This document shows positions 1 through 64,000 of a DNA stretch of 64,000 bases, piece after piece. The DNA is from Hyphomicrobiales bacterium (GTDB taxonomy: Bacteria > Pseudomonadota > Alphaproteobacteria > Rhizobiales > Rhizobiaceae). The number at the start of each line of letters is the position of its first letter. The first letter of the stretch is position 1. The notes beneath the pieces are model-generated. The model ran no database searches. It saw only the letters and a list, made by a program, of their open reading frames with translations, and was not told where the DNA came from. The translations under genes were made by a program, and so were the position numbers. The stretch covers positions 1 to 64,000 of the forward strand of contig JAAEOH010000356.1 in the NCBI GenBank assembly GCA_024244645.1, written 5' to 3'.

Positions 1-2
1 TT

Positions 3-71
3 GTGCCCAATCCGGACTGGGAAGAGACACCGGAAGAACTGCAGGAAAAGTTTGAACAGTTGAACGGCTGA
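3..71 (+). CDS. C-terminal tail of a CDS starting before the window (…VPNPDWEETPEELQEKFEQLNG*)
   Basis: Open frame from the window edge to TGA at 69-71; acidic tail, no family recognised. Confidence 0.35.
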   Translation: MPNPDWEETPEELQEKFEQLNG

Positions 72-89
72 GACTGCAGACCGGCGAGA

Positions 90-347
90 TCACGCGCTCA
101 GGCTACGCCGCAGGACCACACGCTGGGCGGGCGCAAACCCGGCCACATTGAGAAAACTCAAGAGTTCCACGTGGTTCCAATCGAGTTCGGTTCTGATCCG
201 ATCAATCCGCAGCGTCGCCAGATTGGCGATCAGTTGCGACATCGGTGTCCGGCCGACGCCGTGCTCCCCCGGCCAGCCCTGATCGTCGAAACCTTTCTCC
301 AGAGCCTGCCTGGCTGGGGCCGACACCTGCTTGCCGATCGGCAGCAT
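90..347 (-). pseudogene. GNAT-acetyltransferase-like C-terminal fragment
   Basis: …RIRTELDWNHVELLSFLNVAGFAPAQRVVLRR resembles a GNAT C-terminus; no N-terminal half; lies in the same frame directly after the hcrB stop codon. Confidence 0.35.
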
Positions 348-383
348 CGAACTGTGCTCGGCAGTGATAGCCGCCCGGACGGT

Positions 384-1379
384 TCACCCGTCTGCCAGGT
401 CGGCTGCCAACTCCCTGGCCAGACGCCTGGTCAAGGCTGCGACTGCCAGCCGGCGATAGTGAGCGGCTGTGGTTGTTGTGCGCTGTGGTGAGACCTGTTT
501 CTGAACCAGTTTTTCCAGCTGGTCAAAGGCCTCATCAAGGTTTTGTCCAGGCGCGACCGGATCGACTCCGCCAAGCAGGAAAGGGCGGGAATTTGTGCCG
601 GTGAGAGCGACAACGAAAACCATGCTTCCGTTATCATGTTTGTTGCATAGGACGGCGGTACCGGCCAGCGGGAAGTCAATGGCGCCACGCACACGCACCT
701 TGGCGTAACCCGAGCGGACGGAAGCAGCGTCCACCGGCGGCACATGAACGGAGACGATGAACTCCTGCGGAGCCAGCCGCAGGTGATCGGCGCCGTCTTC
801 CTCGTAGAGGTCGGCGAGGGCAATCCGACGGCGACCGTCCGGACCAGCGAGTTCGATCTCGGCCCCGTGCACCATCAATACCGGGGCCAGATCACCGCAG
901 AACGGTGCCCGGCAACGTTTGCCAACCGGGGCGACGTGGCAGATATCGCCTTTGTACTTGAGACAGAAATTGTTGGATTTGCGCCACCAGTGGCTCTGAT
1001 TGTAGTACAGGCACCGGGTGTCGAGACACAGATTGCCACCGACCGTTGCGACGTTTCGATGGCCGGGCCCCGCAATGACGTCGCAGGCCTGGGCAACAGC
1101 GCAGTAGCGGTGACGGATGTCTTCATCCTCGCCTATTTCGCGCAAGGTCTGCGCCGCACCGATATGCAGCCCGTCCACATCCTGCGTGATGCTTCGCAAC
1201 TCAGCGATACCGTTCAGATCGATCAGGTTTTTCGGCTCCGCCAGGCCGCGCCGCATGTTAACGATCAGATCGGTACCACCGGCCAGAAACCGGCTGTCTG
1301 GCTCGGCACGCATCGCCGCAACGGCCTGGTCAACGCTTTCCGGCTGTGTCAGCCGAAAACCTGGCAGTGTCTCGCTCAT
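384..1379 (-). CDS. hcrB: 4-hydroxybenzoyl-CoA reductase-like FAD-binding subunit (beta)
   Basis: FAD_binding_5 motifs ([33 protein letters not shown]) plus the Cys-rich insertion ([28 protein letters not shown]) characteristic of the HcrB type. Confidence 0.85.
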
Positions 1380-3706
1380 TCGGATGCCTTTCGGTTCGTC
1401 GCCTGGCGTCGTTTACGCCGTTCGGCGATTCTGGCTTCTGTGATGCGGTCGGGCGTCAGCGGCAGGTCATCAATGTCCAGGCCTGTCGCCTGGGCAACCG
1501 CGTTGGCCAGCGCCGGAGGAAATCCGGACAGCGCACCTTCGCCGGCTTCCTTGGCGCCAAACGGCCCCAGCGGGTCGTTGCTCTCGACGATATGGACTTC
1601 GATTTCGGGCGACTCGACAATGGTCGGCATGCGGTAATCCAGGAGGCCGGCGTGCACAGGCAGGCCGTTGGCATAGCGGGTTTCCTCGCACAGGGCTTGG
1701 CCCATGCCCATCCAAACCGAACCCTCGATCTGGCCTTCGACTGCCAGCGGATTGATAGCGAAACCGCAGTCGAGTGCGGCCCAGACCTTTTCGACCGATA
1801 CCACGCCGGTGTCGGGGTCGACTGCAACCTCGACCACCTGGGCGGCATAGCTGAAGCCCATGGTGGAGCCGACGGCGCCGCCTCTGTGTTTGCCTCCCTG
1901 CGCCTCGGGCGGGCAGGTGAAAGTGCCCTTCACCGTGATTGTGCCGCTGTCGGCGAGGGCGGCGGTGGCGATCTCGGCAAAGGACATCATTGACTGCTCG
2001 CCCCCGCGTACCGAAAAGGTTTCGGCAGTGCACTCGATGTCTTCGGGGCGGGCGTCGAGTTTGGTTGCGGCAGCGTCGATGAGTATTTCGCGCAGCCTTT
2101 TGGCCGCTTCAATGGTGGCATTGCCGACCATAAATGTGACGCGTGAGGAATAGGATCCGTTGTCCTTGGGCGTGATGGCGCTGTCGTTGGCGACCACACG
2201 AATACGGGCAACATCGACACCGAGGATATCGGCGGCGGCCACTGTCACCATGGTCGATGAGCCCTGGCCGATGTCGGCAGCGCCGGTCAACACAGTGATG
2301 CTGCCGTCGAAATCGAGCTTGAGATTGACCACGGCATGGGGTTCGCCGGTCCAGTGCACCGGTTTGGCCGCGCCGCTGACATAATGCGAGCAAGCCATGC
2401 CGAGACCCCGGCCGGGCGGCATCGCGGCCTTGCGTTCATGCCAGCCACTGGCAGCTTCGACCCTTGCAAGGCACTCGGACAGACCATAGCTGTTGATCAT
2501 CAGGTCGTTGAGTGTGCGGCTCGGGGCGTCGAGCAGATTAGCCCTGCGCAGGGCGAACGGGTCGAGGTCGAGTTCGCGGGCGGCCCGGTCAAGCAGACAT
2601 TCAAAAGCATGGCGAACGTCGACTGTTCCGTGGCCGCGCATGGCGCCGCAGGGCGGCAGGTTGGCGTAGACGCGATAGCCGTCATATTTGACGGCCGGGA
2701 TATCGTAGAGGCCGTGCAGAAGCGCGCCAGCATAAAGAATCGTGACCAACCCATAGCCGGCATAGGCGCCACCACGCTGCACCACCTCGCATTCGACCGC
2801 AGTCATGCGGCCATCGCGGGTGAAACCGATCTTCAGGTCGACCTGGGTCTCCGGACGACCGCGGTGGGTAATGATGGTTTCCTCGCGGGTCAGCCGCATC
2901 ATCACCGTGCCGCGGGCTGCGCGGGCGAGCAGGCCGGCGATCAGCTCGAAGTTGAGGGTCTCGGTGCGTGCGCCGAAGCCGCCGCCGACGAAGGGTTTGA
3001 TGACACGGATGCGCGAGGTGTCCATTTCCAGACATCGGGCCAGCATCAGGTGGACGTAAAAGGGTACCTGGGAGACGGATTGCAGGGTCAGACGGTCGCG
3101 TTCGGCGTCGTATTCGGCCAGCACCGCATGCGGCTCCATCTGCGCATGGTTGACCTCAGCACAATCGAACCGAGCCGAGAAGATTCTGTCGGCAGAGGCA
3201 AAGCTGCCAGCAATGTCGCCGAACTCGTTGTGTACTTCGCGTTCCAGATTGTCCGGCTTTTCATCATGCAGCGGCACGGCATCGGGCGCACGGGCATCGG
3301 CCGCGGTGTAGTAGGCGGGCAGTTCGCGTATTTCGAGCTGGATCAACTCGAGCGCCCGCTCGGCCGTTCGGGCATCGACGGCAGCCACGGCGGCGACCGG
3401 CTCGCCCCGGTAGCGGACTTTATCACGGGCCAACGGATATTCGTTCATGGCGATGGGGATGACACCGTAGGTATGCGGGCAGTCGGCGCCGGTTATGATG
3501 GCGCAAACACCCTCCAGTTCGGCAGCTTTGGAAACATCGATGCGGATGATCTCGCCATGGCTGACCGGGCTGCGCAGGATGCGCCCGGCCAGTGAATCGC
3601 AGACGTCCAGGTCGGCGGTGTAGCGAGCCTTGCCGGTGACCTTTTCGGGACCGTCGATCAATGGAATCGGTTTGCCGGCCACTGTATGTTTCAATAGCGA
3701 GGTCAT
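1376..3706 (-). CDS. hcrA: 4-hydroxybenzoyl-CoA reductase-like molybdopterin-binding subunit (alpha)
   Basis: Xanthine-oxidase-family large subunit ([31 protein letters not shown]); start taken as MTSLLKH rather than the upstream Met of the ORF track. Confidence 0.85.
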
Positions 3707-4182
3707 TGCAGGGCCTCGGCGGCAGCGCGCACAGATTTGATGATTTTGACATAGCCCGTGCAGCGGCACAGGTTACCACCAAGGGCAGCGCGGATTTCGT
3801 CGTCATCCGGATTAGCCGAGCGTCGCAGCAGGCCTTCGGCAGCCATGATCATGCCTGGCGTGCAGAATCCGCATTGGGTTCCGAGGTGCTCATGAAAGGC
3901 GCGCTGAACCGCCGAGAGCCGGCCGTTCTGTGCCTGACCCTCGATGGTATGGATGTCGCAGCCATGGCAGGACGCGGCGAGAGTGATGCAGGATATTCTC
4001 GATTGGCCATCGACCAGCACGGTACAGGCACCGCATTCGCCGCCGTCGCAGCCCTGTTTTGTTCCCGTCAGACGCTTGTCCTCGCGCAGGTAGTCGACTA
4101 GCAGCAGATTGTCCGAAATGGCGTCTTCGTGACGAGTGCCATTGATAGTCAGACTGATGATCCGTTTTGTGGTTTCGGGCAT
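3703..4182 (-). CDS. hcrC: 4-hydroxybenzoyl-CoA reductase-like 2x[2Fe-2S] subunit (gamma)
   Basis: [16 protein letters not shown] and [16 protein letters not shown]…[13 protein letters not shown] motifs; 4-bp overlap with hcrA. Confidence 0.87.
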
Positions 4183-4216
4183 TTAAACGCCAATCGCGTT
4201 GAAAATAGTTATTTTC

Positions 4217-4228
4217 GTACTATTATAC
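4217..4228. promoter_or_regulatory. Candidate operator A upstream of hcrC (GTACTATTATAC)
   Basis: Imperfect dyad GTA-N2-AT-N2-TAC about 35 bp before the hcrC start; overlaps a perfect TATAAT on the minus strand; shares GTACGA(A/T)AATA with site B. Confidence 0.45.
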
Positions 4229-4362
4229 CTGTTTAGTTGACCGAGTGAACCCATTTCTTGCAAGGCAGGTCAGAGGTGTTCTACACAGGTAACAGTGGTG
4301 CGCTGGATTCGCGGCGGCATGGCCGACCGCTGAAGTGACGCCAGGAAGGAGAGTTCGTCGCC

Positions 4363-4857
4363 ATGGAGACAGCTTCACAGTCCGCAACAGAAGGTCTTGG
4401 TTGTCGCATCAACATCAGGGCGGCCGCCAAAGCCGATCTCGATGGGGTGGCGGCGATCGATCAACGTGTGACGGGTAACAGCAAGCCGGACTATTGGCGC
4501 GACCTCTATGAGCGGTATGATACGCGGCGCACAGATGAGCGGTTCTTTCTCATTGCCGAACCGGCAGACGACGCCTCGGACAAACCAGTGGTGGGCTATA
4601 TCCTGGGAGAGGTGAGGGCCTGGGAGTTCGGGTCGGAACCGTGCGGCTGGGTGTTTGCATTTTCGGTTGACCCGGACAATCGCCTGCAAGGGGTCGGAGA
4701 GCTTCTCTTTGAGGCAATTTCCGCGCGGTTCCGGGTTGTGGGGATCAAGACAATGCGGACAATGGTCGGGCGTGAAAACCGGCTTCACATGGCGTTCTTC
4801 CGCAGCGAAGGCATGACGGCGGGCCCCTATATCCAATTGGAAATGGAGCTTGATTGA
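4363..4857 (+). CDS. GNAT family N-acetyltransferase
   Basis: INIRAAAKADLDGVAAID… WVFAFSVDPDNRLQGVGELLFEAI acetyl-CoA-binding motif. Confidence 0.75.
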   Translation: METASQSATEGLGCRINIRAAAKADLDGVAAIDQRVTGNSKPDYWRDLYERYDTRRTDERFFLIAEPADDASDKPVVGYILGEVRAWEFGSEPCGWVFAFSVDPDNRLQGVGELLFEAISARFRVVGIKTMRTMVGRENRLHMAFFRSEGMTAGPYIQLEMELD

Positions 4858-4878
4858 GATGTCCGTGCAAGCTGGCAG

Positions 4879-5310
4879 GTGGGTTCCATGAAACTGCAGG
4901 TGTCAAGCCGTCTGGCGATTTTCGCACTGACCGAACTCGCCGCCGATCCCGGTCAGCAGGTATCGGTCTCCGAGATTGGTGAGAAATACGGCGTGTCGGC
5001 GCATCATCTTGCAAAGGTCATGCACACACTTGGACGGGCCGGTCTGGTGCGCTCGATCCGCGGTGTCGGCGGTGGTTACAGCTTTTGCGGCAACGCCAAG
5101 CGCACCACTCTGCTCGACGTCATCGAGCTGTTCGAGGACGTGTCGCCGGGCAATGATGAACTGGATGCTCGAACCGACGGAACATCGGCCGGTCTGGAGC
5201 TGCGCCAAGTTCTCGACGAAGTTGACGATATTGCCCGCGCGACCCTTGGTGCGGTCACCCTTTCAACCATGTTGAAACAAATCGATCGGCGCAAAACCAT
5301 CCAAATCTGA
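4879..5310 (+). CDS. Rrf2 family transcriptional regulator
   Basis: LQVSSRLAIFALTELA…VSVSEIGEKYGVSAHHLAKVMHTLGRAGLVRSIRGVGGGY is the Rrf2 winged helix; the Fe-S-type Cys triad is absent. Confidence 0.85.
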   Translation: MGSMKLQVSSRLAIFALTELAADPGQQVSVSEIGEKYGVSAHHLAKVMHTLGRAGLVRSIRGVGGGYSFCGNAKRTTLLDVIELFEDVSPGNDELDARTDGTSAGLELRQVLDEVDDIARATLGAVTLSTMLKQIDRRKTIQI

Positions 5311-5337
5311 AGCCGCCCGGGCGTGAGCTTGGACTAT

Positions 5338-5739
5338 TCAACCTTCATCCGCGATCACCGCGGTTGCTTCTAGTTCGATCTTCGCGGGATGGTCGAGCAG
5401 ATCGGACACAAATACCATGCTCATGGCCGGAAAATGCTTGCCCATCAACCGCTGCCAGATCTTGCCGAGCTCGGGGCGTGCTTTCAGATAGGCGGGCTTG
5501 TCGCAGCAGTAGGCGGTCATGCGGCAGATGTCTGCCGGTCGTCCCCCTGCCTCGGAAAGGACCGCCAGGACATTCTTCAGTGCCTGCTCGAATTGCGGCA
5601 CGATCTCTTCGCTCTCGAAGACCTGCTGGTCGTTCCAGCCGACCTGCCCGGCGATGAATGCCAGCCGGCCGGCCGGCACCGAAATTCCGTTTGCATAACC
5701 GATCGGTGGCGCCCACCCGGATGGTAGTAGGACACTCAT
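5338..5739 (-). CDS. RidA family (reactive intermediate deaminase-like) protein
   Basis: MSVLLPSGWAPPIGYANGISVPAGRLAFIAGQVGWN…EQALKNVLAVLSEAGG…MTAYCCDK…IELEATAV; start trimmed to MSVLLPSG. Confidence 0.85.
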   Translation of the reverse strand: MSVLLPSGWAPPIGYANGISVPAGRLAFIAGQVGWNDQQVFESEEIVPQFEQALKNVLAVLSEAGGRPADICRMTAYCCDKPAYLKARPELGKIWQRLMGKHFPAMSMVFVSDLLDHPAKIELEATAVIADEG

Positions 5740-5794
5740 AGTCACCTCTTTTGTTGGGCTTCCGGTCGAATCCATTTGAATCCAGCTAATAATA

Positions 5795-5814
5795 GTATTA
5801 AGGTACGATAATAC
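5795..5814. promoter_or_regulatory. Candidate operator B in the ridA/CoA-ligase divergent region
   Basis: Inverted repeat GTATTA-N8-TAATAC containing GTACGATAATAC (5803-5814). Confidence 0.45.
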
Positions 5815-5887
5815 AATTTTAAAATCAATCCTCGCCCGAGCGCCTGCCGGACCGCACCCCGGGCAGGACGGATGAGGTGAATACGTC

Positions 5888-7444
5888 ATGACATGCCCGC
5901 GACAGTACAATGCCGCTGCAGACCTGATCGACCACAATATCGAGGAGGGCCATGGCGACAAAGTCGCGTTCATTGATCCTGATCGCAGCCTGACTTATGA
6001 AGAATTGCGGACGGCGTCGTGTAAAATGGCCAATGTGCTGTGCGATCTGCGGATCAAACGCGAGACCCGCATTGCAGTGTTGATGCTTGACACAGTCGAT
6101 TTCCCCGTCGTTTTCTGGGGCGCGGTGCGAGCCGGGGTGGTGCCCGTTTGCCTCAACACGCTTTTGACCGCACCGCAATATGCGTACATGCTGTCGGATA
6201 GCCGGGCCGAGGCGCTGTTTGTATCAGCTGAATTGCTGCAGATTGTGGAGCCCATACTGCCCGATCTGAAATTCCTGCAGCATGTCATCGTGGTCGGCGG
6301 CGGTGCTGATGACGACCGGTCCTTTGACGGCCTGTTTGCCGCCGCTGCTGAGCCATTCGAAACCGCCGATACCTGCGCCGATGAGACCGCTTTCTGGCTC
6401 TATTCCTCAGGCTCTACGGGCGATCCGAAGGGTGTCAGGCACGTCCATTCCAGCCCCCGTTACGTGGCGCAACACTACGGTCGCGGGATCCTGGGGATAA
6501 GGCATGACGATGTGTGTTTTTCCGCCGCCAAACTGTTCTTTGCCTACGGCTTCGGAGCAGGCATGGCGGTGCCGATGTCGGTCGGTGCGACAACCGTTCT
6601 GCTGCCCGACCGGCCGATACCGCAATTGGTTCTCGAGGTCTTGCATCGCCATCAGCCCACGATATTTTTCGGCGTACCGACGCTTTATGCGGCGATGCTG
6701 GCGGATTCGGACTGTACGCCGGCTAATGTCTCGTCACAGTTGCGCCTGTGCATATCGGCCGGAGAAGCGCTGCCAGCGGATGTCGGCATGACATGGAAGG
6801 AGCGCATGGGCGTTGATATTCTCGACGGCATCGGTTCGACGGAAATGTTGCACGTCTTCCTGTCGAACCGGCCGGACGATGTTTTCTATGGCACATCCGG
6901 CAAGCCGTTTGACGGATATGAACTGCGGCTTGTCGATGAGAATGGCCAGGAGGTCGGCACGGACGAGATCGGTGAACTCCTGGTGTGTGGCGGTTCGGCG
7001 GCGGACGGCTATTGGAACCAACGGGAAAAATCTCGGGCGACCTTTGAAGGGGTGTGGACCCGCACCGGTGACAAATATGTCCGCGACGGCAAGGGCTATT
7101 ATCATTATTGCGGTCGCACCGACGACATGTTCAAGGTGGGCGGACGATGGGTGTCGCCCTTCGAGGTAGAGCAGGCCCTGGTGTCGCATCCCAGTGTTAT
7201 CGAGGCCGCCGTCGTCGCCAAGCAGGACGACGAGGGATTGGTGAAACCAAAGGCCTTTGTCGTCGTCAACAACGGCGCCGACCGCGACGCGCTGTTTGAA
7301 ACGTTGAAAACGCATGTCAAGTCATCTGTCGGCGCCTGGAAATATCCGAGGTGGATCGAAATCGTCGGCGCACTGCCGAAAACCGCGACCGGCAAGATCC
7401 AGCGCTACAAGCTGCGCGATGGGTTGGGCAAGAGTGGTTTGTGA
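5888..7444 (+). CDS. Benzoate/4-hydroxybenzoate-CoA ligase family protein
   Basis: Acyl-CoA synthetase motifs (LYSSGSTGDPKGVRHVH, DGIGSTEMLHVF, GRTDDMFKVGGRWVSP, KTATGKIQRYKLR) in benzoate-CoA-ligase-like form. Confidence 0.85.
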   Translation: MTCPRQYNAAADLIDHNIEEGHGDKVAFIDPDRSLTYEELRTASCKMANVLCDLRIKRETRIAVLMLDTVDFPVVFWGAVRAGVVPVCLNTLLTAPQYAYMLSDSRAEALFVSAELLQIVEPILPDLKFLQHVIVVGGGADDDRSFDGLFAAAAEPFETADTCADETAFWLYSSGSTGDPKGVRHVHSSPRYVAQHYGRGILGIRHDDVCFSAAKLFFAYGFGAGMAVPMSVGATTVLLPDRPIPQLVLEVLHRHQPTIFFGVPTLYAAMLADSDCTPANVSSQLRLCISAGEALPADVGMTWKERMGVDILDGIGSTEMLHVFLSNRPDDVFYGTSGKPFDGYELRLVDENGQEVGTDEIGELLVCGGSAADGYWNQREKSRATFEGVWTRTGDKYVRDGKGYYHYCGRTDDMFKVGGRWVSPFEVEQALVSHPSVIEAAVVAKQDDEGLVKPKAFVVVNNGADRDALFETLKTHVKSSVGAWKYPRWIEIVGALPKTATGKIQRYKLRDGLGKSGL

Positions 7445-7492
7445 TTAGGCGGGGTCGTTTTGTAGCGGAAAACCGGTTCAGTCGGCGAGGTG

Positions 7493-7700
7493 CGTCGCGC
7501 ACCGGCCGGCGCGATCGGTCGCACAGTGCTTCAAGACCCCGTTCCTTGTAACCGTTGAAGATCTTGTAGCCGGTCTTGCGGGAAATCCCGAATTCCCGGC
7601 ACAGATCGCTCATGCCTTCACCTCCAAGACCGTGGGCGACAAATCGAAGACGTTCCTCCATTACCGAACTCTCTTTCCACGGCATCAACACCTCCCGCAA
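7493..7700 (-). pseudogene. Truncated IS481-family transposase, N-terminal helix-turn-helix only
   Basis: MPWKESSVMEERLRFVAHGLGGEGMSDLCREFGISRKTGYKIFNGYKERGLEALCDRSRRPVR then unrelated residues; DDE domain absent. Confidence 0.75.
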
Positions 7701-7979
7701 AGCGAAACGTGTTACCTATGTGTCCGGTACAAAACGTCACCTATGTCTCAGGTCACTCATCACGAAATTTCAGTCGCTTGTGTTGCTTTTGGTGACGCTA
7801 CGCCCAGGCGTTGCCGTTGTTGCCGGCACCTGCACCCGCTCGAGGCAACCGATTCGTGGCCGGTGCGGGAGTTCGTGCGGGGAATTTGCCGGTAAGCGTA
7901 TTGCAGATTATCGATCAGGTGCATGCTTCACTCCGGTATTGCTTCGCGATCAGGTTCTCGTGTTTCACGAACATTTGGG

Positions 7980-8423
7980 CTATTCACCAGCCATTTCGCG
8001 GCCAAAGGCGATGGCCAGCCTGTTCCATGCATTCATGGCAAGGACGATAAATGTCAGGTCGACGATTTCCGCTTCGGAGAAATGGCGCTCCAGGTCGCGG
8101 TACAGATTGTCCGGCGCTCCCGAGACGCTGACCGTTGTCAGGCTTGTGGCCCAGGCAAAAGCGGCTTTTTCGGCGTCGGAAAAGTGCCGTGAAGAGGACC
8201 AGTTTTCGAGGGTGTCGAGCCGATCGGAAGACACTCCCAGCGCAAGGGCCTGGCGCCGGTGCGTGTGCCTGCAGTAGCTGCAACCGTTGATGTCGGATAC
8301 CACAACCTCCAGCAACCGCCGCAGCGTTTGCGGAACGCAGCCGCCATCCGAGTAGCTGTTCAGGCCGGAGAGGGCCTCAACAGCCTGCGGAGCAACTGTC
8401 CGGTACTCCAGCCGTAGGGTCAT
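7980..8423 (-). CDS. Carboxymuconolactone decarboxylase (AhpD-like) family protein
   Basis: [26 protein letters not shown] contains the CxxC…H motif; start set at MTLRLEY, overlapping the upstream ferredoxin remnant by 4 bp. Confidence 0.8.
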
Positions 8424-8728
8424 GTCAGCCGCGCCTCCACCGAGTTCCCCGATAGAAGCGCCAGGTTGTTTTCCGCATCCTTCCACTCCTCGGCATCAGG
8501 AGGCGGGTCCTTTTGCTCTACGATGACAGGCCAGACTTCGGCCAGCTCCGCGTTGAGTGTCAGCCAGGCATCGATGTTCGGCTCGCTATCCGGCCTGATC
8601 GCGTCGACCGGCCACTCGGGTTCGCAGACGCCGCAGTCGATGCACTCGTCAGGGTGGATGACGAGCGTGTTTTCGCCCTTATAGAAACAATCGACCGGGC
8701 AGACGGCCACGCAGTCCTGCCAGGACAA
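8420..8728 (-). pseudogene. 5'-truncated 7Fe ferredoxin (FdxA-like) remnant
   Basis: [45 protein letters not shown] matches FdxA; first N-terminal Cys ligands missing and a cluster Cys replaced by Trp (TGG codon at 8612-8614). Confidence 0.75.
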
Positions 8729-8733
8729 TGCGG

Positions 8734-8831
8734 ATCTTCTCTTCCGCTGAGTAGTGCTTGCGGGTCTTGCGCTTGATGCCCCTGACCAGCTTGTCAGCGG
8801 CGTCTTTCGATGTTCCGGATTTCTGTCTCAT
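8734..8831 (-). pseudogene. IS3-family transposase OrfA 5' fragment
   Basis: [42 protein letters not shown] then frame-shifted ferredoxin sequence. Confidence 0.7.
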
Positions 8832-8979
8832 CTTCGCTCCCGGATGGCTTCGATGAACCAGAAATCCTCCGCTGTTCAAACCCTCAAATCTATCCAATAG
8901 GTGCTGACGTCACACATCGAGGGTACAGCTGCCGCCGCTTGGTGGCGGTCGGAACTTCTCCTCAGGGGGCAAAACTCTC

Positions 8980-9465
8980 CTATTGTGTGAATTCAATCGT
9001 GCCCCCTGGCAGAAGGTAGAGAACGAGAGCCCGCCCATTGGTCACCGTCGGATGGTGGTCGCTTCCGGGAGGGTTCACACACCATCCGGCGTCATGCCCG
9101 TCAAACTGCGCACCCTCTGTCACCGGCATGATCATGCATACCTCGCCAGTGGGGTGCCGGTGATGGGGCCCGACAATATCGGTCAGATCAACAACGTCAA
9201 CGCTGAGATTACCTGTTTCATAGAATGGTTCGAGCACGCGTCCAAAGCGGCGTCCCTCGCCGCCCTGACTGCACATCCAACCTGCTCTTATCGCTTCATG
9301 GCAGGTGTGCTCAATTTTGCGAAATGTATCGCTTGAAGGAGGAAATGTGGAGTTCAGCTTGGTTTCCAGGTCGGCATCGAATTTTGACTGGGAAATGGTT
9401 GTTGTGATCGGTCTCATTATTTCTCTAAAGTGCTGTAGCTCTAGATCTCTATCCATGTTAGCCAT
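8980..9465 (-). CDS. PnbB-like 4-hydroxylaminobenzoate lyase family (DUF4863) protein
   Basis: FGRVLEPF…LSVDVVDLTDIVGPHHRHPTGEVCMIMPVTEGAQFDGHDAGWCVNPPGSDHHPTVTNGRALVLYLLPGGTIEF; family recalled from sequence pattern. Confidence 0.6.
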   Translation of the reverse strand: MANMDRDLELQHFREIMRPITTTISQSKFDADLETKLNSTFPPSSDTFRKIEHTCHEAIRAGWMCSQGGEGRRFGRVLEPFYETGNLSVDVVDLTDIVGPHHRHPTGEVCMIMPVTEGAQFDGHDAGWCVNPPGSDHHPTVTNGRALVLYLLPGGTIEFTQ

Positions 9466-9943
9466 TCTGGATTCCTTTCTGCATCCAAATCGCGATCTTC
9501 GAACGAGTCCTTCTATCATATCAGGTGTTTGTCACACATTGTAGCCACTCTGCTGTCTGACCGCATGACGGCCAGCCTGATCTTGGCACATTTTCACACC
9601 CGTGGTGATGGCCGGTTTTGGAGGCGCATCAGACATTGTGTGGCGGCATGTCGAGAGTCTGAAACGGTGCTTAATCCCCTTTCGCCAAGAATCGCTCCAC
9701 GGCACTATTGGCACGCTTTGCTCATTCAAGCCGCGTCGCAAACTGGATAGTTTCCGAGGCACCTTAGGTCCGTTTTGTCCGCACAACGGACCTTAGTATA
9801 GTCTGCAGCGAACGCCAGCTTACCCCTAACTCCGGTTGCGTGATGCAGTGCAGCGCGCAGTTGAAACAGGGCTCCATCTTTCATCCGTCGCCGCCAGGTC
9901 AGCCACCAGCCCGCTTCAAGCCAGTTTCTTCCGACAATATCCG

Positions 9944-12298
9944 CTACCCGGCCTCGGCAGCCGGGCGGGGCGCATATCTGTGCCAGCCGACAAGGATCAG
10001 CGCCGCGAGCGCTGCCGGGCCGAAGAAAGTTGGCGCCTTGAACAGCACCAATGCGGCAAGGCCAAGACGGACCAACACCTCCCAAACCGCCAGGCGCCTC
10101 GTATCGAATGCCGAAAGTGCGCTTGAGATCAGGTAGAGTGCCAATATCAGCCTGAGCAGGACCAGCCCCAGCGTGCCCCACGCAATGTTGCCATCGTAGC
10201 CGGGAAGATAGGCAACATCACCGGACGCACCGGTGGCTGGATCGACCACGGCCGCATCAATCAGCAGAATCTCCGGATATATTGCAAACACAAACGGAAT
10301 GATGAACATGACGATCCCGGATTTCACCGCTGAGAAACCGGTCGCCATCGGTTCCGCCTTGGTGATGGTCGCGGCCGCAAATGCCGCCAGTGCCACCGGC
10401 GGCGTGATCGCACTCGCCACGGCAAAGTAGAAGATGAACATGTGGGCCGTGAAGGTCGCGATACCGAGGCCGGCCAGAACCGGCCCCATGAGGAGAGCAA
10501 CATTGACATAGGCGGGCACCGCCGGCATGCCCATTCCCAGGAGTATGGCGATGAGCATGGTCACAAGAAGCGCTATCAGCCTGAAAACCAGTGAGCCGTC
10601 CTGTCCAATTTCGAGCGACTGAAGCCAGCCCAGGACATCGAGCGAAATAAATGTCGGCAGTCCGGTAAACTGCAGACAGAAATCGATAATCGAGACCGCG
10701 AGGAACATCAGATAAAGCGTTGAAATCAAAACTCCGGCGGCGGCCAGCGCATCCACAACTTTTCGCGGTTTGGCCCTGACCTCGGGATCGAGAAACAAGA
10801 GGCACAACAGAGCGGCAACGGCCCACCAACCGGCGCTGCCCGCGTCACCGACCGAGTTCTGCACAAGTCGCAGAAACCAGGAGAGCGAGACCACTTCGCA
10901 TCCGCTATCCGTAATCACACGCTCAGCACCGAACAGGCCTCCCAACAGACCACAACCAACACTCTCCTTGGTGGTCAGGAGGAGCATCAGGATCAACAGG
11001 ATCGGCCCGAAGATCATCAGCAGGTTCAAGCGGTCCTGACCGTCCAGCTGCATGTCTTCGGTAAGTTCGCCAATTGCCTCGATATTCTGCTTTCGCGCCT
11101 GAAACACGACCGAAAGGAACAGACAAAAAAAGTAGGCCACGGCCGGAATGATCGCGGCAACAATCACTTCAGAATAGGGCACGACCGTCAGTGCCGCGAG
11201 GACGAATGCCGCAACCCCCATCACCGGCGGCATGATCGAGCCGCCGGAGGAGGCGGCCGCCTCGACGCCCCCGGAAAAGATTTTTGAAAAGCCGCGTTTC
11301 AGCATCATGGGGATTGTCAGAACGCCGGTCGACAGCACGTTGACTATCGGGCCACCCGAGATCGTCCCGAACATGGCAGACGAGACGATCGCCGCGTGCG
11401 CCGGCCCGCCACGCAGGCGCCGGGTCCAACGAAACGCCAGCTTGATCAGCGATTGTCCGCCCGCCGAGGCGCCAAACAGCGAGCCAAGCACCAGATAGGG
11501 AAATATGGTGTTCAACATGATGTCTAGAAAGCGGCCAAGCAGTCCCGACGCATTGTTGACCAGGATATCATGGACCTTTGGCCGGCCGTCGGAAAGCAGC
11601 CTCGGTTCACCGGCGAGTTTGGTCATCAGGTATTTGTTGATGTCGTCGGCACCGTGGAAATACCAGACAAGAACGGTGGCGATGGTGTAGAGCGCCACGG
11701 CGAGCGCCACGAGAACCAGCGGCAGGCCCCAGACCTTGATGTTGTAGGACAGAAACACCAATACGGCGACGCCGACAATCAGAACCAGAAACCCGCCGGT
11801 GTTGTTGATGCATTTCGGATCTTCGACCGATGTCGGTTCGGGCAATCCGTAGAGTTCGGCGATCTCCTTTTCCTTGACGAGTGCCTCGGCGATCAGGCGC
11901 TCCCGTTCGCCAGTCAGCTGGTCAATCAAGCAGATCGATTCAATCTCGACGACATAGGTCATCGAAATGCCAATCGCCATCGTCACCAGGGCGATGTCGA
12001 GAAACAGTCCCAGAGCGCGCAGCGATGCAGAGCGATCGCTCCAGCTCTTCCAGATCGAATGCCTGAGGGCGACACACACCATCATCGCGACGAAGGCGAT
12101 CGGGTAGAACCATTCCGTCGGAAATTTCCGAATGCCGAACCACTCCCAGCCGGTAAGCTGTCGAAGGGCACCGTCAAGACCAGGAATTCCGGGCATGGAA
12201 TTGAGAAGGCCGACCACGACAATGGCAACGGCAAGACCGTAGAGAAACACCGACGCAATGCCGTTGTGCCCCCCACTGGATTTGCTGATTTCCGTCAT
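9944..12298 (-). CDS. TRAP transporter fused permease (4TM/12TM, TAXI type)
   Basis: 784-aa polytopic protein with …GGSIMPPVMGVAAFVLA…AILLGMGMPAVPAYVNVALL…TPPVALAAFAAATI. Confidence 0.9.
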   Translation of the reverse strand: MTEISKSSGGHNGIASVFLYGLAVAIVVVGLLNSMPGIPGLDGALRQLTGWEWFGIRKFPTEWFYPIAFVAMMVCVALRHSIWKSWSDRSASLRALGLFLDIALVTMAIGISMTYVVEIESICLIDQLTGERERLIAEALVKEKEIAELYGLPEPTSVEDPKCINNTGGFLVLIVGVAVLVFLSYNIKVWGLPLVLVALAVALYTIATVLVWYFHGADDINKYLMTKLAGEPRLLSDGRPKVHDILVNNASGLLGRFLDIMLNTIFPYLVLGSLFGASAGGQSLIKLAFRWTRRLRGGPAHAAIVSSAMFGTISGGPIVNVLSTGVLTIPMMLKRGFSKIFSGGVEAAASSGGSIMPPVMGVAAFVLAALTVVPYSEVIVAAIIPAVAYFFCLFLSVVFQARKQNIEAIGELTEDMQLDGQDRLNLLMIFGPILLILMLLLTTKESVGCGLLGGLFGAERVITDSGCEVVSLSWFLRLVQNSVGDAGSAGWWAVAALLCLLFLDPEVRAKPRKVVDALAAAGVLISTLYLMFLAVSIIDFCLQFTGLPTFISLDVLGWLQSLEIGQDGSLVFRLIALLVTMLIAILLGMGMPAVPAYVNVALLMGPVLAGLGIATFTAHMFIFYFAVASAITPPVALAAFAAATITKAEPMATGFSAVKSGIVMFIIPFVFAIYPEILLIDAAVVDPATGASGDVAYLPGYDGNIAWGTLGLVLLRLILALYLISSALSAFDTRRLAVWEVLVRLGLAALVLFKAPTFFGPAALAALILVGWHRYAPRPAAEAG

Positions 12299-12323
12299 GA
12301 AACGAACCCCGCGCCGCTCAAAC

Positions 12324-12358
12324 CCGGGTCGGGGCGAAAAGGCTTCGCCCCGACCCGG
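12324..12358. other. Perfect 15-bp stem / 5-nt loop hairpin between TAXI binding-protein gene and permease gene
   Basis: CCGGGTCGGGGCGAA-AAGGC-TTCGCCCCGACCCGG, no U-run. Confidence 0.8.
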
Positions 12359-12372
12359 TCAATTGACGCGCA

Positions 12373-13416
12373 TTATGGTTTGGCGCAATCCGGCAAAGTG
12401 TAGCCGGCTTCTTCCCAGGCGGCCACGGCGCCGGGGTGGTACTTGATCGGCATCGGACCACAAAGTGACGTCAGAGCGGTATCGGTTTCGCCGAGAAAAA
12501 CATTGCTCATGTACGGCGTTTTGTTTTTGTACACGTCGATATTCTTCAAGAAAGCAGCGGTGAGAGCTTTCGCCAGTTCGAAATCCATATCGACGCTGAC
12601 GACATCACCGCCGACTTCGCCCGGCGCGCGGAAGGTATCATCCTCCGAAACCACCGAAATACCCGGCCCGAAAAGATCAGGCGTAATCGGGAATTCGACA
12701 GCTACGGTACCGGGTGCCTTCATGTATTTTTGCGTTGCCTCGCCCTCGAAAATATCCTTCGGGAAAGACCATACCTTGATATTTCCGGCGGCAGCCGCCT
12801 GTGACATGCGTGCGTCCGGAAAGTTGACCGGAAGGACGTTCGCCGCTGCCGAGCCGTCGGTGATGGTCTTGACGGCTTGTCCCCAGTTGACCTGCAAACC
12901 CTGGTATCCATTACCGTCTTCGAGGCCGGTGGCCAACTTTATGACGGCCCGGGCCCGGTTCAGTGCGGCACCTCTTGGCGGACCGTTGTAGATGGTCTTT
13001 CCGGCGACGTCCTGCCAGCCGTTAAAGTTGCCGCTCTCGTAGGCGAAGATCGGGAACGCGGCAATGCGATAGGTGTACAGGACAGCGATCTTCGACGCGA
13101 GCTCCTTGCCCTGATCGCCGAGCGCAGCATACGGACCCGCCCCGCGTGACATCAGAAACGGAAGAATAAACGGCGCAGCCGCGATGTCGGTCTTGCCTTC
13201 CGCTACGTTCTGGACCGAATTGGTCAGGGTTTGTCCAGTCGCAACCTGAATATTGGCAACGCCTTCAAATGCGGCGACTTCGGCCAAAGTCAGAATGGAT
13301 GCTCCTACCGCACCGGTTGGCGGACCGGTTTCCGCGGACAGGTTGGTCTGGGCGTAAGCGCCCGAGGTCATGGCGAGCGCTGTGACGAGGCCCACAATGG
13401 CAGTGTATCTGGACAT
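12373..13416 (-). CDS. TAXI family TRAP transporter solute-binding protein
   Basis: Signal peptide MSRYTAIVGLVTALAMTSGAYA; TGPPTGAVGASI…DIAAAPF…; adjacent to fused TRAP permease. Confidence 0.85.
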   Translation of the reverse strand: MSRYTAIVGLVTALAMTSGAYAQTNLSAETGPPTGAVGASILTLAEVAAFEGVANIQVATGQTLTNSVQNVAEGKTDIAAAPFILPFLMSRGAGPYAALGDQGKELASKIAVLYTYRIAAFPIFAYESGNFNGWQDVAGKTIYNGPPRGAALNRARAVIKLATGLEDGNGYQGLQVNWGQAVKTITDGSAAANVLPVNFPDARMSQAAAAGNIKVWSFPKDIFEGEATQKYMKAPGTVAVEFPITPDLFGPGISVVSEDDTFRAPGEVGGDVVSVDMDFELAKALTAAFLKNIDVYKNKTPYMSNVFLGETDTALTSLCGPMPIKYHPGAVAAWEEAGYTLPDCAKP

Positions 13417-13435
13417 GGCTTCCTCCATTTTGTCC

Positions 13436-15067
13436 TTATTTATCTGCATGCGATGGCAGACGTTTGCCGTCCGCTTCTAGTTCATCTTTGTCCCAGTAAC
13501 CGATGAAGATGCCGGGCGGTTCCCCTGCGTCGGTCATGGTTTCGACGACCTCCGCCGGCCTGGTAATTCGGTTGTGGTGCCGGCGGGCCCATTCGAAATG
13601 CAGGCCACGTAATCGTTCGATTTTACCCGAACAGGCCGGATCGGCGCCAAGATCGTTCAGCTCATTCGGGTCCGATTCGAGATCGAACAGCATTGGGCGC
13701 ATCTTTTCGATATGGATGTATTTCCACCGTCCGTCGAAGATCATCGCCAGCCGCGCATCACCCTGATCCACGCCCATGGTACGGCGGGCGTCGCGGGTTG
13801 AATAGTCATATTCGGAAACACAGAAATCCCGCCATTTCGGTTCCGTGTCATGCAACAGGGGTCGCAACGACAAACCTTCCAGAATGTGCGGCCTGGGTTT
13901 CCCACCGAAGAAATCGAGGAAGGTCGGCGCCAGATCAATGCCTTCGACAAGCTGGTCCGTCGCGGTGCCACGGGTCGCATCCGCCTCCCTTCGCGGGTCA
14001 TATACGATCAATGGGATACGGGCCGAGCAGTCATAGAACAGGTCCTTCTCGCCCATCCAGTGATCACCCATGTTGTCGCCGTGATCCGAGCAAAAGACGA
14101 TCATCGTGTCGTCCATCCGCCCGCATTCGCGCAGATAGGCAAAGAGCCAACCCAACTGATCATCCAGTTCCTTGATCAATCCCATATAGACCGGCGCAAC
14201 GAGATTGCGGACTTTGTCCTGTGAGAAGCTATTGTTCACCCGCATGTCCATCCAAGCCCGCAAAAGCGGATGGTCAGATTGCCGTTCCGAATTGCCCCGG
14301 TTCACCTGCGGCAGGTCGCCGGCGGTGAACATGTCATTGTAGGGAGCCGGTGCCAAATAGGGCCAATGCGGCTTGATATAGCTCAGATGGCAGAGCCAGG
14401 GCTGATCAGACTGTGCTTCGATAAAATCAATTGCGCGCGTCGTGAGCCAGGCGGTTTCAGAATGCTCCTTTGGTACCCTTGCCGCATAGGGCGCATTTTC
14501 CAGAACCCAGCCCGACCGCAGCTCACCATCCGGTCCAACAGCGGTGTTCGCCCACTCTTCCCAGGGATTGTCCCCATCCATGCCGCGGTCGCGAAGGTAC
14601 TGGTCATAGTCTTCGGCATGCCGGTTGGGGTAGTCGGTGTGGTTGGTCCCGTCGTCTCGGACATATACCTCGAAGCCGCATTCACTGATCAATGCCCCGA
14701 TGATGCTTTCCGGCTCGATGCCAAGACGGTTCATCCCCTCCCGATCCGGTGTCATGTGGGTCTTTCCGACCAAAGCGCATTTTACCCCGATTTCCCGGAG
14801 GTGATCCCCAAGTGTCGGTTCTCCGACACGGAGCGGGAAACCGTTCCACGTCGAGCCATGGCTGCGAACGTAGCGGCCGGTGTAAAAGCTCATCCGGCTC
14901 GGACCGCATATCGGCGATTGCACATAAGCCTTGTTGAAGCGAACGCCTTGCGACGCCAGCCAGTCGAGGTTGGGCGTGTCGATATGCGTCGCCCCGTAAC
15001 AGCTGAGATAATCCCATCTCAGCTGGTCGGCCATGATCCACAAAACGTTCTTCACTTTGTCAGTCAT
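13436..15067 (-). CDS. Type I (formylglycine) sulfatase / phosphonate monoester hydrolase family
   Basis: NVLWIMADQLRWDYLSCYG; FGly motif C-G-P-S-R in SPICGPSRMSFYTGRY; CSDHGDNMGDH. Confidence 0.9.
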   Translation of the reverse strand: MTDKVKNVLWIMADQLRWDYLSCYGATHIDTPNLDWLASQGVRFNKAYVQSPICGPSRMSFYTGRYVRSHGSTWNGFPLRVGEPTLGDHLREIGVKCALVGKTHMTPDREGMNRLGIEPESIIGALISECGFEVYVRDDGTNHTDYPNRHAEDYDQYLRDRGMDGDNPWEEWANTAVGPDGELRSGWVLENAPYAARVPKEHSETAWLTTRAIDFIEAQSDQPWLCHLSYIKPHWPYLAPAPYNDMFTAGDLPQVNRGNSERQSDHPLLRAWMDMRVNNSFSQDKVRNLVAPVYMGLIKELDDQLGWLFAYLRECGRMDDTMIVFCSDHGDNMGDHWMGEKDLFYDCSARIPLIVYDPRREADATRGTATDQLVEGIDLAPTFLDFFGGKPRPHILEGLSLRPLLHDTEPKWRDFCVSEYDYSTRDARRTMGVDQGDARLAMIFDGRWKYIHIEKMRPMLFDLESDPNELNDLGADPACSGKIERLRGLHFEWARRHHNRITRPAEVVETMTDAGEPPGIFIGYWDKDELEADGKRLPSHADK

Positions 15068-15233
15068 GCATCGTCTCCCGCATCGGCAAAAATGCTGTCC
15101 GCGGCATCACGGGCGACAGTTGATTGTCGGCAAAGTCTTTGCCGATATGGGTGCAAAGCGTGAATTGTTCATATTTCCCTCAACATCAACGTGTTCTGAC
15201 CTTCATTTTGGGGGAATTCTTGACGAAATAAAC

Positions 15234-15248
15234 ATATCGGTCCAATAT
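15234..15248. promoter_or_regulatory. Candidate LysR-type box in the sulfatase/LysR divergent region
   Basis: ATATCGG-T-CCAATAT, T-N11-A in a near-perfect dyad, 30 bp before the LysR start. Confidence 0.45.
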
Positions 15249-15278
15249 TAAGTCGATAATATATTATGCAGAATTGAT

Positions 15279-16241
15279 ATGTTGATTGATCCCAGACATC
15301 TCGAGCAACTTGCAGCCATCGTCGAGCACGGAACGCTGCACGAGGCGGCCAAGCGATTGGGGACTTCCCAACCCGCCCTGAGCCGGATGATCAGCAACCT
15401 GGAAATCCGCTTAGGCGTGCAACTGTTCGAACGGAGCAGCCGACCGCTGCTGCCGACGGAAATCGGGCAGAAACTCGCGCATCAGGGTCGAGCCATCAGG
15501 GCAATCCGTCAGCGCGCCTATGAAGACGTTCAACTCGGAATGCGCGGAATGAGTGGTGAACTCAAGATCGGCGCACCACCCTTCCTGTGCGAGCGCCTGG
15601 TCGGAGAGGCGATTTCCGGCTTTGTCCGGCAGCGGCCCAAGATCGAGGTCAAACTGATCTCGGACTATTTTCCCCGGCTGGAGCGCAAGGCATTGCTAAA
15701 CCAGATCGATGTCGTGATCTGTCCGCTCAAACTGCTGAGCGCCTCGAAAGAGGAGCTTTCGGCCGAGCCGTTGTTCTGGGACGAGCACGTGGTTGTCGGA
15801 CGTCAGGACCATCCGCTTTCAAAGCTGAAGCAAATCACCGCGGATGACCTCGAAGCCGCCACATGGATCAGCCATTCCGAACACAGCCTGCTGCATATCG
15901 ATATGGCCACCGCGCTGGCCTCCTTCGGGGTGGCTAACCTGACCATCGCATTTCAAAGTGAATCGGCGGCTTCCATATTGGAGATGCTGCGCACCACTGA
16001 CTTTCTGACTGTGCTGCCGCGCTACGCGATCCGCAATACCGAGCCCGAAGGCGGCCTTTCCATCCTGCCCGTCCGGTTTGCATCGTCTTCGATGACTGTC
16101 GGAATGGTTACCTCCCAGGCGCGCCTGGAAAGTCCGCTCCTGGCAGCTTTCGCCAGCCACATGCGTGACTACGTGGCGAAGGACTTGTCAGAGGGATTCA
16201 AGCTGAAGCCGAAAGAAACTTCTGCGGGCATCGACAAATGA
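15279..16241 (+). CDS. LysR family transcriptional regulator
   Basis: LEQLAAIVEHGTLHEAAKRLGTSQPALSRMISNLEIRLGVQLFERSSRP. Confidence 0.93.
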   Translation: MLIDPRHLEQLAAIVEHGTLHEAAKRLGTSQPALSRMISNLEIRLGVQLFERSSRPLLPTEIGQKLAHQGRAIRAIRQRAYEDVQLGMRGMSGELKIGAPPFLCERLVGEAISGFVRQRPKIEVKLISDYFPRLERKALLNQIDVVICPLKLLSASKEELSAEPLFWDEHVVVGRQDHPLSKLKQITADDLEAATWISHSEHSLLHIDMATALASFGVANLTIAFQSESAASILEMLRTTDFLTVLPRYAIRNTEPEGGLSILPVRFASSSMTVGMVTSQARLESPLLAAFASHMRDYVAKDLSEGFKLKPKETSAGIDK

Positions 16242-16390
16242 CGCTGCCTCGGGATCAGTCGTCCCTAAGGGCGCTCCGAACACCAATACCGCTGCATCAA
16301 AATATTCCATTGTGTGTTGATAACCAGGAGGAGGATTTCCCGCCGATGGGCTGGGCGGGGCGAATAACGTCCTGCAGCGCATTTCGGTTG

Positions 16391-17508
16391 TTAATCGAGC
16401 GGTGCGTGCAGTCGTGTTTCGCTGGTGATAATCCCACTGCGATTGCCGATTTCTATTGAGCCGTAACGCTGTTTGAAGTATTCCGGCAGCGGGCGGTCGC
16501 CGGCGATCGACAACCACCAACGCAACAGATGCCGACGCCTGTCGGGATCCGGCCAGTCGACAAAACCCGTGCGGTCGTGCAGCTGCGAGTGGTTGTAAAC
16601 GAACTGCATGTCACCCGGTTTCAGTTGCATGGAAAGGTTCAATTCCGGGCTGTTGGCCAAGGCGTCGAACTTGTCCAGCGCCTCGATATGTTCAGAGGTG
16701 AGGTGCAAGGCGTTTTCAAACCGCTGCGCGCTGTCGATATACTGGCGGTGGTAAAACACTGTGAGATGACTGGCGTGCCAGCTAAACGGGGGATTTCCAT
16801 ATAAGGTCCGGCGCCCTCAGGGATTTCGCTACGGCGATCCGTGGCGATCGGTTCGAATAGCTTTGTCAGCAAATCAGGGCGTTCCGCCTGCATGCGGTTG
16901 AAAATGGAAAGGGCGCTCACCAGAAGGGATTCACCGCCTTCCCTGGCTTCGCTAAGACACATCAGTCCAACGACATCGGTGCTGTCGGTGTGAAAGGTTT
17001 GGCGTCTGGAGGTCTGGTAGATCCGGCTGGTGGGGTTGTCGGCATCGACACCGATGTCCCGTACATGTCCGAGGATATGGCCTTTCGCATTCTGAGATCT
17101 GGCACTGCCCAGATGGGCCCCAATGCCGCAGAACAGAGCTGCGGCGAATTCCTGGTTATAGCTTTCTACGGGCAATCCCCGCAGCACTTCGAAACCACAG
17201 CCTTGCAACAGTTTTTGCTGTAGCGAGTTGAGGTGTTGCGCGAACGTGCTGAGCGGAAATTCATCGGCGGTGATTTCGCCGATGTCGCGCCCAAGGGAGA
17301 GATAATGTCTGGTGGCGTTCTCAAGGTCAGCCACATCTGTTGGTGACAAACGGAAAAGCCATTCATCCTCGCGGGTCATCATATCGGGGCCAAGCCAGGC
17401 GGCGGGTCCCGAAAACCTGGATGGAAGGTCATCAAGGTTCGGCGTCTGGTCCTGACAGGCCTTGTTTTCTGACAAGTTCTTTTCTCCGATCAGAGACTGA
17501 ATTTGCAC
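16391..17508 (-). pseudogene. TauD/TfdA family dioxygenase, disrupted by a -1 frameshift
   Basis: N-terminal ORF 16639-17508 (FHTDSTDVVGLMCL…PYMEIP) and C-terminal ORF 16391-16759 (FYHRQYIDSAQRF…MQFVYNHSQLHDRTGFVDWPD) lie in different frames; restored by one extra C in a 5-base run at 16788-16792. Confidence 0.85.
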
Positions 17509-17775
17509 GGATACGGACAGATATCAGAAACTCCGATACGCATCCAATTCCCGTCCAAACTATCTTGCGTTTCCTCGGAAGTCGCGCCCCGCACAAACGC
17601 TCGCCTGGATTACAGCCGGTATCCGCGATACATCGATATATGTTCTAATCGGCTGGGGCGAGCGGCTGCGGTTCCATCCGTTGCAATCGGTCAACTTCCT
17701 CACCGACCAAACGCAGCGGGATGTCGTTTCCGAACAGGTGAACCTCAAAATGCTGCCCTGCAGGGTATCGCGACT

Positions 17776-19209
17776 ATGACAGAAAGTGATCACACCCCAG
17801 CCCGGGTCGTCCGGGGCGAAACACCGACAACGGACATTGCGGCGGATGTGCTTGTAATCGGCGCCGGTGCCTGTGGATGCTGTGCCGCGCTCGGGGCAGC
17901 GGAAGCGGGATCGACTGTTTTGATGGTCGAGCGGGATCGCAGGCCGACGGGTAGCACATCGCTTTCCGGCGGTCAGATTCCAGCGGCGGGAACCGGGTTG
18001 CAACACGCGGCAGGGGTTGAGGACACAGCCGAGATTCTGGCTGGCGATCTGATAAAAAAAGCCAGGAGCCAGAACGATGAAACCATTGCGCGCCACATAG
18101 CGGCGCAATCGGCAAAAACCGTCGATTGGCTCGCATCAAAGCACAAAGTGCCGCTGTCGGTGGTCGAAAATTTTCGATATCCCGGTCATTCGGCGCCTCA
18201 TATGCATGCGACACCGTCCATGGACGGTTCGGAACTTCTGACCTGCCTGCTGTCGGCCGTTGCGGACGCCGACATCGATCTGGTGACGGACGCGCGCGCG
18301 ACAACCCTGTTTGTCGAAGACGGGCTGTTGGTTTCAGCGGTGGGCATTGAAAGGCCGGATGGCAGCCGGGAAGTCATCGGTTGCAAGGCGCTGGTCCTTG
18401 CGTGCAACGGCTATGGCGGCAGCCAAGCCATGTTGAAAAAATACATCCCGGCAATGCTCAATGCCCATTATCACGGCCATACGGGCAATCAGGGAGAAGC
18501 GGTTCAATGGGGTCTCGCACTCGGTTGCCGGATAGCGGATATGGGCAGTTATCAGGGCCACGGCGCCGTTGTTACGCCGCAGATGGTCCACCTGGGATGG
18601 GCCTGCATTACCAATGGCGGTTATCAGGCCAATTCAGAAGGCCTGCGGTTCTCACACGAGAATGAAGGCTATTCCGAGCAGGCGATGAAGGTGCTCGCGC
18701 AGCCGGGCGGTGTGGCGTGGACGATATTCGATCAGACCGGGCATGAACTTGGGGCGCAGATGCACGCCCATCGCGAAGCCGAAGAAATCGGTGCGATTGG
18801 CACAGCCGCAACCGTCGAAGAGCTTGCCGCCAAGACCGGATGCCCTCCGGACGCCCTTGCGAAAACGGTTGCCGATGTCGAAGCGATGGCGAAAGGTGAG
18901 TTACCGGATCCGTTTGGGCGCGATTTCACCGGCAAACCGCCGCTGTCGCCGCCCTATCGTTTTGCCAGGGTCACCGGCGCGCTGTTTCACACCCAGGGTG
19001 GCCTTGAAGTCGATCTGGACGGCAGGGTGCTGCTTAAAGACGGATCGCCCTGTCCAAATCTGTTTGCCGGTGGTGGCGCGGCGCGCGGCCTGTCCGGACC
19101 GGCGGACTGGGGCTATTTGTCGGGAAGCGGTCTGCTGATGGCGACCAATCTCGGCCGCCTTGCCGGAAAAGCTGCTGCGGCCTGCGCAAAATCAAGGGAT
19201 CAGCTTTGA
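17776..19209 (+). CDS. FAD-dependent oxidoreductase (fumarate reductase flavoprotein / FAD_binding_2 family)
   Basis: DVLVIGAGACGCCAALGAAEAGSTVLMVERD…GGLEVDLDGRVL…LFAGGGAARGLSG; start MTESDHTPARVV. Confidence 0.85.
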   Translation: MTESDHTPARVVRGETPTTDIAADVLVIGAGACGCCAALGAAEAGSTVLMVERDRRPTGSTSLSGGQIPAAGTGLQHAAGVEDTAEILAGDLIKKARSQNDETIARHIAAQSAKTVDWLASKHKVPLSVVENFRYPGHSAPHMHATPSMDGSELLTCLLSAVADADIDLVTDARATTLFVEDGLLVSAVGIERPDGSREVIGCKALVLACNGYGGSQAMLKKYIPAMLNAHYHGHTGNQGEAVQWGLALGCRIADMGSYQGHGAVVTPQMVHLGWACITNGGYQANSEGLRFSHENEGYSEQAMKVLAQPGGVAWTIFDQTGHELGAQMHAHREAEEIGAIGTAATVEELAAKTGCPPDALAKTVADVEAMAKGELPDPFGRDFTGKPPLSPPYRFARVTGALFHTQGGLEVDLDGRVLLKDGSPCPNLFAGGGAARGLSGPADWGYLSGSGLLMATNLGRLAGKAAAACAKSRDQL

Positions 19210-19262
19210 TCCGAACCGCCTTATCGGCGCTATCAGAAATCAGGTGATTGCTGATGCTCTTG

Positions 19263-20606
19263 CTAAGATGGTGCGGACCCAGGCTTATCAAGCAACGGTC
19301 TTATCGAGACAAGCGACGCGTGCACCGCGTCGCTCAAACGATCGATTTCATCATGGCCCATCGGGGTCGACAGCGCTGCGGACCCGGTGTGGATCAGCAT
19401 GATGCCGCGATGATAGAGCGCTGCAATGAAGGCACCCAGTGCCTGCTTCTCAATGGGCGACGGATAGGCTTCTCGGTAGTTGCATGGCGCCTTTTCCTTC
19501 AGATGGATGCGCAACAGCGATCCGGCACCGCAAACGCAGGCGGGCACGTCTGCCGCGCGAATGGCTTCGGCAATGGAACTGCGGGCATAATCTCCGAGCG
19601 CGTTGAGACGGCCGACGCTTTCCCTGTCAAACTGAGACATGGCGACATAGCCTGCCGTCATGGTCACCGGGTTGGCCGAAAATGTCCCAGCAAGCGGCAG
19701 GCGCAGGCCTTTGTCACCCTGCGCAAACACACCCATGACTTCATTGCTTCCGGCCAGCGCGCCAACGGGAAAGCCGCCACCGATCATCTTGCCCATGGCT
19801 GTCAGATCAGGGATGACGCCAAGTTCACCCTGCACGCCGCCGTAGCTGTTTCTGAATGTGATGACCTCGTCAAACATTAACAGCGCGCCGTTGCTGTCTG
19901 CCCAGTCCCGCATGGTTTTTGCAAATGCGCTCGAAACCGGGATCATGCCGATGCGATGGGGAACCGGGTCGACAACAATAGCAGCGATTTCGCTGCGATG
20001 TTCATCCAGTACGGCAATGGCCGCATCTGCGTCGTTGAACGGCAGCACCACCATGTTTTCGGCGATGGCAGACGGCGTTCCATTGGCCAGCGGGACAGCT
20101 TGCGGATGGTTGGCTTCTCCCCAGTTTTTAGGACTTGAGCCCTGGCTAACCTCGGCGAAATCATAAGCACCGTGATAACTACCCTCGACCTTGGCGATCT
20201 TCGGCCGGCCGGTGAAGGCGCGGGCGGCCTTCATGCCCGCCATGACGGCTTCCGTGCCGGAATTGACGAACCGGATCTTGTCGAAGGCAGGCGCGCGAGC
20301 GCACAGATGTTCGGCAAACCGCACCTCGGCCTCCGTTGCCATTGTAAAGGCGGTGCCGCGCTGCAGCTGTGCGGCAACGGCGCTGACAATCGGTTCGAAG
20401 GCGTGGCCGTGGATGTGGGCCGCCACGTTGTTGGCAAAATCAATATATTCAACGCCATCGACGTCGATGACATTGCATCCCTTGCCGTGATGGACGTAAC
20501 GCACCGGCCCGTCGGAAAGCAGCGTATTGCGGCTGACGCCGCCGGGCAGGACCTTTCGCGCCCGTTCGATCAGCATGGCACCTGTCGAGCCTTTGATTGC
20601 CGTCAT
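19263..20606 (-). CDS. Class III aminotransferase, glutamate-1-semialdehyde-aminomutase-like
   Basis: [15 protein letters not shown]…[21 protein letters not shown]…FDEVITFR…[15 protein letters not shown] (PLP Lys). Confidence 0.88.
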
Positions 20607-20926
20607 CGCTGCAAATACTCCAGTTTTCCGGACACACCGTCCCACTTCGCCGCCTCAGGCATCGGTTCCTTTTGTGCGGCGATGTTGTTCCAAAGTTCTG
20701 CAAGCTCGCTGTTGAGTAGGGTGAACTGTTCCTGATGCGGCTGCAGATCGCTGTCGCTGACGATCGCATTTGCCGGACAGACCGGCTCGCAATCGGCACA
20801 GTCTATGCATTCGTCCGGGTGAATGACGAGGAAGTTCGGTCCCTCGTAAAAACAGTCGACCGGACACACCTCGACACAGTCTGTGTATTTGCAGCGGATG
20901 CAGTTTTCGGTAACGACAAAGGTCAT
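20603..20926 (-). CDS. fdxA: 7Fe (3Fe-4S/4Fe-4S) ferredoxin
   Basis: [55 protein letters not shown], full Cys set; overlaps aminotransferase start by 4 bp. Confidence 0.92.
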
Positions 20927-22422
20927 GCCGCCCGGTCCATGGTTTTGAGGTTGATGCCGTACATCGAATAGAGTTCGGCTTCGTCGAAGAGCACCCGGTC
21001 GTCATAGCCGCTGAACCAGATGGCCTCGGGATTGCGGCCGACGATGGTCACCTTGCACCGGTCCGGCGCATCCGCCGCCGATCGCAACAGCTTGAAAATC
21101 AGGACGCCGTTCTCGGCGCCGGGAAGGCCGGGAATTGGTTCGTTCGTGACGGCCGCGACTTCGGTCTTTCCCTTGTAATGCGTGATCGAAAGCCGGGCAT
21201 GCGCCTCGACACCCGACAGGCCCTTTTGCGATTCATTGAGAATCGTCCAGGCCTCCTCGATCGGCACATTGAATGCCTTGTGGCCGACAATATCGCGGCC
21301 GCAGAAAAAGTAGTGGTTTTCGACGCCGTTGCGCTTCAGCTCACGCTGCATGATGCGAAGGGCATCGGGATCGTTGTTGATACCCCTGATGATCGGCGCC
21401 TGATTGTCGATGTTGATCCAGTTGCGCTGGCGCAGCCGCTTGACGGCTTTCCGTGTGTTGTCCAGCCATTGCAGGCTGCCATTGGCATTTTCGACATAGG
21501 TGCCGTCCGGGGCCTTCTTCAGGAACTCGTCCGGATGGTTGAAATGCACCATGATGCGCAGATTTGTTTCCGGGTAGGTTTCGTGGAAACGGTCGAGCAT
21601 ATCGAGGAACGTGTCGTCGAAACGGTCCGGGAAAAAGGCCAGTTCCTTGGTGCCGATGCGGATGGATTCAATGCCTGCTTCTGCAAGGGCCGCAAGCCAG
21701 GCGGCGATGTTCCGGTTGCCGAGTACCATCGGGTCGCCCCCGGACATCAGGATTTCGCGCAGCTTTTCGCGGCCGGTTTGCGGATGCCTGCCGCCATTTT
21801 CGGCCACGAGCCGGTTGTGCTCGCGGATATAGGGAATGAGTTCGCCAATCTGTGCCAGGCCCTTCGGGGCGATGCTTCCATCCGGACGGGTGACCTCCTT
21901 CTTGGCGATCAGTTCCTCGCGGTAGCAGAACCGGCAATGGGCCGAGCAGGTTGAGACGACATAGATGAGGCCAAGTTCGTATTTGTGGATCAGGCCCTCC
22001 ACGGGGCTGTAATCCATCTGTTTGCCGGGATCCTCCGCGCCGTCCAGATCCACGGTTTCCTTGGGGCTGGCCTTAATAAGAACCTGCATGGGAAGGCTGT
22101 TCCTGGCCTGCTCGAAATAGTGGCGCGTGATTTTGACCGGCATGCGCTTTTGAACATCGCGGTCGGAATTTACCAGTTCAGACAATGCGTCGAGTTCGCT
22201 CCGGGAGTAAAAGGATTTCATGTCGTCGGGGACATCACCGGAGAGGAATTTTTTTATGCCGGTAATGATCTCGCGGTTGTATTTGGCGTTTTGAACCTGC
22301 TCCAAAAACGCCTGTTCCCGTTCAGACGGAACGTATTTTTCTGGTTTCGACATATTACCAAAAGTCCCCAATATTGCTGAGATTTTGTCAGCCGCCTCAA
22401 TGTGCAGATCTGGTTCCTGCAT
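20923..22422 (-). CDS. KamA-family (lysine-2,3-aminomutase-like) radical SAM protein, divergent
   Basis: [16 protein letters not shown] (CxxxCxxC), [22 protein letters not shown]; canonical PLP-Lys segment replaced by [14 protein letters not shown]; start may be internal (MSKPEKYV). Confidence 0.85.
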
Positions 22423-22535
22423 TGCGAATTTCTTTTAGAAATCCCAATTTCGAACGAAACTTGCTAAACCTGCCGCAAAACGTCTAGGTTGGGGAGTGAA
22501 AGCTCAAGCGATTTTTCTTCATTTGAAAGTTACTT

Positions 22536-23450
22536 TTGGTAATGGATGATCTCTACCAGCGACGGCTGCTTCCAAGCACCAGCATGCTCATCGCATTCGA
22601 CAGCGCCGCGCGGACCGGCGGGTTCACGTCGGCCGCCGAAGAGCTCAATCTGACGCAGGGCGCGATCAGCCGGCAGGTGCGCGCACTGGAGGATCAGCTC
22701 GACGTCAAACTGTTTCGAAGGGCCAACAAGAAGATCACCCTGACCGACGCCGGGCGCACCTATGCGCGAGAAATCCATCTGGCGCTCAAGCGGATACAGA
22801 CCGCGTCCCTTTGCGTCAAAACCAATCCGCGCGCCGGGCTTTTGAACATAGCGATATTGCCGACATTCGGCACCCGCTGGCTGATGCCGCGCTTTCCTTC
22901 CTTTCTGGAAAAGAACCCCGAAATCACCGTCAACTTCGTGACCAAGCTGTCGCAGTTCGATTTCGGCGAAGAGGGCCTTCACGCAGCCATTCATTTCGGC
23001 CTGCCGGACTGGCCGGACGCGGCGAGCACATTCCTGATGCAGGATGAACTGGTTCCTGTTGCATCACCACAGTACCTGAAACGGCGCCAGATCACCGAGC
23101 CGCGCGATCTTGCAAACGAGCCGCTGCTGCATCTGACAAGCCGGGCGCAGGCCTGGCCGGACTGGCTGGCGGCGAGCGGTGTGAGCGCCAGTCAGGGGCA
23201 GGGGTTGTTGTTCGAGCAGTTTTCGACTGCCGCACAGGCCGCCGCGGCCGGGCTGGGTGTCGCCCTTCTGCCGAAATTCCTGATCCACAACGAGATCGAG
23301 CGCGGCGAGTTGTGTGTGATATTCGACAAATCCGTGCCCACCAGATCCGCCTACTATCTGATGGTTCCGTCTGAGAGCGTCGACTATGCGCCGGCCATAG
23401 CCTTCAGGGACTGGCTGCAGGAAACGATCGAAACGGAAAGCGCCGGATAG
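22536..23450 (+). CDS. LysR family transcriptional regulator (GcvA-like)
   Basis: LIAFDSAARTGGFTSAAEELNLTQGAISRQVRALEDQLDVKLFRR. Confidence 0.93.
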   Translation: MVMDDLYQRRLLPSTSMLIAFDSAARTGGFTSAAEELNLTQGAISRQVRALEDQLDVKLFRRANKKITLTDAGRTYAREIHLALKRIQTASLCVKTNPRAGLLNIAILPTFGTRWLMPRFPSFLEKNPEITVNFVTKLSQFDFGEEGLHAAIHFGLPDWPDAASTFLMQDELVPVASPQYLKRRQITEPRDLANEPLLHLTSRAQAWPDWLAASGVSASQGQGLLFEQFSTAAQAAAAGLGVALLPKFLIHNEIERGELCVIFDKSVPTRSAYYLMVPSESVDYAPAIAFRDWLQETIETESAG

Positions 23451-23583
23451 CAGCCGCAGTATCAGCCCGGGCGCAGCCGGCGCTGCCGCTGATGTTAGCT
23501 GCAGCGTTTCCTCGTGTGCCGGATTCGGCGATCCAAACCCATTCCAACGATGTATATCGAAAATTGTTCAATGATTTCAATGG

Positions 23584-23612
23584 TTGACAAAATAGGTAGT
23601 ATACTACATAAT
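23584..23612 (+). promoter_or_regulatory. Candidate sigma70-type promoter with operator C in the spacer, upstream of dctP
   Basis: TTGACA (23584-23589) N17 CATAAT (23607-23612); perfect 12-bp palindrome GTAGTATACTAC at 23596-23607. Confidence 0.65.
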
Positions 23613-23702
23613 ATTGATCAGAAAGTCAGAAAGATCTGGCAATCGACCGGATCGAAAAGCAGCGGGAACAGTTGCGATCTCAACGGCAATTTGGAGGAAC
23701 AA

Positions 23703-24677
23703 ATGAACAAGATTCTTGAGGTATTGGCCGCAGCCACAGTCGGCTTGGCGATTTCGGCAACCGCATCGCTGGCGGCTGACATGAAGATGCTCACCGCATG
23801 GGGACCAAACCACTCCGGTACAGCCAACATGGCCTATGGCTATATCAAGCTGGTCGAGGAAATGACCGGCGGCGACGTATCGATCAAACCGAGCGGGCCG
23901 GAAGTCGTTCCCGGCGGCAAGCAATTGCAGCCGGTTGCAGCGGGTGTCTTTGATCTTATCTACACGCACGGTCTTTATCACACCGGTACAACCGGCATCG
24001 GCGCTGCTATTGATGCGGTGAACGGCGATATCGAAAAACGCCGCACCAGCGGTGTGTGGGACTGGGTTGACAAGCATTACCAGGAAACACAGAACCTGAA
24101 GGTTCTTTCCATTCCGACCGCGACCACCGGTTTCCGGTTTTTCCTGAAAAACGAAATGGATCCAGGCAAAAAACTGGACGGCATGAAAATCCGCGCGCTT
24201 CCGTCCTACAACAAAATCGTCGGCTCGCTTGGTGGAACGGCAGTCGTCATTCCGTTTGGCGAACTCTATTCCGCCGCTGAAAAGGGTGTGATCGACGGGC
24301 TGGTATGGCCGAGTGTCGGTGCTGTCGGCTTCAAATTTCACGAAGTCACGCCATATCTGGCGGAGCCCGCATTCGGTACCGTGTCCTATCTGATCATGAT
24401 GAACCTCGACAAGTGGAACGCACTTGATGCCGATACGCAAAAGGCGATGCTTGAAGCGGGTCACAAACTTGAGCAGGACACGGTCGGTGTCTTCAACCAG
24501 CTGCTTGAAGAAGAAAATGCGATGATGGTGAAGGGCGGCGCAAAGACCACCAGCATCGGGTATTCGCTCGAAGAAGCAAACAAGCTGTTTGCAGACCGTG
24601 CGATGGAGGTTGCGATTGAAAAATCCGGTGCGACCGGAGAAGCCTTCCGCGACTTTGTTGCCTCGCAGGGCATGTAG
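23703..24677 (+). CDS. dctP: TRAP transporter solute-binding protein, DctP family
   Basis: Signal peptide MNKILEVLAAATVGLAISATASLAA; MKIRALPSYNKIVGSLGGTAVVIPFGELYSAAEKGVIDGL. Confidence 0.93.
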   Translation: MNKILEVLAAATVGLAISATASLAADMKMLTAWGPNHSGTANMAYGYIKLVEEMTGGDVSIKPSGPEVVPGGKQLQPVAAGVFDLIYTHGLYHTGTTGIGAAIDAVNGDIEKRRTSGVWDWVDKHYQETQNLKVLSIPTATTGFRFFLKNEMDPGKKLDGMKIRALPSYNKIVGSLGGTAVVIPFGELYSAAEKGVIDGLVWPSVGAVGFKFHEVTPYLAEPAFGTVSYLIMMNLDKWNALDADTQKAMLEAGHKLEQDTVGVFNQLLEEENAMMVKGGAKTTSIGYSLEEANKLFADRAMEVAIEKSGATGEAFRDFVASQGM

Positions 24678-24691
24678 AAAACTCCCAAGCA

Positions 24692-24718
24692 TTTCCGCCG
24701 CGGTCGCCGCGGCGGAAA
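24692..24718. other. Perfect 12-bp stem / 3-nt loop hairpin between dctP and dctQ
   Basis: TTTCCGCCGCGG-TCG-CCGCGGCGGAAA. Confidence 0.8.
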
Positions 24719-24808
24719 CATATGCAGGAATGGACGGACTTGCTTTCAGCTCATACGCTTTGCTGGCGATGAGCGTTTTCAAACCACGCCGACAGGGCAG
24801 CATTCGCC

Positions 24809-25330
24809 ATGACCAATGTTTTTGCCAAGTTCTGTACAATCCACGATCGGCTCACTGAGGTTGCGGCGGTTCTGGGCGCGATCGGGCTCATCGGCATCGT
24901 TGTGTCCTATGTTTACGAAGTGGTGACGCGCTATTTCTTCAACGCCCCGACGGCCTGGGTCAGCGATTTTGTCTCCTATGCACTGTGTGCGTCGGTTTTC
25001 CTGGCGCTGCCGAAGGTCACCAAGGACAAAGGGCACGTCGCGGTGACGATCGTGGTCGATATCGTACCGCAAAAAATTGCAGACACGATGCATACCACCA
25101 TCAATCTGATCGGGTTCATCTGCCTCGGCTTTGCCGCCTATATCAGCCTGCAGGAAAACATTCGGCAATACAGCAAAGGCATCGAGACATTGGCGATTGT
25201 GCCCATTCCCCAATGGTGGGTATCGAGTTTCATAACCTTCGGCCTTGCGCTCAGTTCAATTTACTTCTTGCGTTACGCACCGGCGTCACAGCGGGTCCGC
25301 AGTGACGTTCTCAAAGAGAGGCCCGGCTGA
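24809..25330 (+). CDS. dctQ: TRAP transporter small permease, DctQ family
   Basis: YEVVTRYFFNAPTAWVSDFVSYALCASVFLALPKVTKDKGHVAVTIVVDIVP. Confidence 0.9.
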   Translation: MTNVFAKFCTIHDRLTEVAAVLGAIGLIGIVVSYVYEVVTRYFFNAPTAWVSDFVSYALCASVFLALPKVTKDKGHVAVTIVVDIVPQKIADTMHTTINLIGFICLGFAAYISLQENIRQYSKGIETLAIVPIPQWWVSSFITFGLALSSIYFLRYAPASQRVRSDVLKERPG

Positions 25331-26643
25331 TGGAGTGGTACGTAACCCTGCTTGCTGGTGTAGCAATCCTTTTCGCGCTGTTTTTGTCCGGCGCACCGAT
25401 TTTTCTGGCTTTTCTATTTGCCATATTGACCGGGGTATATTTCATCATCGGACCGGCCGGTTTTCCGATGTTTGCCAACAGCATTCTGGACACCGCATCG
25501 ATTACCTCGCTGGCATCGATTCCATTGTTCATTTTGATGGGCGAATTGTTGTTCAGATCGGGAACAATGGATGTTCTGTTTGATTCCATCGACAAGCTTG
25601 TCGGCCGGGTTCGCGGGCGTCAATACGTGCTGGTCGTGGTTCTATCAGCGGTGTTCGGGGCGTTGTCCGGCGTTGCCATGGCCGTTGCCGCAATGCTCGG
25701 ACGCGCAATCATGCCGGGCATGCAGGCGCGCGGTTATGATCGCGATATCGCTGCGGGGCTGATCGTCAGCGGTGCGAGCCTGGCGCCGATTATTCCGCCC
25801 AGCCTCCTGGCCATCATCGTCGGGTCCATCGCCGATGTATCGATCGCAAAGCTGCTGATCGCCGGCGTCATGCCGGGTTTGCTGCTTGGCGGCATATTTC
25901 TGGTCTATGTGTTCGTGCGCATTGCCATGAACTCGGAACTGGCTCCGGCAAATGTCGGCTCCGAACGCGGCGAGATATCCTTTGGCGAACAGGCGATGGC
26001 GCTGATACGCGTCCTGCCGTTTGCGATCGTGATATTCTCGGTCATGGGCTTCATCATGCTCGGCGTTGCGACGCCGTCGGAATCGGCCGCGACGGGTGTT
26101 CTCGGCGCGCTGATCACCGCTGCCATCTACCGCAATCTCAACATGAAAATGATCTGGGATTCGGTGATGGCGTCGATCACCGTTTCGGCGATGATCCTCG
26201 CCATCATGGTCATGTCGAAAATGTTCACGCAGTTGCTGGCCTTCACCGGCGCGACCAGCGAACTTGTGCAGCTGGTCGCCAATCTCGGTTTCAGCCCGAT
26301 CGTCATGCTGATTATCATGCTTGCCGTGCCGTTCGTGCTTTGCATGTTCATCGACACGATCGCCGTGATCCTTCTGACCATTCCGATCTATCAGCCGGTG
26401 GTGACCAGTCTTGGATTCGATCCGGTGTGGTTCTGGCTTTTGTTCCTGATCAACATCACGCTGGGCGCCATCACGCCGCCCTTCGGCTATACGCTGTTTG
26501 CCTTCAAGGCGGTCGTTCCGGAAATGACCATCAGCGATGTCTACAAGGCAACATGGCCGTTCGTTATTCTGTTTTTGTTTGGGATCGCCGTCATCATCGT
26601 CTTCCCCGGCATTGCTACCTGGCTGCCCAATCTGACTGGATAG
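25330..26643 (+). CDS. dctM: TRAP transporter large permease, DctM family
   Basis: 437-aa multi-TM; GASLAPIIPPSLLAIIVGSIADVSIAKLLIAGVMPGLLLGGIFLVYV; GAITPPFGYTLFAFKAV. Confidence 0.95.
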   Translation: MEWYVTLLAGVAILFALFLSGAPIFLAFLFAILTGVYFIIGPAGFPMFANSILDTASITSLASIPLFILMGELLFRSGTMDVLFDSIDKLVGRVRGRQYVLVVVLSAVFGALSGVAMAVAAMLGRAIMPGMQARGYDRDIAAGLIVSGASLAPIIPPSLLAIIVGSIADVSIAKLLIAGVMPGLLLGGIFLVYVFVRIAMNSELAPANVGSERGEISFGEQAMALIRVLPFAIVIFSVMGFIMLGVATPSESAATGVLGALITAAIYRNLNMKMIWDSVMASITVSAMILAIMVMSKMFTQLLAFTGATSELVQLVANLGFSPIVMLIIMLAVPFVLCMFIDTIAVILLTIPIYQPVVTSLGFDPVWFWLLFLINITLGAITPPFGYTLFAFKAVVPEMTISDVYKATWPFVILFLFGIAVIIVFPGIATWLPNLTG

Positions 26644-26671
26644 CGTGCTTTTCCGATAACGACGAATTGGC

Positions 26672-29035
26672 TCAGACTGTTGCAGCGTCTGTAAATGACG
26701 CGCGGCGACGGTCTACCGATGTATTGCCGTAGAGCGTCGTGCGCTGCCGTGACGGACGGCCGAGATTTTGCAGCAGTGCTTCCATTGCCTCGGGGGTCAT
26801 TTCCTGGCCGTGCTCCGCACCGGCAGAACGGGTAATTGTCTCGTTCATCAGGGTGCCGCCGATATCGTTGACGCCGGCGGAAAGACAGGCCGCGAGGCCT
26901 TCCGGTCCGAGTTTCACCCACGATGCCTGAATATTGGTGATGTGCGGGTGCAATGTCAGACGAGCGACTGCGTGTATCAGCAGCGCTTCGCGCCATGTCG
27001 GACCGCGGCGGCTGGCGCCCTTGAGATAGATCGGTGCTTCCATGTGCACGAAGGGCAGGGGCACAAACTCGCTGAAGCCGCCGGTACGCTGTTGCTGTTC
27101 GCGCAGCCGCAGAAGATGACGCGCCCAGTTCAACGGCCGGTCGATGTGGCCATACATGATCGTCGAGGTTGTCTTGAGCCCCAATCGGTGGGCGGTGTCG
27201 ACGACCTCGAACCATTCATTCGTGTTGATCTTGTCCGGACAGAGCCGAACGCGCACTTCGTCATCGAGAACCTCTGCAGCGGTGCCCGGAAGGCTTCCAA
27301 GACCCGCTTCGATCAGCTGGTCGAGAAAATCGGCAATCGGGATGCCCAGCGTCTGCGCGCCCTGATGGATCTCAAGCGGCGAGAACGCATGGACATGAAT
27401 ATCCGGCACTTCGGATTTGATGGCCTTCAGGATGTCGAGATAAGTCTGGCCGGTGTAGTTCGGATGAATGCCGCCTTGAAGACAGACTTCCACTGCGCCG
27501 CGATCCCACGCCTCCTTTGCGCGCCGGGTTATCTCCTCAAGGCTCAAATCATTGGGCTTGCCGCGCAGATTGTCGCTTGTCTTGCCTTTTGAAAATGCAC
27601 AGAACCGGCACTTGAAATAGCAGATGTTCGTGTAGTTGATGTTGCGTGTGACGACATAGCTGACCGTATCGCCGCAAACTCTGCGGCGCAGGGTGTCGGC
27701 GGCCCGCGCGACCTCCATGACTTCGCCGTTGCGGGCGGCCAGCAGACGTTCGATCTCGGGCAGCCGCAGATCTCCACCATCGACGGCCCTTTCAAGAATG
27801 CGGCCGAGTGCGCGGTCCTTGATAAAGCCGGGCGTGGTCAGGTTCTTCGGCAGCGGTAGGCCGGCGACGCCGGGGAACCAGCCGTCGGTACGTGCCAGGC
27901 CATCGGCGTCGATGGTATCCAGCACCGGTGCGCGCAGCCGGGCATCGAGCCACCGGTCGCCATCATGTGCAAATTGCGGATAAATGCCGAGCCTTTCAAC
28001 CAGGATTTTACCAGAGGATGCGGTGTCGCTCGCCAGGGTCTCCAAATGTGGCCAGGGTGCCTCCGGATTGACGTGGTCGGGGGTCACGGGCGAAACACCG
28101 CCCCAATCGTTGAGGCCGCTGGCGATCAGTTCGCTCGCAGAACCTGCCGACAGGTTGGGCGGTGCCTGGATCGACATGTCAGGTCCGAATATCAAACGGG
28201 CGACGGCAATCGTCCACTGAAGATCGGCCAGATCCGGCTCCGGAGCGCCTTCCATGCGCGTGCCCGGTTTGGCGCGAAAATTCTGAATGATGATTTCCTG
28301 CAGATGACCGTAGCGATCGTGCAACCGGCGCAGAGACAGCAGGCTCTCAATGCGTTCGCGGCGGGTTTCGCCGATGCCGATCAGGATACCGCTGGTGAAC
28401 GGCACCTTCTGCCGGCCGGCCTCCTCAATGGTCGCGAGCCGGACGGCCGGATCCTTGTCGGGCGAGCCATGATGGCAACCGCCGCGTTCCGTCAGGCGCG
28501 GAGACACGTTTTCCAGCATGATGCCCATCGACACGGAGACTTTCCGAAGGGCGGCGATTTCGTCAGCATCCATGACGCCGGGATTCAGATGCGGCAGCAG
28601 ACCGGTTTCGGCAAAGACCAGTTCGGCCATGGCGTGCAGATATTCGATCGTGCTGCCATAACCGTGATCGTCCAGCGCGCGGCGTGCGGCCGCATAGCGC
28701 AATTCGGGCTTGTCGCCGAGCGTAAACAGGGCCTCCTTGCAGCCGGCCGCCTTGCCTTGCCGGGCAATCTCCAGAACCTCCTGCGGGTTGAGATAGGCGG
28801 AGGCGAGCTTTTTGGGGGCCTTGGCAAAGGTGCAATAGTGACAGACATCGCGGCACAGTTGGGTGAGCGGTATGAACACCTTGCGCGAATAGCTGATCAG
28901 CCGGCCGTGGCCGATATCGCGTGTCGCCGCGGCACGGGCAAGCAGGGTGTCCTGCGGCTGATCGAGCAGGGCGTATGCGTCCGCATCGGAAAGGCGCTGC
29001 GCCATTTCGCCGGTGTTGATCATCATGGTGTTCAT
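26672..29035 (-). CDS. fbiC: FO synthase, fused CofG-CofH type
   Basis: Two radical SAM motifs, CRDVCHYC and CYFKCRFC; CofG half then CofH half (INTNEWFEVVDTAHRLGLKTTSTIMYGHID). Confidence 0.95.
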   Translation of the reverse strand: MNTMMINTGEMAQRLSDADAYALLDQPQDTLLARAAATRDIGHGRLISYSRKVFIPLTQLCRDVCHYCTFAKAPKKLASAYLNPQEVLEIARQGKAAGCKEALFTLGDKPELRYAAARRALDDHGYGSTIEYLHAMAELVFAETGLLPHLNPGVMDADEIAALRKVSVSMGIMLENVSPRLTERGGCHHGSPDKDPAVRLATIEEAGRQKVPFTSGILIGIGETRRERIESLLSLRRLHDRYGHLQEIIIQNFRAKPGTRMEGAPEPDLADLQWTIAVARLIFGPDMSIQAPPNLSAGSASELIASGLNDWGGVSPVTPDHVNPEAPWPHLETLASDTASSGKILVERLGIYPQFAHDGDRWLDARLRAPVLDTIDADGLARTDGWFPGVAGLPLPKNLTTPGFIKDRALGRILERAVDGGDLRLPEIERLLAARNGEVMEVARAADTLRRRVCGDTVSYVVTRNINYTNICYFKCRFCAFSKGKTSDNLRGKPNDLSLEEITRRAKEAWDRGAVEVCLQGGIHPNYTGQTYLDILKAIKSEVPDIHVHAFSPLEIHQGAQTLGIPIADFLDQLIEAGLGSLPGTAAEVLDDEVRVRLCPDKINTNEWFEVVDTAHRLGLKTTSTIMYGHIDRPLNWARHLLRLREQQQRTGGFSEFVPLPFVHMEAPIYLKGASRRGPTWREALLIHAVARLTLHPHITNIQASWVKLGPEGLAACLSAGVNDIGGTLMNETITRSAGAEHGQEMTPEAMEALLQNLGRPSRQRTTLYGNTSVDRRRASFTDAATV

Positions 29036-29697
29036 GCTGCTCCCCTGTCGATCAGCTGGCTGGTCACAGAGCCACGCAATTGACCAAGAAATTCATGCGT
29101 TGCGCCACAGGTGGTCTGCATTGCCAGATCGTGAAGATCTGACGATGTGTCGATATCGAGTGCCAGACCCGGGGCCTCGAGTATCTGCGGCCGGAGTCCG
29201 CATGCATGCGACGCGTATTTGTAACCGGAGAAGCTGTCTGGTCCGAAAGCGGGGCGAATAACGTCTCTTTGAGACAGAAACAGTCCGTTGGTGCCTTGCA
29301 GGTCGCGTGCCGCGGCGAGACGGATGTGGCGCTTGTCAGCGGCCGCCGGCGCAGTCAGCGCAGCTATTTCAGGGCCGGTTGCGAGCGGAATGTCGCCGGG
29401 CAACACGGTAACATTGCTGTTGGCGGAAACCTCTGCCAGTCCGAGCATGACCGCTTCATTGTAGCCTTTTGCCTGTTGCTCACAAACCGGTCGCGCGTTG
29501 TATTTGCGGGCGATGTCGAAAACCGTGTCATCGCTCGCAACAACCCAGAGTTTGCCGTGATCGATCCGGACGACGGTGGCCAGAAGATCCTCCAGCATGG
29601 CAAGCACAAGTCCGACCCGCTCGGAAGGGGTAAGGACCGGTGCGAGGCGCTGTTTGGCGAGCGTCAGGCTCTTTATTGGAATTATGATCTCGGTCAT
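29032..29697 (-). CDS. cofC: 2-phospho-L-lactate (or PEP/3PG) guanylyltransferase
   Basis: IIIPIKSLTLAKQRLAPVLTPSER…VLPGDIPLATGPEI; embedded in F420 cluster. Confidence 0.92.
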   Translation of the reverse strand: MTEIIIPIKSLTLAKQRLAPVLTPSERVGLVLAMLEDLLATVVRIDHGKLWVVASDDTVFDIARKYNARPVCEQQAKGYNEAVMLGLAEVSANSNVTVLPGDIPLATGPEIAALTAPAAADKRHIRLAAARDLQGTNGLFLSQRDVIRPAFGPDSFSGYKYASHACGLRPQILEAPGLALDIDTSSDLHDLAMQTTCGATHEFLGQLRGSVTSQLIDRGAA

Positions 29698-30656
29698 CGT
29701 TCAAGTCCCCCACTCAGCCGGGCAGCAAATTCGACGGTCCTGCCAGCCAGTTCGACGCGGTCGTTCAGGTCGTTCATGACGGTTTGAGCGACCTCGACGT
29801 GCATTCCCATATCGGCAATTTCAGGCGCATGGTGCGCGTCCTTTTCATCGATGACCAGCCCGTCGATAAAACCCTGATAGTGACGCGCGATTTCAACGGC
29901 GGAGGCTGGCATGCCAAGTTCAGCCATCATCTTTGCCGCGGGACCCTTGAGCGCTTCACCGCCAACTATCGGCGATACGGCGACAATAGGCGCTTTGCTT
30001 TCGCGCAGCGCGTCACGCATGCCAGGCACCGCTAGGATAGGGGCAACGCTCACAAATGGGTTCGACGGTGCAATGACAATTGCAGCCGGATTGTCGCGGA
30101 GCGCGGATATCAGAGCCGGATTGGGCAGAGCCTTTTCAATGCCGACAAATGCAAATCCCGTGACTTTCGGCGCGCATTGCTCGCGGACAAAATAGTGCTG
30201 AAATGTGAGCCGGCCCTCGGCGGTATCGACCATGGTCGCCACAGATTGATCGCACATCGGCACGATAGGAACCGTGATGCCCAGAACGCCGGAAACGTAA
30301 GCGGTCACTTCACTCGGGCTTGCACCGTTTTTCAAGCGATCCGTTCGATAGACATGAAGGGCAAGATCACGGTCGCCGAGATTGAACCAGTCGGCGCCGC
30401 CGATCTCACGCATGGCTTCCATGAAATTCCAGCTTTCGCCGGCACGGCCCCAGCCGCGCTCCTTATCGGCGAGATTCGACAATGTGTAGATCACCGTATC
30501 AGTGTCTGGGCAGATACGCAGACCGAAATGATCGAAATCGTCGCCGGTATTGGTTACGACCAGCAGCCGTTCCGCAGGCAATGTGTGGGTCAGGCCAAGC
30601 ACCAGTTTTGCGCCGCCGACGCCGCCGGAAAGTGCGATGATGCGGTCGGCGCTCAT
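29694..30656 (-). CDS. cofD: 2-phospho-L-lactate transferase
   Basis: IIALSGGVGGAKLVLGL…VVTNTGDDFDHFGLRICPDTDTVIYTLSNLADKERGWG…WFNLGDRDLALHVYRTDRL. Confidence 0.95.
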   Translation of the reverse strand: MSADRIIALSGGVGGAKLVLGLTHTLPAERLLVVTNTGDDFDHFGLRICPDTDTVIYTLSNLADKERGWGRAGESWNFMEAMREIGGADWFNLGDRDLALHVYRTDRLKNGASPSEVTAYVSGVLGITVPIVPMCDQSVATMVDTAEGRLTFQHYFVREQCAPKVTGFAFVGIEKALPNPALISALRDNPAAIVIAPSNPFVSVAPILAVPGMRDALRESKAPIVAVSPIVGGEALKGPAAKMMAELGMPASAVEIARHYQGFIDGLVIDEKDAHHAPEIADMGMHVEVAQTVMNDLNDRVELAGRTVEFAARLSGGLER

Positions 30657-31432
30657 CGAAACAAATCCTCCGAAATGTCGCGGATCAGGTCCGCAGCGGG
30701 CCGGTTGGGTGCGTTGTCCGCCGCGCTGAAGTCAAGCCCGCGGATCAGCGCCAGAGGCCGTCCCTCTGCTCCCTGACCCTGAACGAGAGAGGCGGCGGCG
30801 GCCAGCTCATCGGCAATGGCCTGCTGGCTGACCTGCAATTCACGTCTGAACATATCCTTTTCGCCGCGCCGGTCCCAGAGGCTCGGCACTCCGGCGGAAC
30901 CAAGCGCCACCCCGGTGGTTCCGAGCCGCCACGGGCGGCCAAAACTGTCATTGATGAGCACGCCCACCTCGGCTCCGGTGCGGGTACAGAGCTGCTCGCG
31001 CAGCGCGTCGCAGGACCGGTCCGGATCGAGGGGCAGGAGCAGCACATTTTCCTCGCCGTCGCTGGAGGCGACGTTGGATGCGTCAATGCCGGCATTGGCC
31101 ATGATCCAGCCGCGATGATGTTCGGTGATCAGAACGCCAGGTACCTGGCGTAAAACAGATTTGCTCTCAGTCAGGATGAGTTCAACCAGCCGTGGGTCCT
31201 TGTCCGTCGCATGGGCAAGATCCACTGCCCGCTTGCCGGGGACGATGGTGTTGAGATCAACCAGACGGCCCTCCGATTTAGAGACGATCTTTTGCGCCAG
31301 AACAACAATGTCGCCGTTTTCAAGCGTCATGCCGTTGGCCTTCAGGGCATCGCCGACAATGGTTGCCAGATCGTCTCCGGGAACGATCATCGGAACCTTG
31401 TCGAGCGCCTCGATGGTCAACGCCTTGGTCAT
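30653..31432 (-). CDS. cofE: Coenzyme F420-0:L-glutamate ligase, stand-alone
   Basis: DDLATIVGDALKANGMTLENGDIVVLAQKIVSKSEGRLVDL…INDSFGRPWRLGTTGVALGSAG; 259 aa, no FbiB-type nitroreductase domain. Confidence 0.95.
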   Translation of the reverse strand: MTKALTIEALDKVPMIVPGDDLATIVGDALKANGMTLENGDIVVLAQKIVSKSEGRLVDLNTIVPGKRAVDLAHATDKDPRLVELILTESKSVLRQVPGVLITEHHRGWIMANAGIDASNVASSDGEENVLLLPLDPDRSCDALREQLCTRTGAEVGVLINDSFGRPWRLGTTGVALGSAGVPSLWDRRGEKDMFRRELQVSQQAIADELAAAASLVQGQGAEGRPLALIRGLDFSAADNAPNRPAADLIRDISEDLFR

Positions 31433-31439
31433 GTTGCTG

Positions 31440-32114
31440 TCAGCCCTCGGCGGGGGCCGGATTGCCGGTGATGCGGATGCCGGCGCCGGGGATCTTGTAG
31501 TGGCCGTTGATGAATATCAGAGCCGATGTCAGCGCTTCGGCGATGGCGGAATTGTCGATCCGTCCGGCGTGCCATGCCTTCATTCCGCCATCGGTCGCCA
31601 GCTTCACGACCGCCTCGCGTGCCGCTGGATCGTTGCCGCAGACCAGCACATCGCAGTCTATAGCGTGATCAAGCTCGGCAAGATGGGCCGCGGCCACATT
31701 CTGAAAGGCAGAAACGACCCGCACTCCTTCACCGAGCGTCTGCTGCACGGCCTTGGCGACCGAGCCGCCCTCGGGAAGCTGCACGGTGCGCACTTTCGGA
31801 GGCATCAGCGGAACCGTGACATCGATCAGGATCTTGCCGTCGAGGTGCGGGCGAATGGTCTCCAGTGTTGCCGCGTGGCTGGCATAGGGCACCGTCATTG
31901 CGACAATGTCGCCCTTAGCTGCCGCCGCAGCGTTTTCAAGGCCTGAAATCTCGGTTCCTGCCCTGGCCGACAGCTCCGTTGCGATTTTATCTGCACGCTC
32001 GCCGTCACGCGATCCTATCGTCACGGTGTGACCGGCCCGGGCCCAGCGTAGCGCCAATCCGGCGCCCAGTGCGCCGGTGCCGCCGATGATTGCAATATTG
32101 GATTTGTCGGTCAC
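31440..32114 (-). CDS. npdG: F420:NADPH oxidoreductase (NpdG/FNO)
   Basis: IAIIGGTGALGAGLALRWARAGHTVTIGSRDGERA…DVLVCGNDPAAREAVVKLA. Confidence 0.92.
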   Translation of the reverse strand: MTDKSNIAIIGGTGALGAGLALRWARAGHTVTIGSRDGERADKIATELSARAGTEISGLENAAAAAKGDIVAMTVPYASHAATLETIRPHLDGKILIDVTVPLMPPKVRTVQLPEGGSVAKAVQQTLGEGVRVVSAFQNVAAAHLAELDHAIDCDVLVCGNDPAAREAVVKLATDGGMKAWHAGRIDNSAIAEALTSALIFINGHYKIPGAGIRITGNPAPAEG

Positions 32115-32143
32115 GGTTCAGTCCTCCAAACCAGTTTCAAAAT

Positions 32144-32575
32144 TCAATTGTTCTGTTGTGGCGGCTTGATGGCGTAACAGGCCCGTCCAACGGCTACCAG
32201 TTTTTCGCCGTCGTCGTAAATATCAACATCGACGAAGCCGGCGGTGCGGCCTGACCGACGCACCTTCGCTTTGGCCGTCAGGTCCGTATTTTGAGCCAGC
32301 CGCAAAAAATCGGTGCTGAAATTGAGTGTCAGCATGGGCCCGGCGGCAACTAGCATGAGCGCATAACAGCCGGTGATATCTACGAGCGAAGCAATGACCC
32401 CGCCATGCCACTGATCTGTGTCGGGCTGACGTTCGAATTCAGGGCACCAGCGCACTTTGAGGAGCAGTGTCTGCTGGTCATTGTCGACCTCCAGCACCTG
32501 CGGGCGAAACAGCTGGTGGTAGAGCGACCGGCTGATCTGCTCCTGAATGTCCGAAACCGTGAGATTGTTGCTCAT
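32144..32575 (-). CDS. PaaI-like hotdog-fold thioesterase
   Basis: WHGGVIASLVDITGCYALMLVAAGPMLTLNFSTDFLRLAQNTDLTAKAKVRRSGRTAGFVDVDIYDDGEKLVA. Confidence 0.85.
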   Translation of the reverse strand: MSNNLTVSDIQEQISRSLYHQLFRPQVLEVDNDQQTLLLKVRWCPEFERQPDTDQWHGGVIASLVDITGCYALMLVAAGPMLTLNFSTDFLRLAQNTDLTAKAKVRRSGRTAGFVDVDIYDDGEKLVAVGRACYAIKPPQQNN

Positions 32576-32585
32576 CGTCCAGACC

Positions 32586-33518
32586 TCAGCCTGCAGTCAT
32601 TTTCTGCAGTTGCGGCAGAATTTCGGTGGCACATTTGTTGACATAATCCATGCGTTCTTCCGGCGGCATGACCAGCGCTATGATAATGTGGTTTGCGCCG
32701 GCCTGCACATATTCGCCGAGCTGCTCGACGATCCTGTCAGACGGGCCGTAGGCGCAATATTTGTCGACGATCTTTTCAAACGGCATGTTGAAGCGGAAGC
32801 TCAGCTGCTCGATGGCGCGGTTGCGGGCTTCCTGAACGTCGTCATGCATGCTGACATACATGAAGCTGGTGAAGGCAAAATCGTCGGCCAGTGGACGGTT
32901 GTATTCCTCGGCAAAGCCTTTGATCTTCTCTACTGATTCAGCCAGAAGATCGGGCGTGTACATATAGGGCTGCCAGCCGTCGCCCAGGCGCGCCGCGCGG
33001 CGCATTGCCGGATCGCTCCTGCCGCAGACCCACAAAGGCGGGCCGCCGGGCTGGTGTGGCGGAGGCAGCATGTCGACGTCCTCAAGCTTGAAGATTTCGC
33101 CGTCGTAGCTGAAGCGCTCGCCGCTCCAGTATTTGCGCATGATCTCGATGCCCTCATTGGCGCGTTTGCCGCGTTCCTTCATGGATACGCCACAGGCCTG
33201 GAATTCTCGCGGATAGTCGCCGCCAATCCCGACCGAAGCGACCAGACGGCCCTTTGAGAGGATATCAAGCGACGTCAGTTCTTTCGCCATGATTGTCGGA
33301 TGGCGCAGCGGCAGGATCAGTGTCGAAGGTATCAGCTTGATTTTTGTGGTGACTGCCGCGGCGTGGGCGAGCACCGTGACGACATCCAGTATCGGCCGGA
33401 AGAAAATCATATGTTCGCCAGTGGTCATGAAGTCGTAGCCGGCCTCTTCCACCCCGGTGAGCTGATGTGGCTCCCAGACATCTCCGTCGATGTGAAATCC
33501 GACCTGAACCCTAGCCAT
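32586..33518 (-). CDS. LLM class (luciferase-like) flavin/F420-dependent oxidoreductase
   Basis: DVVTVLAHAAAVTTKIKLIPSTLILPLRHPTIMAKELTSLDILSKGRLVASVGIGGDYPREFQACGV. Confidence 0.9.
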   Translation of the reverse strand: MARVQVGFHIDGDVWEPHQLTGVEEAGYDFMTTGEHMIFFRPILDVVTVLAHAAAVTTKIKLIPSTLILPLRHPTIMAKELTSLDILSKGRLVASVGIGGDYPREFQACGVSMKERGKRANEGIEIMRKYWSGERFSYDGEIFKLEDVDMLPPPHQPGGPPLWVCGRSDPAMRRAARLGDGWQPYMYTPDLLAESVEKIKGFAEEYNRPLADDFAFTSFMYVSMHDDVQEARNRAIEQLSFRFNMPFEKIVDKYCAYGPSDRIVEQLGEYVQAGANHIIIALVMPPEERMDYVNKCATEILPQLQKMTAG

Positions 33519-33547
33519 TTTATTCTCCTGTGTCTTTCGCCCGTTTG

Positions 33548-35050
33548 TCAGGCAGACTTTTGTTGCTCGATTTGTTCCTGGACGAGGATTTCAAGGTCAT
33601 CGCGGCGTACCTTTCCGATGGCCGTCAGCGGGATCGCATCGATCTCGGTTATGAACTCGGGCCATTTAGCCTTGTCCAAGCCGACATCTTCGCAGTGCGC
33701 ACGCAGATCATTCAATGTTACGGGTCCGACTGCCACGACCACCGCTGCGAGCCGCGAACCGAGCCGGTCATCGGGATAACCGACAATCGAGACATCGGTC
33801 ACCGACGGGTGTCCGAGGAGCACGTTTTCGATCTCGAGAGGGGAAATGTTCTCGCCGCCACGCAGGATGATATCGCGGGCCCGGCCGATCATGCGAATAT
33901 AGCCGTCCGGCCGCTGTTCGGCGGCGTCACCGGTGGCGTACCAGCCGTCGGGCTTCAAACGTCCGCCTGGATCACCGCTCCAGTAGCCCTTCATCATCTG
34001 CTCGGGGCTGTGCAGTTCAAGCTCGCCGTCGACGACCCGTGTTGTCGTGCCGGGCAGGGCAATGCCGTCGGTATCCAATCGGTGCTCAAGCGCTGCATCC
34101 AGCGGAACTGCGGTGACAGCGCCTGCCTCCGAAGTGCCGAAATAGGACCAGATCTGGCAATGGGGTAAAGCCTTGAGGCCGCGATTGACCAGGGGTCGCG
34201 GCACCGGCGCGCCGGCGGACGGAAAGAAGCGCAGGGTCTTAATGCGATCGACACCGTTTTCCTCTGCCCAGGTTACCATATCCATGAGAAAGGGGGTCGG
34301 AGCGACCGTGAATGCGCATCCGTACCGTTCGATAAGGTCTACCGCAGTTTCGATGCGCCAGCGTGGAACGAGAACCATGACGGAATTGAGCATCAAGGAC
34401 AGGCGCACGCCGAAGAGCAGCGCGACAGCGTGACCGACCGGCGAGGATACAAGGATCGGGTCATCGGCAGTCAGACCGAAATGCTGTGCGAAGACTTCCG
34501 TCTGCCGTTCCAGCGTCGCGGCCGTGTGCTTGGCGGCTTTTGGTGTGCCGGTTGTGCCTGAGGTGCAGGCCAGCCAGACGATCTCATCCGGCGCGCGGGC
34601 GACGGGCCTGTCAGGACCGATTGGAGCTTCTTCATCGGGGCGGAAACGCCGGTCGCCCAGTTGGTCGAAGAGCGGATTGTCGCCGACAAGGTGCTCCGTC
34701 AGGATGACGCAACTGGCGTCAAGGATTTCGGCTAGCTCGGTGATGCTGGTTCCGGCCGCCCAGGGCAGATTTACCAGGACGGCACCGCACAGGCGGATTG
34801 CCAGATAATCGACCACAAACTCAATGGCGTTGGGCCGCGCGACAATGACCCGGCTGCCGGGTGTGACGCCCTGTGCAATCAACTGTCCGGCACGAGCCCT
34901 CGAGCGGGCGATGAGTTCCCCAACGGAAACCTCCCGGTCGGGTTCTGCTATGGCCAGTGAATCGGGGTCGCGGCTGCAAAGACGTGACCATTCCTCGGCT
35001 ACGTAATCCCGTTCGACGCCAGTATCATCCATGTGTGCGCTTGTGGTCAT
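33548..35050 (-). CDS. Acyl-CoA synthetase (ANL/AMP-dependent ligase superfamily)
   Basis: WLACTSGTTGTPKAAKHT; YWSGDPGGRLKPDGWYATGDAAEQRPDGYIRMIGRARDIILRGGENISPLEIE; AIGKVRRDDL. Confidence 0.93.
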   Translation of the reverse strand: MTTSAHMDDTGVERDYVAEEWSRLCSRDPDSLAIAEPDREVSVGELIARSRARAGQLIAQGVTPGSRVIVARPNAIEFVVDYLAIRLCGAVLVNLPWAAGTSITELAEILDASCVILTEHLVGDNPLFDQLGDRRFRPDEEAPIGPDRPVARAPDEIVWLACTSGTTGTPKAAKHTAATLERQTEVFAQHFGLTADDPILVSSPVGHAVALLFGVRLSLMLNSVMVLVPRWRIETAVDLIERYGCAFTVAPTPFLMDMVTWAEENGVDRIKTLRFFPSAGAPVPRPLVNRGLKALPHCQIWSYFGTSEAGAVTAVPLDAALEHRLDTDGIALPGTTTRVVDGELELHSPEQMMKGYWSGDPGGRLKPDGWYATGDAAEQRPDGYIRMIGRARDIILRGGENISPLEIENVLLGHPSVTDVSIVGYPDDRLGSRLAAVVVAVGPVTLNDLRAHCEDVGLDKAKWPEFITEIDAIPLTAIGKVRRDDLEILVQEQIEQQKSA

Positions 35051-35059
35051 GCCGCCCCA

Positions 35060-36079
35060 CTAGATTTTTTTGATTTCGGCAATCAGCTTGCCGACTTGCT
35101 CGTCGGACAGCCCGTCGAACCAGGTTTCATCGATCTGAATCCGGTCGACTTTTCCGCCGTAGCGCTTCTTCAGCGCACCCGGCAACGCATCCGGCTTGGC
35201 GATCACCGCATAGGCCTCCAGCATCTCGTCGGTTACGAGATTGCCCATCTCCTCCCACTTGTTTTCACGGGTCATGGCCGCGAAATCCTCCTGGCTGACG
35301 GTCCAGCCGTGCATTGACAGCATTTCCTTGTATTCGGGCGTCGAAGCATAGAGCGCCACGCGCTCTTTCAGCCCCTTGACCACCTTGTCGATGCCGGCAT
35401 CCGACGTGGCGCAGCCGATAAAGCCGTAACCGCCGAGGTTGAGGTCTTTCAGCTTCCGGCCCGAGCGCTCCAGGCCGATCTCAAGGTTCGGCAGCATGAC
35501 CTCCTCGTGCCATTTCCAGGTGATCGGATCGCCGGGAAGATGGCCATCGGCAAGCTCGCCACACAGGCGGCACATGTATTTGTTGATCGCGGCCAGATGT
35601 ATCTCGGGGAACCCGGATTCCAGCGGCCCCGGGTTGTAGTAGGGGATCATCAGATTGTGCTTGTAATAGATTCCGTCATAGTCGAGTTTGGTGCCGTTTT
35701 GCCAGCAGTCCCAGATCGCACGCAGCGCGTTAATGTAGTCCTTCATTCGCCTTACGGGTGGCTGAAAATCCATGCCGAAGCGACGGGTCAGATGCGCCTT
35801 GATCTGGGAACCGATACCCAGCTGAAACCGGCCTCCCGACAATTCGTTCAGTGACCAGGCGTCATAGGCGGTGGCCATCGGGCTGCGCGGGAAGGCGACA
35901 AACACGCCCGTCATCATCTTGATCCTTTCGGTCACCATCGCACCGGCGGCAGCCGAAAGCGTCGGGGGAACGGTGAGTTCCAGAAGGGTGGTGCCGTCAT
36001 AGCCGATCCGTTCCGCCCGGGCGATCGCATCGGGTATAGCGGAAAGCTTCTTTGGCCGAACCATGGAATAAACGTGCAT
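35060..36079 (-). CDS. LLM class F420-dependent oxidoreductase, TIGR03617-like
   Basis: MHVYSMVRPKKLSAIPDAIARAERIGYDG…LGIGSQIKAHLTRRFGMDFQPPVRRMKDYINALRAIWDCWQ. Confidence 0.85.
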   Translation of the reverse strand: MHVYSMVRPKKLSAIPDAIARAERIGYDGTTLLELTVPPTLSAAAGAMVTERIKMMTGVFVAFPRSPMATAYDAWSLNELSGGRFQLGIGSQIKAHLTRRFGMDFQPPVRRMKDYINALRAIWDCWQNGTKLDYDGIYYKHNLMIPYYNPGPLESGFPEIHLAAINKYMCRLCGELADGHLPGDPITWKWHEEVMLPNLEIGLERSGRKLKDLNLGGYGFIGCATSDAGIDKVVKGLKERVALYASTPEYKEMLSMHGWTVSQEDFAAMTRENKWEEMGNLVTDEMLEAYAVIAKPDALPGALKKRYGGKVDRIQIDETWFDGLSDEQVGKLIAEIKKI

Positions 36080-36092
36080 TTGCCCTACTCCG

Positions 36093-37775
36093 TCAGTTTG
36101 CTTGTTTGTAATGGCGAGCGACAAACTCGTCAGAGTATTTGCCGCTGTTGAGATCCCGCGCGATTGCTTCGGCATCGCGTTCTGCGGGATTGCCGTAACC
36201 GCCGGCGCCTGGTGTCTCGACCGCAATGTGGGCGCCGAGCTGGACCTCCACCTCGTTTGGCTTGTCGTCCAACCGCCGCTCACCATCCTCGTCGCGGATC
36301 AGGAACCGCCCCGAGGCGCCGGCCTCGCCGCCGAACAACCCCCAGGGCTGATAGCGGAACCGTTCGCCAGCGCCGTTAAACACGCATTCATGGTCCACCG
36401 GGGTCAGAACCCGGCGCAGTCCCATACCGCCCCGGAACTTGCCCGCACCGCCGGAATCCTCGACGAAACTGTATTCTTCGACCCGCAGCGGATATTCCTG
36501 CTCGATCGATTCCACCGGCAGGTTCGACGTGTTGGTGATGCCCACCTGCACCCCGTCCTTGCCGTCCTTTGTCGCCCGTGCGCCCATGCCGCCGCCCAGC
36601 GTTTCAAAATAGAGGTAGGGCCTGCCGGTGCGCGGATCGACGCCGGAAAACACTGCGGTGGTATTGGCCCCATTGGCGGCCGCGATCACCTTGTCGGGCA
36701 GCGCCTTGCTGAGCGCACCGAGCGTGACGTCGATCACCCGCTGGCAGGCATGCGCCCGTGCCGCAACAGGGGCAGGAAATTCACAGCTTAGCAACGACCC
36801 GGGCTCCGCATGGATATCCACTACATCCAGCACCCCCTGGTTGCTGGGCATCTCTGAATCAAGGGCGGCAATCAGTGCATAATTCACGCTGGCCTGCACC
36901 GCGTTCATCGTGGTGTTGATGTTGCCCTTCACCTGCGGGCTGGTGCCCGTGAAATCCAGATGGATGCGGTCGCCGCTCACCGTCAGTTTCAGACAGATCG
37001 GGATGTCGAACGTATCAATGCCGTCGCCGTCCATGAAGTCGCTGAATTCGTAAACCCCATCGGGGATTTCGGCGATGATCGCCCGCATCCTCGTCGCCGT
37101 GCGCGAGATGATCTCGTCGAAGGCGGTCAGGACGTTTCCAAGCCCGTGGACTCCGACAACTTCCAGGAACCGGCGCTGGCCTAACCGGCACGAGGCAATC
37201 TGCGCATTGTGGTCGCCGCGCCGTTCCTCGGGCACGCGGACGTTCAACAGCATGATGTCCATGATGTCCTGTTGCAGTTCGCCTCTGCGAAACAGCTTGA
37301 CCACCGGAAGGCGCAGGCCCTCCTGATAAATCTCGGACATGCCGCCGGCCATCGAGCCGGGAACCATGCCGCCGATATCGGCGTGGTGGGCGATGTTGCA
37401 GACAAAGGCGACCAACTCGCCCTCGATGAAAATCGGCATCGCATAGTTGATGTCCGGCAGGTGCGTGCCCCCGGCGGTGTGAGGGTCGTTGGCGACGAAG
37501 ATATCGCCTTCATGGATATCATCGCCGAACTTTTCCAGCACGCATTTCATCAGGCCGCCCATGGACGCGATATGGATCGGCAGGGTCAGCGCGGCCTGCA
37601 CCACAAGCCGGCCTTCGCGGTCGACGATCGCAATCGAGTGGTCCTTGCGTTCCTTGATGTTGGTCGAATAGGACGACCGCATCAGCGCCACAAAGCATTC
37701 ATCGGCGATCGAGCGCAGCCCGTTGGCAATGATCTCCAGCCGAATCGGGTCGAGTTCATGGGCGTCGATGCTCAT
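36093..37775 (-). CDS. hyuB: Hydantoinase B/oxoprolinase family protein
   Basis: RLEIIANGLRSIADECFVALMRSSYSTNIKERKDHSIAI…VANDPHTAGGTHLPDI…GMGLRRVLTP. Confidence 0.95.
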   Translation of the reverse strand: MSIDAHELDPIRLEIIANGLRSIADECFVALMRSSYSTNIKERKDHSIAIVDREGRLVVQAALTLPIHIASMGGLMKCVLEKFGDDIHEGDIFVANDPHTAGGTHLPDINYAMPIFIEGELVAFVCNIAHHADIGGMVPGSMAGGMSEIYQEGLRLPVVKLFRRGELQQDIMDIMLLNVRVPEERRGDHNAQIASCRLGQRRFLEVVGVHGLGNVLTAFDEIISRTATRMRAIIAEIPDGVYEFSDFMDGDGIDTFDIPICLKLTVSGDRIHLDFTGTSPQVKGNINTTMNAVQASVNYALIAALDSEMPSNQGVLDVVDIHAEPGSLLSCEFPAPVAARAHACQRVIDVTLGALSKALPDKVIAAANGANTTAVFSGVDPRTGRPYLYFETLGGGMGARATKDGKDGVQVGITNTSNLPVESIEQEYPLRVEEYSFVEDSGGAGKFRGGMGLRRVLTPVDHECVFNGAGERFRYQPWGLFGGEAGASGRFLIRDEDGERRLDDKPNEVEVQLGAHIAVETPGAGGYGNPAERDAEAIARDLNSGKYSDEFVARHYKQAN

Positions 37776-39844
37776 GCTGTGCCCTCCATATGAATTTTGA
37801 TGATCAAATGTCCGTCGGGTGTCATTTCCGCGACATCGCCGGGATAGACCGGCGTTGTCGTGTCCATCTGCTCGATGACCGCCGGGCCGGTGATGCTTTG
37901 GCCGGGCCGCATTTCCGCGCGGTCGTAGATCCGGGCCTCGACCGGCTCATGAGCCTCGAAATACACTGGGCGCCGGTCGCGCGGGGACGGAGTGCCGGGA
38001 TCACCGGTCACTTCCGGTTTGTCAGGGAAATCATGCAGCTTGGCGCTGGCCGAAAGCCGCACGTTGACGATTTCAATCGGATCGGTGTCGCTCGAATAAC
38101 CGTAGGCCACGTCATGCGCCTGGCAGAAGGCCGCATGCAGGTTCGCCGCGTTGGGCACATCGGTCCCGCTGAGCGTCGAACCGCCGGCAACCGGGACGGC
38201 CAGTTCGAAATTCTGGCCGACATAGCGGGCATCGACCACCAGTTGTACATGCCGCCCGCTTTGCGGGGCGTCCTCTCCATCGAACCACTCGACGGCCCGG
38301 TCGTGCAGTTCCTCCAGCGTCAGTGCCAAAACCTTGACGCCATCCTCATCGATGGCAAAACGCCGGCTCGACACGAAATCTTCCTTTAGATCAGACACCA
38401 GCAGCCCTTGCGCGCAGACGATCCCAGGCGCCGCCGGTACGACCATTTCGTGAATCCCCAGGCTCACTGCCACGTCGCGGGCGTGCAGCGGGCCGGCGCC
38501 GCCAAAAGGCATCAGGACGAAGTCACGCGGGTCATGGCCGCGTTCCACCGAAATCGTGCGGATCGTGCGAACCATGTTGGCAACCACAATGCCGAGAACG
38601 CCGTGGGCCGTGCGTTCCACAGAAAATCCCAGGCGGTCGGCAATCGGCTGGTAGACCTTGCGCGACAGTCCGGGATCGAGCCCCATATCGCCGTCCAGAA
38701 GGCCTCGGGACGACAGGCGTCCCAGCAGAAGATTGGCGTCTGTCGTGGTCGGCTGGTCACCGCCGTTTCCATAACAGGCCGGGCCGGGATAGGCGCCGGC
38801 GCTGATCGGACCGGCCTTCAGCAGACCGTCGCGGTCGAACCAGGCAACAGAGCCACCACCCGCGCCGACTGTTTCCACATCGACGCAGGGCATCCGGATC
38901 GGGAAACCGGCGACATCGCGATCGAATGCAAGATCGACCTTGTAGTTGCGGATCAGTGCCACGTCGGCGCTGGTGCCACCCATGTCCAGGGTGATGATGT
39001 TCCGGCGATCGGTCTGGCGGGCGACATGGGCCGCGCCCACGGCCCCCGCGGCCGGACCGGAAAGCGCTGTGCGGACCGGAAACTCCCGCGACCTTTTCAC
39101 CGACATCAGGCCGCCACTCGACTGGTTGATGCCGAGGGTCGCATTCGGAGCGCTTTCGGCAACGCCGTTTTCGAGGGTCTGCAAATATTCCCACATCACC
39201 GGCTGCAGATAGGCGTTCAGAACCGTCGTCGACAGGCGCTCATATTCGCGAAATTCGGGTTGCACCTCCGACGACAGCGATACCGCGATTTCCGGTGCGC
39301 GCATGCGAAGGGCGGCGGCGAATTTTTCTTCATGTTCCGAATTACGGAAGGCGAACAGGAAGCCGATGGCGCAGGCTCCACATCCGCTGGCGATCACCGC
39401 ATCGATGGCTGCATCAATATCGGCATCGGTCGGGCTGCGGACGACCTCGCCCTGCGCGCCAATGCGTTCGTCCAGCTCGATGCGATGCTCACGGTCGGCC
39501 AGCGGAGCGGGGTGATCATTTTGCAGGTCATACATATGCGGCCGTGTCTGACGCCCGATCTCCAGCAGATCCCGAAAACCCTTGGTCGTGACCAATGCGA
39601 CACCGCTGCCGGTCCGCTGGATCAGCGCGTTGGTGCCCACCGTTGTTCCATGGGAGAGGCGTCCTATTGCATCGAGTGGAATCTCATACCGTTCGCAAAG
39701 GGCTGAGAGCCCCGACAGGATCGCCTGCGCCGGGTTCGCCGGCGTTGAGGGTGTCTTTCCGACATGAAAGATGCCCGCCTCGTCATTGGCTGCGTAAAAG
39801 TCGGTGAAAGTTCCGCCGACGTCTACACCTATTGTCCAGCCCAT
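37772..39844 (-). CDS. hyuA: Hydantoinase A/oxoprolinase family protein
   Basis: IGVDVGGTFTDFYAAN…RLSHGTTVGTNALIQR…LDMGGTSADVALI…FGGAGPLHA. Confidence 0.95.
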   Translation of the reverse strand: MGWTIGVDVGGTFTDFYAANDEAGIFHVGKTPSTPANPAQAILSGLSALCERYEIPLDAIGRLSHGTTVGTNALIQRTGSGVALVTTKGFRDLLEIGRQTRPHMYDLQNDHPAPLADREHRIELDERIGAQGEVVRSPTDADIDAAIDAVIASGCGACAIGFLFAFRNSEHEEKFAAALRMRAPEIAVSLSSEVQPEFREYERLSTTVLNAYLQPVMWEYLQTLENGVAESAPNATLGINQSSGGLMSVKRSREFPVRTALSGPAAGAVGAAHVARQTDRRNIITLDMGGTSADVALIRNYKVDLAFDRDVAGFPIRMPCVDVETVGAGGGSVAWFDRDGLLKAGPISAGAYPGPACYGNGGDQPTTTDANLLLGRLSSRGLLDGDMGLDPGLSRKVYQPIADRLGFSVERTAHGVLGIVVANMVRTIRTISVERGHDPRDFVLMPFGGAGPLHARDVAVSLGIHEMVVPAAPGIVCAQGLLVSDLKEDFVSSRRFAIDEDGVKVLALTLEELHDRAVEWFDGEDAPQSGRHVQLVVDARYVGQNFELAVPVAGGSTLSGTDVPNAANLHAAFCQAHDVAYGYSSDTDPIEIVNVRLSASAKLHDFPDKPEVTGDPGTPSPRDRRPVYFEAHEPVEARIYDRAEMRPGQSITGPAVIEQMDTTTPVYPGDVAEMTPDGHLIIKIHMEGTA

Positions 39845-39905
39845 TCACCTGCCTCCCGGAAGAACTGTGCGTCGCGAAATGCCTGATCAGGCAGTCCGCT
39901 TTCTT

Positions 39906-39940
39906 AATAGGGAGTATACTACGTAATTTAAGGGAGTCAA
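39906..39940 (-). promoter_or_regulatory. Candidate hyuA promoter overlapping operator D
   Basis: Minus strand TTGACT (39935-39940) N16 TATACT (39913-39918); 39906-39927 matches operator C region 23591-23612 at 20 of 22 positions. Confidence 0.65.
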
Positions 39941-40139
39941 CGCTGCTGCCGGAATTTGCGCATAGCCGGCAGTTATGCTTTGCGGGTGGCGTTTACAGGA
40001 GCCTGCGCCTGGGATTGCGCACTGGTCCGCTGGTTCCCGGGCGATGCAATGTCCGGCTTTACGCTTTCAAACAGCGCCAAAATTGGGTAATCACCTTTCA
40101 GCCATTGCGCACCACCCGATCCATGGAAACCGAAACATT

Positions 40140-40640
40140 ATGAACGAGACGACACCGAAACGACGTGATTTTACAAGCTTGTGGGATCGGCCGGGCTTTC
40201 TCATCAGGCGGCTGCACCAGATACATGTCGCATTGTTCCTGGAAGAATGCAGCGAATTCAATATCACACCGTTGCAGTTTGCCGTTCTGACCGTGCTTTA
40301 TGACCGCGAGACCCTCGATCAGGTAACCATCGCAAACCAGATCGGCGCCGACCGCAACACGGTCGCGGATGTCATCCGACGGCTGGAGCGGCGCGGTCTC
40401 CTGGAGCGCCCGGTCAGCGTGGCCGACAAGCGCGCCAAACTTGCGCATATTACCGATGAGGGCCATGCGTTCGTCGAGGCCGTGCAACCCAAGATGATCG
40501 AGGCGCAGCGGCGTTTGACACAGCCGCTCGAGCGGGAAGAATACGACGTGCTGATGAAACTGATGCGCAACTTGATGCAGGAAAACAACGAAGCCAGCCG
40601 CGCGCCCATGCGGCCGGGCGTGTTGCAGCCCGATGGCTGA
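40140..40640 (+). CDS. MarR family transcriptional regulator
   Basis: NITPLQFAVLTVLYDRETLDQVTIANQIGADRNTVADVIRRLERRGLLERPVSVADKRAKLAHITDEG. Confidence 0.93.
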   Translation: MNETTPKRRDFTSLWDRPGFLIRRLHQIHVALFLEECSEFNITPLQFAVLTVLYDRETLDQVTIANQIGADRNTVADVIRRLERRGLLERPVSVADKRAKLAHITDEGHAFVEAVQPKMIEAQRRLTQPLEREEYDVLMKLMRNLMQENNEASRAPMRPGVLQPDG

Positions 40641-40689
40641 CTGAATAGAGGCTCGACAGGAAGCTTCCGGGCAGGAGAGATGCGATCGC

Positions 40690-41603
40690 ATGACACACGC
40701 TTACAAAGGCATCTGGCCGGTGGCGCCGACGCCGTTTCACGATGACGGTTCGCTGGATCTGGATGGCATGAAGCGGGTGCTCGACTGCATCATCGACCAG
40801 CAGGCGGACGGGATCTGCATCCTGGCGAATTTTTCCGAACAGTTCCTCCTTTCCGACGCAGAGCGTGGCGTTCTTGCACGGCTCTGCCTCGAGCATGTTG
40901 CCGGCCGCGTGCCTGTGATTGTCACAATCAGTCATTTTGCCACGCAGATCGCCCTGGAACGGGCGCAGCGGGCCAAGGAACTCGGCGCGGATATCGTGAT
41001 GATGATGCCGCCCTATCACGGGGCGCTCTTGAAGGGCAACGCAGGCCAGACGTTCTAACAGGTGCGGCCGTCGGCGCCGTCGGCATTCCCATCATGATCC
41101 AGGACGCGCCGTTGTCCGGTGTCGATCTGCCGGTGCCGCTGCTGGTGAAGATGGCCCGCGAGATCGAAATGGTGAAGCTTTTCAAGATCGAGTGCCCGCA
41201 AGCCGCCAACAAGCTGCGGGCGCTGATCGCCGAGGGGGACGATGCCATCGAAGGACCGTTCGACGGCGAGGAAGCGATCACGCTGCTCGCCGATCTCGAT
41301 GCCGGCGCGACTGGTTCGATGACGTCGGGCATGATCGTCGACCGGATCAAGCCGGTGATCGATCACTATCTTGCCGGCGATACGGATGCGGCAACAGACG
41401 CCTATGCGCGGGTCCTGCCGGTGATCAACCACGAGAACCGCCAATGCGGCTGGCGCGCCTGCAAGGCGGCGATGAAAGAGGGCGGCGTGATCGCCTCGGA
41501 TACCTGCCGCCACCCGATCGAACCGCTGCATCCGGAGACCCGGACGCGGCTGATCAGCCTGCTACAGGCGATTGATCCGCTGGTGTTGCGGTGGGGGCGG
41601 TGA
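40690..41603 (+). pseudogene. Dihydrodipicolinate synthase (DapA) family protein disrupted by a -1 frameshift
   Basis: N-half 40690-41058 (KGIWPVAPTPFHDDGSLD…VMMMPPYHG) and C-half 41094-41603 (MIQDAPLSGVDLPVPLLVKM…) in different frames; the correct frame resumes as TGAAVGAVGIPIMIQDAP just after the stop. Confidence 0.85.
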
Positions 41604-41684
41604 GGGGTCCAAGCGGATGAACCTGCAAATCATCGATCTGTTGATTGGCCCCATTTTAATGGGCACGGGCTTTACTGTTGTTTT

Positions 41685-42068
41685 GTGGATGATGCGAAAG
41701 CGGCCCGCATGGAGCGGTTCCGAAATCCGGTAGTGTGTGTGGTTTGGGGCATCGGCTTTGCTGTCGTAAGTATTCTTGCCAACGCCTATTTGCTGCAGCG
41801 CGAAACTGATTCTGAACCAAAGTCTTTGTCCGCCGACGAATTGCAAGTTCAGGCCGATCTAAATCAGAGAGCCATCGATGAGTTTGGTCTGGAGGCTTCG
41901 CTCCAACGAATAGCTGACGAGACCGAAACTCCACTGAAATTGAGTGATTCATTTGTGCTTTTTGCGGTGCGGACTCAGGACAAAACACTAATTTACGAAT
42001 TCGAAATTGAAACGAAAGACAGCACATTTTGGAAAGGTCAGGTTGATGCAATCAAGAACCGGATGTGA
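41685..42068 (+). CDS. Hypothetical protein with N-terminal membrane segment
   Basis: RNPVVCVVWGIGFAVVSILANAYLL then charged domain; no family recognised. Confidence 0.5.
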   Translation: MDDAKAARMERFRNPVVCVVWGIGFAVVSILANAYLLQRETDSEPKSLSADELQVQADLNQRAIDEFGLEASLQRIADETETPLKLSDSFVLFAVRTQDKTLIYEFEIETKDSTFWKGQVDAIKNRM

Positions 42069-42222
42069 GCAAATATCCCATTGCAACCTGTCTATGCGGC
42101 GGGAGGAACTTTCGAACAGATTTACCGGAGGCAGTCGGACGGCTTTTACTTGGGCACCGTAGTCACGAACAAAGCAATCTGCGCCAACCTGTAGAAGCGA
42201 CTGGAACCAGGAGACCTGATCT

Positions 42223-42753
42223 GTGGATATTGACTGGTCAAAATTGCGAGGCGGATATGGGGTTCCTTTTGATCCCAGACCGGCTGCCAACATACTCAGG
42301 CAACACCCTCTCGATCAAGAAGCGTGGCGTGAATTTTGGGATGGGTTGCACCATCAGGGGGATTTGGGAGAGGCGTCCTATGCAGCCGTCCCGTTGTTGG
42401 TCGATGTCTTTGCGGATCGCCCACGTAACTGGAACTTGTATGGATTAGTTTTTATCATCGAAGTTGAGCGCAATCGATTGTCGAATCCAGACATTCCGGT
42501 CGAATTAACTTCCATTTACTTTGACGCATTGAAGCGACTCAAGACCTTTGCGCTGGAAGATCTTTCAGAAACCTCTGATCCACTATTGGTGCGGACTGCA
42601 ACAGCTTTGGTGGCACTCGTTAGTGGAGAACTCAAACTCGGAGCTCTGCTGACGCACATCGATACGAGCGAATTATCGCATTGGCTCAACGAACAGCTAT
42701 CTTGGGATGAGGAATATCGTTCTTCATCCACTTTCCCTCAAACCCAAGGCTGA
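42223..42753 (+). CDS. Hypothetical protein, probably 3'-truncated at the ABC-fragment junction
   Basis: [23 protein letters not shown]…[21 protein letters not shown]; the last residues read into the opposite-strand ABC fragment. Confidence 0.55.
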
Positions 42754-42990
42754 TGAAGGCGAGGGTCAGGCCGAGGTCTTCGACGAGCTGTTCCAGCAAT
42801 TGCAGCACCTGCGCCTGGTTGGAGACATCGAGGCCCGAGACAATCTCGTCGGCAAGGATGAAATCGGGCTTTAGCGCGATGGCACGGGCGATGCCGACGC
42901 GCTGACGCTGGCCGCCGGACAATTCGTGCGGAAAGCGGCTGCGGAAGGTGACCGGAAGTCCGACATGGTCCAAAGCCTCGTCGCACCCGC
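42752..42990 (-). pseudogene. Internal fragment of a peptide-type ABC transporter ATPase
   Basis: [78 protein letters not shown]: signature and Walker B only, no Walker A or C-terminus. Confidence 0.8.
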
Positions 42991-44019
42991 CTGCCAGTCG
43001 GGAAGGTCGTCCATGGCCAGGTGGATCATCATGGTGCCGGGGGCGTGGGAAAAACGCTTCATTGCGGCATCATAGCCGCTATCTGCGGTGCCGCCGGTCA
43101 TTTTCAGCATTGCGGCGGGTGTGACATTTGCAATGACCGCGCGGCTTGCAGTGAATGTGCGGCCATCTTCCAGCTCGACGCCGGTTGCCTTGCCGCTTTC
43201 GTTGATGATGCGCGTGACCGGAGCATCGCAGACGACCGAGCCGCCCCGCGCTTCGATTGTCGACACCACGGCACGGATGATGGTGTCGGCACCGCCCTTG
43301 CCGAGCACCATGCCGAAGGCCTGGTTGGCCATCGATTCCAGGTATGGGAATAGCGCGCCGCCGGCGATGTCCGGGGCAAAATCCAGATGCATTCCCCAGG
43401 CACCCAGCGTTGCCTTCACATGATCGGATTCGAAAGTATCGTTGAGCCATTTGCGCGGCGAAGTCATGAGGAAGCGCACCAGGTCCAGACTGCCGCCGAT
43501 GCCTTTCTTTCTATACAGACGCCACGAGGTGCTTGCTAATGCACGCATATTCATCGGACTGCCGAGCAACCCAAAAATATGCTCCGCCTCGGCTGGAAAG
43601 GATGCGGTCAGCGCCTTCCAGGCCTCGGCATCTTTTTGCGAAAATGCAGCGATGCGAGCGGTTGTCTTATCCACATCGTTGCTTACACCGAGTCATCTTC
43701 CATCGGGGAAAACGCTGGCAAAACAATCGGAAGCCGGTGCAAACTCCAGGCCGTTTTTGCCGAGTTCATCACCGTATGCCTTGAAAAAATTCGATCCGGC
43801 AAACAGCGACAGGTTCATGGCCGCCCAGTCATGGCGAAAGCCCGGTTCCGTATACTCACCCGTCTTGACCGCGCCACCGGGTTCAGCCGCCTGTTCGAAG
43901 ACAGCCACGCGCCAGCCTTTGGCGGCCAGATGCGTCGCGCATGCGAGGCTGTTGTGCCCCGCGCCAATCAAAATGGCGTCAAGATCGTTCTGAACCATGA
44001 TTGAGTCACGTTCCTCCAT
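42990..44019 (-). pseudogene. Phytoene-dehydrogenase-like FAD oxidoreductase: in-frame TGA plus lost 3' part
   Basis: Frame-continuous …CFASVFPDGR-TGA-LGVSNDVDKTTARIAAFSQKDAEAW…; coding breaks off at [10 protein letters not shown] where the ABC fragment begins. Confidence 0.85.
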
Positions 44020-44053
44020 CTAGATATTTGCAAATGCAAATAAAAATGTCTAG
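44020..44053. promoter_or_regulatory. Nested inverted repeats in the FAD-pseudogene/cyclase divergent region (MarR-like operator)
   Basis: Inner ATTTGC-AAAT-GCAAAT (44026-44041); outer CTAGA (44020-44024)/TCTAG (44049-44053). Confidence 0.55.
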
Positions 44054-44054
44054 C

Positions 44055-44903
44055 ATGAATCCAATCGGCATTTTGAGTGGCCGATCCACAGACAATCAGG
44101 GAGTGAGAAAAGTGAGTTCGGCGAGCGTATTGGACCAGTTGGGGGCGATGTTGCTATCGGAAGGTGTGGAGGTTGTTGACTGCACCGGTGTGCTGGGCCC
44201 GACAACGCCGCTTCTGAAGCTGCCCGAAGGGCTTGGTGAAGACACCCCGAAAATCGAAGTGCACAAGATTTCCGAATATGATGACAACGGGCCGTTCTGG
44301 GCCTGGAACTGGCTGAAGCTGGGCGAACATTCGGGTACCCATTTCGATGCGCCGCACCACTGGATCACCGGCAAGGACTATGCGGACGGCTATACTGACA
44401 CATTGCCGGTCCAGCGTCTGGTCGCACCGGTCAACGTCATCGATTGCTCGGCGCAGGCTGCCGACAATCCGGATTTTCTACTGACTGCCGACGGAGTGAG
44501 AGCCTGGGAGGCCGAACACGGCGATATCGGACAGGGCGAATGGGTGGTGATGCGCTCCGACTGGGATCAGCGCGCCCATGACGAAGCTCTGTTTTTGAAT
44601 GCTGACGAGACCGGCCCGCATTCGCCGGGGCCGACCACGGATTGCATGGAATACCTGGTCTCGAAAGGCATTGTCGGCTGGGGCAACCAGTGCATCGGCA
44701 CCGATGCCGGACAGGCCGCCGGGATGGAACCGCCATTTCCAGCGCATAATCTGCTGCACAAATCCAATTGTTACGGCCTGGCATCGCTCGCCAATCTGGA
44801 CAAGCTTCCGGCCAAAGGCGCAATTTTGATTGCCGCACCGCTGAAAATCGAAAATGTAACCGGCAGCCCGATGCGCGCGCTGGCACTTGTGCCGAAAGGG
44901 TAG
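44055..44903 (+). CDS. Cyclase family (kynurenine-formamidase-like) metal-dependent hydrolase
   Basis: LGEHSGTHFDAPHHWITGKDYADGYTDTLPVQRLVAPVNVIDCS, HxGTHxDxPxH motif; exact start uncertain. Confidence 0.85.
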   Translation: MNPIGILSGRSTDNQGVRKVSSASVLDQLGAMLLSEGVEVVDCTGVLGPTTPLLKLPEGLGEDTPKIEVHKISEYDDNGPFWAWNWLKLGEHSGTHFDAPHHWITGKDYADGYTDTLPVQRLVAPVNVIDCSAQAADNPDFLLTADGVRAWEAEHGDIGQGEWVVMRSDWDQRAHDEALFLNADETGPHSPGPTTDCMEYLVSKGIVGWGNQCIGTDAGQAAGMEPPFPAHNLLHKSNCYGLASLANLDKLPAKGAILIAAPLKIENVTGSPMRALALVPKG

Positions 44904-44908
44904 GTTCC

Positions 44909-46474
44909 GTGGCGCCTGTCGATCACCTTATTGTCGGATCTGGCATCAATGCGCTGGTCGCGGCGGCTCTGCTTGCGGGCAAGGGCCGCCGGGTTCTGGT
45001 TCTTGAACGTTCCGACACGGCAGGCGGCTGCATGCGCACCGAAGAGGCGACGCTGCCGGGCTTCCATCATGACGTGATGGCGGCGACTTTCGTGTTGTTC
45101 ATCACATCTCCCGCCTTTGCCGAGCTTGGCGAGGACCTGGGACGGCACGGGCTGGAATTTTGCCATACGTCTGATCCGACGGCGGTGCTGCGTCCGGACG
45201 GATCGGCACTTGTCTTCAAAACCGACCGGGCGGCAAATATCGCCGCCTTCAATGCCCTGCAGGCGGGTGAGGGTGACAGGCACGCGAAGGATGTCGGTAG
45301 CATCGAAGCGGACGCGCCTTTTCTCTTTGCGTTGCTGGGTGGACGTCTTTGGTCCTGGCCGACCGTCCGGCTGCTCGCCGGGCAGGCGTGGAAGCGCGGC
45401 GTCCGCGGCCTGGCATCCTGGGTCGGAGAAACGCTGACGCCGGCGCGCGGCTGGCTTGAAACGTCCTATTCCGATCCAATGATCCAGGCGCTGTGGGCGC
45501 CGTGGGTTCTGCACACGGGGCTGACGCCGGAAAGCACCTATTCCGGTCAGATGGGCAAGGTCATCGCCTTTGCGCTCGAAGCCGCCGGCGCGCCGGTGGT
45601 CAGGGGTGGTTCCGGACAGGCGGTCGCGGCGTTTCGCGGTCTCATCGAAGAGCGCGGCGGCGAAATCCGCACCGGTGTCGATGTCGACCAGATCATTGTC
45701 GAAAACGGACGCGCAACCGGCGTGGCAATCGCCTCCGGCGAGCGGATCGAGGCGCAGGATGTCATTGCGTCGGTGGCACCCGGACAGCTCTACGGCCGGC
45801 TTTTGCGTGACAGCGGGTCGAAGGGAGGGGTGGAAGCCGGAGCCTTTCGCCACGGCCGCGGAAATTTCCAGCTGCACTACGCGCTGGACAAACATCCCGA
45901 GTGGCTTTCGCCGGGGCTGGACGACGTGGCGCTGATTCATCTTTCCGACGGGATCGATTCCGTCTCCAAATCCGCCAACGAAGCCGAGCGCGGAATGCTT
46001 CCCGCAACGCCGACCATTTGTGTCGGCCAGCCGCACCGGCTGGATGCGACGCGCTGTCCGGAAGGCAAAGCGGTGCTGTGGTTGCAGATCCCCGATGCGC
46101 CGCGTGTCATCAAGGGCGATGCGGCCGGGCAGATCGATGGCGGCACGAAGTGGACCGAAGAAATCCGCGAGGCATTTGCCGACCGGATCGAGGCCGTTCT
46201 TGCCGGTCACATCAAGGATTTCGACAAAATAGAACTACAGCGGCGGGCCTATTCGCCGGCGGATCTGGAAATGATCAACATGAACCTCGTTGGCGGCGAT
46301 CCCTATGGCGGCGCCTGTTCCATCGACCAGTTTTTCTTCTGGCGCCCGTCTGCGCAATCCGCAGACGGTGCGACAGCGATCCGCAATCTCCACCACATCG
46401 GTGCATCGACCCATCCCGGCCCCGGTCTCGGGGGAGGGTCGGGCTATAATGTGGCAAAGAGGATGGGCGCATGA
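44909..46474 (+). CDS. Phytoene-dehydrogenase-like FAD/NAD(P) oxidoreductase
   Basis: VDHLIVGSGINALVAAALLAGKGRRVLVLERSDTAGGCMRTEEATLPGFHHD; GTG start assumed. Confidence 0.88.
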   Translation: MAPVDHLIVGSGINALVAAALLAGKGRRVLVLERSDTAGGCMRTEEATLPGFHHDVMAATFVLFITSPAFAELGEDLGRHGLEFCHTSDPTAVLRPDGSALVFKTDRAANIAAFNALQAGEGDRHAKDVGSIEADAPFLFALLGGRLWSWPTVRLLAGQAWKRGVRGLASWVGETLTPARGWLETSYSDPMIQALWAPWVLHTGLTPESTYSGQMGKVIAFALEAAGAPVVRGGSGQAVAAFRGLIEERGGEIRTGVDVDQIIVENGRATGVAIASGERIEAQDVIASVAPGQLYGRLLRDSGSKGGVEAGAFRHGRGNFQLHYALDKHPEWLSPGLDDVALIHLSDGIDSVSKSANEAERGMLPATPTICVGQPHRLDATRCPEGKAVLWLQIPDAPRVIKGDAAGQIDGGTKWTEEIREAFADRIEAVLAGHIKDFDKIELQRRAYSPADLEMINMNLVGGDPYGGACSIDQFFFWRPSAQSADGATAIRNLHHIGASTHPGPGLGGGSGYNVAKRMGA

Positions 46475-46953
46475 GCGATGCAAAAGAGCTGGAAAGCAAC
46501 AACAGCATGCGTCTTGGCGAGATCGGGCTGAACAATTTTGCACCCTATCTGATGAACCGGATAATGGGGCGCTACAATGTCTCCCTGCGCGAGGAAATGG
46601 CGGCGCTAGGGCTGACGACGCCGAAGATGCGCGCACTTGCGGTCCTTTCGGTAATCGACGGTATTCTGCTTCGCGAACTGGCGGTTTTTGCGGTTGTTGA
46701 ACTGTCGACGCTCAGCCGGGCGCTCGACGCGCTGGAGGCGGATGGTCTCGTCAGGTGCCAGACCGATACGTCCGACGGCAGGGCGCGACGCGTTTGCATT
46801 GCCGATGCGGGCCGTGAAGCATTTGACAGCCTGTGGCCGCATATGTCGGAAAACTACGAGCGCATGTTTGTGGGCATCGAACGCGAGGAGCGCCGCGCCT
46901 TTGTCGGCACGCTGCAGAAGATGCTGGCAAACATCCGCAAACACGATTTCTAG
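46471..46953 (+). CDS. MarR family transcriptional regulator
   Basis: LTTPKMRALAVLSVIDGILLRELAVFAVVELSTLSRALDALEADGLVRCQTDTSDGRARRVCIADAG. Confidence 0.9.
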   Translation: MSDAKELESNNSMRLGEIGLNNFAPYLMNRIMGRYNVSLREEMAALGLTTPKMRALAVLSVIDGILLRELAVFAVVELSTLSRALDALEADGLVRCQTDTSDGRARRVCIADAGREAFDSLWPHMSENYERMFVGIEREERRAFVGTLQKMLANIRKHDF

Positions 46954-46981
46954 CTGGTTGGAATAGAACAGGAATACCGAC

Positions 46982-49126
46982 ATGGCAGAACGGTCCTTCA
47001 AGGCAGAAGTGGAGCACCTGCGCCTCGGTTCCGGCGACACATTCACCGGAGAGGGAATACTGGCGATCACCAAAGCCCTGCTTGAATGCGGCGTGGGCTA
47101 TGTGGGCGGCTATCAGGGGGCGCCGATCTCGCATCTGATGGACGTACTTTCCGATGCGCAGGAGGTGCTCGGCGAACTGGGCGTGCGGTTCGAGGCAAGC
47201 GCGTCCGAAGCTGCCGCTGCCGCGATGCTGGCGGCAAGCGTGCACTATCCCATCCGCGGCGCGGTGACGTTCAAGGGTTCGGTCGGGGTCAATGTGGCCT
47301 CCGATGCGCTGGCCAATCTTTCGTCGTCCGGGATCACCGGCGGCGCGCTGATCATTGTCGGCGAGGACTATGGCGAGGGCTCGTCGATCATGCAGGAGCG
47401 CAGCCACGCCTTTGCGATGAAATCGCAATTCTGGCTGCTTGATCCGCGACCCAATCTGCCATCCATTGTCAAATCGGTTGAACAGGGATTTGAGCTCTCA
47501 GAGGCGTCCAACACGCCCGTCATGCTGATGGTGCGCATTCGTTCGTGCCACGTCACCGGCAGCTTCGATACCCGTGACAATGTCCGCCCGCCGCTGACAG
47601 TGCGCGATGCACTGTCGGAGCCGCGCCGGGATTTTGCCCGGGTCGTGCTGCCGCCGATGTCGTTTGCGCATGAGCAGGACAAGATCAAGACGCGCTGGCC
47701 GGCGGCGGAAAAATTCATTGTCGAGAACAAGCTGAACGAGCAGTTCGGTCCAGCGGAATTCCCGGTCGGCATCGTCCTGCAGGGCGGCATGTACAATAGC
47801 GTTATCCGCGCCCTTCAAAGGCTGGGACTGGCCGATATCCACGGCAATACGGATGTGCCGCTCTATGTGCTCAACGTTACCTATCCGCTGGTACAGGACG
47901 AGTTTCTGGCTTTCTGCGAAGGCAAGGATTCGGTGCTGGTGGTCGAAGAGGGACAGCCTGAATTTATCGAGCAGGGTCTGTCGACGATCCTCTACCGTGC
48001 GGGCAGTCCGGTCTTGATCCACGGCAAAGGCCTTTTGCCAATGGCCGGTGAATATACCGGCCAGGTGATGCTCGACGGGATCGCGGGTTTTCTGAAACAA
48101 GCAGCACCGGAAATTCTGCCGGGCAGGGTCGTGGCGCCCAATTATGAAATGCCGACCATGCCGGATATCTCCAAAACCGTGCCGATCCGGCCGCCGAGTT
48201 TTTGCACTGGCTGTCCGGAACGGCCAATCTTTGCGGCGATGAAACTGGTCGAACAGGAGCTCGGCGAACACCAGATCACCGGCGATATCGGCTGTCATCT
48301 CTTTGCCTGCCTTCCGCCTTTCGAAATCGGCGGTTCGACCATGGGCTACGGCCTTGGGCCGGCCTCCAATGCGGCATTCGACGGCGGCGGTGAAAAACGG
48401 GCCGTGTCGTTCATCGGCGATGGCGGTTTCTGGCACAACGGGCTTTCCTCCTCCATCGGCAATATGGTGTTTAACAAATCGGATTCCGTCGCCGTCGTGG
48501 TCGACAACTATTATTCGGCGGCAACCGGTGGCCAGGATATCCTGTCGTCACGCGCCGACAATGCGACAAAAGCGACCAACAATCCGATCTCGAATGCCCT
48601 GAAGGGCGTCGGTGTGAACTGGGTCCGCCAGGTCGACCGCACCTATGATGTTACCAAGATGCGCGACGTCATGCGCGAGGCGCTGACGACAGACCATGAC
48701 GGGCCGAAGGTCATCGTCGCCTCGTCCGAATGCATGCTGAACCGGCAACGGCGCGAAAAACCGCTGCGCAACATGGCCGTCAATGAAGGTCGGCGCGTCG
48801 AGGTGCCGCGCTTCGGTGTGGACGAGGACGTGTGCACCGGAGATCACGCCTGCATCCGCCTTTCGGGCTGTCCGTCGCTGTCGCTGAAGAAGCTGGATGA
48901 TCCGCTGCGCGACGATCCGGTGGCGAGCATCGATCAAAGCTGCGTCGGCTGCGGCAATTGCGGTGAGGTTGCCGATGCGGCGGTGCTGTGCCCATCCTTT
49001 TACCGGGCCGATGTGGTGCACAATCCCGGCGGCTTTGAACGCTGGCGGGCGAAAATGGGCCAGAGGCTCATCGGCTGGCTGCAGACCCGCCGTGCCGGCA
49101 CGCGACTTGATTTTTCAGGGGCTTGA
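46982..49126 (+). CDS. iorA: Indolepyruvate ferredoxin oxidoreductase alpha-like subunit (TPP + Fe-S)
   Basis: GVGYVGGYQGAPISHLMDVL; FCTGCPERPIFAAMKLVE; GDIGCHLFACLPPFEIGGSTMGYG; C-terminal CVGCGNCGEVADAAVLCPSFY. Confidence 0.9.
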   Translation: MAERSFKAEVEHLRLGSGDTFTGEGILAITKALLECGVGYVGGYQGAPISHLMDVLSDAQEVLGELGVRFEASASEAAAAAMLAASVHYPIRGAVTFKGSVGVNVASDALANLSSSGITGGALIIVGEDYGEGSSIMQERSHAFAMKSQFWLLDPRPNLPSIVKSVEQGFELSEASNTPVMLMVRIRSCHVTGSFDTRDNVRPPLTVRDALSEPRRDFARVVLPPMSFAHEQDKIKTRWPAAEKFIVENKLNEQFGPAEFPVGIVLQGGMYNSVIRALQRLGLADIHGNTDVPLYVLNVTYPLVQDEFLAFCEGKDSVLVVEEGQPEFIEQGLSTILYRAGSPVLIHGKGLLPMAGEYTGQVMLDGIAGFLKQAAPEILPGRVVAPNYEMPTMPDISKTVPIRPPSFCTGCPERPIFAAMKLVEQELGEHQITGDIGCHLFACLPPFEIGGSTMGYGLGPASNAAFDGGGEKRAVSFIGDGGFWHNGLSSSIGNMVFNKSDSVAVVVDNYYSAATGGQDILSSRADNATKATNNPISNALKGVGVNWVRQVDRTYDVTKMRDVMREALTTDHDGPKVIVASSECMLNRQRREKPLRNMAVNEGRRVEVPRFGVDEDVCTGDHACIRLSGCPSLSLKKLDDPLRDDPVASIDQSCVGCGNCGEVADAAVLCPSFYRADVVHNPGGFERWRAKMGQRLIGWLQTRRAGTRLDFSGA

Positions 49127-50685
49127 ACGTGGCTGTTGAAGAGCAGCTTGCGCCGCGCGCGCCCGATCCACAGCTTGGCGGTATCATCAAGCTCGCCGTG
49201 ATGGCGGTTGGCGGGCAGGGTGGCGGTGTGCTGACAAACTGGATCGAATCGCTGGCGCGGGCTGAAGGTTATGCCTGCCAGGCGACGTCCGTGGCCGGGG
49301 TGGCCCAACGCACCGGTGCGACGATCTACTATATCGAGATGGCACCCGCAGGCGATGCCGCGCCGGTGTTTTCGCTCGCTCCGGCGGCCGGCGATGTCGA
49401 TGTTCTGGTCGCCGCCGAAATGATGGAAGCGGGACGCGGCATCATGCGCGGCTTCGTCACGCCCGATCGCACGACGCTGATCGCCTCGACCCACCGGGCC
49501 CTGGCGATTTCTGAAAAGACGACGCCCGGAGACGGTGTCGCGTCTTCCGACGAGGTGCGGGCGGCGGCGGAAATCGCCGCAAGCCGGCTGATCCTCTTCA
49601 ATATGGAGCGCGTTGCGCTTGAAAACGGCTCGGTGATCTCGGCAAGCCTCTTCGGTGCCCTCGCCGGATCCGACGTGCTGCCGTTCCCGCGCACGGCTTT
49701 TGAAGAGGCGATCCGGACAGGCGGCAGAGGCGTTGAAGCCAGCCTGCGTGCCTTTGGCGCTGCTTTTGAGCGGGCCGCATCGGAGGCAATCGAACCAGCC
49801 GAGACAGAAATGGCGCTGGTCAGGCACGAAGCGGAACCCAGCGGGTCGGGAAAACTGATGGCATCCTGGCAGGCGATGGTTTTCCGGATGGCGGACTGGC
49901 CGGAGACGGTACGCGAAATCGCGATTCCAGGTCTTCATAAAGTCGTCGACTTTCAGGATATCGCTTACGGGGCCGAATATCTCAATCGCGTTTCCGATGT
50001 GCTTGCACGGGACACAGCTGACAAAGATCACAGGCTGACCCGCGAGGCGGCCAAATATATTGCCAACGCCATGGCTTATGACGACGTGATCCGCGTGGCA
50101 GATCTAAAGACCCGCAGCAAGCGTTTTGCCCGTATTCGAAGCGAAATGGGTGCGCCCGAGGATTCATTGGTGCAACTGACCGAGTTCATGCATCCGCGCG
50201 CTGAGGAGATTGCCGGCATGCTGCCGGCAGGGATTGGCCGCAAGGTCGAAGCGAGCCGGCGCTGGATGGCGCGGTTTGATCACTGGTTCAACAAGGGACG
50301 CCGGTTGCGCACAGACCGGACGTGGTCATTCGTGATGCTGTACGGGGTGGGGGGCCTGCGCGGATACCGCCGACGCACTTTGCGCCATGCCGTCGAAAAG
50401 GAGCATCTCGACCGCTGGCTGGAAACGGTGCTGAGTTATCTTTCATCTGACTACGATCTCGCCGTCGAAGTGGTGCGTTGCCGCCGGCTCGTCAAAGGCT
50501 ATTCGAACACGCACGCGCGGGGTCTGTCCAAATTCGACCGGGTCGTGGATGCGGCGAAACTGCTGGCCGGCCGCGACGATGCCGCCGAATGGCTGGAGCG
50601 CCTGCGCGAAGCAGCCCTCCAGGACGAAAAAGGCGAGGCGCTGGACGGCGCAATCAAGACCGTCCAGAGCTTTGTCGGCGACTAA
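49123..50685 (+). CDS. iorB: Indolepyruvate oxidoreductase beta-like subunit
   Basis: IKLAVMAVGGQGGGVLTNWIESLARAEGYACQATSVAGVAQRTGATIYYIEM plus long C-terminal domain; TTG or GTG start. Confidence 0.88.
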   Translation: MNVAVEEQLAPRAPDPQLGGIIKLAVMAVGGQGGGVLTNWIESLARAEGYACQATSVAGVAQRTGATIYYIEMAPAGDAAPVFSLAPAAGDVDVLVAAEMMEAGRGIMRGFVTPDRTTLIASTHRALAISEKTTPGDGVASSDEVRAAAEIAASRLILFNMERVALENGSVISASLFGALAGSDVLPFPRTAFEEAIRTGGRGVEASLRAFGAAFERAASEAIEPAETEMALVRHEAEPSGSGKLMASWQAMVFRMADWPETVREIAIPGLHKVVDFQDIAYGAEYLNRVSDVLARDTADKDHRLTREAAKYIANAMAYDDVIRVADLKTRSKRFARIRSEMGAPEDSLVQLTEFMHPRAEEIAGMLPAGIGRKVEASRRWMARFDHWFNKGRRLRTDRTWSFVMLYGVGGLRGYRRRTLRHAVEKEHLDRWLETVLSYLSSDYDLAVEVVRCRRLVKGYSNTHARGLSKFDRVVDAAKLLAGRDDAAEWLERLREAALQDEKGEALDGAIKTVQSFVGD

Positions 50686-51086
50686 TCAAGAATGGCCGTT
50701 GCTTCGACTTCGATGAGGAAGTCGGGCATCGCCAGCGCCTGCACGCCGAGTAGAGTGTTGGCTGCGGGCGTGACATCCCCATAGAACGCACCGAAGGCCG
50801 GCCCAAGAATTTCCAGCATGTCCGGTGAATAGTTGACCACATAAGTACGCAGGCGAACGACATTGGCCGCCGACGCACCACTGGCCGCCAGCACTTCGGT
50901 GAGATTGGCAAAACACTGCTGCGCCTGTGCAGCAAGATCGCCCGGGCCGACCAGCTCGCCGTTTGAATCCCAGGCGACCTGTCCGGCGAGATGCAGCAGG
51001 CGGCTGCCATTGCTTTCGACCGCGTGCGAAAAGCCGAACTGCACGGCGTTGTACATTGAATCCGGATTGATGGCTTTGCGTGTCAT
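50682..51086 (-). CDS. RidA family protein
   Basis: RLLHLAGQVAWDSNGELVGPGDLAAQAQQCFANLTEVLAASGASAANVVRLRTYVVNY…IEVEATAIL; start MTRKAINPDS. Confidence 0.88.
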   Translation of the reverse strand: MTRKAINPDSMYNAVQFGFSHAVESNGSRLLHLAGQVAWDSNGELVGPGDLAAQAQQCFANLTEVLAASGASAANVVRLRTYVVNYSPDMLEILGPAFGAFYGDVTPAANTLLGVQALAMPDFLIEVEATAILD

Positions 51087-51238
51087 GATTGCTCCTTGCA
51101 CATCTAGAAACCCGGTCGAACGGAGGATCTTAGCACAGGCGTTGGCTTGCATCACGGGATTGCCGTGCAACTTGTCACACCGGGGCCCTGATACTACCAT
51201 TCGTGTGCACCGCCAACCACAACGAGCCGGGAGTGCGA

Positions 51239-51688
51239 ATGATGGGAATCCGCATCTTACATACGGCCGCCGCGCTTATTTTTCTGACGATCGCGGCGCC
51301 GGTCTTTGGCGCCGACGAATCCATACCGAACCTTGTGGGTACATGGACGGGCGAAAAGACGGTTTATTTTCTCAAGGGCGAAAGGCATTCCATCGACGTC
51401 CTGAAAATCACCGAGCAGAGCGGCGCGCATTTCCGTGGAACCAGGTCGTGGGAACACGTTACGGAGGGCGAACCGCTGGGTCATGCGGGAGATGAACATT
51501 CGCATGTCGCGTCGGAGCCAATTCTCGGAATGATCGGATTTGACAACAGGACCATCTACATCGTCGAGCACGATGATCAGGGCCAGCTGCATGCGCAGCT
51601 GGTGGACTCCGATACGATGGAGGTCGTCTATGTGGAGCCTGGAGAAAACGCTGCGGTCTTCCGGGTGGAAATGACGAGAAAACGCTGA
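51239..51688 (+). CDS. Hypothetical secreted/periplasmic protein
   Basis: Signal peptide MMGIRILHTAAALIFLTIAAPVFGA then LVGTWTGEKTVYFLKGERHS. Confidence 0.65.
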   Translation: MMGIRILHTAAALIFLTIAAPVFGADESIPNLVGTWTGEKTVYFLKGERHSIDVLKITEQSGAHFRGTRSWEHVTEGEPLGHAGDEHSHVASEPILGMIGFDNRTIYIVEHDDQGQLHAQLVDSDTMEVVYVEPGENAAVFRVEMTRKR

Positions 51689-51788
51689 GTGCTGCGTGAT
51701 TACGATCGCCGTTCGTACAATCACCGTCGTCCCGTCTGAACCGCTACGCCACGGCCCACCTGAAGCAGTGCTTTAGTTCCAGGACAGT

Positions 51789-51835
51789 CTGCACAAATCA
51801 ATATTGCTGAATAGCATCAAAGGGTTCGATGCGCC
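51789..51835. repeat. Copy 1 of a 47-bp direct repeat
   Basis: CTGCACAAATCAATATTGCTGAATAGCATCAAAGGGTTCGATGCGCC, 42/47 identical to 53182-53228. Confidence 0.75.
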
Positions 51836-51884
51836 TGATGAGGTTGTTGTTTCTGCTGCGCCGTGAGGGTCCGTCCCGTTACCG

Positions 51885-53009
51885 TCACCCGGCTAATGCG
51901 CCGATCGTCTGTGCAGCGTGCAGGAACCGGTCCTTGTCGCCGATGAAATTCCTTCCGCGCTCGCCATCAAATGCATCGTCGACAAGACCAAGCCATTCGT
52001 CGGCGGCAACGCCGTGGTCCGCCGGGTTGGCGGAGACGCCAAGCCGGTTGAGAAATTCCGTCAGCATTGCCGGCCCGTTACCTTCGTTGCCAAAAATCCG
52101 GGCCAGCGCCTCGCCGCAAATGCCGCGGCGACCGCGAACGCTTTCGGCGACAATGGGAAGCGAAAACGAACAGGCGATGCCGTGCGGCACTTTGTGCTTC
52201 AGCGTTATCGGGTAAGACAGGGAATGGGCAATTGCGGTCTTGGTGTTGGAAAACGCCAGGCCGGCAAATGTTGCCGCTCGGGCCATGCGTTCGCGCAGGC
52301 CAGTGTTGGTGAGATCATTGCTGAGTTCGGGCAGTTTACCGAGGATCTCGCGCGCGGCGAAAACCGCGTGGTTGGCCGATACCGGATTTGCATTGACGTT
52401 CCACAGGCTTTCCAGGGCATGGGAGAGAGCATCGAGGCCGGTGTTGATCGTCAAAGCACGCGGCATCCCGATCATCAGTTCAGGATCGACAACCGCGACG
52501 CGCGGATAAAGGTCCGCCTGTGCCAGTGAATATTTTTTGCCTGCCGTCTGGTTCCAGACGGTCGCCCAGCAGGTGACCTCCGATCCTGTGCCGGCGGTTG
52601 TGGGAACGGCGATAATCGGAACAGCCGGGCCAATTGCGGTTGTGCTTCCAGATTCCAGCTTGTTGGCCACAGCGGCGAAATCGCCATTAGCGGCGGCAAA
52701 TACCTTGGTGGAATCGATGACCGATCCGCCGCCCAACGCCACCCAGATTGTCGGCGACGAGCCATTTTCCCGGATGCGGCGCACCTGACTGTCGAGCAAT
52801 GGATAGTCAGGATTGGGTGCGATATCGCTGATGACGATCGACGGTGAATCCGCCAAGTCGACCAGCCTTTGCGTCAGCAAACCGCAAAAAGCGTCCGGAT
52901 AAGTGACCAGCCCGTAGGCCTGTTTTCCTATCAATGTCCCCAGCTGATCGAACGCACCCTGACCAAATTCGATCCGCACCGGATTGTGATAGCGCCACAC
53001 GAAATTCAT
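51885..53009 (-). CDS. Iron-containing alcohol dehydrogenase
   Basis: WVALGGGSVIDSTKVFAAAN; VPTTAGTGSEVTCWATVWN; HALESLWN; AHSLSYPITLKHKVPHGIACSFSLP; start MNFVWRYH. Confidence 0.92.
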   Translation of the reverse strand: MNFVWRYHNPVRIEFGQGAFDQLGTLIGKQAYGLVTYPDAFCGLLTQRLVDLADSPSIVISDIAPNPDYPLLDSQVRRIRENGSSPTIWVALGGGSVIDSTKVFAAANGDFAAVANKLESGSTTAIGPAVPIIAVPTTAGTGSEVTCWATVWNQTAGKKYSLAQADLYPRVAVVDPELMIGMPRALTINTGLDALSHALESLWNVNANPVSANHAVFAAREILGKLPELSNDLTNTGLRERMARAATFAGLAFSNTKTAIAHSLSYPITLKHKVPHGIACSFSLPIVAESVRGRRGICGEALARIFGNEGNGPAMLTEFLNRLGVSANPADHGVAADEWLGLVDDAFDGERGRNFIGDKDRFLHAAQTIGALAG

Positions 53010-53181
53010 CCCCGTCTTGCAGGATCGAAATGATCCCGCTTGTCCGGCCAAAAAGCTAGTGCATTGCCGATCTGCGGTCCATTGGCAATTGTGCCGTGGA
53101 GTGGGCGCGCCTGAAGGCTTCGTCACTGTGTAAACCGAGTGGCTGCCGCCGTCTGATCAACAACGTTAACCGGGCGACTTA

Positions 53182-53228
53182 CTGCACAAATCAATATTGT
53201 TGAACCGCATCAATAGGTTCGATGCGCC
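53182..53228. repeat. Copy 2 of the 47-bp direct repeat
   Basis: CTGCACAAATCAATATTGTTGAACCGCATCAATAGGTTCGATGCGCC. Confidence 0.75.
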
Positions 53229-53475
53229 CTGTGAAGTGGCCGAGAGCGCCTTGCTGATATTCCGATTCAAGTCGGTGATCAGGGTATTGCCGTGCAAGAG
53301 CTGTACAAATTGTCTTGTTACGCTACATTTTTCGGCAAATAATTCCGTCTGGTTGATGGCGATCAACGATGTTGCACTTGGGAAATGGTAACGTGACGCC
53401 AACCGACTGCAGGCCAGCTTGGCCTGCGGCGGAAGCAACGCGGACATTTCGTCCGGCAGGTCAAAGGAGATCTCA

Positions 53476-54393
53476 ATGGCGCCTGAACGCGACGAGGAAA
53501 CCATGGATTGGCTGGAGGCGGAACTTGCCGACACGCTGGACGAGGATTATGAACTCGAAATGTCGGAGCCGGCGCTGTCGCTGGAGATCCGCCGCATCTA
53601 TCGCCAGATGCACCCGCCGACCATTCCGCGGCCTGAGTATTTCCGCAAACTGCTCACCCTGCAAGCCGAACTGATCAGGCTGCAGGATTGGGTTTTGCAC
53701 ACCAAGGCAAAGGTCGTCGTTGTTTTCGAAGGGCGCGATTCTGCTGGCAAGGGCGGCGTCATCAAGCGCATAACCCAGCGCCTCAATCCGCGGGTCGCCC
53801 GCGTGGTCGCGCTACCGGCACCCAGCGACCGCGAAAAGACCCAGTGGTATTTCCAACGTTATGTCCCGCACCTGCCGGCGGGCGGTGAGATCGTCCTGTT
53901 CGACCGGTCCTGGTACAACCGTGCGGGTGTCGAACGGGTCATGGGATTCGCCACCGAAGACCAGGTCGAGGAGTTCTTCCGGGACGTGCCCGAATTCGAA
54001 CGCATGCTTGTGCGTTCGGGCATCATCCTCATCAAATACTGGTTCTCGATCACTGACGAGGAGCAGCAGCTTCGCTTTTTGATGCGCATCCACGACCCGC
54101 TGAAGCAATGGAAGCTGAGCCCGATGGATCTGCAGTCCCGAATACGCTGGGAAGGCTACACCAAGGCCAAGGAAGAAATGTTCGCGCGCACCAACATTAC
54201 GGAAGCGCCCTGGTATATCGTCGAGGGCAACGACAAGAAGCGGGCGCGGCTCAATTGTATGGATCATTTTGTCGATCAGATACCCTATACGGATGTTCCG
54301 CAGGAGGACGTCGAGCTGCCGGACCGCGTGTTCAATCCCGCCTATGAACGAAAGGTGCTGCCGCCGGAATTGTATGTGCCGCAGAAGTATTGA
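53476..54393 (+). CDS. ppk2: Polyphosphate kinase 2
   Basis: KVVVVFEGRDSAGKGGVIKRITQRLNPRVARVVALPAPSDREKTQWYFQRYVPHLPAGGEIVLFDRSWYNRAGVERVMGF. Confidence 0.95.
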   Translation: MAPERDEETMDWLEAELADTLDEDYELEMSEPALSLEIRRIYRQMHPPTIPRPEYFRKLLTLQAELIRLQDWVLHTKAKVVVVFEGRDSAGKGGVIKRITQRLNPRVARVVALPAPSDREKTQWYFQRYVPHLPAGGEIVLFDRSWYNRAGVERVMGFATEDQVEEFFRDVPEFERMLVRSGIILIKYWFSITDEEQQLRFLMRIHDPLKQWKLSPMDLQSRIRWEGYTKAKEEMFARTNITEAPWYIVEGNDKKRARLNCMDHFVDQIPYTDVPQEDVELPDRVFNPAYERKVLPPELYVPQKY

Positions 54394-54411
54394 GGGTACC
54401 AATCGATCGCG

Positions 54412-54810
54412 CTAGCCGCGTCCAAGGACCTGATTGCGCCTGTGTGGTCCCGGTCCGGAATTATGCTGTTGCGATGGCGGGCTGGAATTTGAAATTTCGT
54501 CGCTGTCGCCACTTGCTTCGACCCCGCAAAAGTAGATCATCAATCCGGTTCCCGCATAGGGCACCAGAAATGTGAGATACCAAAGACCGCTGCGGCCGGA
54601 ATCGCGCAGCCTGTTCAGGCAGGTCGAGAAATTGGTGTAGATCACTGCGACCAGGATGACAAACAGCGCGGCGGTTTCGCTGGCATTGCGCTCACTTGTG
54701 TGTGCAGCCGGATCGGCAAGAAACGATGCAGAAAAAACCATTCCGCCGATTGCCAGCGAGAAGATTACAAGCTGCATTAGCCACCATCCGCCGCGGCTAA
54801 GCCCGATCAA
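54412..54810 (-). CDS. DUF805 family membrane protein
   Basis: LSRGGWWLMQLVIFS…NRLRDSGRSGLWYLTFLVPYAGTGLMIYFC. Confidence 0.7.
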   Translation of the reverse strand: MIGLSRGGWWLMQLVIFSLAIGGMVFSASFLADPAAHTSERNASETAALFVILVAVIYTNFSTCLNRLRDSGRSGLWYLTFLVPYAGTGLMIYFCGVEASGDSDEISNSSPPSQQHNSGPGPHRRNQVLGRG

Positions 54811-55188
54811 AAAAACCCTGCTCCCCGACGTGCACCATTGGGAAGAGTGTGACAGAAGTTGACGAACCGGGGCTCGTTAGACGGTGCCTTGCCGCGCGTA
54901 GACCCAGACCGGAGACTTCAATAATCTGCATTACCGATTTGTATATTGATTTGCGCTCAAATGTCGAAACAAAGCTCGAAGTATTGTCACCTGTGCGAGT
55001 AATTGTCTCTAATGGAAGCGATTGTTGTATGTTCTGGCTTGGTCTGCAATGGCGGTCGTTTGACGATATCCGCATGACTTCCGGCTAATAATTCGCTTCA
55101 AACGACCGCAACGCCCGGACATTGCTGCCGTTCAGTGATTAAGATGAGTGTTTAGTAAAAGACCATAAAACAAGCAGCATCGACTTGC

Positions 55189-55785
55189 CTATTCGGTATG
55201 TTGGGGAGGTGCCAGGGTTAGGCCAACTTGATAGCTTTTTTCAAGGAGCGATTGTCGCCGCTTTGATGACCCTGTCGAGCCGTAGAGCACCTCGAGCCTG
55301 CGTGGAGCAAGTCCAAAGTATCCAAATGTTCCCTTGATCCAAGCTGTATCCAAAGCGGCAAGATAACCAGCATTTTCCATTTCGTCTGAACGCGCTCCGG
55401 CCGGTATTAGAAGAACTCCAGAACGGGGTCGTTGAAGTGACCGTTCTGAGTCATCCAACTGATTGTAGGCCCACCCCCATGTCCACACACGATCAACCCA
55501 ACCCTTAGTCATAGATGGCATGCCCCACCAAAACAGCGGGAAAACAAGGCATATCGCGTCTGCTCGTGCGATCCGCTCCTGTTCGTTCCTCACATCTGAT
55601 AATGTGGTTGTGCGGCCATCCGCTTCAATGTCAGCCATCGACCAACGCGGATCAAAACCCTCCGCATGCAAATCCGCCAGTTCGACAGAATGGCCAGCTG
55701 CTTTGGCACCTTGCATGAATTGCTGGGCAACAGCTGCGCTGAACGAGGCTGGGTTGGGATGATCAAGGATGGTCAATACATGCAT
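55189..55785 (-). CDS. NAD(P)H:quinone oxidoreductase, flavodoxin-like fold
   Basis: MHVLTILDHPNPASFSAAVAQQFMQGAKAAGHSVELADLHAEGFDPRWS…LVFPLFWWGMPSMTKGWVDRVWTWGWAY. Confidence 0.9.
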   Translation of the reverse strand: MHVLTILDHPNPASFSAAVAQQFMQGAKAAGHSVELADLHAEGFDPRWSMADIEADGRTTTLSDVRNEQERIARADAICLVFPLFWWGMPSMTKGWVDRVWTWGWAYNQLDDSERSLQRPRSGVLLIPAGARSDEMENAGYLAALDTAWIKGTFGYFGLAPRRLEVLYGSTGSSKRRQSLLEKSYQVGLTLAPPQHTE

Positions 55786-56277
55786 AAGCGCACTCCGCTG
55801 AAACAACTGTTATTCGAACAAAAAAGCGGAACGTGCTCGCAATATGAGGCCAATACTAGCGCCGCTAGAAAACAAATCCATACCGCTCGTTAAAATACAT
55901 TCTAAAACCTCAAGTTAACTTGAGGTCAAGAAGAATTACACGGCATCTCTCTTTCAGCATTTGGTAATTATGGGCTCAATGCTGCCGTACCAGCCTCGGC
56001 CATTCGCGAGCGCCTGTATAAGCATTGCGTATTGTACCGATCAGCCGTTGCCGACATAGGTACTATCTGCAAATGCGGCACCTACCAGCGGTCTTGGTTG
56101 AACGCGGGTTCCACGGGGAAAACAGGGTTCGTGAATTGCTGTCACAGTTCCGCCGATCACGTCCACCGTCGCCGCAAAGGTCGGAGGTATTATGCAGAAA
56201 ACGCCGTCCGGGCATCTAAAGTTCATCACAACGTTGATGTGTTCGAACATCCAGGACTGGTCAGAACAATTCGCGCT

Positions 56278-56303
56278 GCCGCCCTTCGGGGCGGCTATTT
56301 TTT
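56278..56303 (+). terminator. Rho-independent terminator
   Basis: GCCGCCC-TTCG-GGGCGGC stem-loop followed by TATTTTTT. Confidence 0.85.
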
Positions 56304-56450
56304 GTTGAGGTTACACCAGCGATGAAACAAGGGAACGACTGGAGAGGGTTGGCAGCTCTGGCATTTCTACCTCACGAAAGGTCGATCATATTCCGGATTG
56401 ACAACAGTATCTTAGATTCGAAGCATATGCGGTGATTTCCATCACAAACT

Positions 56451-59400
56451 CTAGTAGGCGCGTTTGTCGTCTCGCAGCACGATGTAGATGGCCGGTATCA
56501 CCAAAACAGTTAGCAGGGTTGACGAAGCCAGGCCAAATAAGAGCGATATGGCAAGGCCTTGGAAAATCGGATCGAACAGAATGACAGCCGCGCCGATCAT
56601 TGCAGCAAGCGCAGTCAACAGAATGGGTTTGAAACGGATAGCTCCTGCTTCCAGAAGTGCTTGTCTGAGTGGGATATCATCCTTTCGCCGATGTCGAATG
56701 AAATCGATCAGCAAGATAGAGTTGCGTACGATGATTCCGGCGAGAGCAATAAATCCAATCATCGAGGTGGCGGAAAACGGAGCAGCGAAAAACCAATGAC
56801 CGATCACAATGCCAATCAGCGTGAGCGGAATTGGCGTCAGCACCAATAGCGGCAGCTTGAACGAGCCGAATTGAGCTACAACCAGGATATAAATACCCAA
56901 AAGCGCCACAATGAAGGCCGCACCCATATCACGAAAGGTCACGTATGTGACCTCCCATTCGCCGTCCCATAGAAGCACCGACATTGATTCATTCTCAGGT
57001 TGACCATGCAAGCTGATTTGCGGTTTACCAAGATCGCCCCAATCGTGAGCCTCGATTGCATCGGCGACTGCTAACATCCCGTAAAGAGGCGCCTCGTATG
57101 CACCGGCCAGTTCCGCCATCACCATTTCAGCGTTGCGTCCGTTACGCCGGAAAATCGGATATGAGGCCTCTTCCGATTTCAGGCTGACCACATCCCCCAA
57201 TTCGACGATGCCGCGTTCACCGGGAAGTGCATTTGCCGGAACCGGCGTGGACAACGCCCGCGCATTCAGCGACAACTCGCTTCGCGGCAGTTGAACCGCG
57301 ATTTCGACCGGAGGACGCCCGCCACCGCGATGCGAATAGCCGACCGGAACCCCGCCGAGATAGGCCTGGATCGTGTCATAGACATCACTTTGCTCAACCT
57401 TGTGAAATTCCAGATTGTCCTGGTCGATGGTAATACGAATGCGTGGTGCACGGTTCTGGAAGCTGTCATCATCGTCGACAATGAAGGGTATGTCCCGGAA
57501 TATATCGCGAACCTGTCTTGCAACAGCCCGGCGTGTCTCTGCATCAGGTCCATAAACTTCAGCAAGCAACGTAGCAATCACCGGCGGCCCCGGCGGCACC
57601 TCCACCACCTTGATCGATGTTCCTTCGGGAGCATCAATTCCATTGAGCCGGCGGCGGATTTCAAGCGCAATATCGTGGCTGTCCCGTGAGCGTTCGTCTT
57701 TGTGCGTCAGATTGACCTGAAGGTCTCCGTGCTGCGGTTCATTTCTCAGATAATAATGACGGACCAGACCGTTGAAATTAAACGGCGCGGCGGTACCGGC
57801 ATAGGCCTGTATCGAGGAAAGTTCCTCCAGATCGGAAAGGCGGTTCGCCGCCTGAAGCAGCAAACGGTCAGTCGCCTCAAGCGAACTGCCACGCGGCAGG
57901 TCGACGACCACCTGTATTTCGGATTTGTTGTCAAAGGGCAGCAACTTGACTTTGACTGATGTTGTCGCGAACAGAGACAGCGATGTCACCGTTGCTACAC
58001 CAACCAGGATGAGAAAAATCCAGGACGCCGCGCGGCGCCTGACAATGGGTCGGGCAACTGCGGTATAGGCACGACCGAGAAGGCTAACCCCTGCCCGTTG
58101 CTGATGGAGGTCAAGGTCGCCATTGGCTTTGCTGAAACGGATCATGAGCCACGGCGTGATGATGACCGCAACAAAGAAAGACAGGATCATGGCAGCCGAG
58201 GCATTGGCCGGAATTGGTGCCATATAGGGGCCCATCAGGCCGGAAACAAACAGCATCGGCAACAATGCCGCAACCACCGTCAGCGTTGCGACAATCGTCG
58301 GGTTGCCGACCTCCGCCACGCCTTCGATCGCCGCCTGCACACGGCCGCGGCCATCGTTCATCGCCCAGTGTCGCGCTATATTTTCGATAACCACAATCGC
58401 GTCATCGACAAGAATGCCAATGGAGAAGATGAGCGCGAACAGGCTCACACGGTTGATCGTGTAGCCCATGAGAAAGGAAGCGAAAAGCGTGAGCAGGATG
58501 GTTGTCGGAATGACAATAAGGACAACCGCCCCTTCGCGCCAACCAATAGCGATCGCAACCAACAGTACGATGGAAACGGTCGCCAATGCCAGATGAAATA
58601 GCAACTCATTGGCTTTTTCATTGGCGGATTCGCCGTAGTTACGGGTGACGATGACCTCGACATCGTCTGGAATGAGCGGCCCTTTCAGGGCGTCGACACG
58701 CTCGACAATCGCCTCGGCAATGTTGACGGCGTTGGCACCCGCGCGCTTCGCCAATGCGACGGTGACAGCGGGCACCCGCTCGAGGCCGCCGTAGTCGTTT
58801 GTGCGCAAATGCCAGGCCCGCTGCCCAGCCGGTCCGGCGCCGACGACGATGTCCGACACGTCGCGCACATACACCGGCCTGCCGTCGCGCGCGGTCAGCA
58901 GCAACAGTCCGATATCCGGTACGCCGGCAAGCGTCTGACCGGACGCAACCGCCAGGCTCCGGTCCTTGTCGAGAACGCGCCCCGCGAGGAAGGAGCGGTT
59001 TGCCTCGCGCACCTTGCCGACCAGCTGAGCCAATGTGATGCCATAAAGGGCAAGTTTCTCGGCATCCGGTTCGACGCGGATCTGGTCCCGCTCACCACCG
59101 GAAATGTAGGAAAGTCCGATGTCGTCAAGCTTGGCCATCTCGATCAACAAATCCGATGCCATGTGATAGAGCGCATTGTCGGAGTAGCGTTTGGCTGCGA
59201 CACTTTTGGGCGTCAGAGTCAGCGTAACGATCGCCACATCGTCAATGCCGCGACCTACGATGAGCGGTTCCTGTATGCCGATGGGAATTCGGTCCAAATT
59301 GGCACGCACCTTTTCATGCACGCGCAGGATTGCATCGTCAGCATCGGTGCCAACAAAAAACCGGGCGGTCACCAGGACACGATCATCTTCGGTGTTCGAA

Positions 59401-59669
59401 TAGACGTGTTCCACGCCATTGATCGCCTTGACGATCGTTTCCAGCGGCTCGGTCACCAGCCGGACCGCATCCTCGGCCTTTAAACCATCGGCCTTAACGA
59501 AGATATCGACCATCGGCACCGAGATCTGCGGCTCTTCTTCGCGTGGCAATGCGATCAAGGCAACGATGCCCAGGGCAAAGGCCGCCAGCAGAATCAGTGG
59601 CGTTAAAGGTGAACCGATGAAGGCCCGTGTGAGATGGCCGGACAGGCCGAGCTTGATACTCTCACTCAT
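56451..59669 (-). CDS. RND efflux transporter permease (AcrB family)
   Basis: 1072 aa, SPLTPLILLAAFALGIVALIALPREEEPQISVPMVDIFV…LIFSIGILVDDAIVVIENIARH…SMIGFIALAGIIVRNSILLIDFI. Confidence 0.96.
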   Translation of the reverse strand: MSESIKLGLSGHLTRAFIGSPLTPLILLAAFALGIVALIALPREEEPQISVPMVDIFVKADGLKAEDAVRLVTEPLETIVKAINGVEHVYSNTEDDRVLVTARFFVGTDADDAILRVHEKVRANLDRIPIGIQEPLIVGRGIDDVAIVTLTLTPKSVAAKRYSDNALYHMASDLLIEMAKLDDIGLSYISGGERDQIRVEPDAEKLALYGITLAQLVGKVREANRSFLAGRVLDKDRSLAVASGQTLAGVPDIGLLLLTARDGRPVYVRDVSDIVVGAGPAGQRAWHLRTNDYGGLERVPAVTVALAKRAGANAVNIAEAIVERVDALKGPLIPDDVEVIVTRNYGESANEKANELLFHLALATVSIVLLVAIAIGWREGAVVLIVIPTTILLTLFASFLMGYTINRVSLFALIFSIGILVDDAIVVIENIARHWAMNDGRGRVQAAIEGVAEVGNPTIVATLTVVAALLPMLFVSGLMGPYMAPIPANASAAMILSFFVAVIITPWLMIRFSKANGDLDLHQQRAGVSLLGRAYTAVARPIVRRRAASWIFLILVGVATVTSLSLFATTSVKVKLLPFDNKSEIQVVVDLPRGSSLEATDRLLLQAANRLSDLEELSSIQAYAGTAAPFNFNGLVRHYYLRNEPQHGDLQVNLTHKDERSRDSHDIALEIRRRLNGIDAPEGTSIKVVEVPPGPPVIATLLAEVYGPDAETRRAVARQVRDIFRDIPFIVDDDDSFQNRAPRIRITIDQDNLEFHKVEQSDVYDTIQAYLGGVPVGYSHRGGGRPPVEIAVQLPRSELSLNARALSTPVPANALPGERGIVELGDVVSLKSEEASYPIFRRNGRNAEMVMAELAGAYEAPLYGMLAVADAIEAHDWGDLGKPQISLHGQPENESMSVLLWDGEWEVTYVTFRDMGAAFIVALLGIYILVVAQFGSFKLPLLVLTPIPLTLIGIVIGHWFFAAPFSATSMIGFIALAGIIVRNSILLIDFIRHRRKDDIPLRQALLEAGAIRFKPILLTALAAMIGAAVILFDPIFQGLAISLLFGLASSTLLTVLVIPAIYIVLRDDKRAY

Positions 59670-60697
59670 GGCCTGATCAGTTCATCGCCGGATCGGACGC
59701 CGGACAGGATTTCCAATCTTGCAGGCCCGTTATTGTCAGGCAGGGCAAGCCCCGGCTGTACGACTACATCGAGCGGCGGCCCCTCTGCCTGCATCAGCCG
59801 GACGTAGTTCAATCCATGGCGTTTGAAGAGAAAATCAGCCGGAATGACAAATGTCCGCCGCTTGCCGGCAGAAATCCATATCTGCGCCCGCTCGCCGACA
59901 AAGTAGTCGCCAAGGCCGGTTGCCTCGGCATCGGCGACCACACGGCCGCCCTGCAGTTCGGGATAGACCTGAACGATATGTCCTTCGCCGACGATCTCCT
60001 GCGCGCCTTCAAGCCCACGCGCGCCGACACGGATCGGATCGCCTTTGCTAATGAAGCGCGCGTGACGTTCCGGCACTTCGAGACGAAGGAGATAGTCATT
60101 GGCAGCAATCGTCGCAACCGTTTCGCCACGGAGTATGACACTGCCTTCTGTCACTGACACGCTCAACACCCGACCGGAAGCCGGTGCCAGGACTGCGCCC
60201 TCATCGGCCTCGCGCTCAATGACCGATCGTTCTGCGCGCGCTGCAATCAGATCATTGCTTGCGCTGTCAAATGCTGTCTTGAGCTGGTCCAGTCTTGCTT
60301 GGGATATTACATTGCGTTCCACTAGCTGCTGTGCCCGCGCATAGTCTGCCTCAGCAGTCTCAAGACGCGATTCAAGAGCAGAAATCCTCGCGTCCACCGC
60401 TTGGATTCTTAACGCTATTTTCGGGTCAACGACAACCGCGAGGATGGCACCGCTTTCCACAAAGTCGCCTTCGTCGACATTGAGTTCGGCCACCGTCCCA
60501 CCTGTTCGAACACGCGCATTAGCACGATCCCGGCTTTGCACCCTGGCAAACACCGATTTGAAATCATCGACTTCCTGCTCAACGACGGAAAATGTTTCTG
60601 CCTGTGCACTGGCGGCCATAGCCGCGAATTGGATTACAGCAAACAATGCAAGAACTTTGGTCAAGCCGGACAATACCGGAAACAAACAATGCGTCAT
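59666..60697 (-). CDS. RND efflux periplasmic adaptor (membrane fusion protein)
   Basis: GTVAELNVDEGDFVESGAILAVVVD…VLAPASGRVLSVSVTEGSVILRGETVATIAAND; signal peptide; overlaps permease by 4 bp. Confidence 0.92.
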   Translation of the reverse strand: MTHCLFPVLSGLTKVLALFAVIQFAAMAASAQAETFSVVEQEVDDFKSVFARVQSRDRANARVRTGGTVAELNVDEGDFVESGAILAVVVDPKIALRIQAVDARISALESRLETAEADYARAQQLVERNVISQARLDQLKTAFDSASNDLIAARAERSVIEREADEGAVLAPASGRVLSVSVTEGSVILRGETVATIAANDYLLRLEVPERHARFISKGDPIRVGARGLEGAQEIVGEGHIVQVYPELQGGRVVADAEATGLGDYFVGERAQIWISAGKRRTFVIPADFLFKRHGLNYVRLMQAEGPPLDVVVQPGLALPDNNGPARLEILSGVRSGDELIRP

Positions 60698-60940
60698 TTG
60701 CTCTTATCCACTGACTGATCATTTCTCTTACCATCGTTGAACGAAATCTGCGACCGACCAAAAACTAGTCGCGGAAGCAATCGAGTAATTCCAACTCGCC
60801 GCAACCGCCCAAAATCTGTGAAAACTCGCAAAACTGGCCCCACAACCGGCGTGAAAACCGTCCCCAATGGTGTCTGAACACTCCCTAAGAGCGACGTACA
60901 AAGTAAGGAGAGGTAATTCTGACCGTCTTTGGGGGAGAAC

Positions 60941-61435
60941 ATGACCATTTTGTTGAGGGCATTGTGCATCGTTCTATTAGTAGCCTTTTCCTATCGTCCG
61001 CTGTTTTCCCAAGTAATTGACAACGACGAAGTTGTTAGCGTGCCTTCGACAGACCGGCAGATGAATGCAGCGATCAAAAGAGCTCGCGAAACGCTCCCCA
61101 TTTTCTGGAAAGCAAACAAACGACCAACCGCTGGTAAGCACAGTTTCTCCTTGAAGGTACGTATCACCGATGGCACTTCAGATGAACACTTTTGGCTAGA
61201 CAAAATTGGAGTCACCGACGGCGATATCGAAGGCTCGATCAACAACGAACCCAGGTTCGTTATGACCGTCAAATTCGGGCAACGCTACAAAATTCCGGAA
61301 AAGGACATATCCGACTGGATGTACATACAGGGCGGAAAGATCTATGGCGGTTTCACCCTACGAGCGATGCTTCACCGTCTGTCTGCGGCTGACGCCGCCA
61401 GAATGAAAAAGGAGCTCGCGTTCCAGCCAAAGTAG
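60941..61435 (+). CDS. DUF2314 family protein with signal peptide
   Basis: MNAAIKRARETLPIFWKANKRP…HFWLDKIGVTDGDIEGSINNEP…GQRYKIPEKDISDWMYIQGGKIYGGFTLRAM. Confidence 0.8.
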   Translation: MTILLRALCIVLLVAFSYRPLFSQVIDNDEVVSVPSTDRQMNAAIKRARETLPIFWKANKRPTAGKHSFSLKVRITDGTSDEHFWLDKIGVTDGDIEGSINNEPRFVMTVKFGQRYKIPEKDISDWMYIQGGKIYGGFTLRAMLHRLSAADAARMKKELAFQPK

Positions 61436-61617
61436 CATGTGAACAAGCGTTTCATTTGAGTCGCAGCATCGTGCACAAGTTCGCGAGAACGTCCGTAGTG
61501 GCCCGCTTTTGACCATTGTGATGGTCTAATTCTATCGATGTTGTGAAGTGACTGGGACGTCTCAAATGGGACAGAGCTTAGAATAGTTGTTTACGACACG
61601 AATGCCAGTAACGCGGA

Positions 61618-61776
61618 GAGGCTGTGTGAAAACACAAATCTCAGCGGCGTCGTTAGAATTCTGTTCTTATTGCCACGGTTTTTTGAAATCACAGCGCATT
61701 GCATCGCCGGTGAAATACCAGCCCGCAGAATTCCATTCTATCTGATTTTGCCGCGACTGCGTTTTCACACAGCCTC
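61618..61776. mobile_element. MITE-like non-autonomous element, 159 bp
   Basis: Perfect 16-bp terminal inverted repeats GAGGCTGTGTGAAAAC…GTTTTCACACAGCCTC flanked by CGGA duplications (61614-61617, 61777-61780). Confidence 0.8.
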
Positions 61777-61844
61777 CGGACAGAGCTGCCGTTGTTAAAT
61801 CAATCTTTGTATGAAAACAAAGTAATACGGATCTGGGTAACTGG

Positions 61845-62324
61845 TTGCGGATCCAAACGCATTGCATTGACATCCCTGACCAATGTTTCAAGCTTTATCC
61901 AATTCTGATGGAACGAGAAGCCAATATGAACATTGAATCCGACCGAGGATTTCCTCTCCACAGCGGACCATCAACGGAGTCGCCGCCAGGTACTGACAGC
62001 CCCTATTCAATTCAGGTGATGGCAGACTATTTGACCGGTTGCCAATTCCACTACGAGATTGAGGAAGACCCGACGACGTTTGGAGAATTTAGGTTGCGAG
62101 AGAAGTTGTCGTTCTCAAATCGCGAGTTTTGGGTTTGGAGTTGTAAAGACGGTTTTGGCAGGATTTGGGATGTTGTGGTGGGGCGTGGCGAATCTCCATT
62201 TCATCTAGATTCCGAACCGCAAATTTGGATGTTTGGTGCTCTCTATAAGGAGCGATACACACCCTGGGAACTTATCGTCAGTGAATTTCCAGAACACATT
62301 CACGAAACAGGAATAACCAACTGA
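61845..62324 (+). CDS. Hypothetical protein
   Basis: SPYSIQVMADYLTGCQFHYEIEEDPTTFGEFRLREKLSFSNREFWVWSCKDGFGRIWDV; start possibly at 61926. Confidence 0.5.
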   Translation: MRIQTHCIDIPDQCFKLYPILMEREANMNIESDRGFPLHSGPSTESPPGTDSPYSIQVMADYLTGCQFHYEIEEDPTTFGEFRLREKLSFSNREFWVWSCKDGFGRIWDVVVGRGESPFHLDSEPQIWMFGALYKERYTPWELIVSEFPEHIHETGITN

Positions 62325-62599
62325 CTTTGTCGATAGGTTGCCGATACATAAGGTCTCCTTTGGGCTGATTTCGATGAAAAAGTCGGGTATCAATACTTAG
62401 TGTCGGAATTTGTAGGAAACGATTTCACAAGAGCAGTAGATGCGAAAACTGAATTCGAATTGCGTCTGCTTGTGAAATGAATTTCCAATTTTTCGCGCTG
62501 AATTTCGCGTGGCGGACTTTTTCATCAAAATCGGCTCGTAGCGGTCGTGGTACCTGCTCGAACAATAGGAGACAATCACACGCAAAGCTTTCCCGCGTG

Positions 62600-62848
62600 T
62601 TACTGATTACGGATGATTAGCAGAGCTACATAGGGAACGAGATTGAAAACTATAAAGAGGATTTTATAAACACCAATGAGCGAGTAGACGGCTACACCAA
62701 TGCTCTCTTTGGGTATCGAAAAAATTGTGGCGTGCATACTGTACGCTATGTTCGGCATTAGCATGAACATCGCTGTCGAGAAGATTAGCAGCACAGCGTT
62801 GATAATTGTGCACCACATAAAGAATGTTGTCAGCTTTTGGAGTTCCAT
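62600..62848 (-). CDS. Small hypothetical membrane protein
   Basis: 82 aa with hydrophobic segments; no family recognised. Confidence 0.4.
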   Translation of the reverse strand: MELQKLTTFFMWCTIINAVLLIFSTAMFMLMPNIAYSMHATIFSIPKESIGVAVYSLIGVYKILFIVFNLVPYVALLIIRNQ

Positions 62849-63181
62849 GATTCCTCACCTCAGGTTCCGATATCTGGTAAGAGTCAAGTCGATTTCAGGA
62901 AAACATATTAAATTTACACAACCATTGGTTTGCATGCTTTGATCTCAATCAATCATACGCACATGCGTCCGAAAGGTTCGCTAACTCATACTTATTTTCG
63001 GTATAGAATCGATCCAGACCTTTACCGCAATCTGAACAGAGGTCTGGAATGCGGACAAACTACCGTTTTCGATTTCGGTTGTTGTTCAGCGAGCGACCAG
63101 CCTGTCAACGCGGCGATGTGCCACTTCCGGAAGTTTGAACAGTGTCGCAAAACCGTTTATTTGGGATAGGTGGCGACTTTG

Positions 63182-64000
63182 CTAAGTTTGATTTGCGCTA
63201 GGAGCACACTTCCAAGAATCGACCAGCGGTAATTCGGGTAGTCCAGCTGCACAGGCAAGCTCAACTAATAATTCCAGAACTTTTTCGTCTTTGTACAGTT
63301 CCTGTGACCTAATGTACTCTGCTGACAAACTGGGATCTTCCAAAAGTGCCGCTTTGATCTCTGACTTGGCGGCGTGTGTATCTCCAAGTTCCATCCATGC
63401 TGCCGCTTTGTAAATTCGTGTTCGACGGGTTTGAAATGGCAGGGAATTGGCAGCAATCAGCATTTCGTCAAAATTATTAGTGCAATAAAGCGCCGCAATT
63501 TTGTCTTCTGTTACCCACACCGGTAAATATGGGTCGAGATCTTCTGCCTTGTCGAGAAGGGATAACGCCTTCTCAATTTCTCCCACAAAAACATAGAATG
63601 CAGCGCAGCGTCCCAATATATACGAATCATTTGGCGCCAGTTCCACAGCTCGTTCATGGTGAATGCGACTGGCATCAAAGTCTCTGTTCAATTTGATTTG
63701 AACAACACCCATTATTCGGTGCGCCTCAGGATCTGTCGGATCAAGCTCCAAGGCTTTTGCAATCTGTTTTTCGGCTTTCCCAACATCAAAATCCGGTAAA
63801 TATGACGTTGAACAAATATGCATTGCATAAGGGCGCCCAAAATTAGGATCTAGGGCCATAGCCCGTTCAAACCACTTGATAGCCTCATGGACATGCTCAT
63901 TGGTAACACAGCCCATACGGTGCTGTTCGATTCCGCGTAGATAACATTCATAGGCAGACATATTTTCTGGTCGCATGAATTGCGCGGCAGCGGTTGCCGC
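63182..64000 (-). CDS. TPR-containing C-terminal part of a larger protein (adenylate cyclase-TPR type likely), N-terminus outside window
   Basis: AYECYLRGIEQHRMGCVTNEHVHEAIKWFERAMALDPNFGRPYA…; frame stays open (AATAAAQF) to the window edge. Confidence 0.75.
   Translation of the reverse strand, partial: AATAAAQFMRPENMSAYECYLRGIEQHRMGCVTNEHVHEAIKWFERAMALDPNFGRPYAMHICSTSYLPDFDVGKAEKQIAKALELDPTDPEAHRIMGVVQIKLNRDFDASRIHHERAVELAPNDSYILGRCAAFYVFVGEIEKALSLLDKAEDLDPYLPVWVTEDKIAALYCTNNFDEMLIAANSLPFQTRRTRIYKAAAWMELGDTHAAKSEIKAALLEDPSLSAEYIRSQELYKDEKVLELLVELACAAGLPELPLVDSWKCAPSANQT

What the first reader, a model, noticed from the sequence alone, without database searches (positions are those of the whole stretch)
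39906..39927. Near-identical 22-bp palindrome-containing site in the hyuA-F420 promoter and the DctPQM promoter
AATAGGGAGTATACTACGTAAT (39906-39927) and AATAGGTAGTATACTACATAAT (23591-23612) match at 20/22 positions although about 16 kb apart in front of unrelated genes. The core (A)GTATACT(AC) is palindromic. In both cases it overlaps promoter elements: the spacer of TTGACA-N17-CATAAT for dctP, and the -10 of TTGACT-N16-TATACT for hyuA. This ties the TRAP transporter to the F420/hydantoinase pathway as one regulon.
Basis: partly seen in the sequence, partly recalled or inferred. Interest (0 to 1): 0.82.

Follow-up and report, generated by a model that had tools for sequence, protein, structure and literature searches.

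The report
Shared MarR operator controlling F420-dependent catabolism
Two nearly identical 22-base DNA sites probably switch a nutrient importer and a catabolic operon together, and because that operon carries the bacterium's only detected genes for the rare cofactor F420, the cofactor may be made only when a particular food molecule is present.

Summary
AATAGGTAGTATACTACATAAT (23591-23612, dctP promoter) and AATAGGGAGTATACTACGTAAT (39906-39927, hyuA promoter) match at 20/22 and are the only such sites in the 6.3-Mb genome. The locus is conserved in related genomes: dctPQM convergent with an 11-gene run (hyuA-hyuB-LLM-CoA ligase-LLM-thioesterase-npdG-cofE-cofD-cofC-cofGH), with marR divergent from hyuA. 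All eight genomes whose sequence covers both promoters have both sites, inside flanks diverged to near-random identity. A matrix trained only on dctP sites finds every hyuA site, and vice versa; 37 other F420 loci (0.64 Mb) lack the motif. The palindrome lies 6 bp further from the -35 box, and inverted, in hyuA compared with dctP, so it behaves as an operator rather than a promoter element. The divergent MarR protein (related to PcaV, BpsR, HosA, CouR) is the only regulator I found with every complete cluster; the LysR gene beside dctP is not conserved. I conclude that this is a MarR repressor regulon of known type. Its unusual content is all detected F420 biosynthesis genes of the genome plus a TRAP importer. 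Binding, sign of regulation, ligand and substrate are untested.

The parts
23591..23612 (+). Operator 1: AATAGGTAGTATACTACATAAT, in the dctP promoter
23584..23612 (+). dctP promoter: -35 TTGACA 23584-23589, N17, -10 CATAAT 23607-23612; operator 1 fills the spacer and the -10
   Evidence: box positions conserved in ten genomes
39906..39927 (-). Operator 2: AATAGGGAGTATACTACGTAAT on the + strand, in the hyuA promoter
39913..39940 (-). hyuA promoter: -35 TTGACT 39940-39935, N16, -10 TATACT 39918-39913, the -10 lying inside the palindrome
40140..40640 (+). marR, proposed repressor, divergent from hyuA
   Evidence: NCBIfam MarR-type models (Saro_0803 1.9e-19, HpaR 2.6e-14; below their cut-offs); PcaV 4.6e-19; orthologues with every complete cluster
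23703..24677 (+). dctP, TRAP solute-binding protein
   Evidence: NCBIfam TRAP_S1 above cut-off; 87-94% identical in relatives
24809..26643 (+). dctQ (24809-25330) and dctM (25330-26643), TRAP permease subunits
   Evidence: dctM above cut-off; dctQ weak; synteny
36093..39844 (-). hyuA (37772-39844) and hyuB (36093-37775), ATP-dependent hydantoinase/caprolactamase-like subunits
   Evidence: nearest solved structure N-methylhydantoinase 7hk5, 5.7e-148
32144..36079 (-). LLM oxidoreductase 2 (35060 to about 36079), acyl-CoA ligase (33548-35050), LLM oxidoreductase 1 (32586-33518), hotdog thioesterase (32144-32575)
   Evidence: TIGR03617, TIGR03619 and TIGR00369 above cut-off
31440..32114 (-). npdG, NADPH-dependent F420 reductase
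   Evidence: TIGR01915 above cut-off
26672..31432 (-). F420 biosynthesis: cofE (30653-31432), cofD (29694-30656), cofC (29032-29697), cofGH (26672-29035)
   Evidence: TIGR01916, TIGR01819, TIGR03552, PRK09234 above cut-off; cofGH, cofD and cofE single in the genome

Best explanation
The two 22-bp sites are operators of the MarR-family repressor encoded divergently from hyuA (40140-40640). Without inducer a MarR dimer sits on AATAGGTAGTATACTACCTATT-like DNA and blocks RNA polymerase at both promoters: at dctP it covers the spacer and -10, at hyuA the -10. When the imported substrate or an early intermediate (probably an organic acid or its CoA thioester) binds MarR, both promoters open, and the cell makes the TRAP importer together with the operon that degrades the substrate and also makes and reduces the F420 that its two LLM oxidoreductases would use. 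Shown: sequences, uniqueness, promoter overlap, conservation, tight gene spacing, single-copy F420 genes, co-occurrence with MarR. Inferred: MarR binding, repression rather than activation, ligand class, one transcript from hyuA to cofGH.
For: Only two sites in 6.3 Mb, both in promoters of this locus. Both sites present in all eight genomes that cover both promoters, with flank identity of 15-40% outside the nearest relatives against 73-91% in the site. Matrices trained on one promoter set recover the other (25.6-35.3 bits and 24.4-33.8 bits; next best 14.5 or less), while 37 other F420 loci reach at most 9.2 bits. Of eight family genomes (398 searched) with a hit within one mismatch of AATAGGTAGTRTACTAC, six carry the MarR-F420 cluster. 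marR is next to hyuA in all complete clusters, and its recognition-helix segment is nearly invariant. In G065 a third site lies at the dctP-like position before an OpuAC-type importer in the same locus. In G175 a similar palindrome lies just upstream of a different MarR gene. Palindromes inside promoters and a divergent regulator gene are typical of MarR repressors (PMC5487221).
Against: No binding or expression data. The hyuA site is about 210 bp from the marR start codon and no second site was seen near marR, so autoregulation, common in the family, is not evident. More distant MarR homologues showed no such palindrome in the stretches examined. Co-occurrence with marR may partly reflect inheritance of the whole locus as a block.
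Confidence: 0.82

Rival explanations
1. The sites are a shared operator, but of another regulator: the GcvA-type LysR protein at 22536-23450 beside dctP, or an unlinked regulator; the divergent MarR controls something else.
For: A LysR gene lies directly upstream of dctP in the window and in G281 and G302. An unlinked regulator cannot be excluded by sequence.
Against: The LysR gene was not found in the sequence covered upstream of dctP in G065, G394, G299, G300 and G301, which keep both sites. MarR is the only regulator seen with all complete clusters.
Confidence: 0.12
2. The shared sequence is a promoter element (for example for an alternative sigma factor) and not an operator.
For: It overlaps the -10 or the spacer of both promoters.
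Against: Both promoters have ordinary -35/-10 boxes. The palindrome centre is after base 18 counted from the -35 start in dctP and after base 24 in hyuA, and the AATAGG half points the other way. The motif is absent from all other promoters of the genome.
Confidence: 0.04
3. Chance similarity, or a dispersed repeat or mobile-element end.
For: A 22-bp similarity alone would be modest evidence.
Against: Zero expected by shuffling; conserved at the same two places in diverged genomes with unrelated flanks; no extended similarity around the two copies.
Confidence: 0.01

Closest known systems
CouR regulon of Rhodococcus jostii RHA1 (MarR family; PMC4737184)
   Same: A MarR repressor with one inverted repeat recurring in several promoters of one catabolic locus, overlapping promoter boxes; the pathway has a CoA ligase step and the regulator is a sequence relative.
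   Different: CouR's box cATTGA--TCAATg overlaps -35 boxes and one copy sits between divergent couN and couR; here the repeat is AATAGGTAGTA-type, overlaps spacer or -10, and the regulon holds F420 biosynthesis and a TRAP importer.
PcaV of Streptomyces coelicolor (MarR family; PDB 4fht, 4g9y)
   Same: Closest solved relative of the window's MarR (4.6e-19); represses a catabolic operon and is released by an aromatic acid (PMC5487221).
   Different: Protocatechuate pathway, no F420 genes; operator not compared because the paper is not held.
BpsR/NicR-like (6pcp, 6pco), HosA (8aga) and HpaR MarR proteins
   Same: Sequence relatives of the window's MarR.
   Different: Other gene contexts. That HosA's operator also has a GTATAC core is recalled from memory and was not checked here.
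npd picrate-degradation genes of Rhodococcus with the IclR-type repressor NpdR (from memory)
   Same: F420-dependent hydride transfer and an NpdG-type F420 reductase placed in a regulated catabolic cluster.
   Different: Different regulator family, actinobacterial; I recall no F420 biosynthesis genes in that regulon. No held paper was found to check this.

Membership tests
MarR-family transcriptional regulator (protein 40140-40640) | Sequence similarity to winged-helix MarR proteins | tested here: met
   PcaV 4.6e-19 and over 60 MarR-type chains; NCBIfam MarR-type models with significant E-values though below equivalog cut-offs
MarR-family catabolic repressor regulon | Palindromic operator overlapping the promoter of the controlled genes | tested here: met
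MarR-family catabolic repressor regulon | Regulator gene next to, often divergent from, the controlled operon, and retained with the site in relatives | tested here: met
   G066 and G150 not informative because of contig ends
MarR-family catabolic repressor regulon | Operator at the regulator's own promoter (autoregulation, frequent but not universal) | tested here: inconclusive
   Only one site in the hyuA-marR interval, about 210 bp from the marR start; the marR promoter is unknown
MarR-family catabolic repressor regulon | Ligand-relieved DNA binding and repression | not testable with these tools
   needs EMSA, footprinting and expression assays
Regulon of the GcvA-type LysR protein 22536-23450 | Regulator gene retained where the sites are retained | tested here: not met
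   Not found near dctP in G065, G394, G299, G300, G301
Promoter element of an alternative sigma factor | Fixed distance and orientation relative to the start site | tested here: not met
   6-bp shift and inverted orientation between dctP and hyuA

The most novel reading that the evidence does not exclude
In these Rhizobiaceae F420 is an on-demand cofactor: its biosynthesis (cofGH, cofC, cofD, cofE) and its NADPH reductase are the distal genes of one MarR-repressed catabolic operon and are expressed only when a TRAP-imported substrate is present. In one relative (G065) the regulon also takes in a betaine-type ABC importer followed by molybdenum hydroxylase genes, hinting at a zwitterionic or N-heterocyclic substrate.
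Probability: 0.55. Interest if true: 0.68.

Novelty: new member of a known kind. Interest (0 to 1): 0.55.

Why it matters
[quoted passage not shown] Here the only detected F420 biosynthesis genes of a genome lie behind one predicted repressor site that is shared with a specific importer. That offers a concrete reason why F420 could be scarce in uninduced cultures, and a direct route to its role: delete marR or find the inducer, then measure F420 and look for the substrate.

Tried and rejected
Chance or repeat origin: rejected. Promoter-element reading: rejected by different spacing and orientation. LysR at 22536 as the regulator: disfavoured by conservation. Strict co-variation of the two sites within each genome: G394 has GTAGTGTACTAC at both, but G299, G300 and G301 differ between sites, so it is not claimed. 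Literature searches for F420 with MarR, hydantoinase or TRAP, for the palindrome with MarR, and for homarine catabolism gave no report of this system; absence from an open-access library proves little. The substrate stays unassigned: the nearest solved TRAP binding proteins are remote; homarine or another N-methyl heterocycle was considered but is only a guess. More distant MarR homologues gave no matching palindrome in the stretches examined, some of which were read in the wrong orientation. G150 has the dctP site but its contig ends inside dctP, so the missing marR and cof genes there mean nothing. dctP orthologues were not found in 386 other genomes of the class.

Full report
Observation. 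Shuffled windows give no match even with three mismatches. The window lies in a 6.3-Mb genome of 436 contigs (G000). In that genome the 12-bp core GTAGTATACTAC with one mismatch allowed occurs only at these two places, and the 22-bp degenerate pattern with three mismatches allowed also only there, with no match for the reversed control.

Anatomy. dctPQM (23703-26643, +) faces an 11-gene run on the minus strand: hyuA, hyuB, an F420-dependent-type LLM oxidoreductase, an acyl-CoA ligase, a second LLM oxidoreductase, a hotdog thioesterase, npdG, cofE, cofD, cofC and cofGH. Gaps between these genes run from -4 to 29 bp (the LLM2 start is uncertain by a few codons), so one transcript is likely but not shown. 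cofGH, cofD and cofE have no second copy in the genome. marR (40140-40640, +) is divergent from hyuA. The two best promoter-like matches in the 16.75-kb region are exactly those of dctP (11/12) and hyuA (10/12). Operator 1 fills the spacer and -10 of the dctP promoter; operator 2 covers the -10 of the hyuA promoter.

Comparative evidence. MarR orthologues of 61-91% identity occur in further genomes of the family, among them Hoeflea poritis, all beside the same gene order where the contig allows it. Eight genomes (G000, G281, G302, G065, G394, G299, G300, G301) cover both promoters and all eight have both sites; G066 and G150 cover only the dctP promoter and have that site. Aligned promoters show conservation concentrated in the operator and the promoter boxes: outside the three nearest genomes flank identity to the window is 15-40%, site identity 73-91%. 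A weight matrix made only from dctP sites recovers every hyuA site (25.6-35.3 bits; next best 14.5 or less), and a matrix made only from hyuA sites recovers every dctP site (24.4-33.8 bits; next best 10.2 or less). Thirty-seven F420 loci from other genomes of the family and class, 642 kb without a match to this MarR, reach at most 9.2 bits.

A further test. Among 398 genomes of the family, eight have a hit within one mismatch of AATAGGTAGTRTACTAC; six of these carry the MarR-F420 cluster. The other two are G242 and G175. In G175 the palindrome lies directly upstream of a different MarR gene beside an efflux-type operon, which fits the palindrome being MarR-type DNA. In G065 a third site lies at the dctP-like position (TCGACA-N17-CATACT) in front of an OpuAC-type ABC importer, followed by molybdenum hydroxylase genes and then marR.

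Which regulator. The GcvA-type LysR gene beside dctP is conserved in G281 and G302 and was not found in the sequence covered near dctP in five genomes that keep both sites. The MarR gene is present in every cluster that reaches hyuA, and its recognition-helix segment is almost invariant. Its closest solved relatives are PcaV, BpsR/NicR-like proteins, HosA and CouR. PcaV answers to protocatechuate and CouR to p-coumaroyl-CoA (PMC5487221, PMC4737184), so an organic acid or its CoA thioester is the likely ligand class; this is inference.

Operator versus promoter element. Counted from the first base of the -35, the palindrome centre follows base 18 in dctP and base 24 in hyuA, and the AATAGG half points the other way (from the sequences). 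A sigma-factor element would keep distance and orientation; a near-symmetric dimer site need not.

Mechanism. The best reading is repression by steric block at both promoters, relieved by the substrate or an early intermediate. This would couple import, catabolism and cofactor supply. Binding, the sign of regulation, the ligand and the substrate are inferred. HyuA resembles N-methylhydantoinase and caprolactamase, so an ATP-dependent ring opening of a lactam or hydantoin-like compound, combined with F420-dependent reduction, is plausible, but no substrate can be named.

Novelty. As regulation this is a new member of a known kind: a small MarR regulon with a recurring inverted repeat, as in the CouR regulon (PMC4737184). 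What appears unreported is that the regulon holds all detected F420 biosynthesis genes of the genome. The searches of the held literature found no such case, and the 2021 review calls the role of F420 in the alphaproteobacteria examined minor or niche-specific and says experimental work is needed (PMC8498797).

Noticed in passing
window 40690-41603: A DapA/dihydrodipicolinate-synthase-like gene just downstream of marR is split between two reading frames (122 aa and 169 aa ORFs): a frameshifted pseudogene or a sequencing error.
   Followed up: partly
window 19263-23450: A glutamate-1-semialdehyde-aminomutase-like class III transaminase, a KamA-type radical SAM aminomutase-like protein and a GcvA-type LysR regulator lie upstream of dctP. 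All three are conserved in G281, and the LysR and KamA genes in G302; a related set with a CoA transferase-like pair lies upstream of dctP in G150. This looks like a beta-amino-acid pathway that may share the TRAP substrate.
   Followed up: partly
L068 1187-1208 (G065 contig C84): Third copy of the operator, ATTAAGTAGTATACTTCATACT, in front of an OpuAC-type glycine-betaine-like ABC importer, followed by FAD, 2Fe-2S and molybdopterin subunits of a molybdenum hydroxylase, then marR.
   Followed up: yes
window 384-3769: Molybdenum-hydroxylase-like FAD and MoCo subunits at the left end of the window; only 25-31% identical to the G065 enzyme next to marR and without the operator.
   Followed up: partly
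window 9944-15067: A fused TRAP permease with a TAXI-like binding protein and a sulfatase-like gene, judged from the translations only.
   Followed up: no
L147 about 6280-6300 (G175 contig C45): A similar palindrome (TTAGTAGTATACTACTTATT) lies directly upstream of an unrelated MarR gene (25% identical) beside an EmrAB-like efflux operon, suggesting that this palindrome class recurs among MarR proteins.
   Followed up: partly
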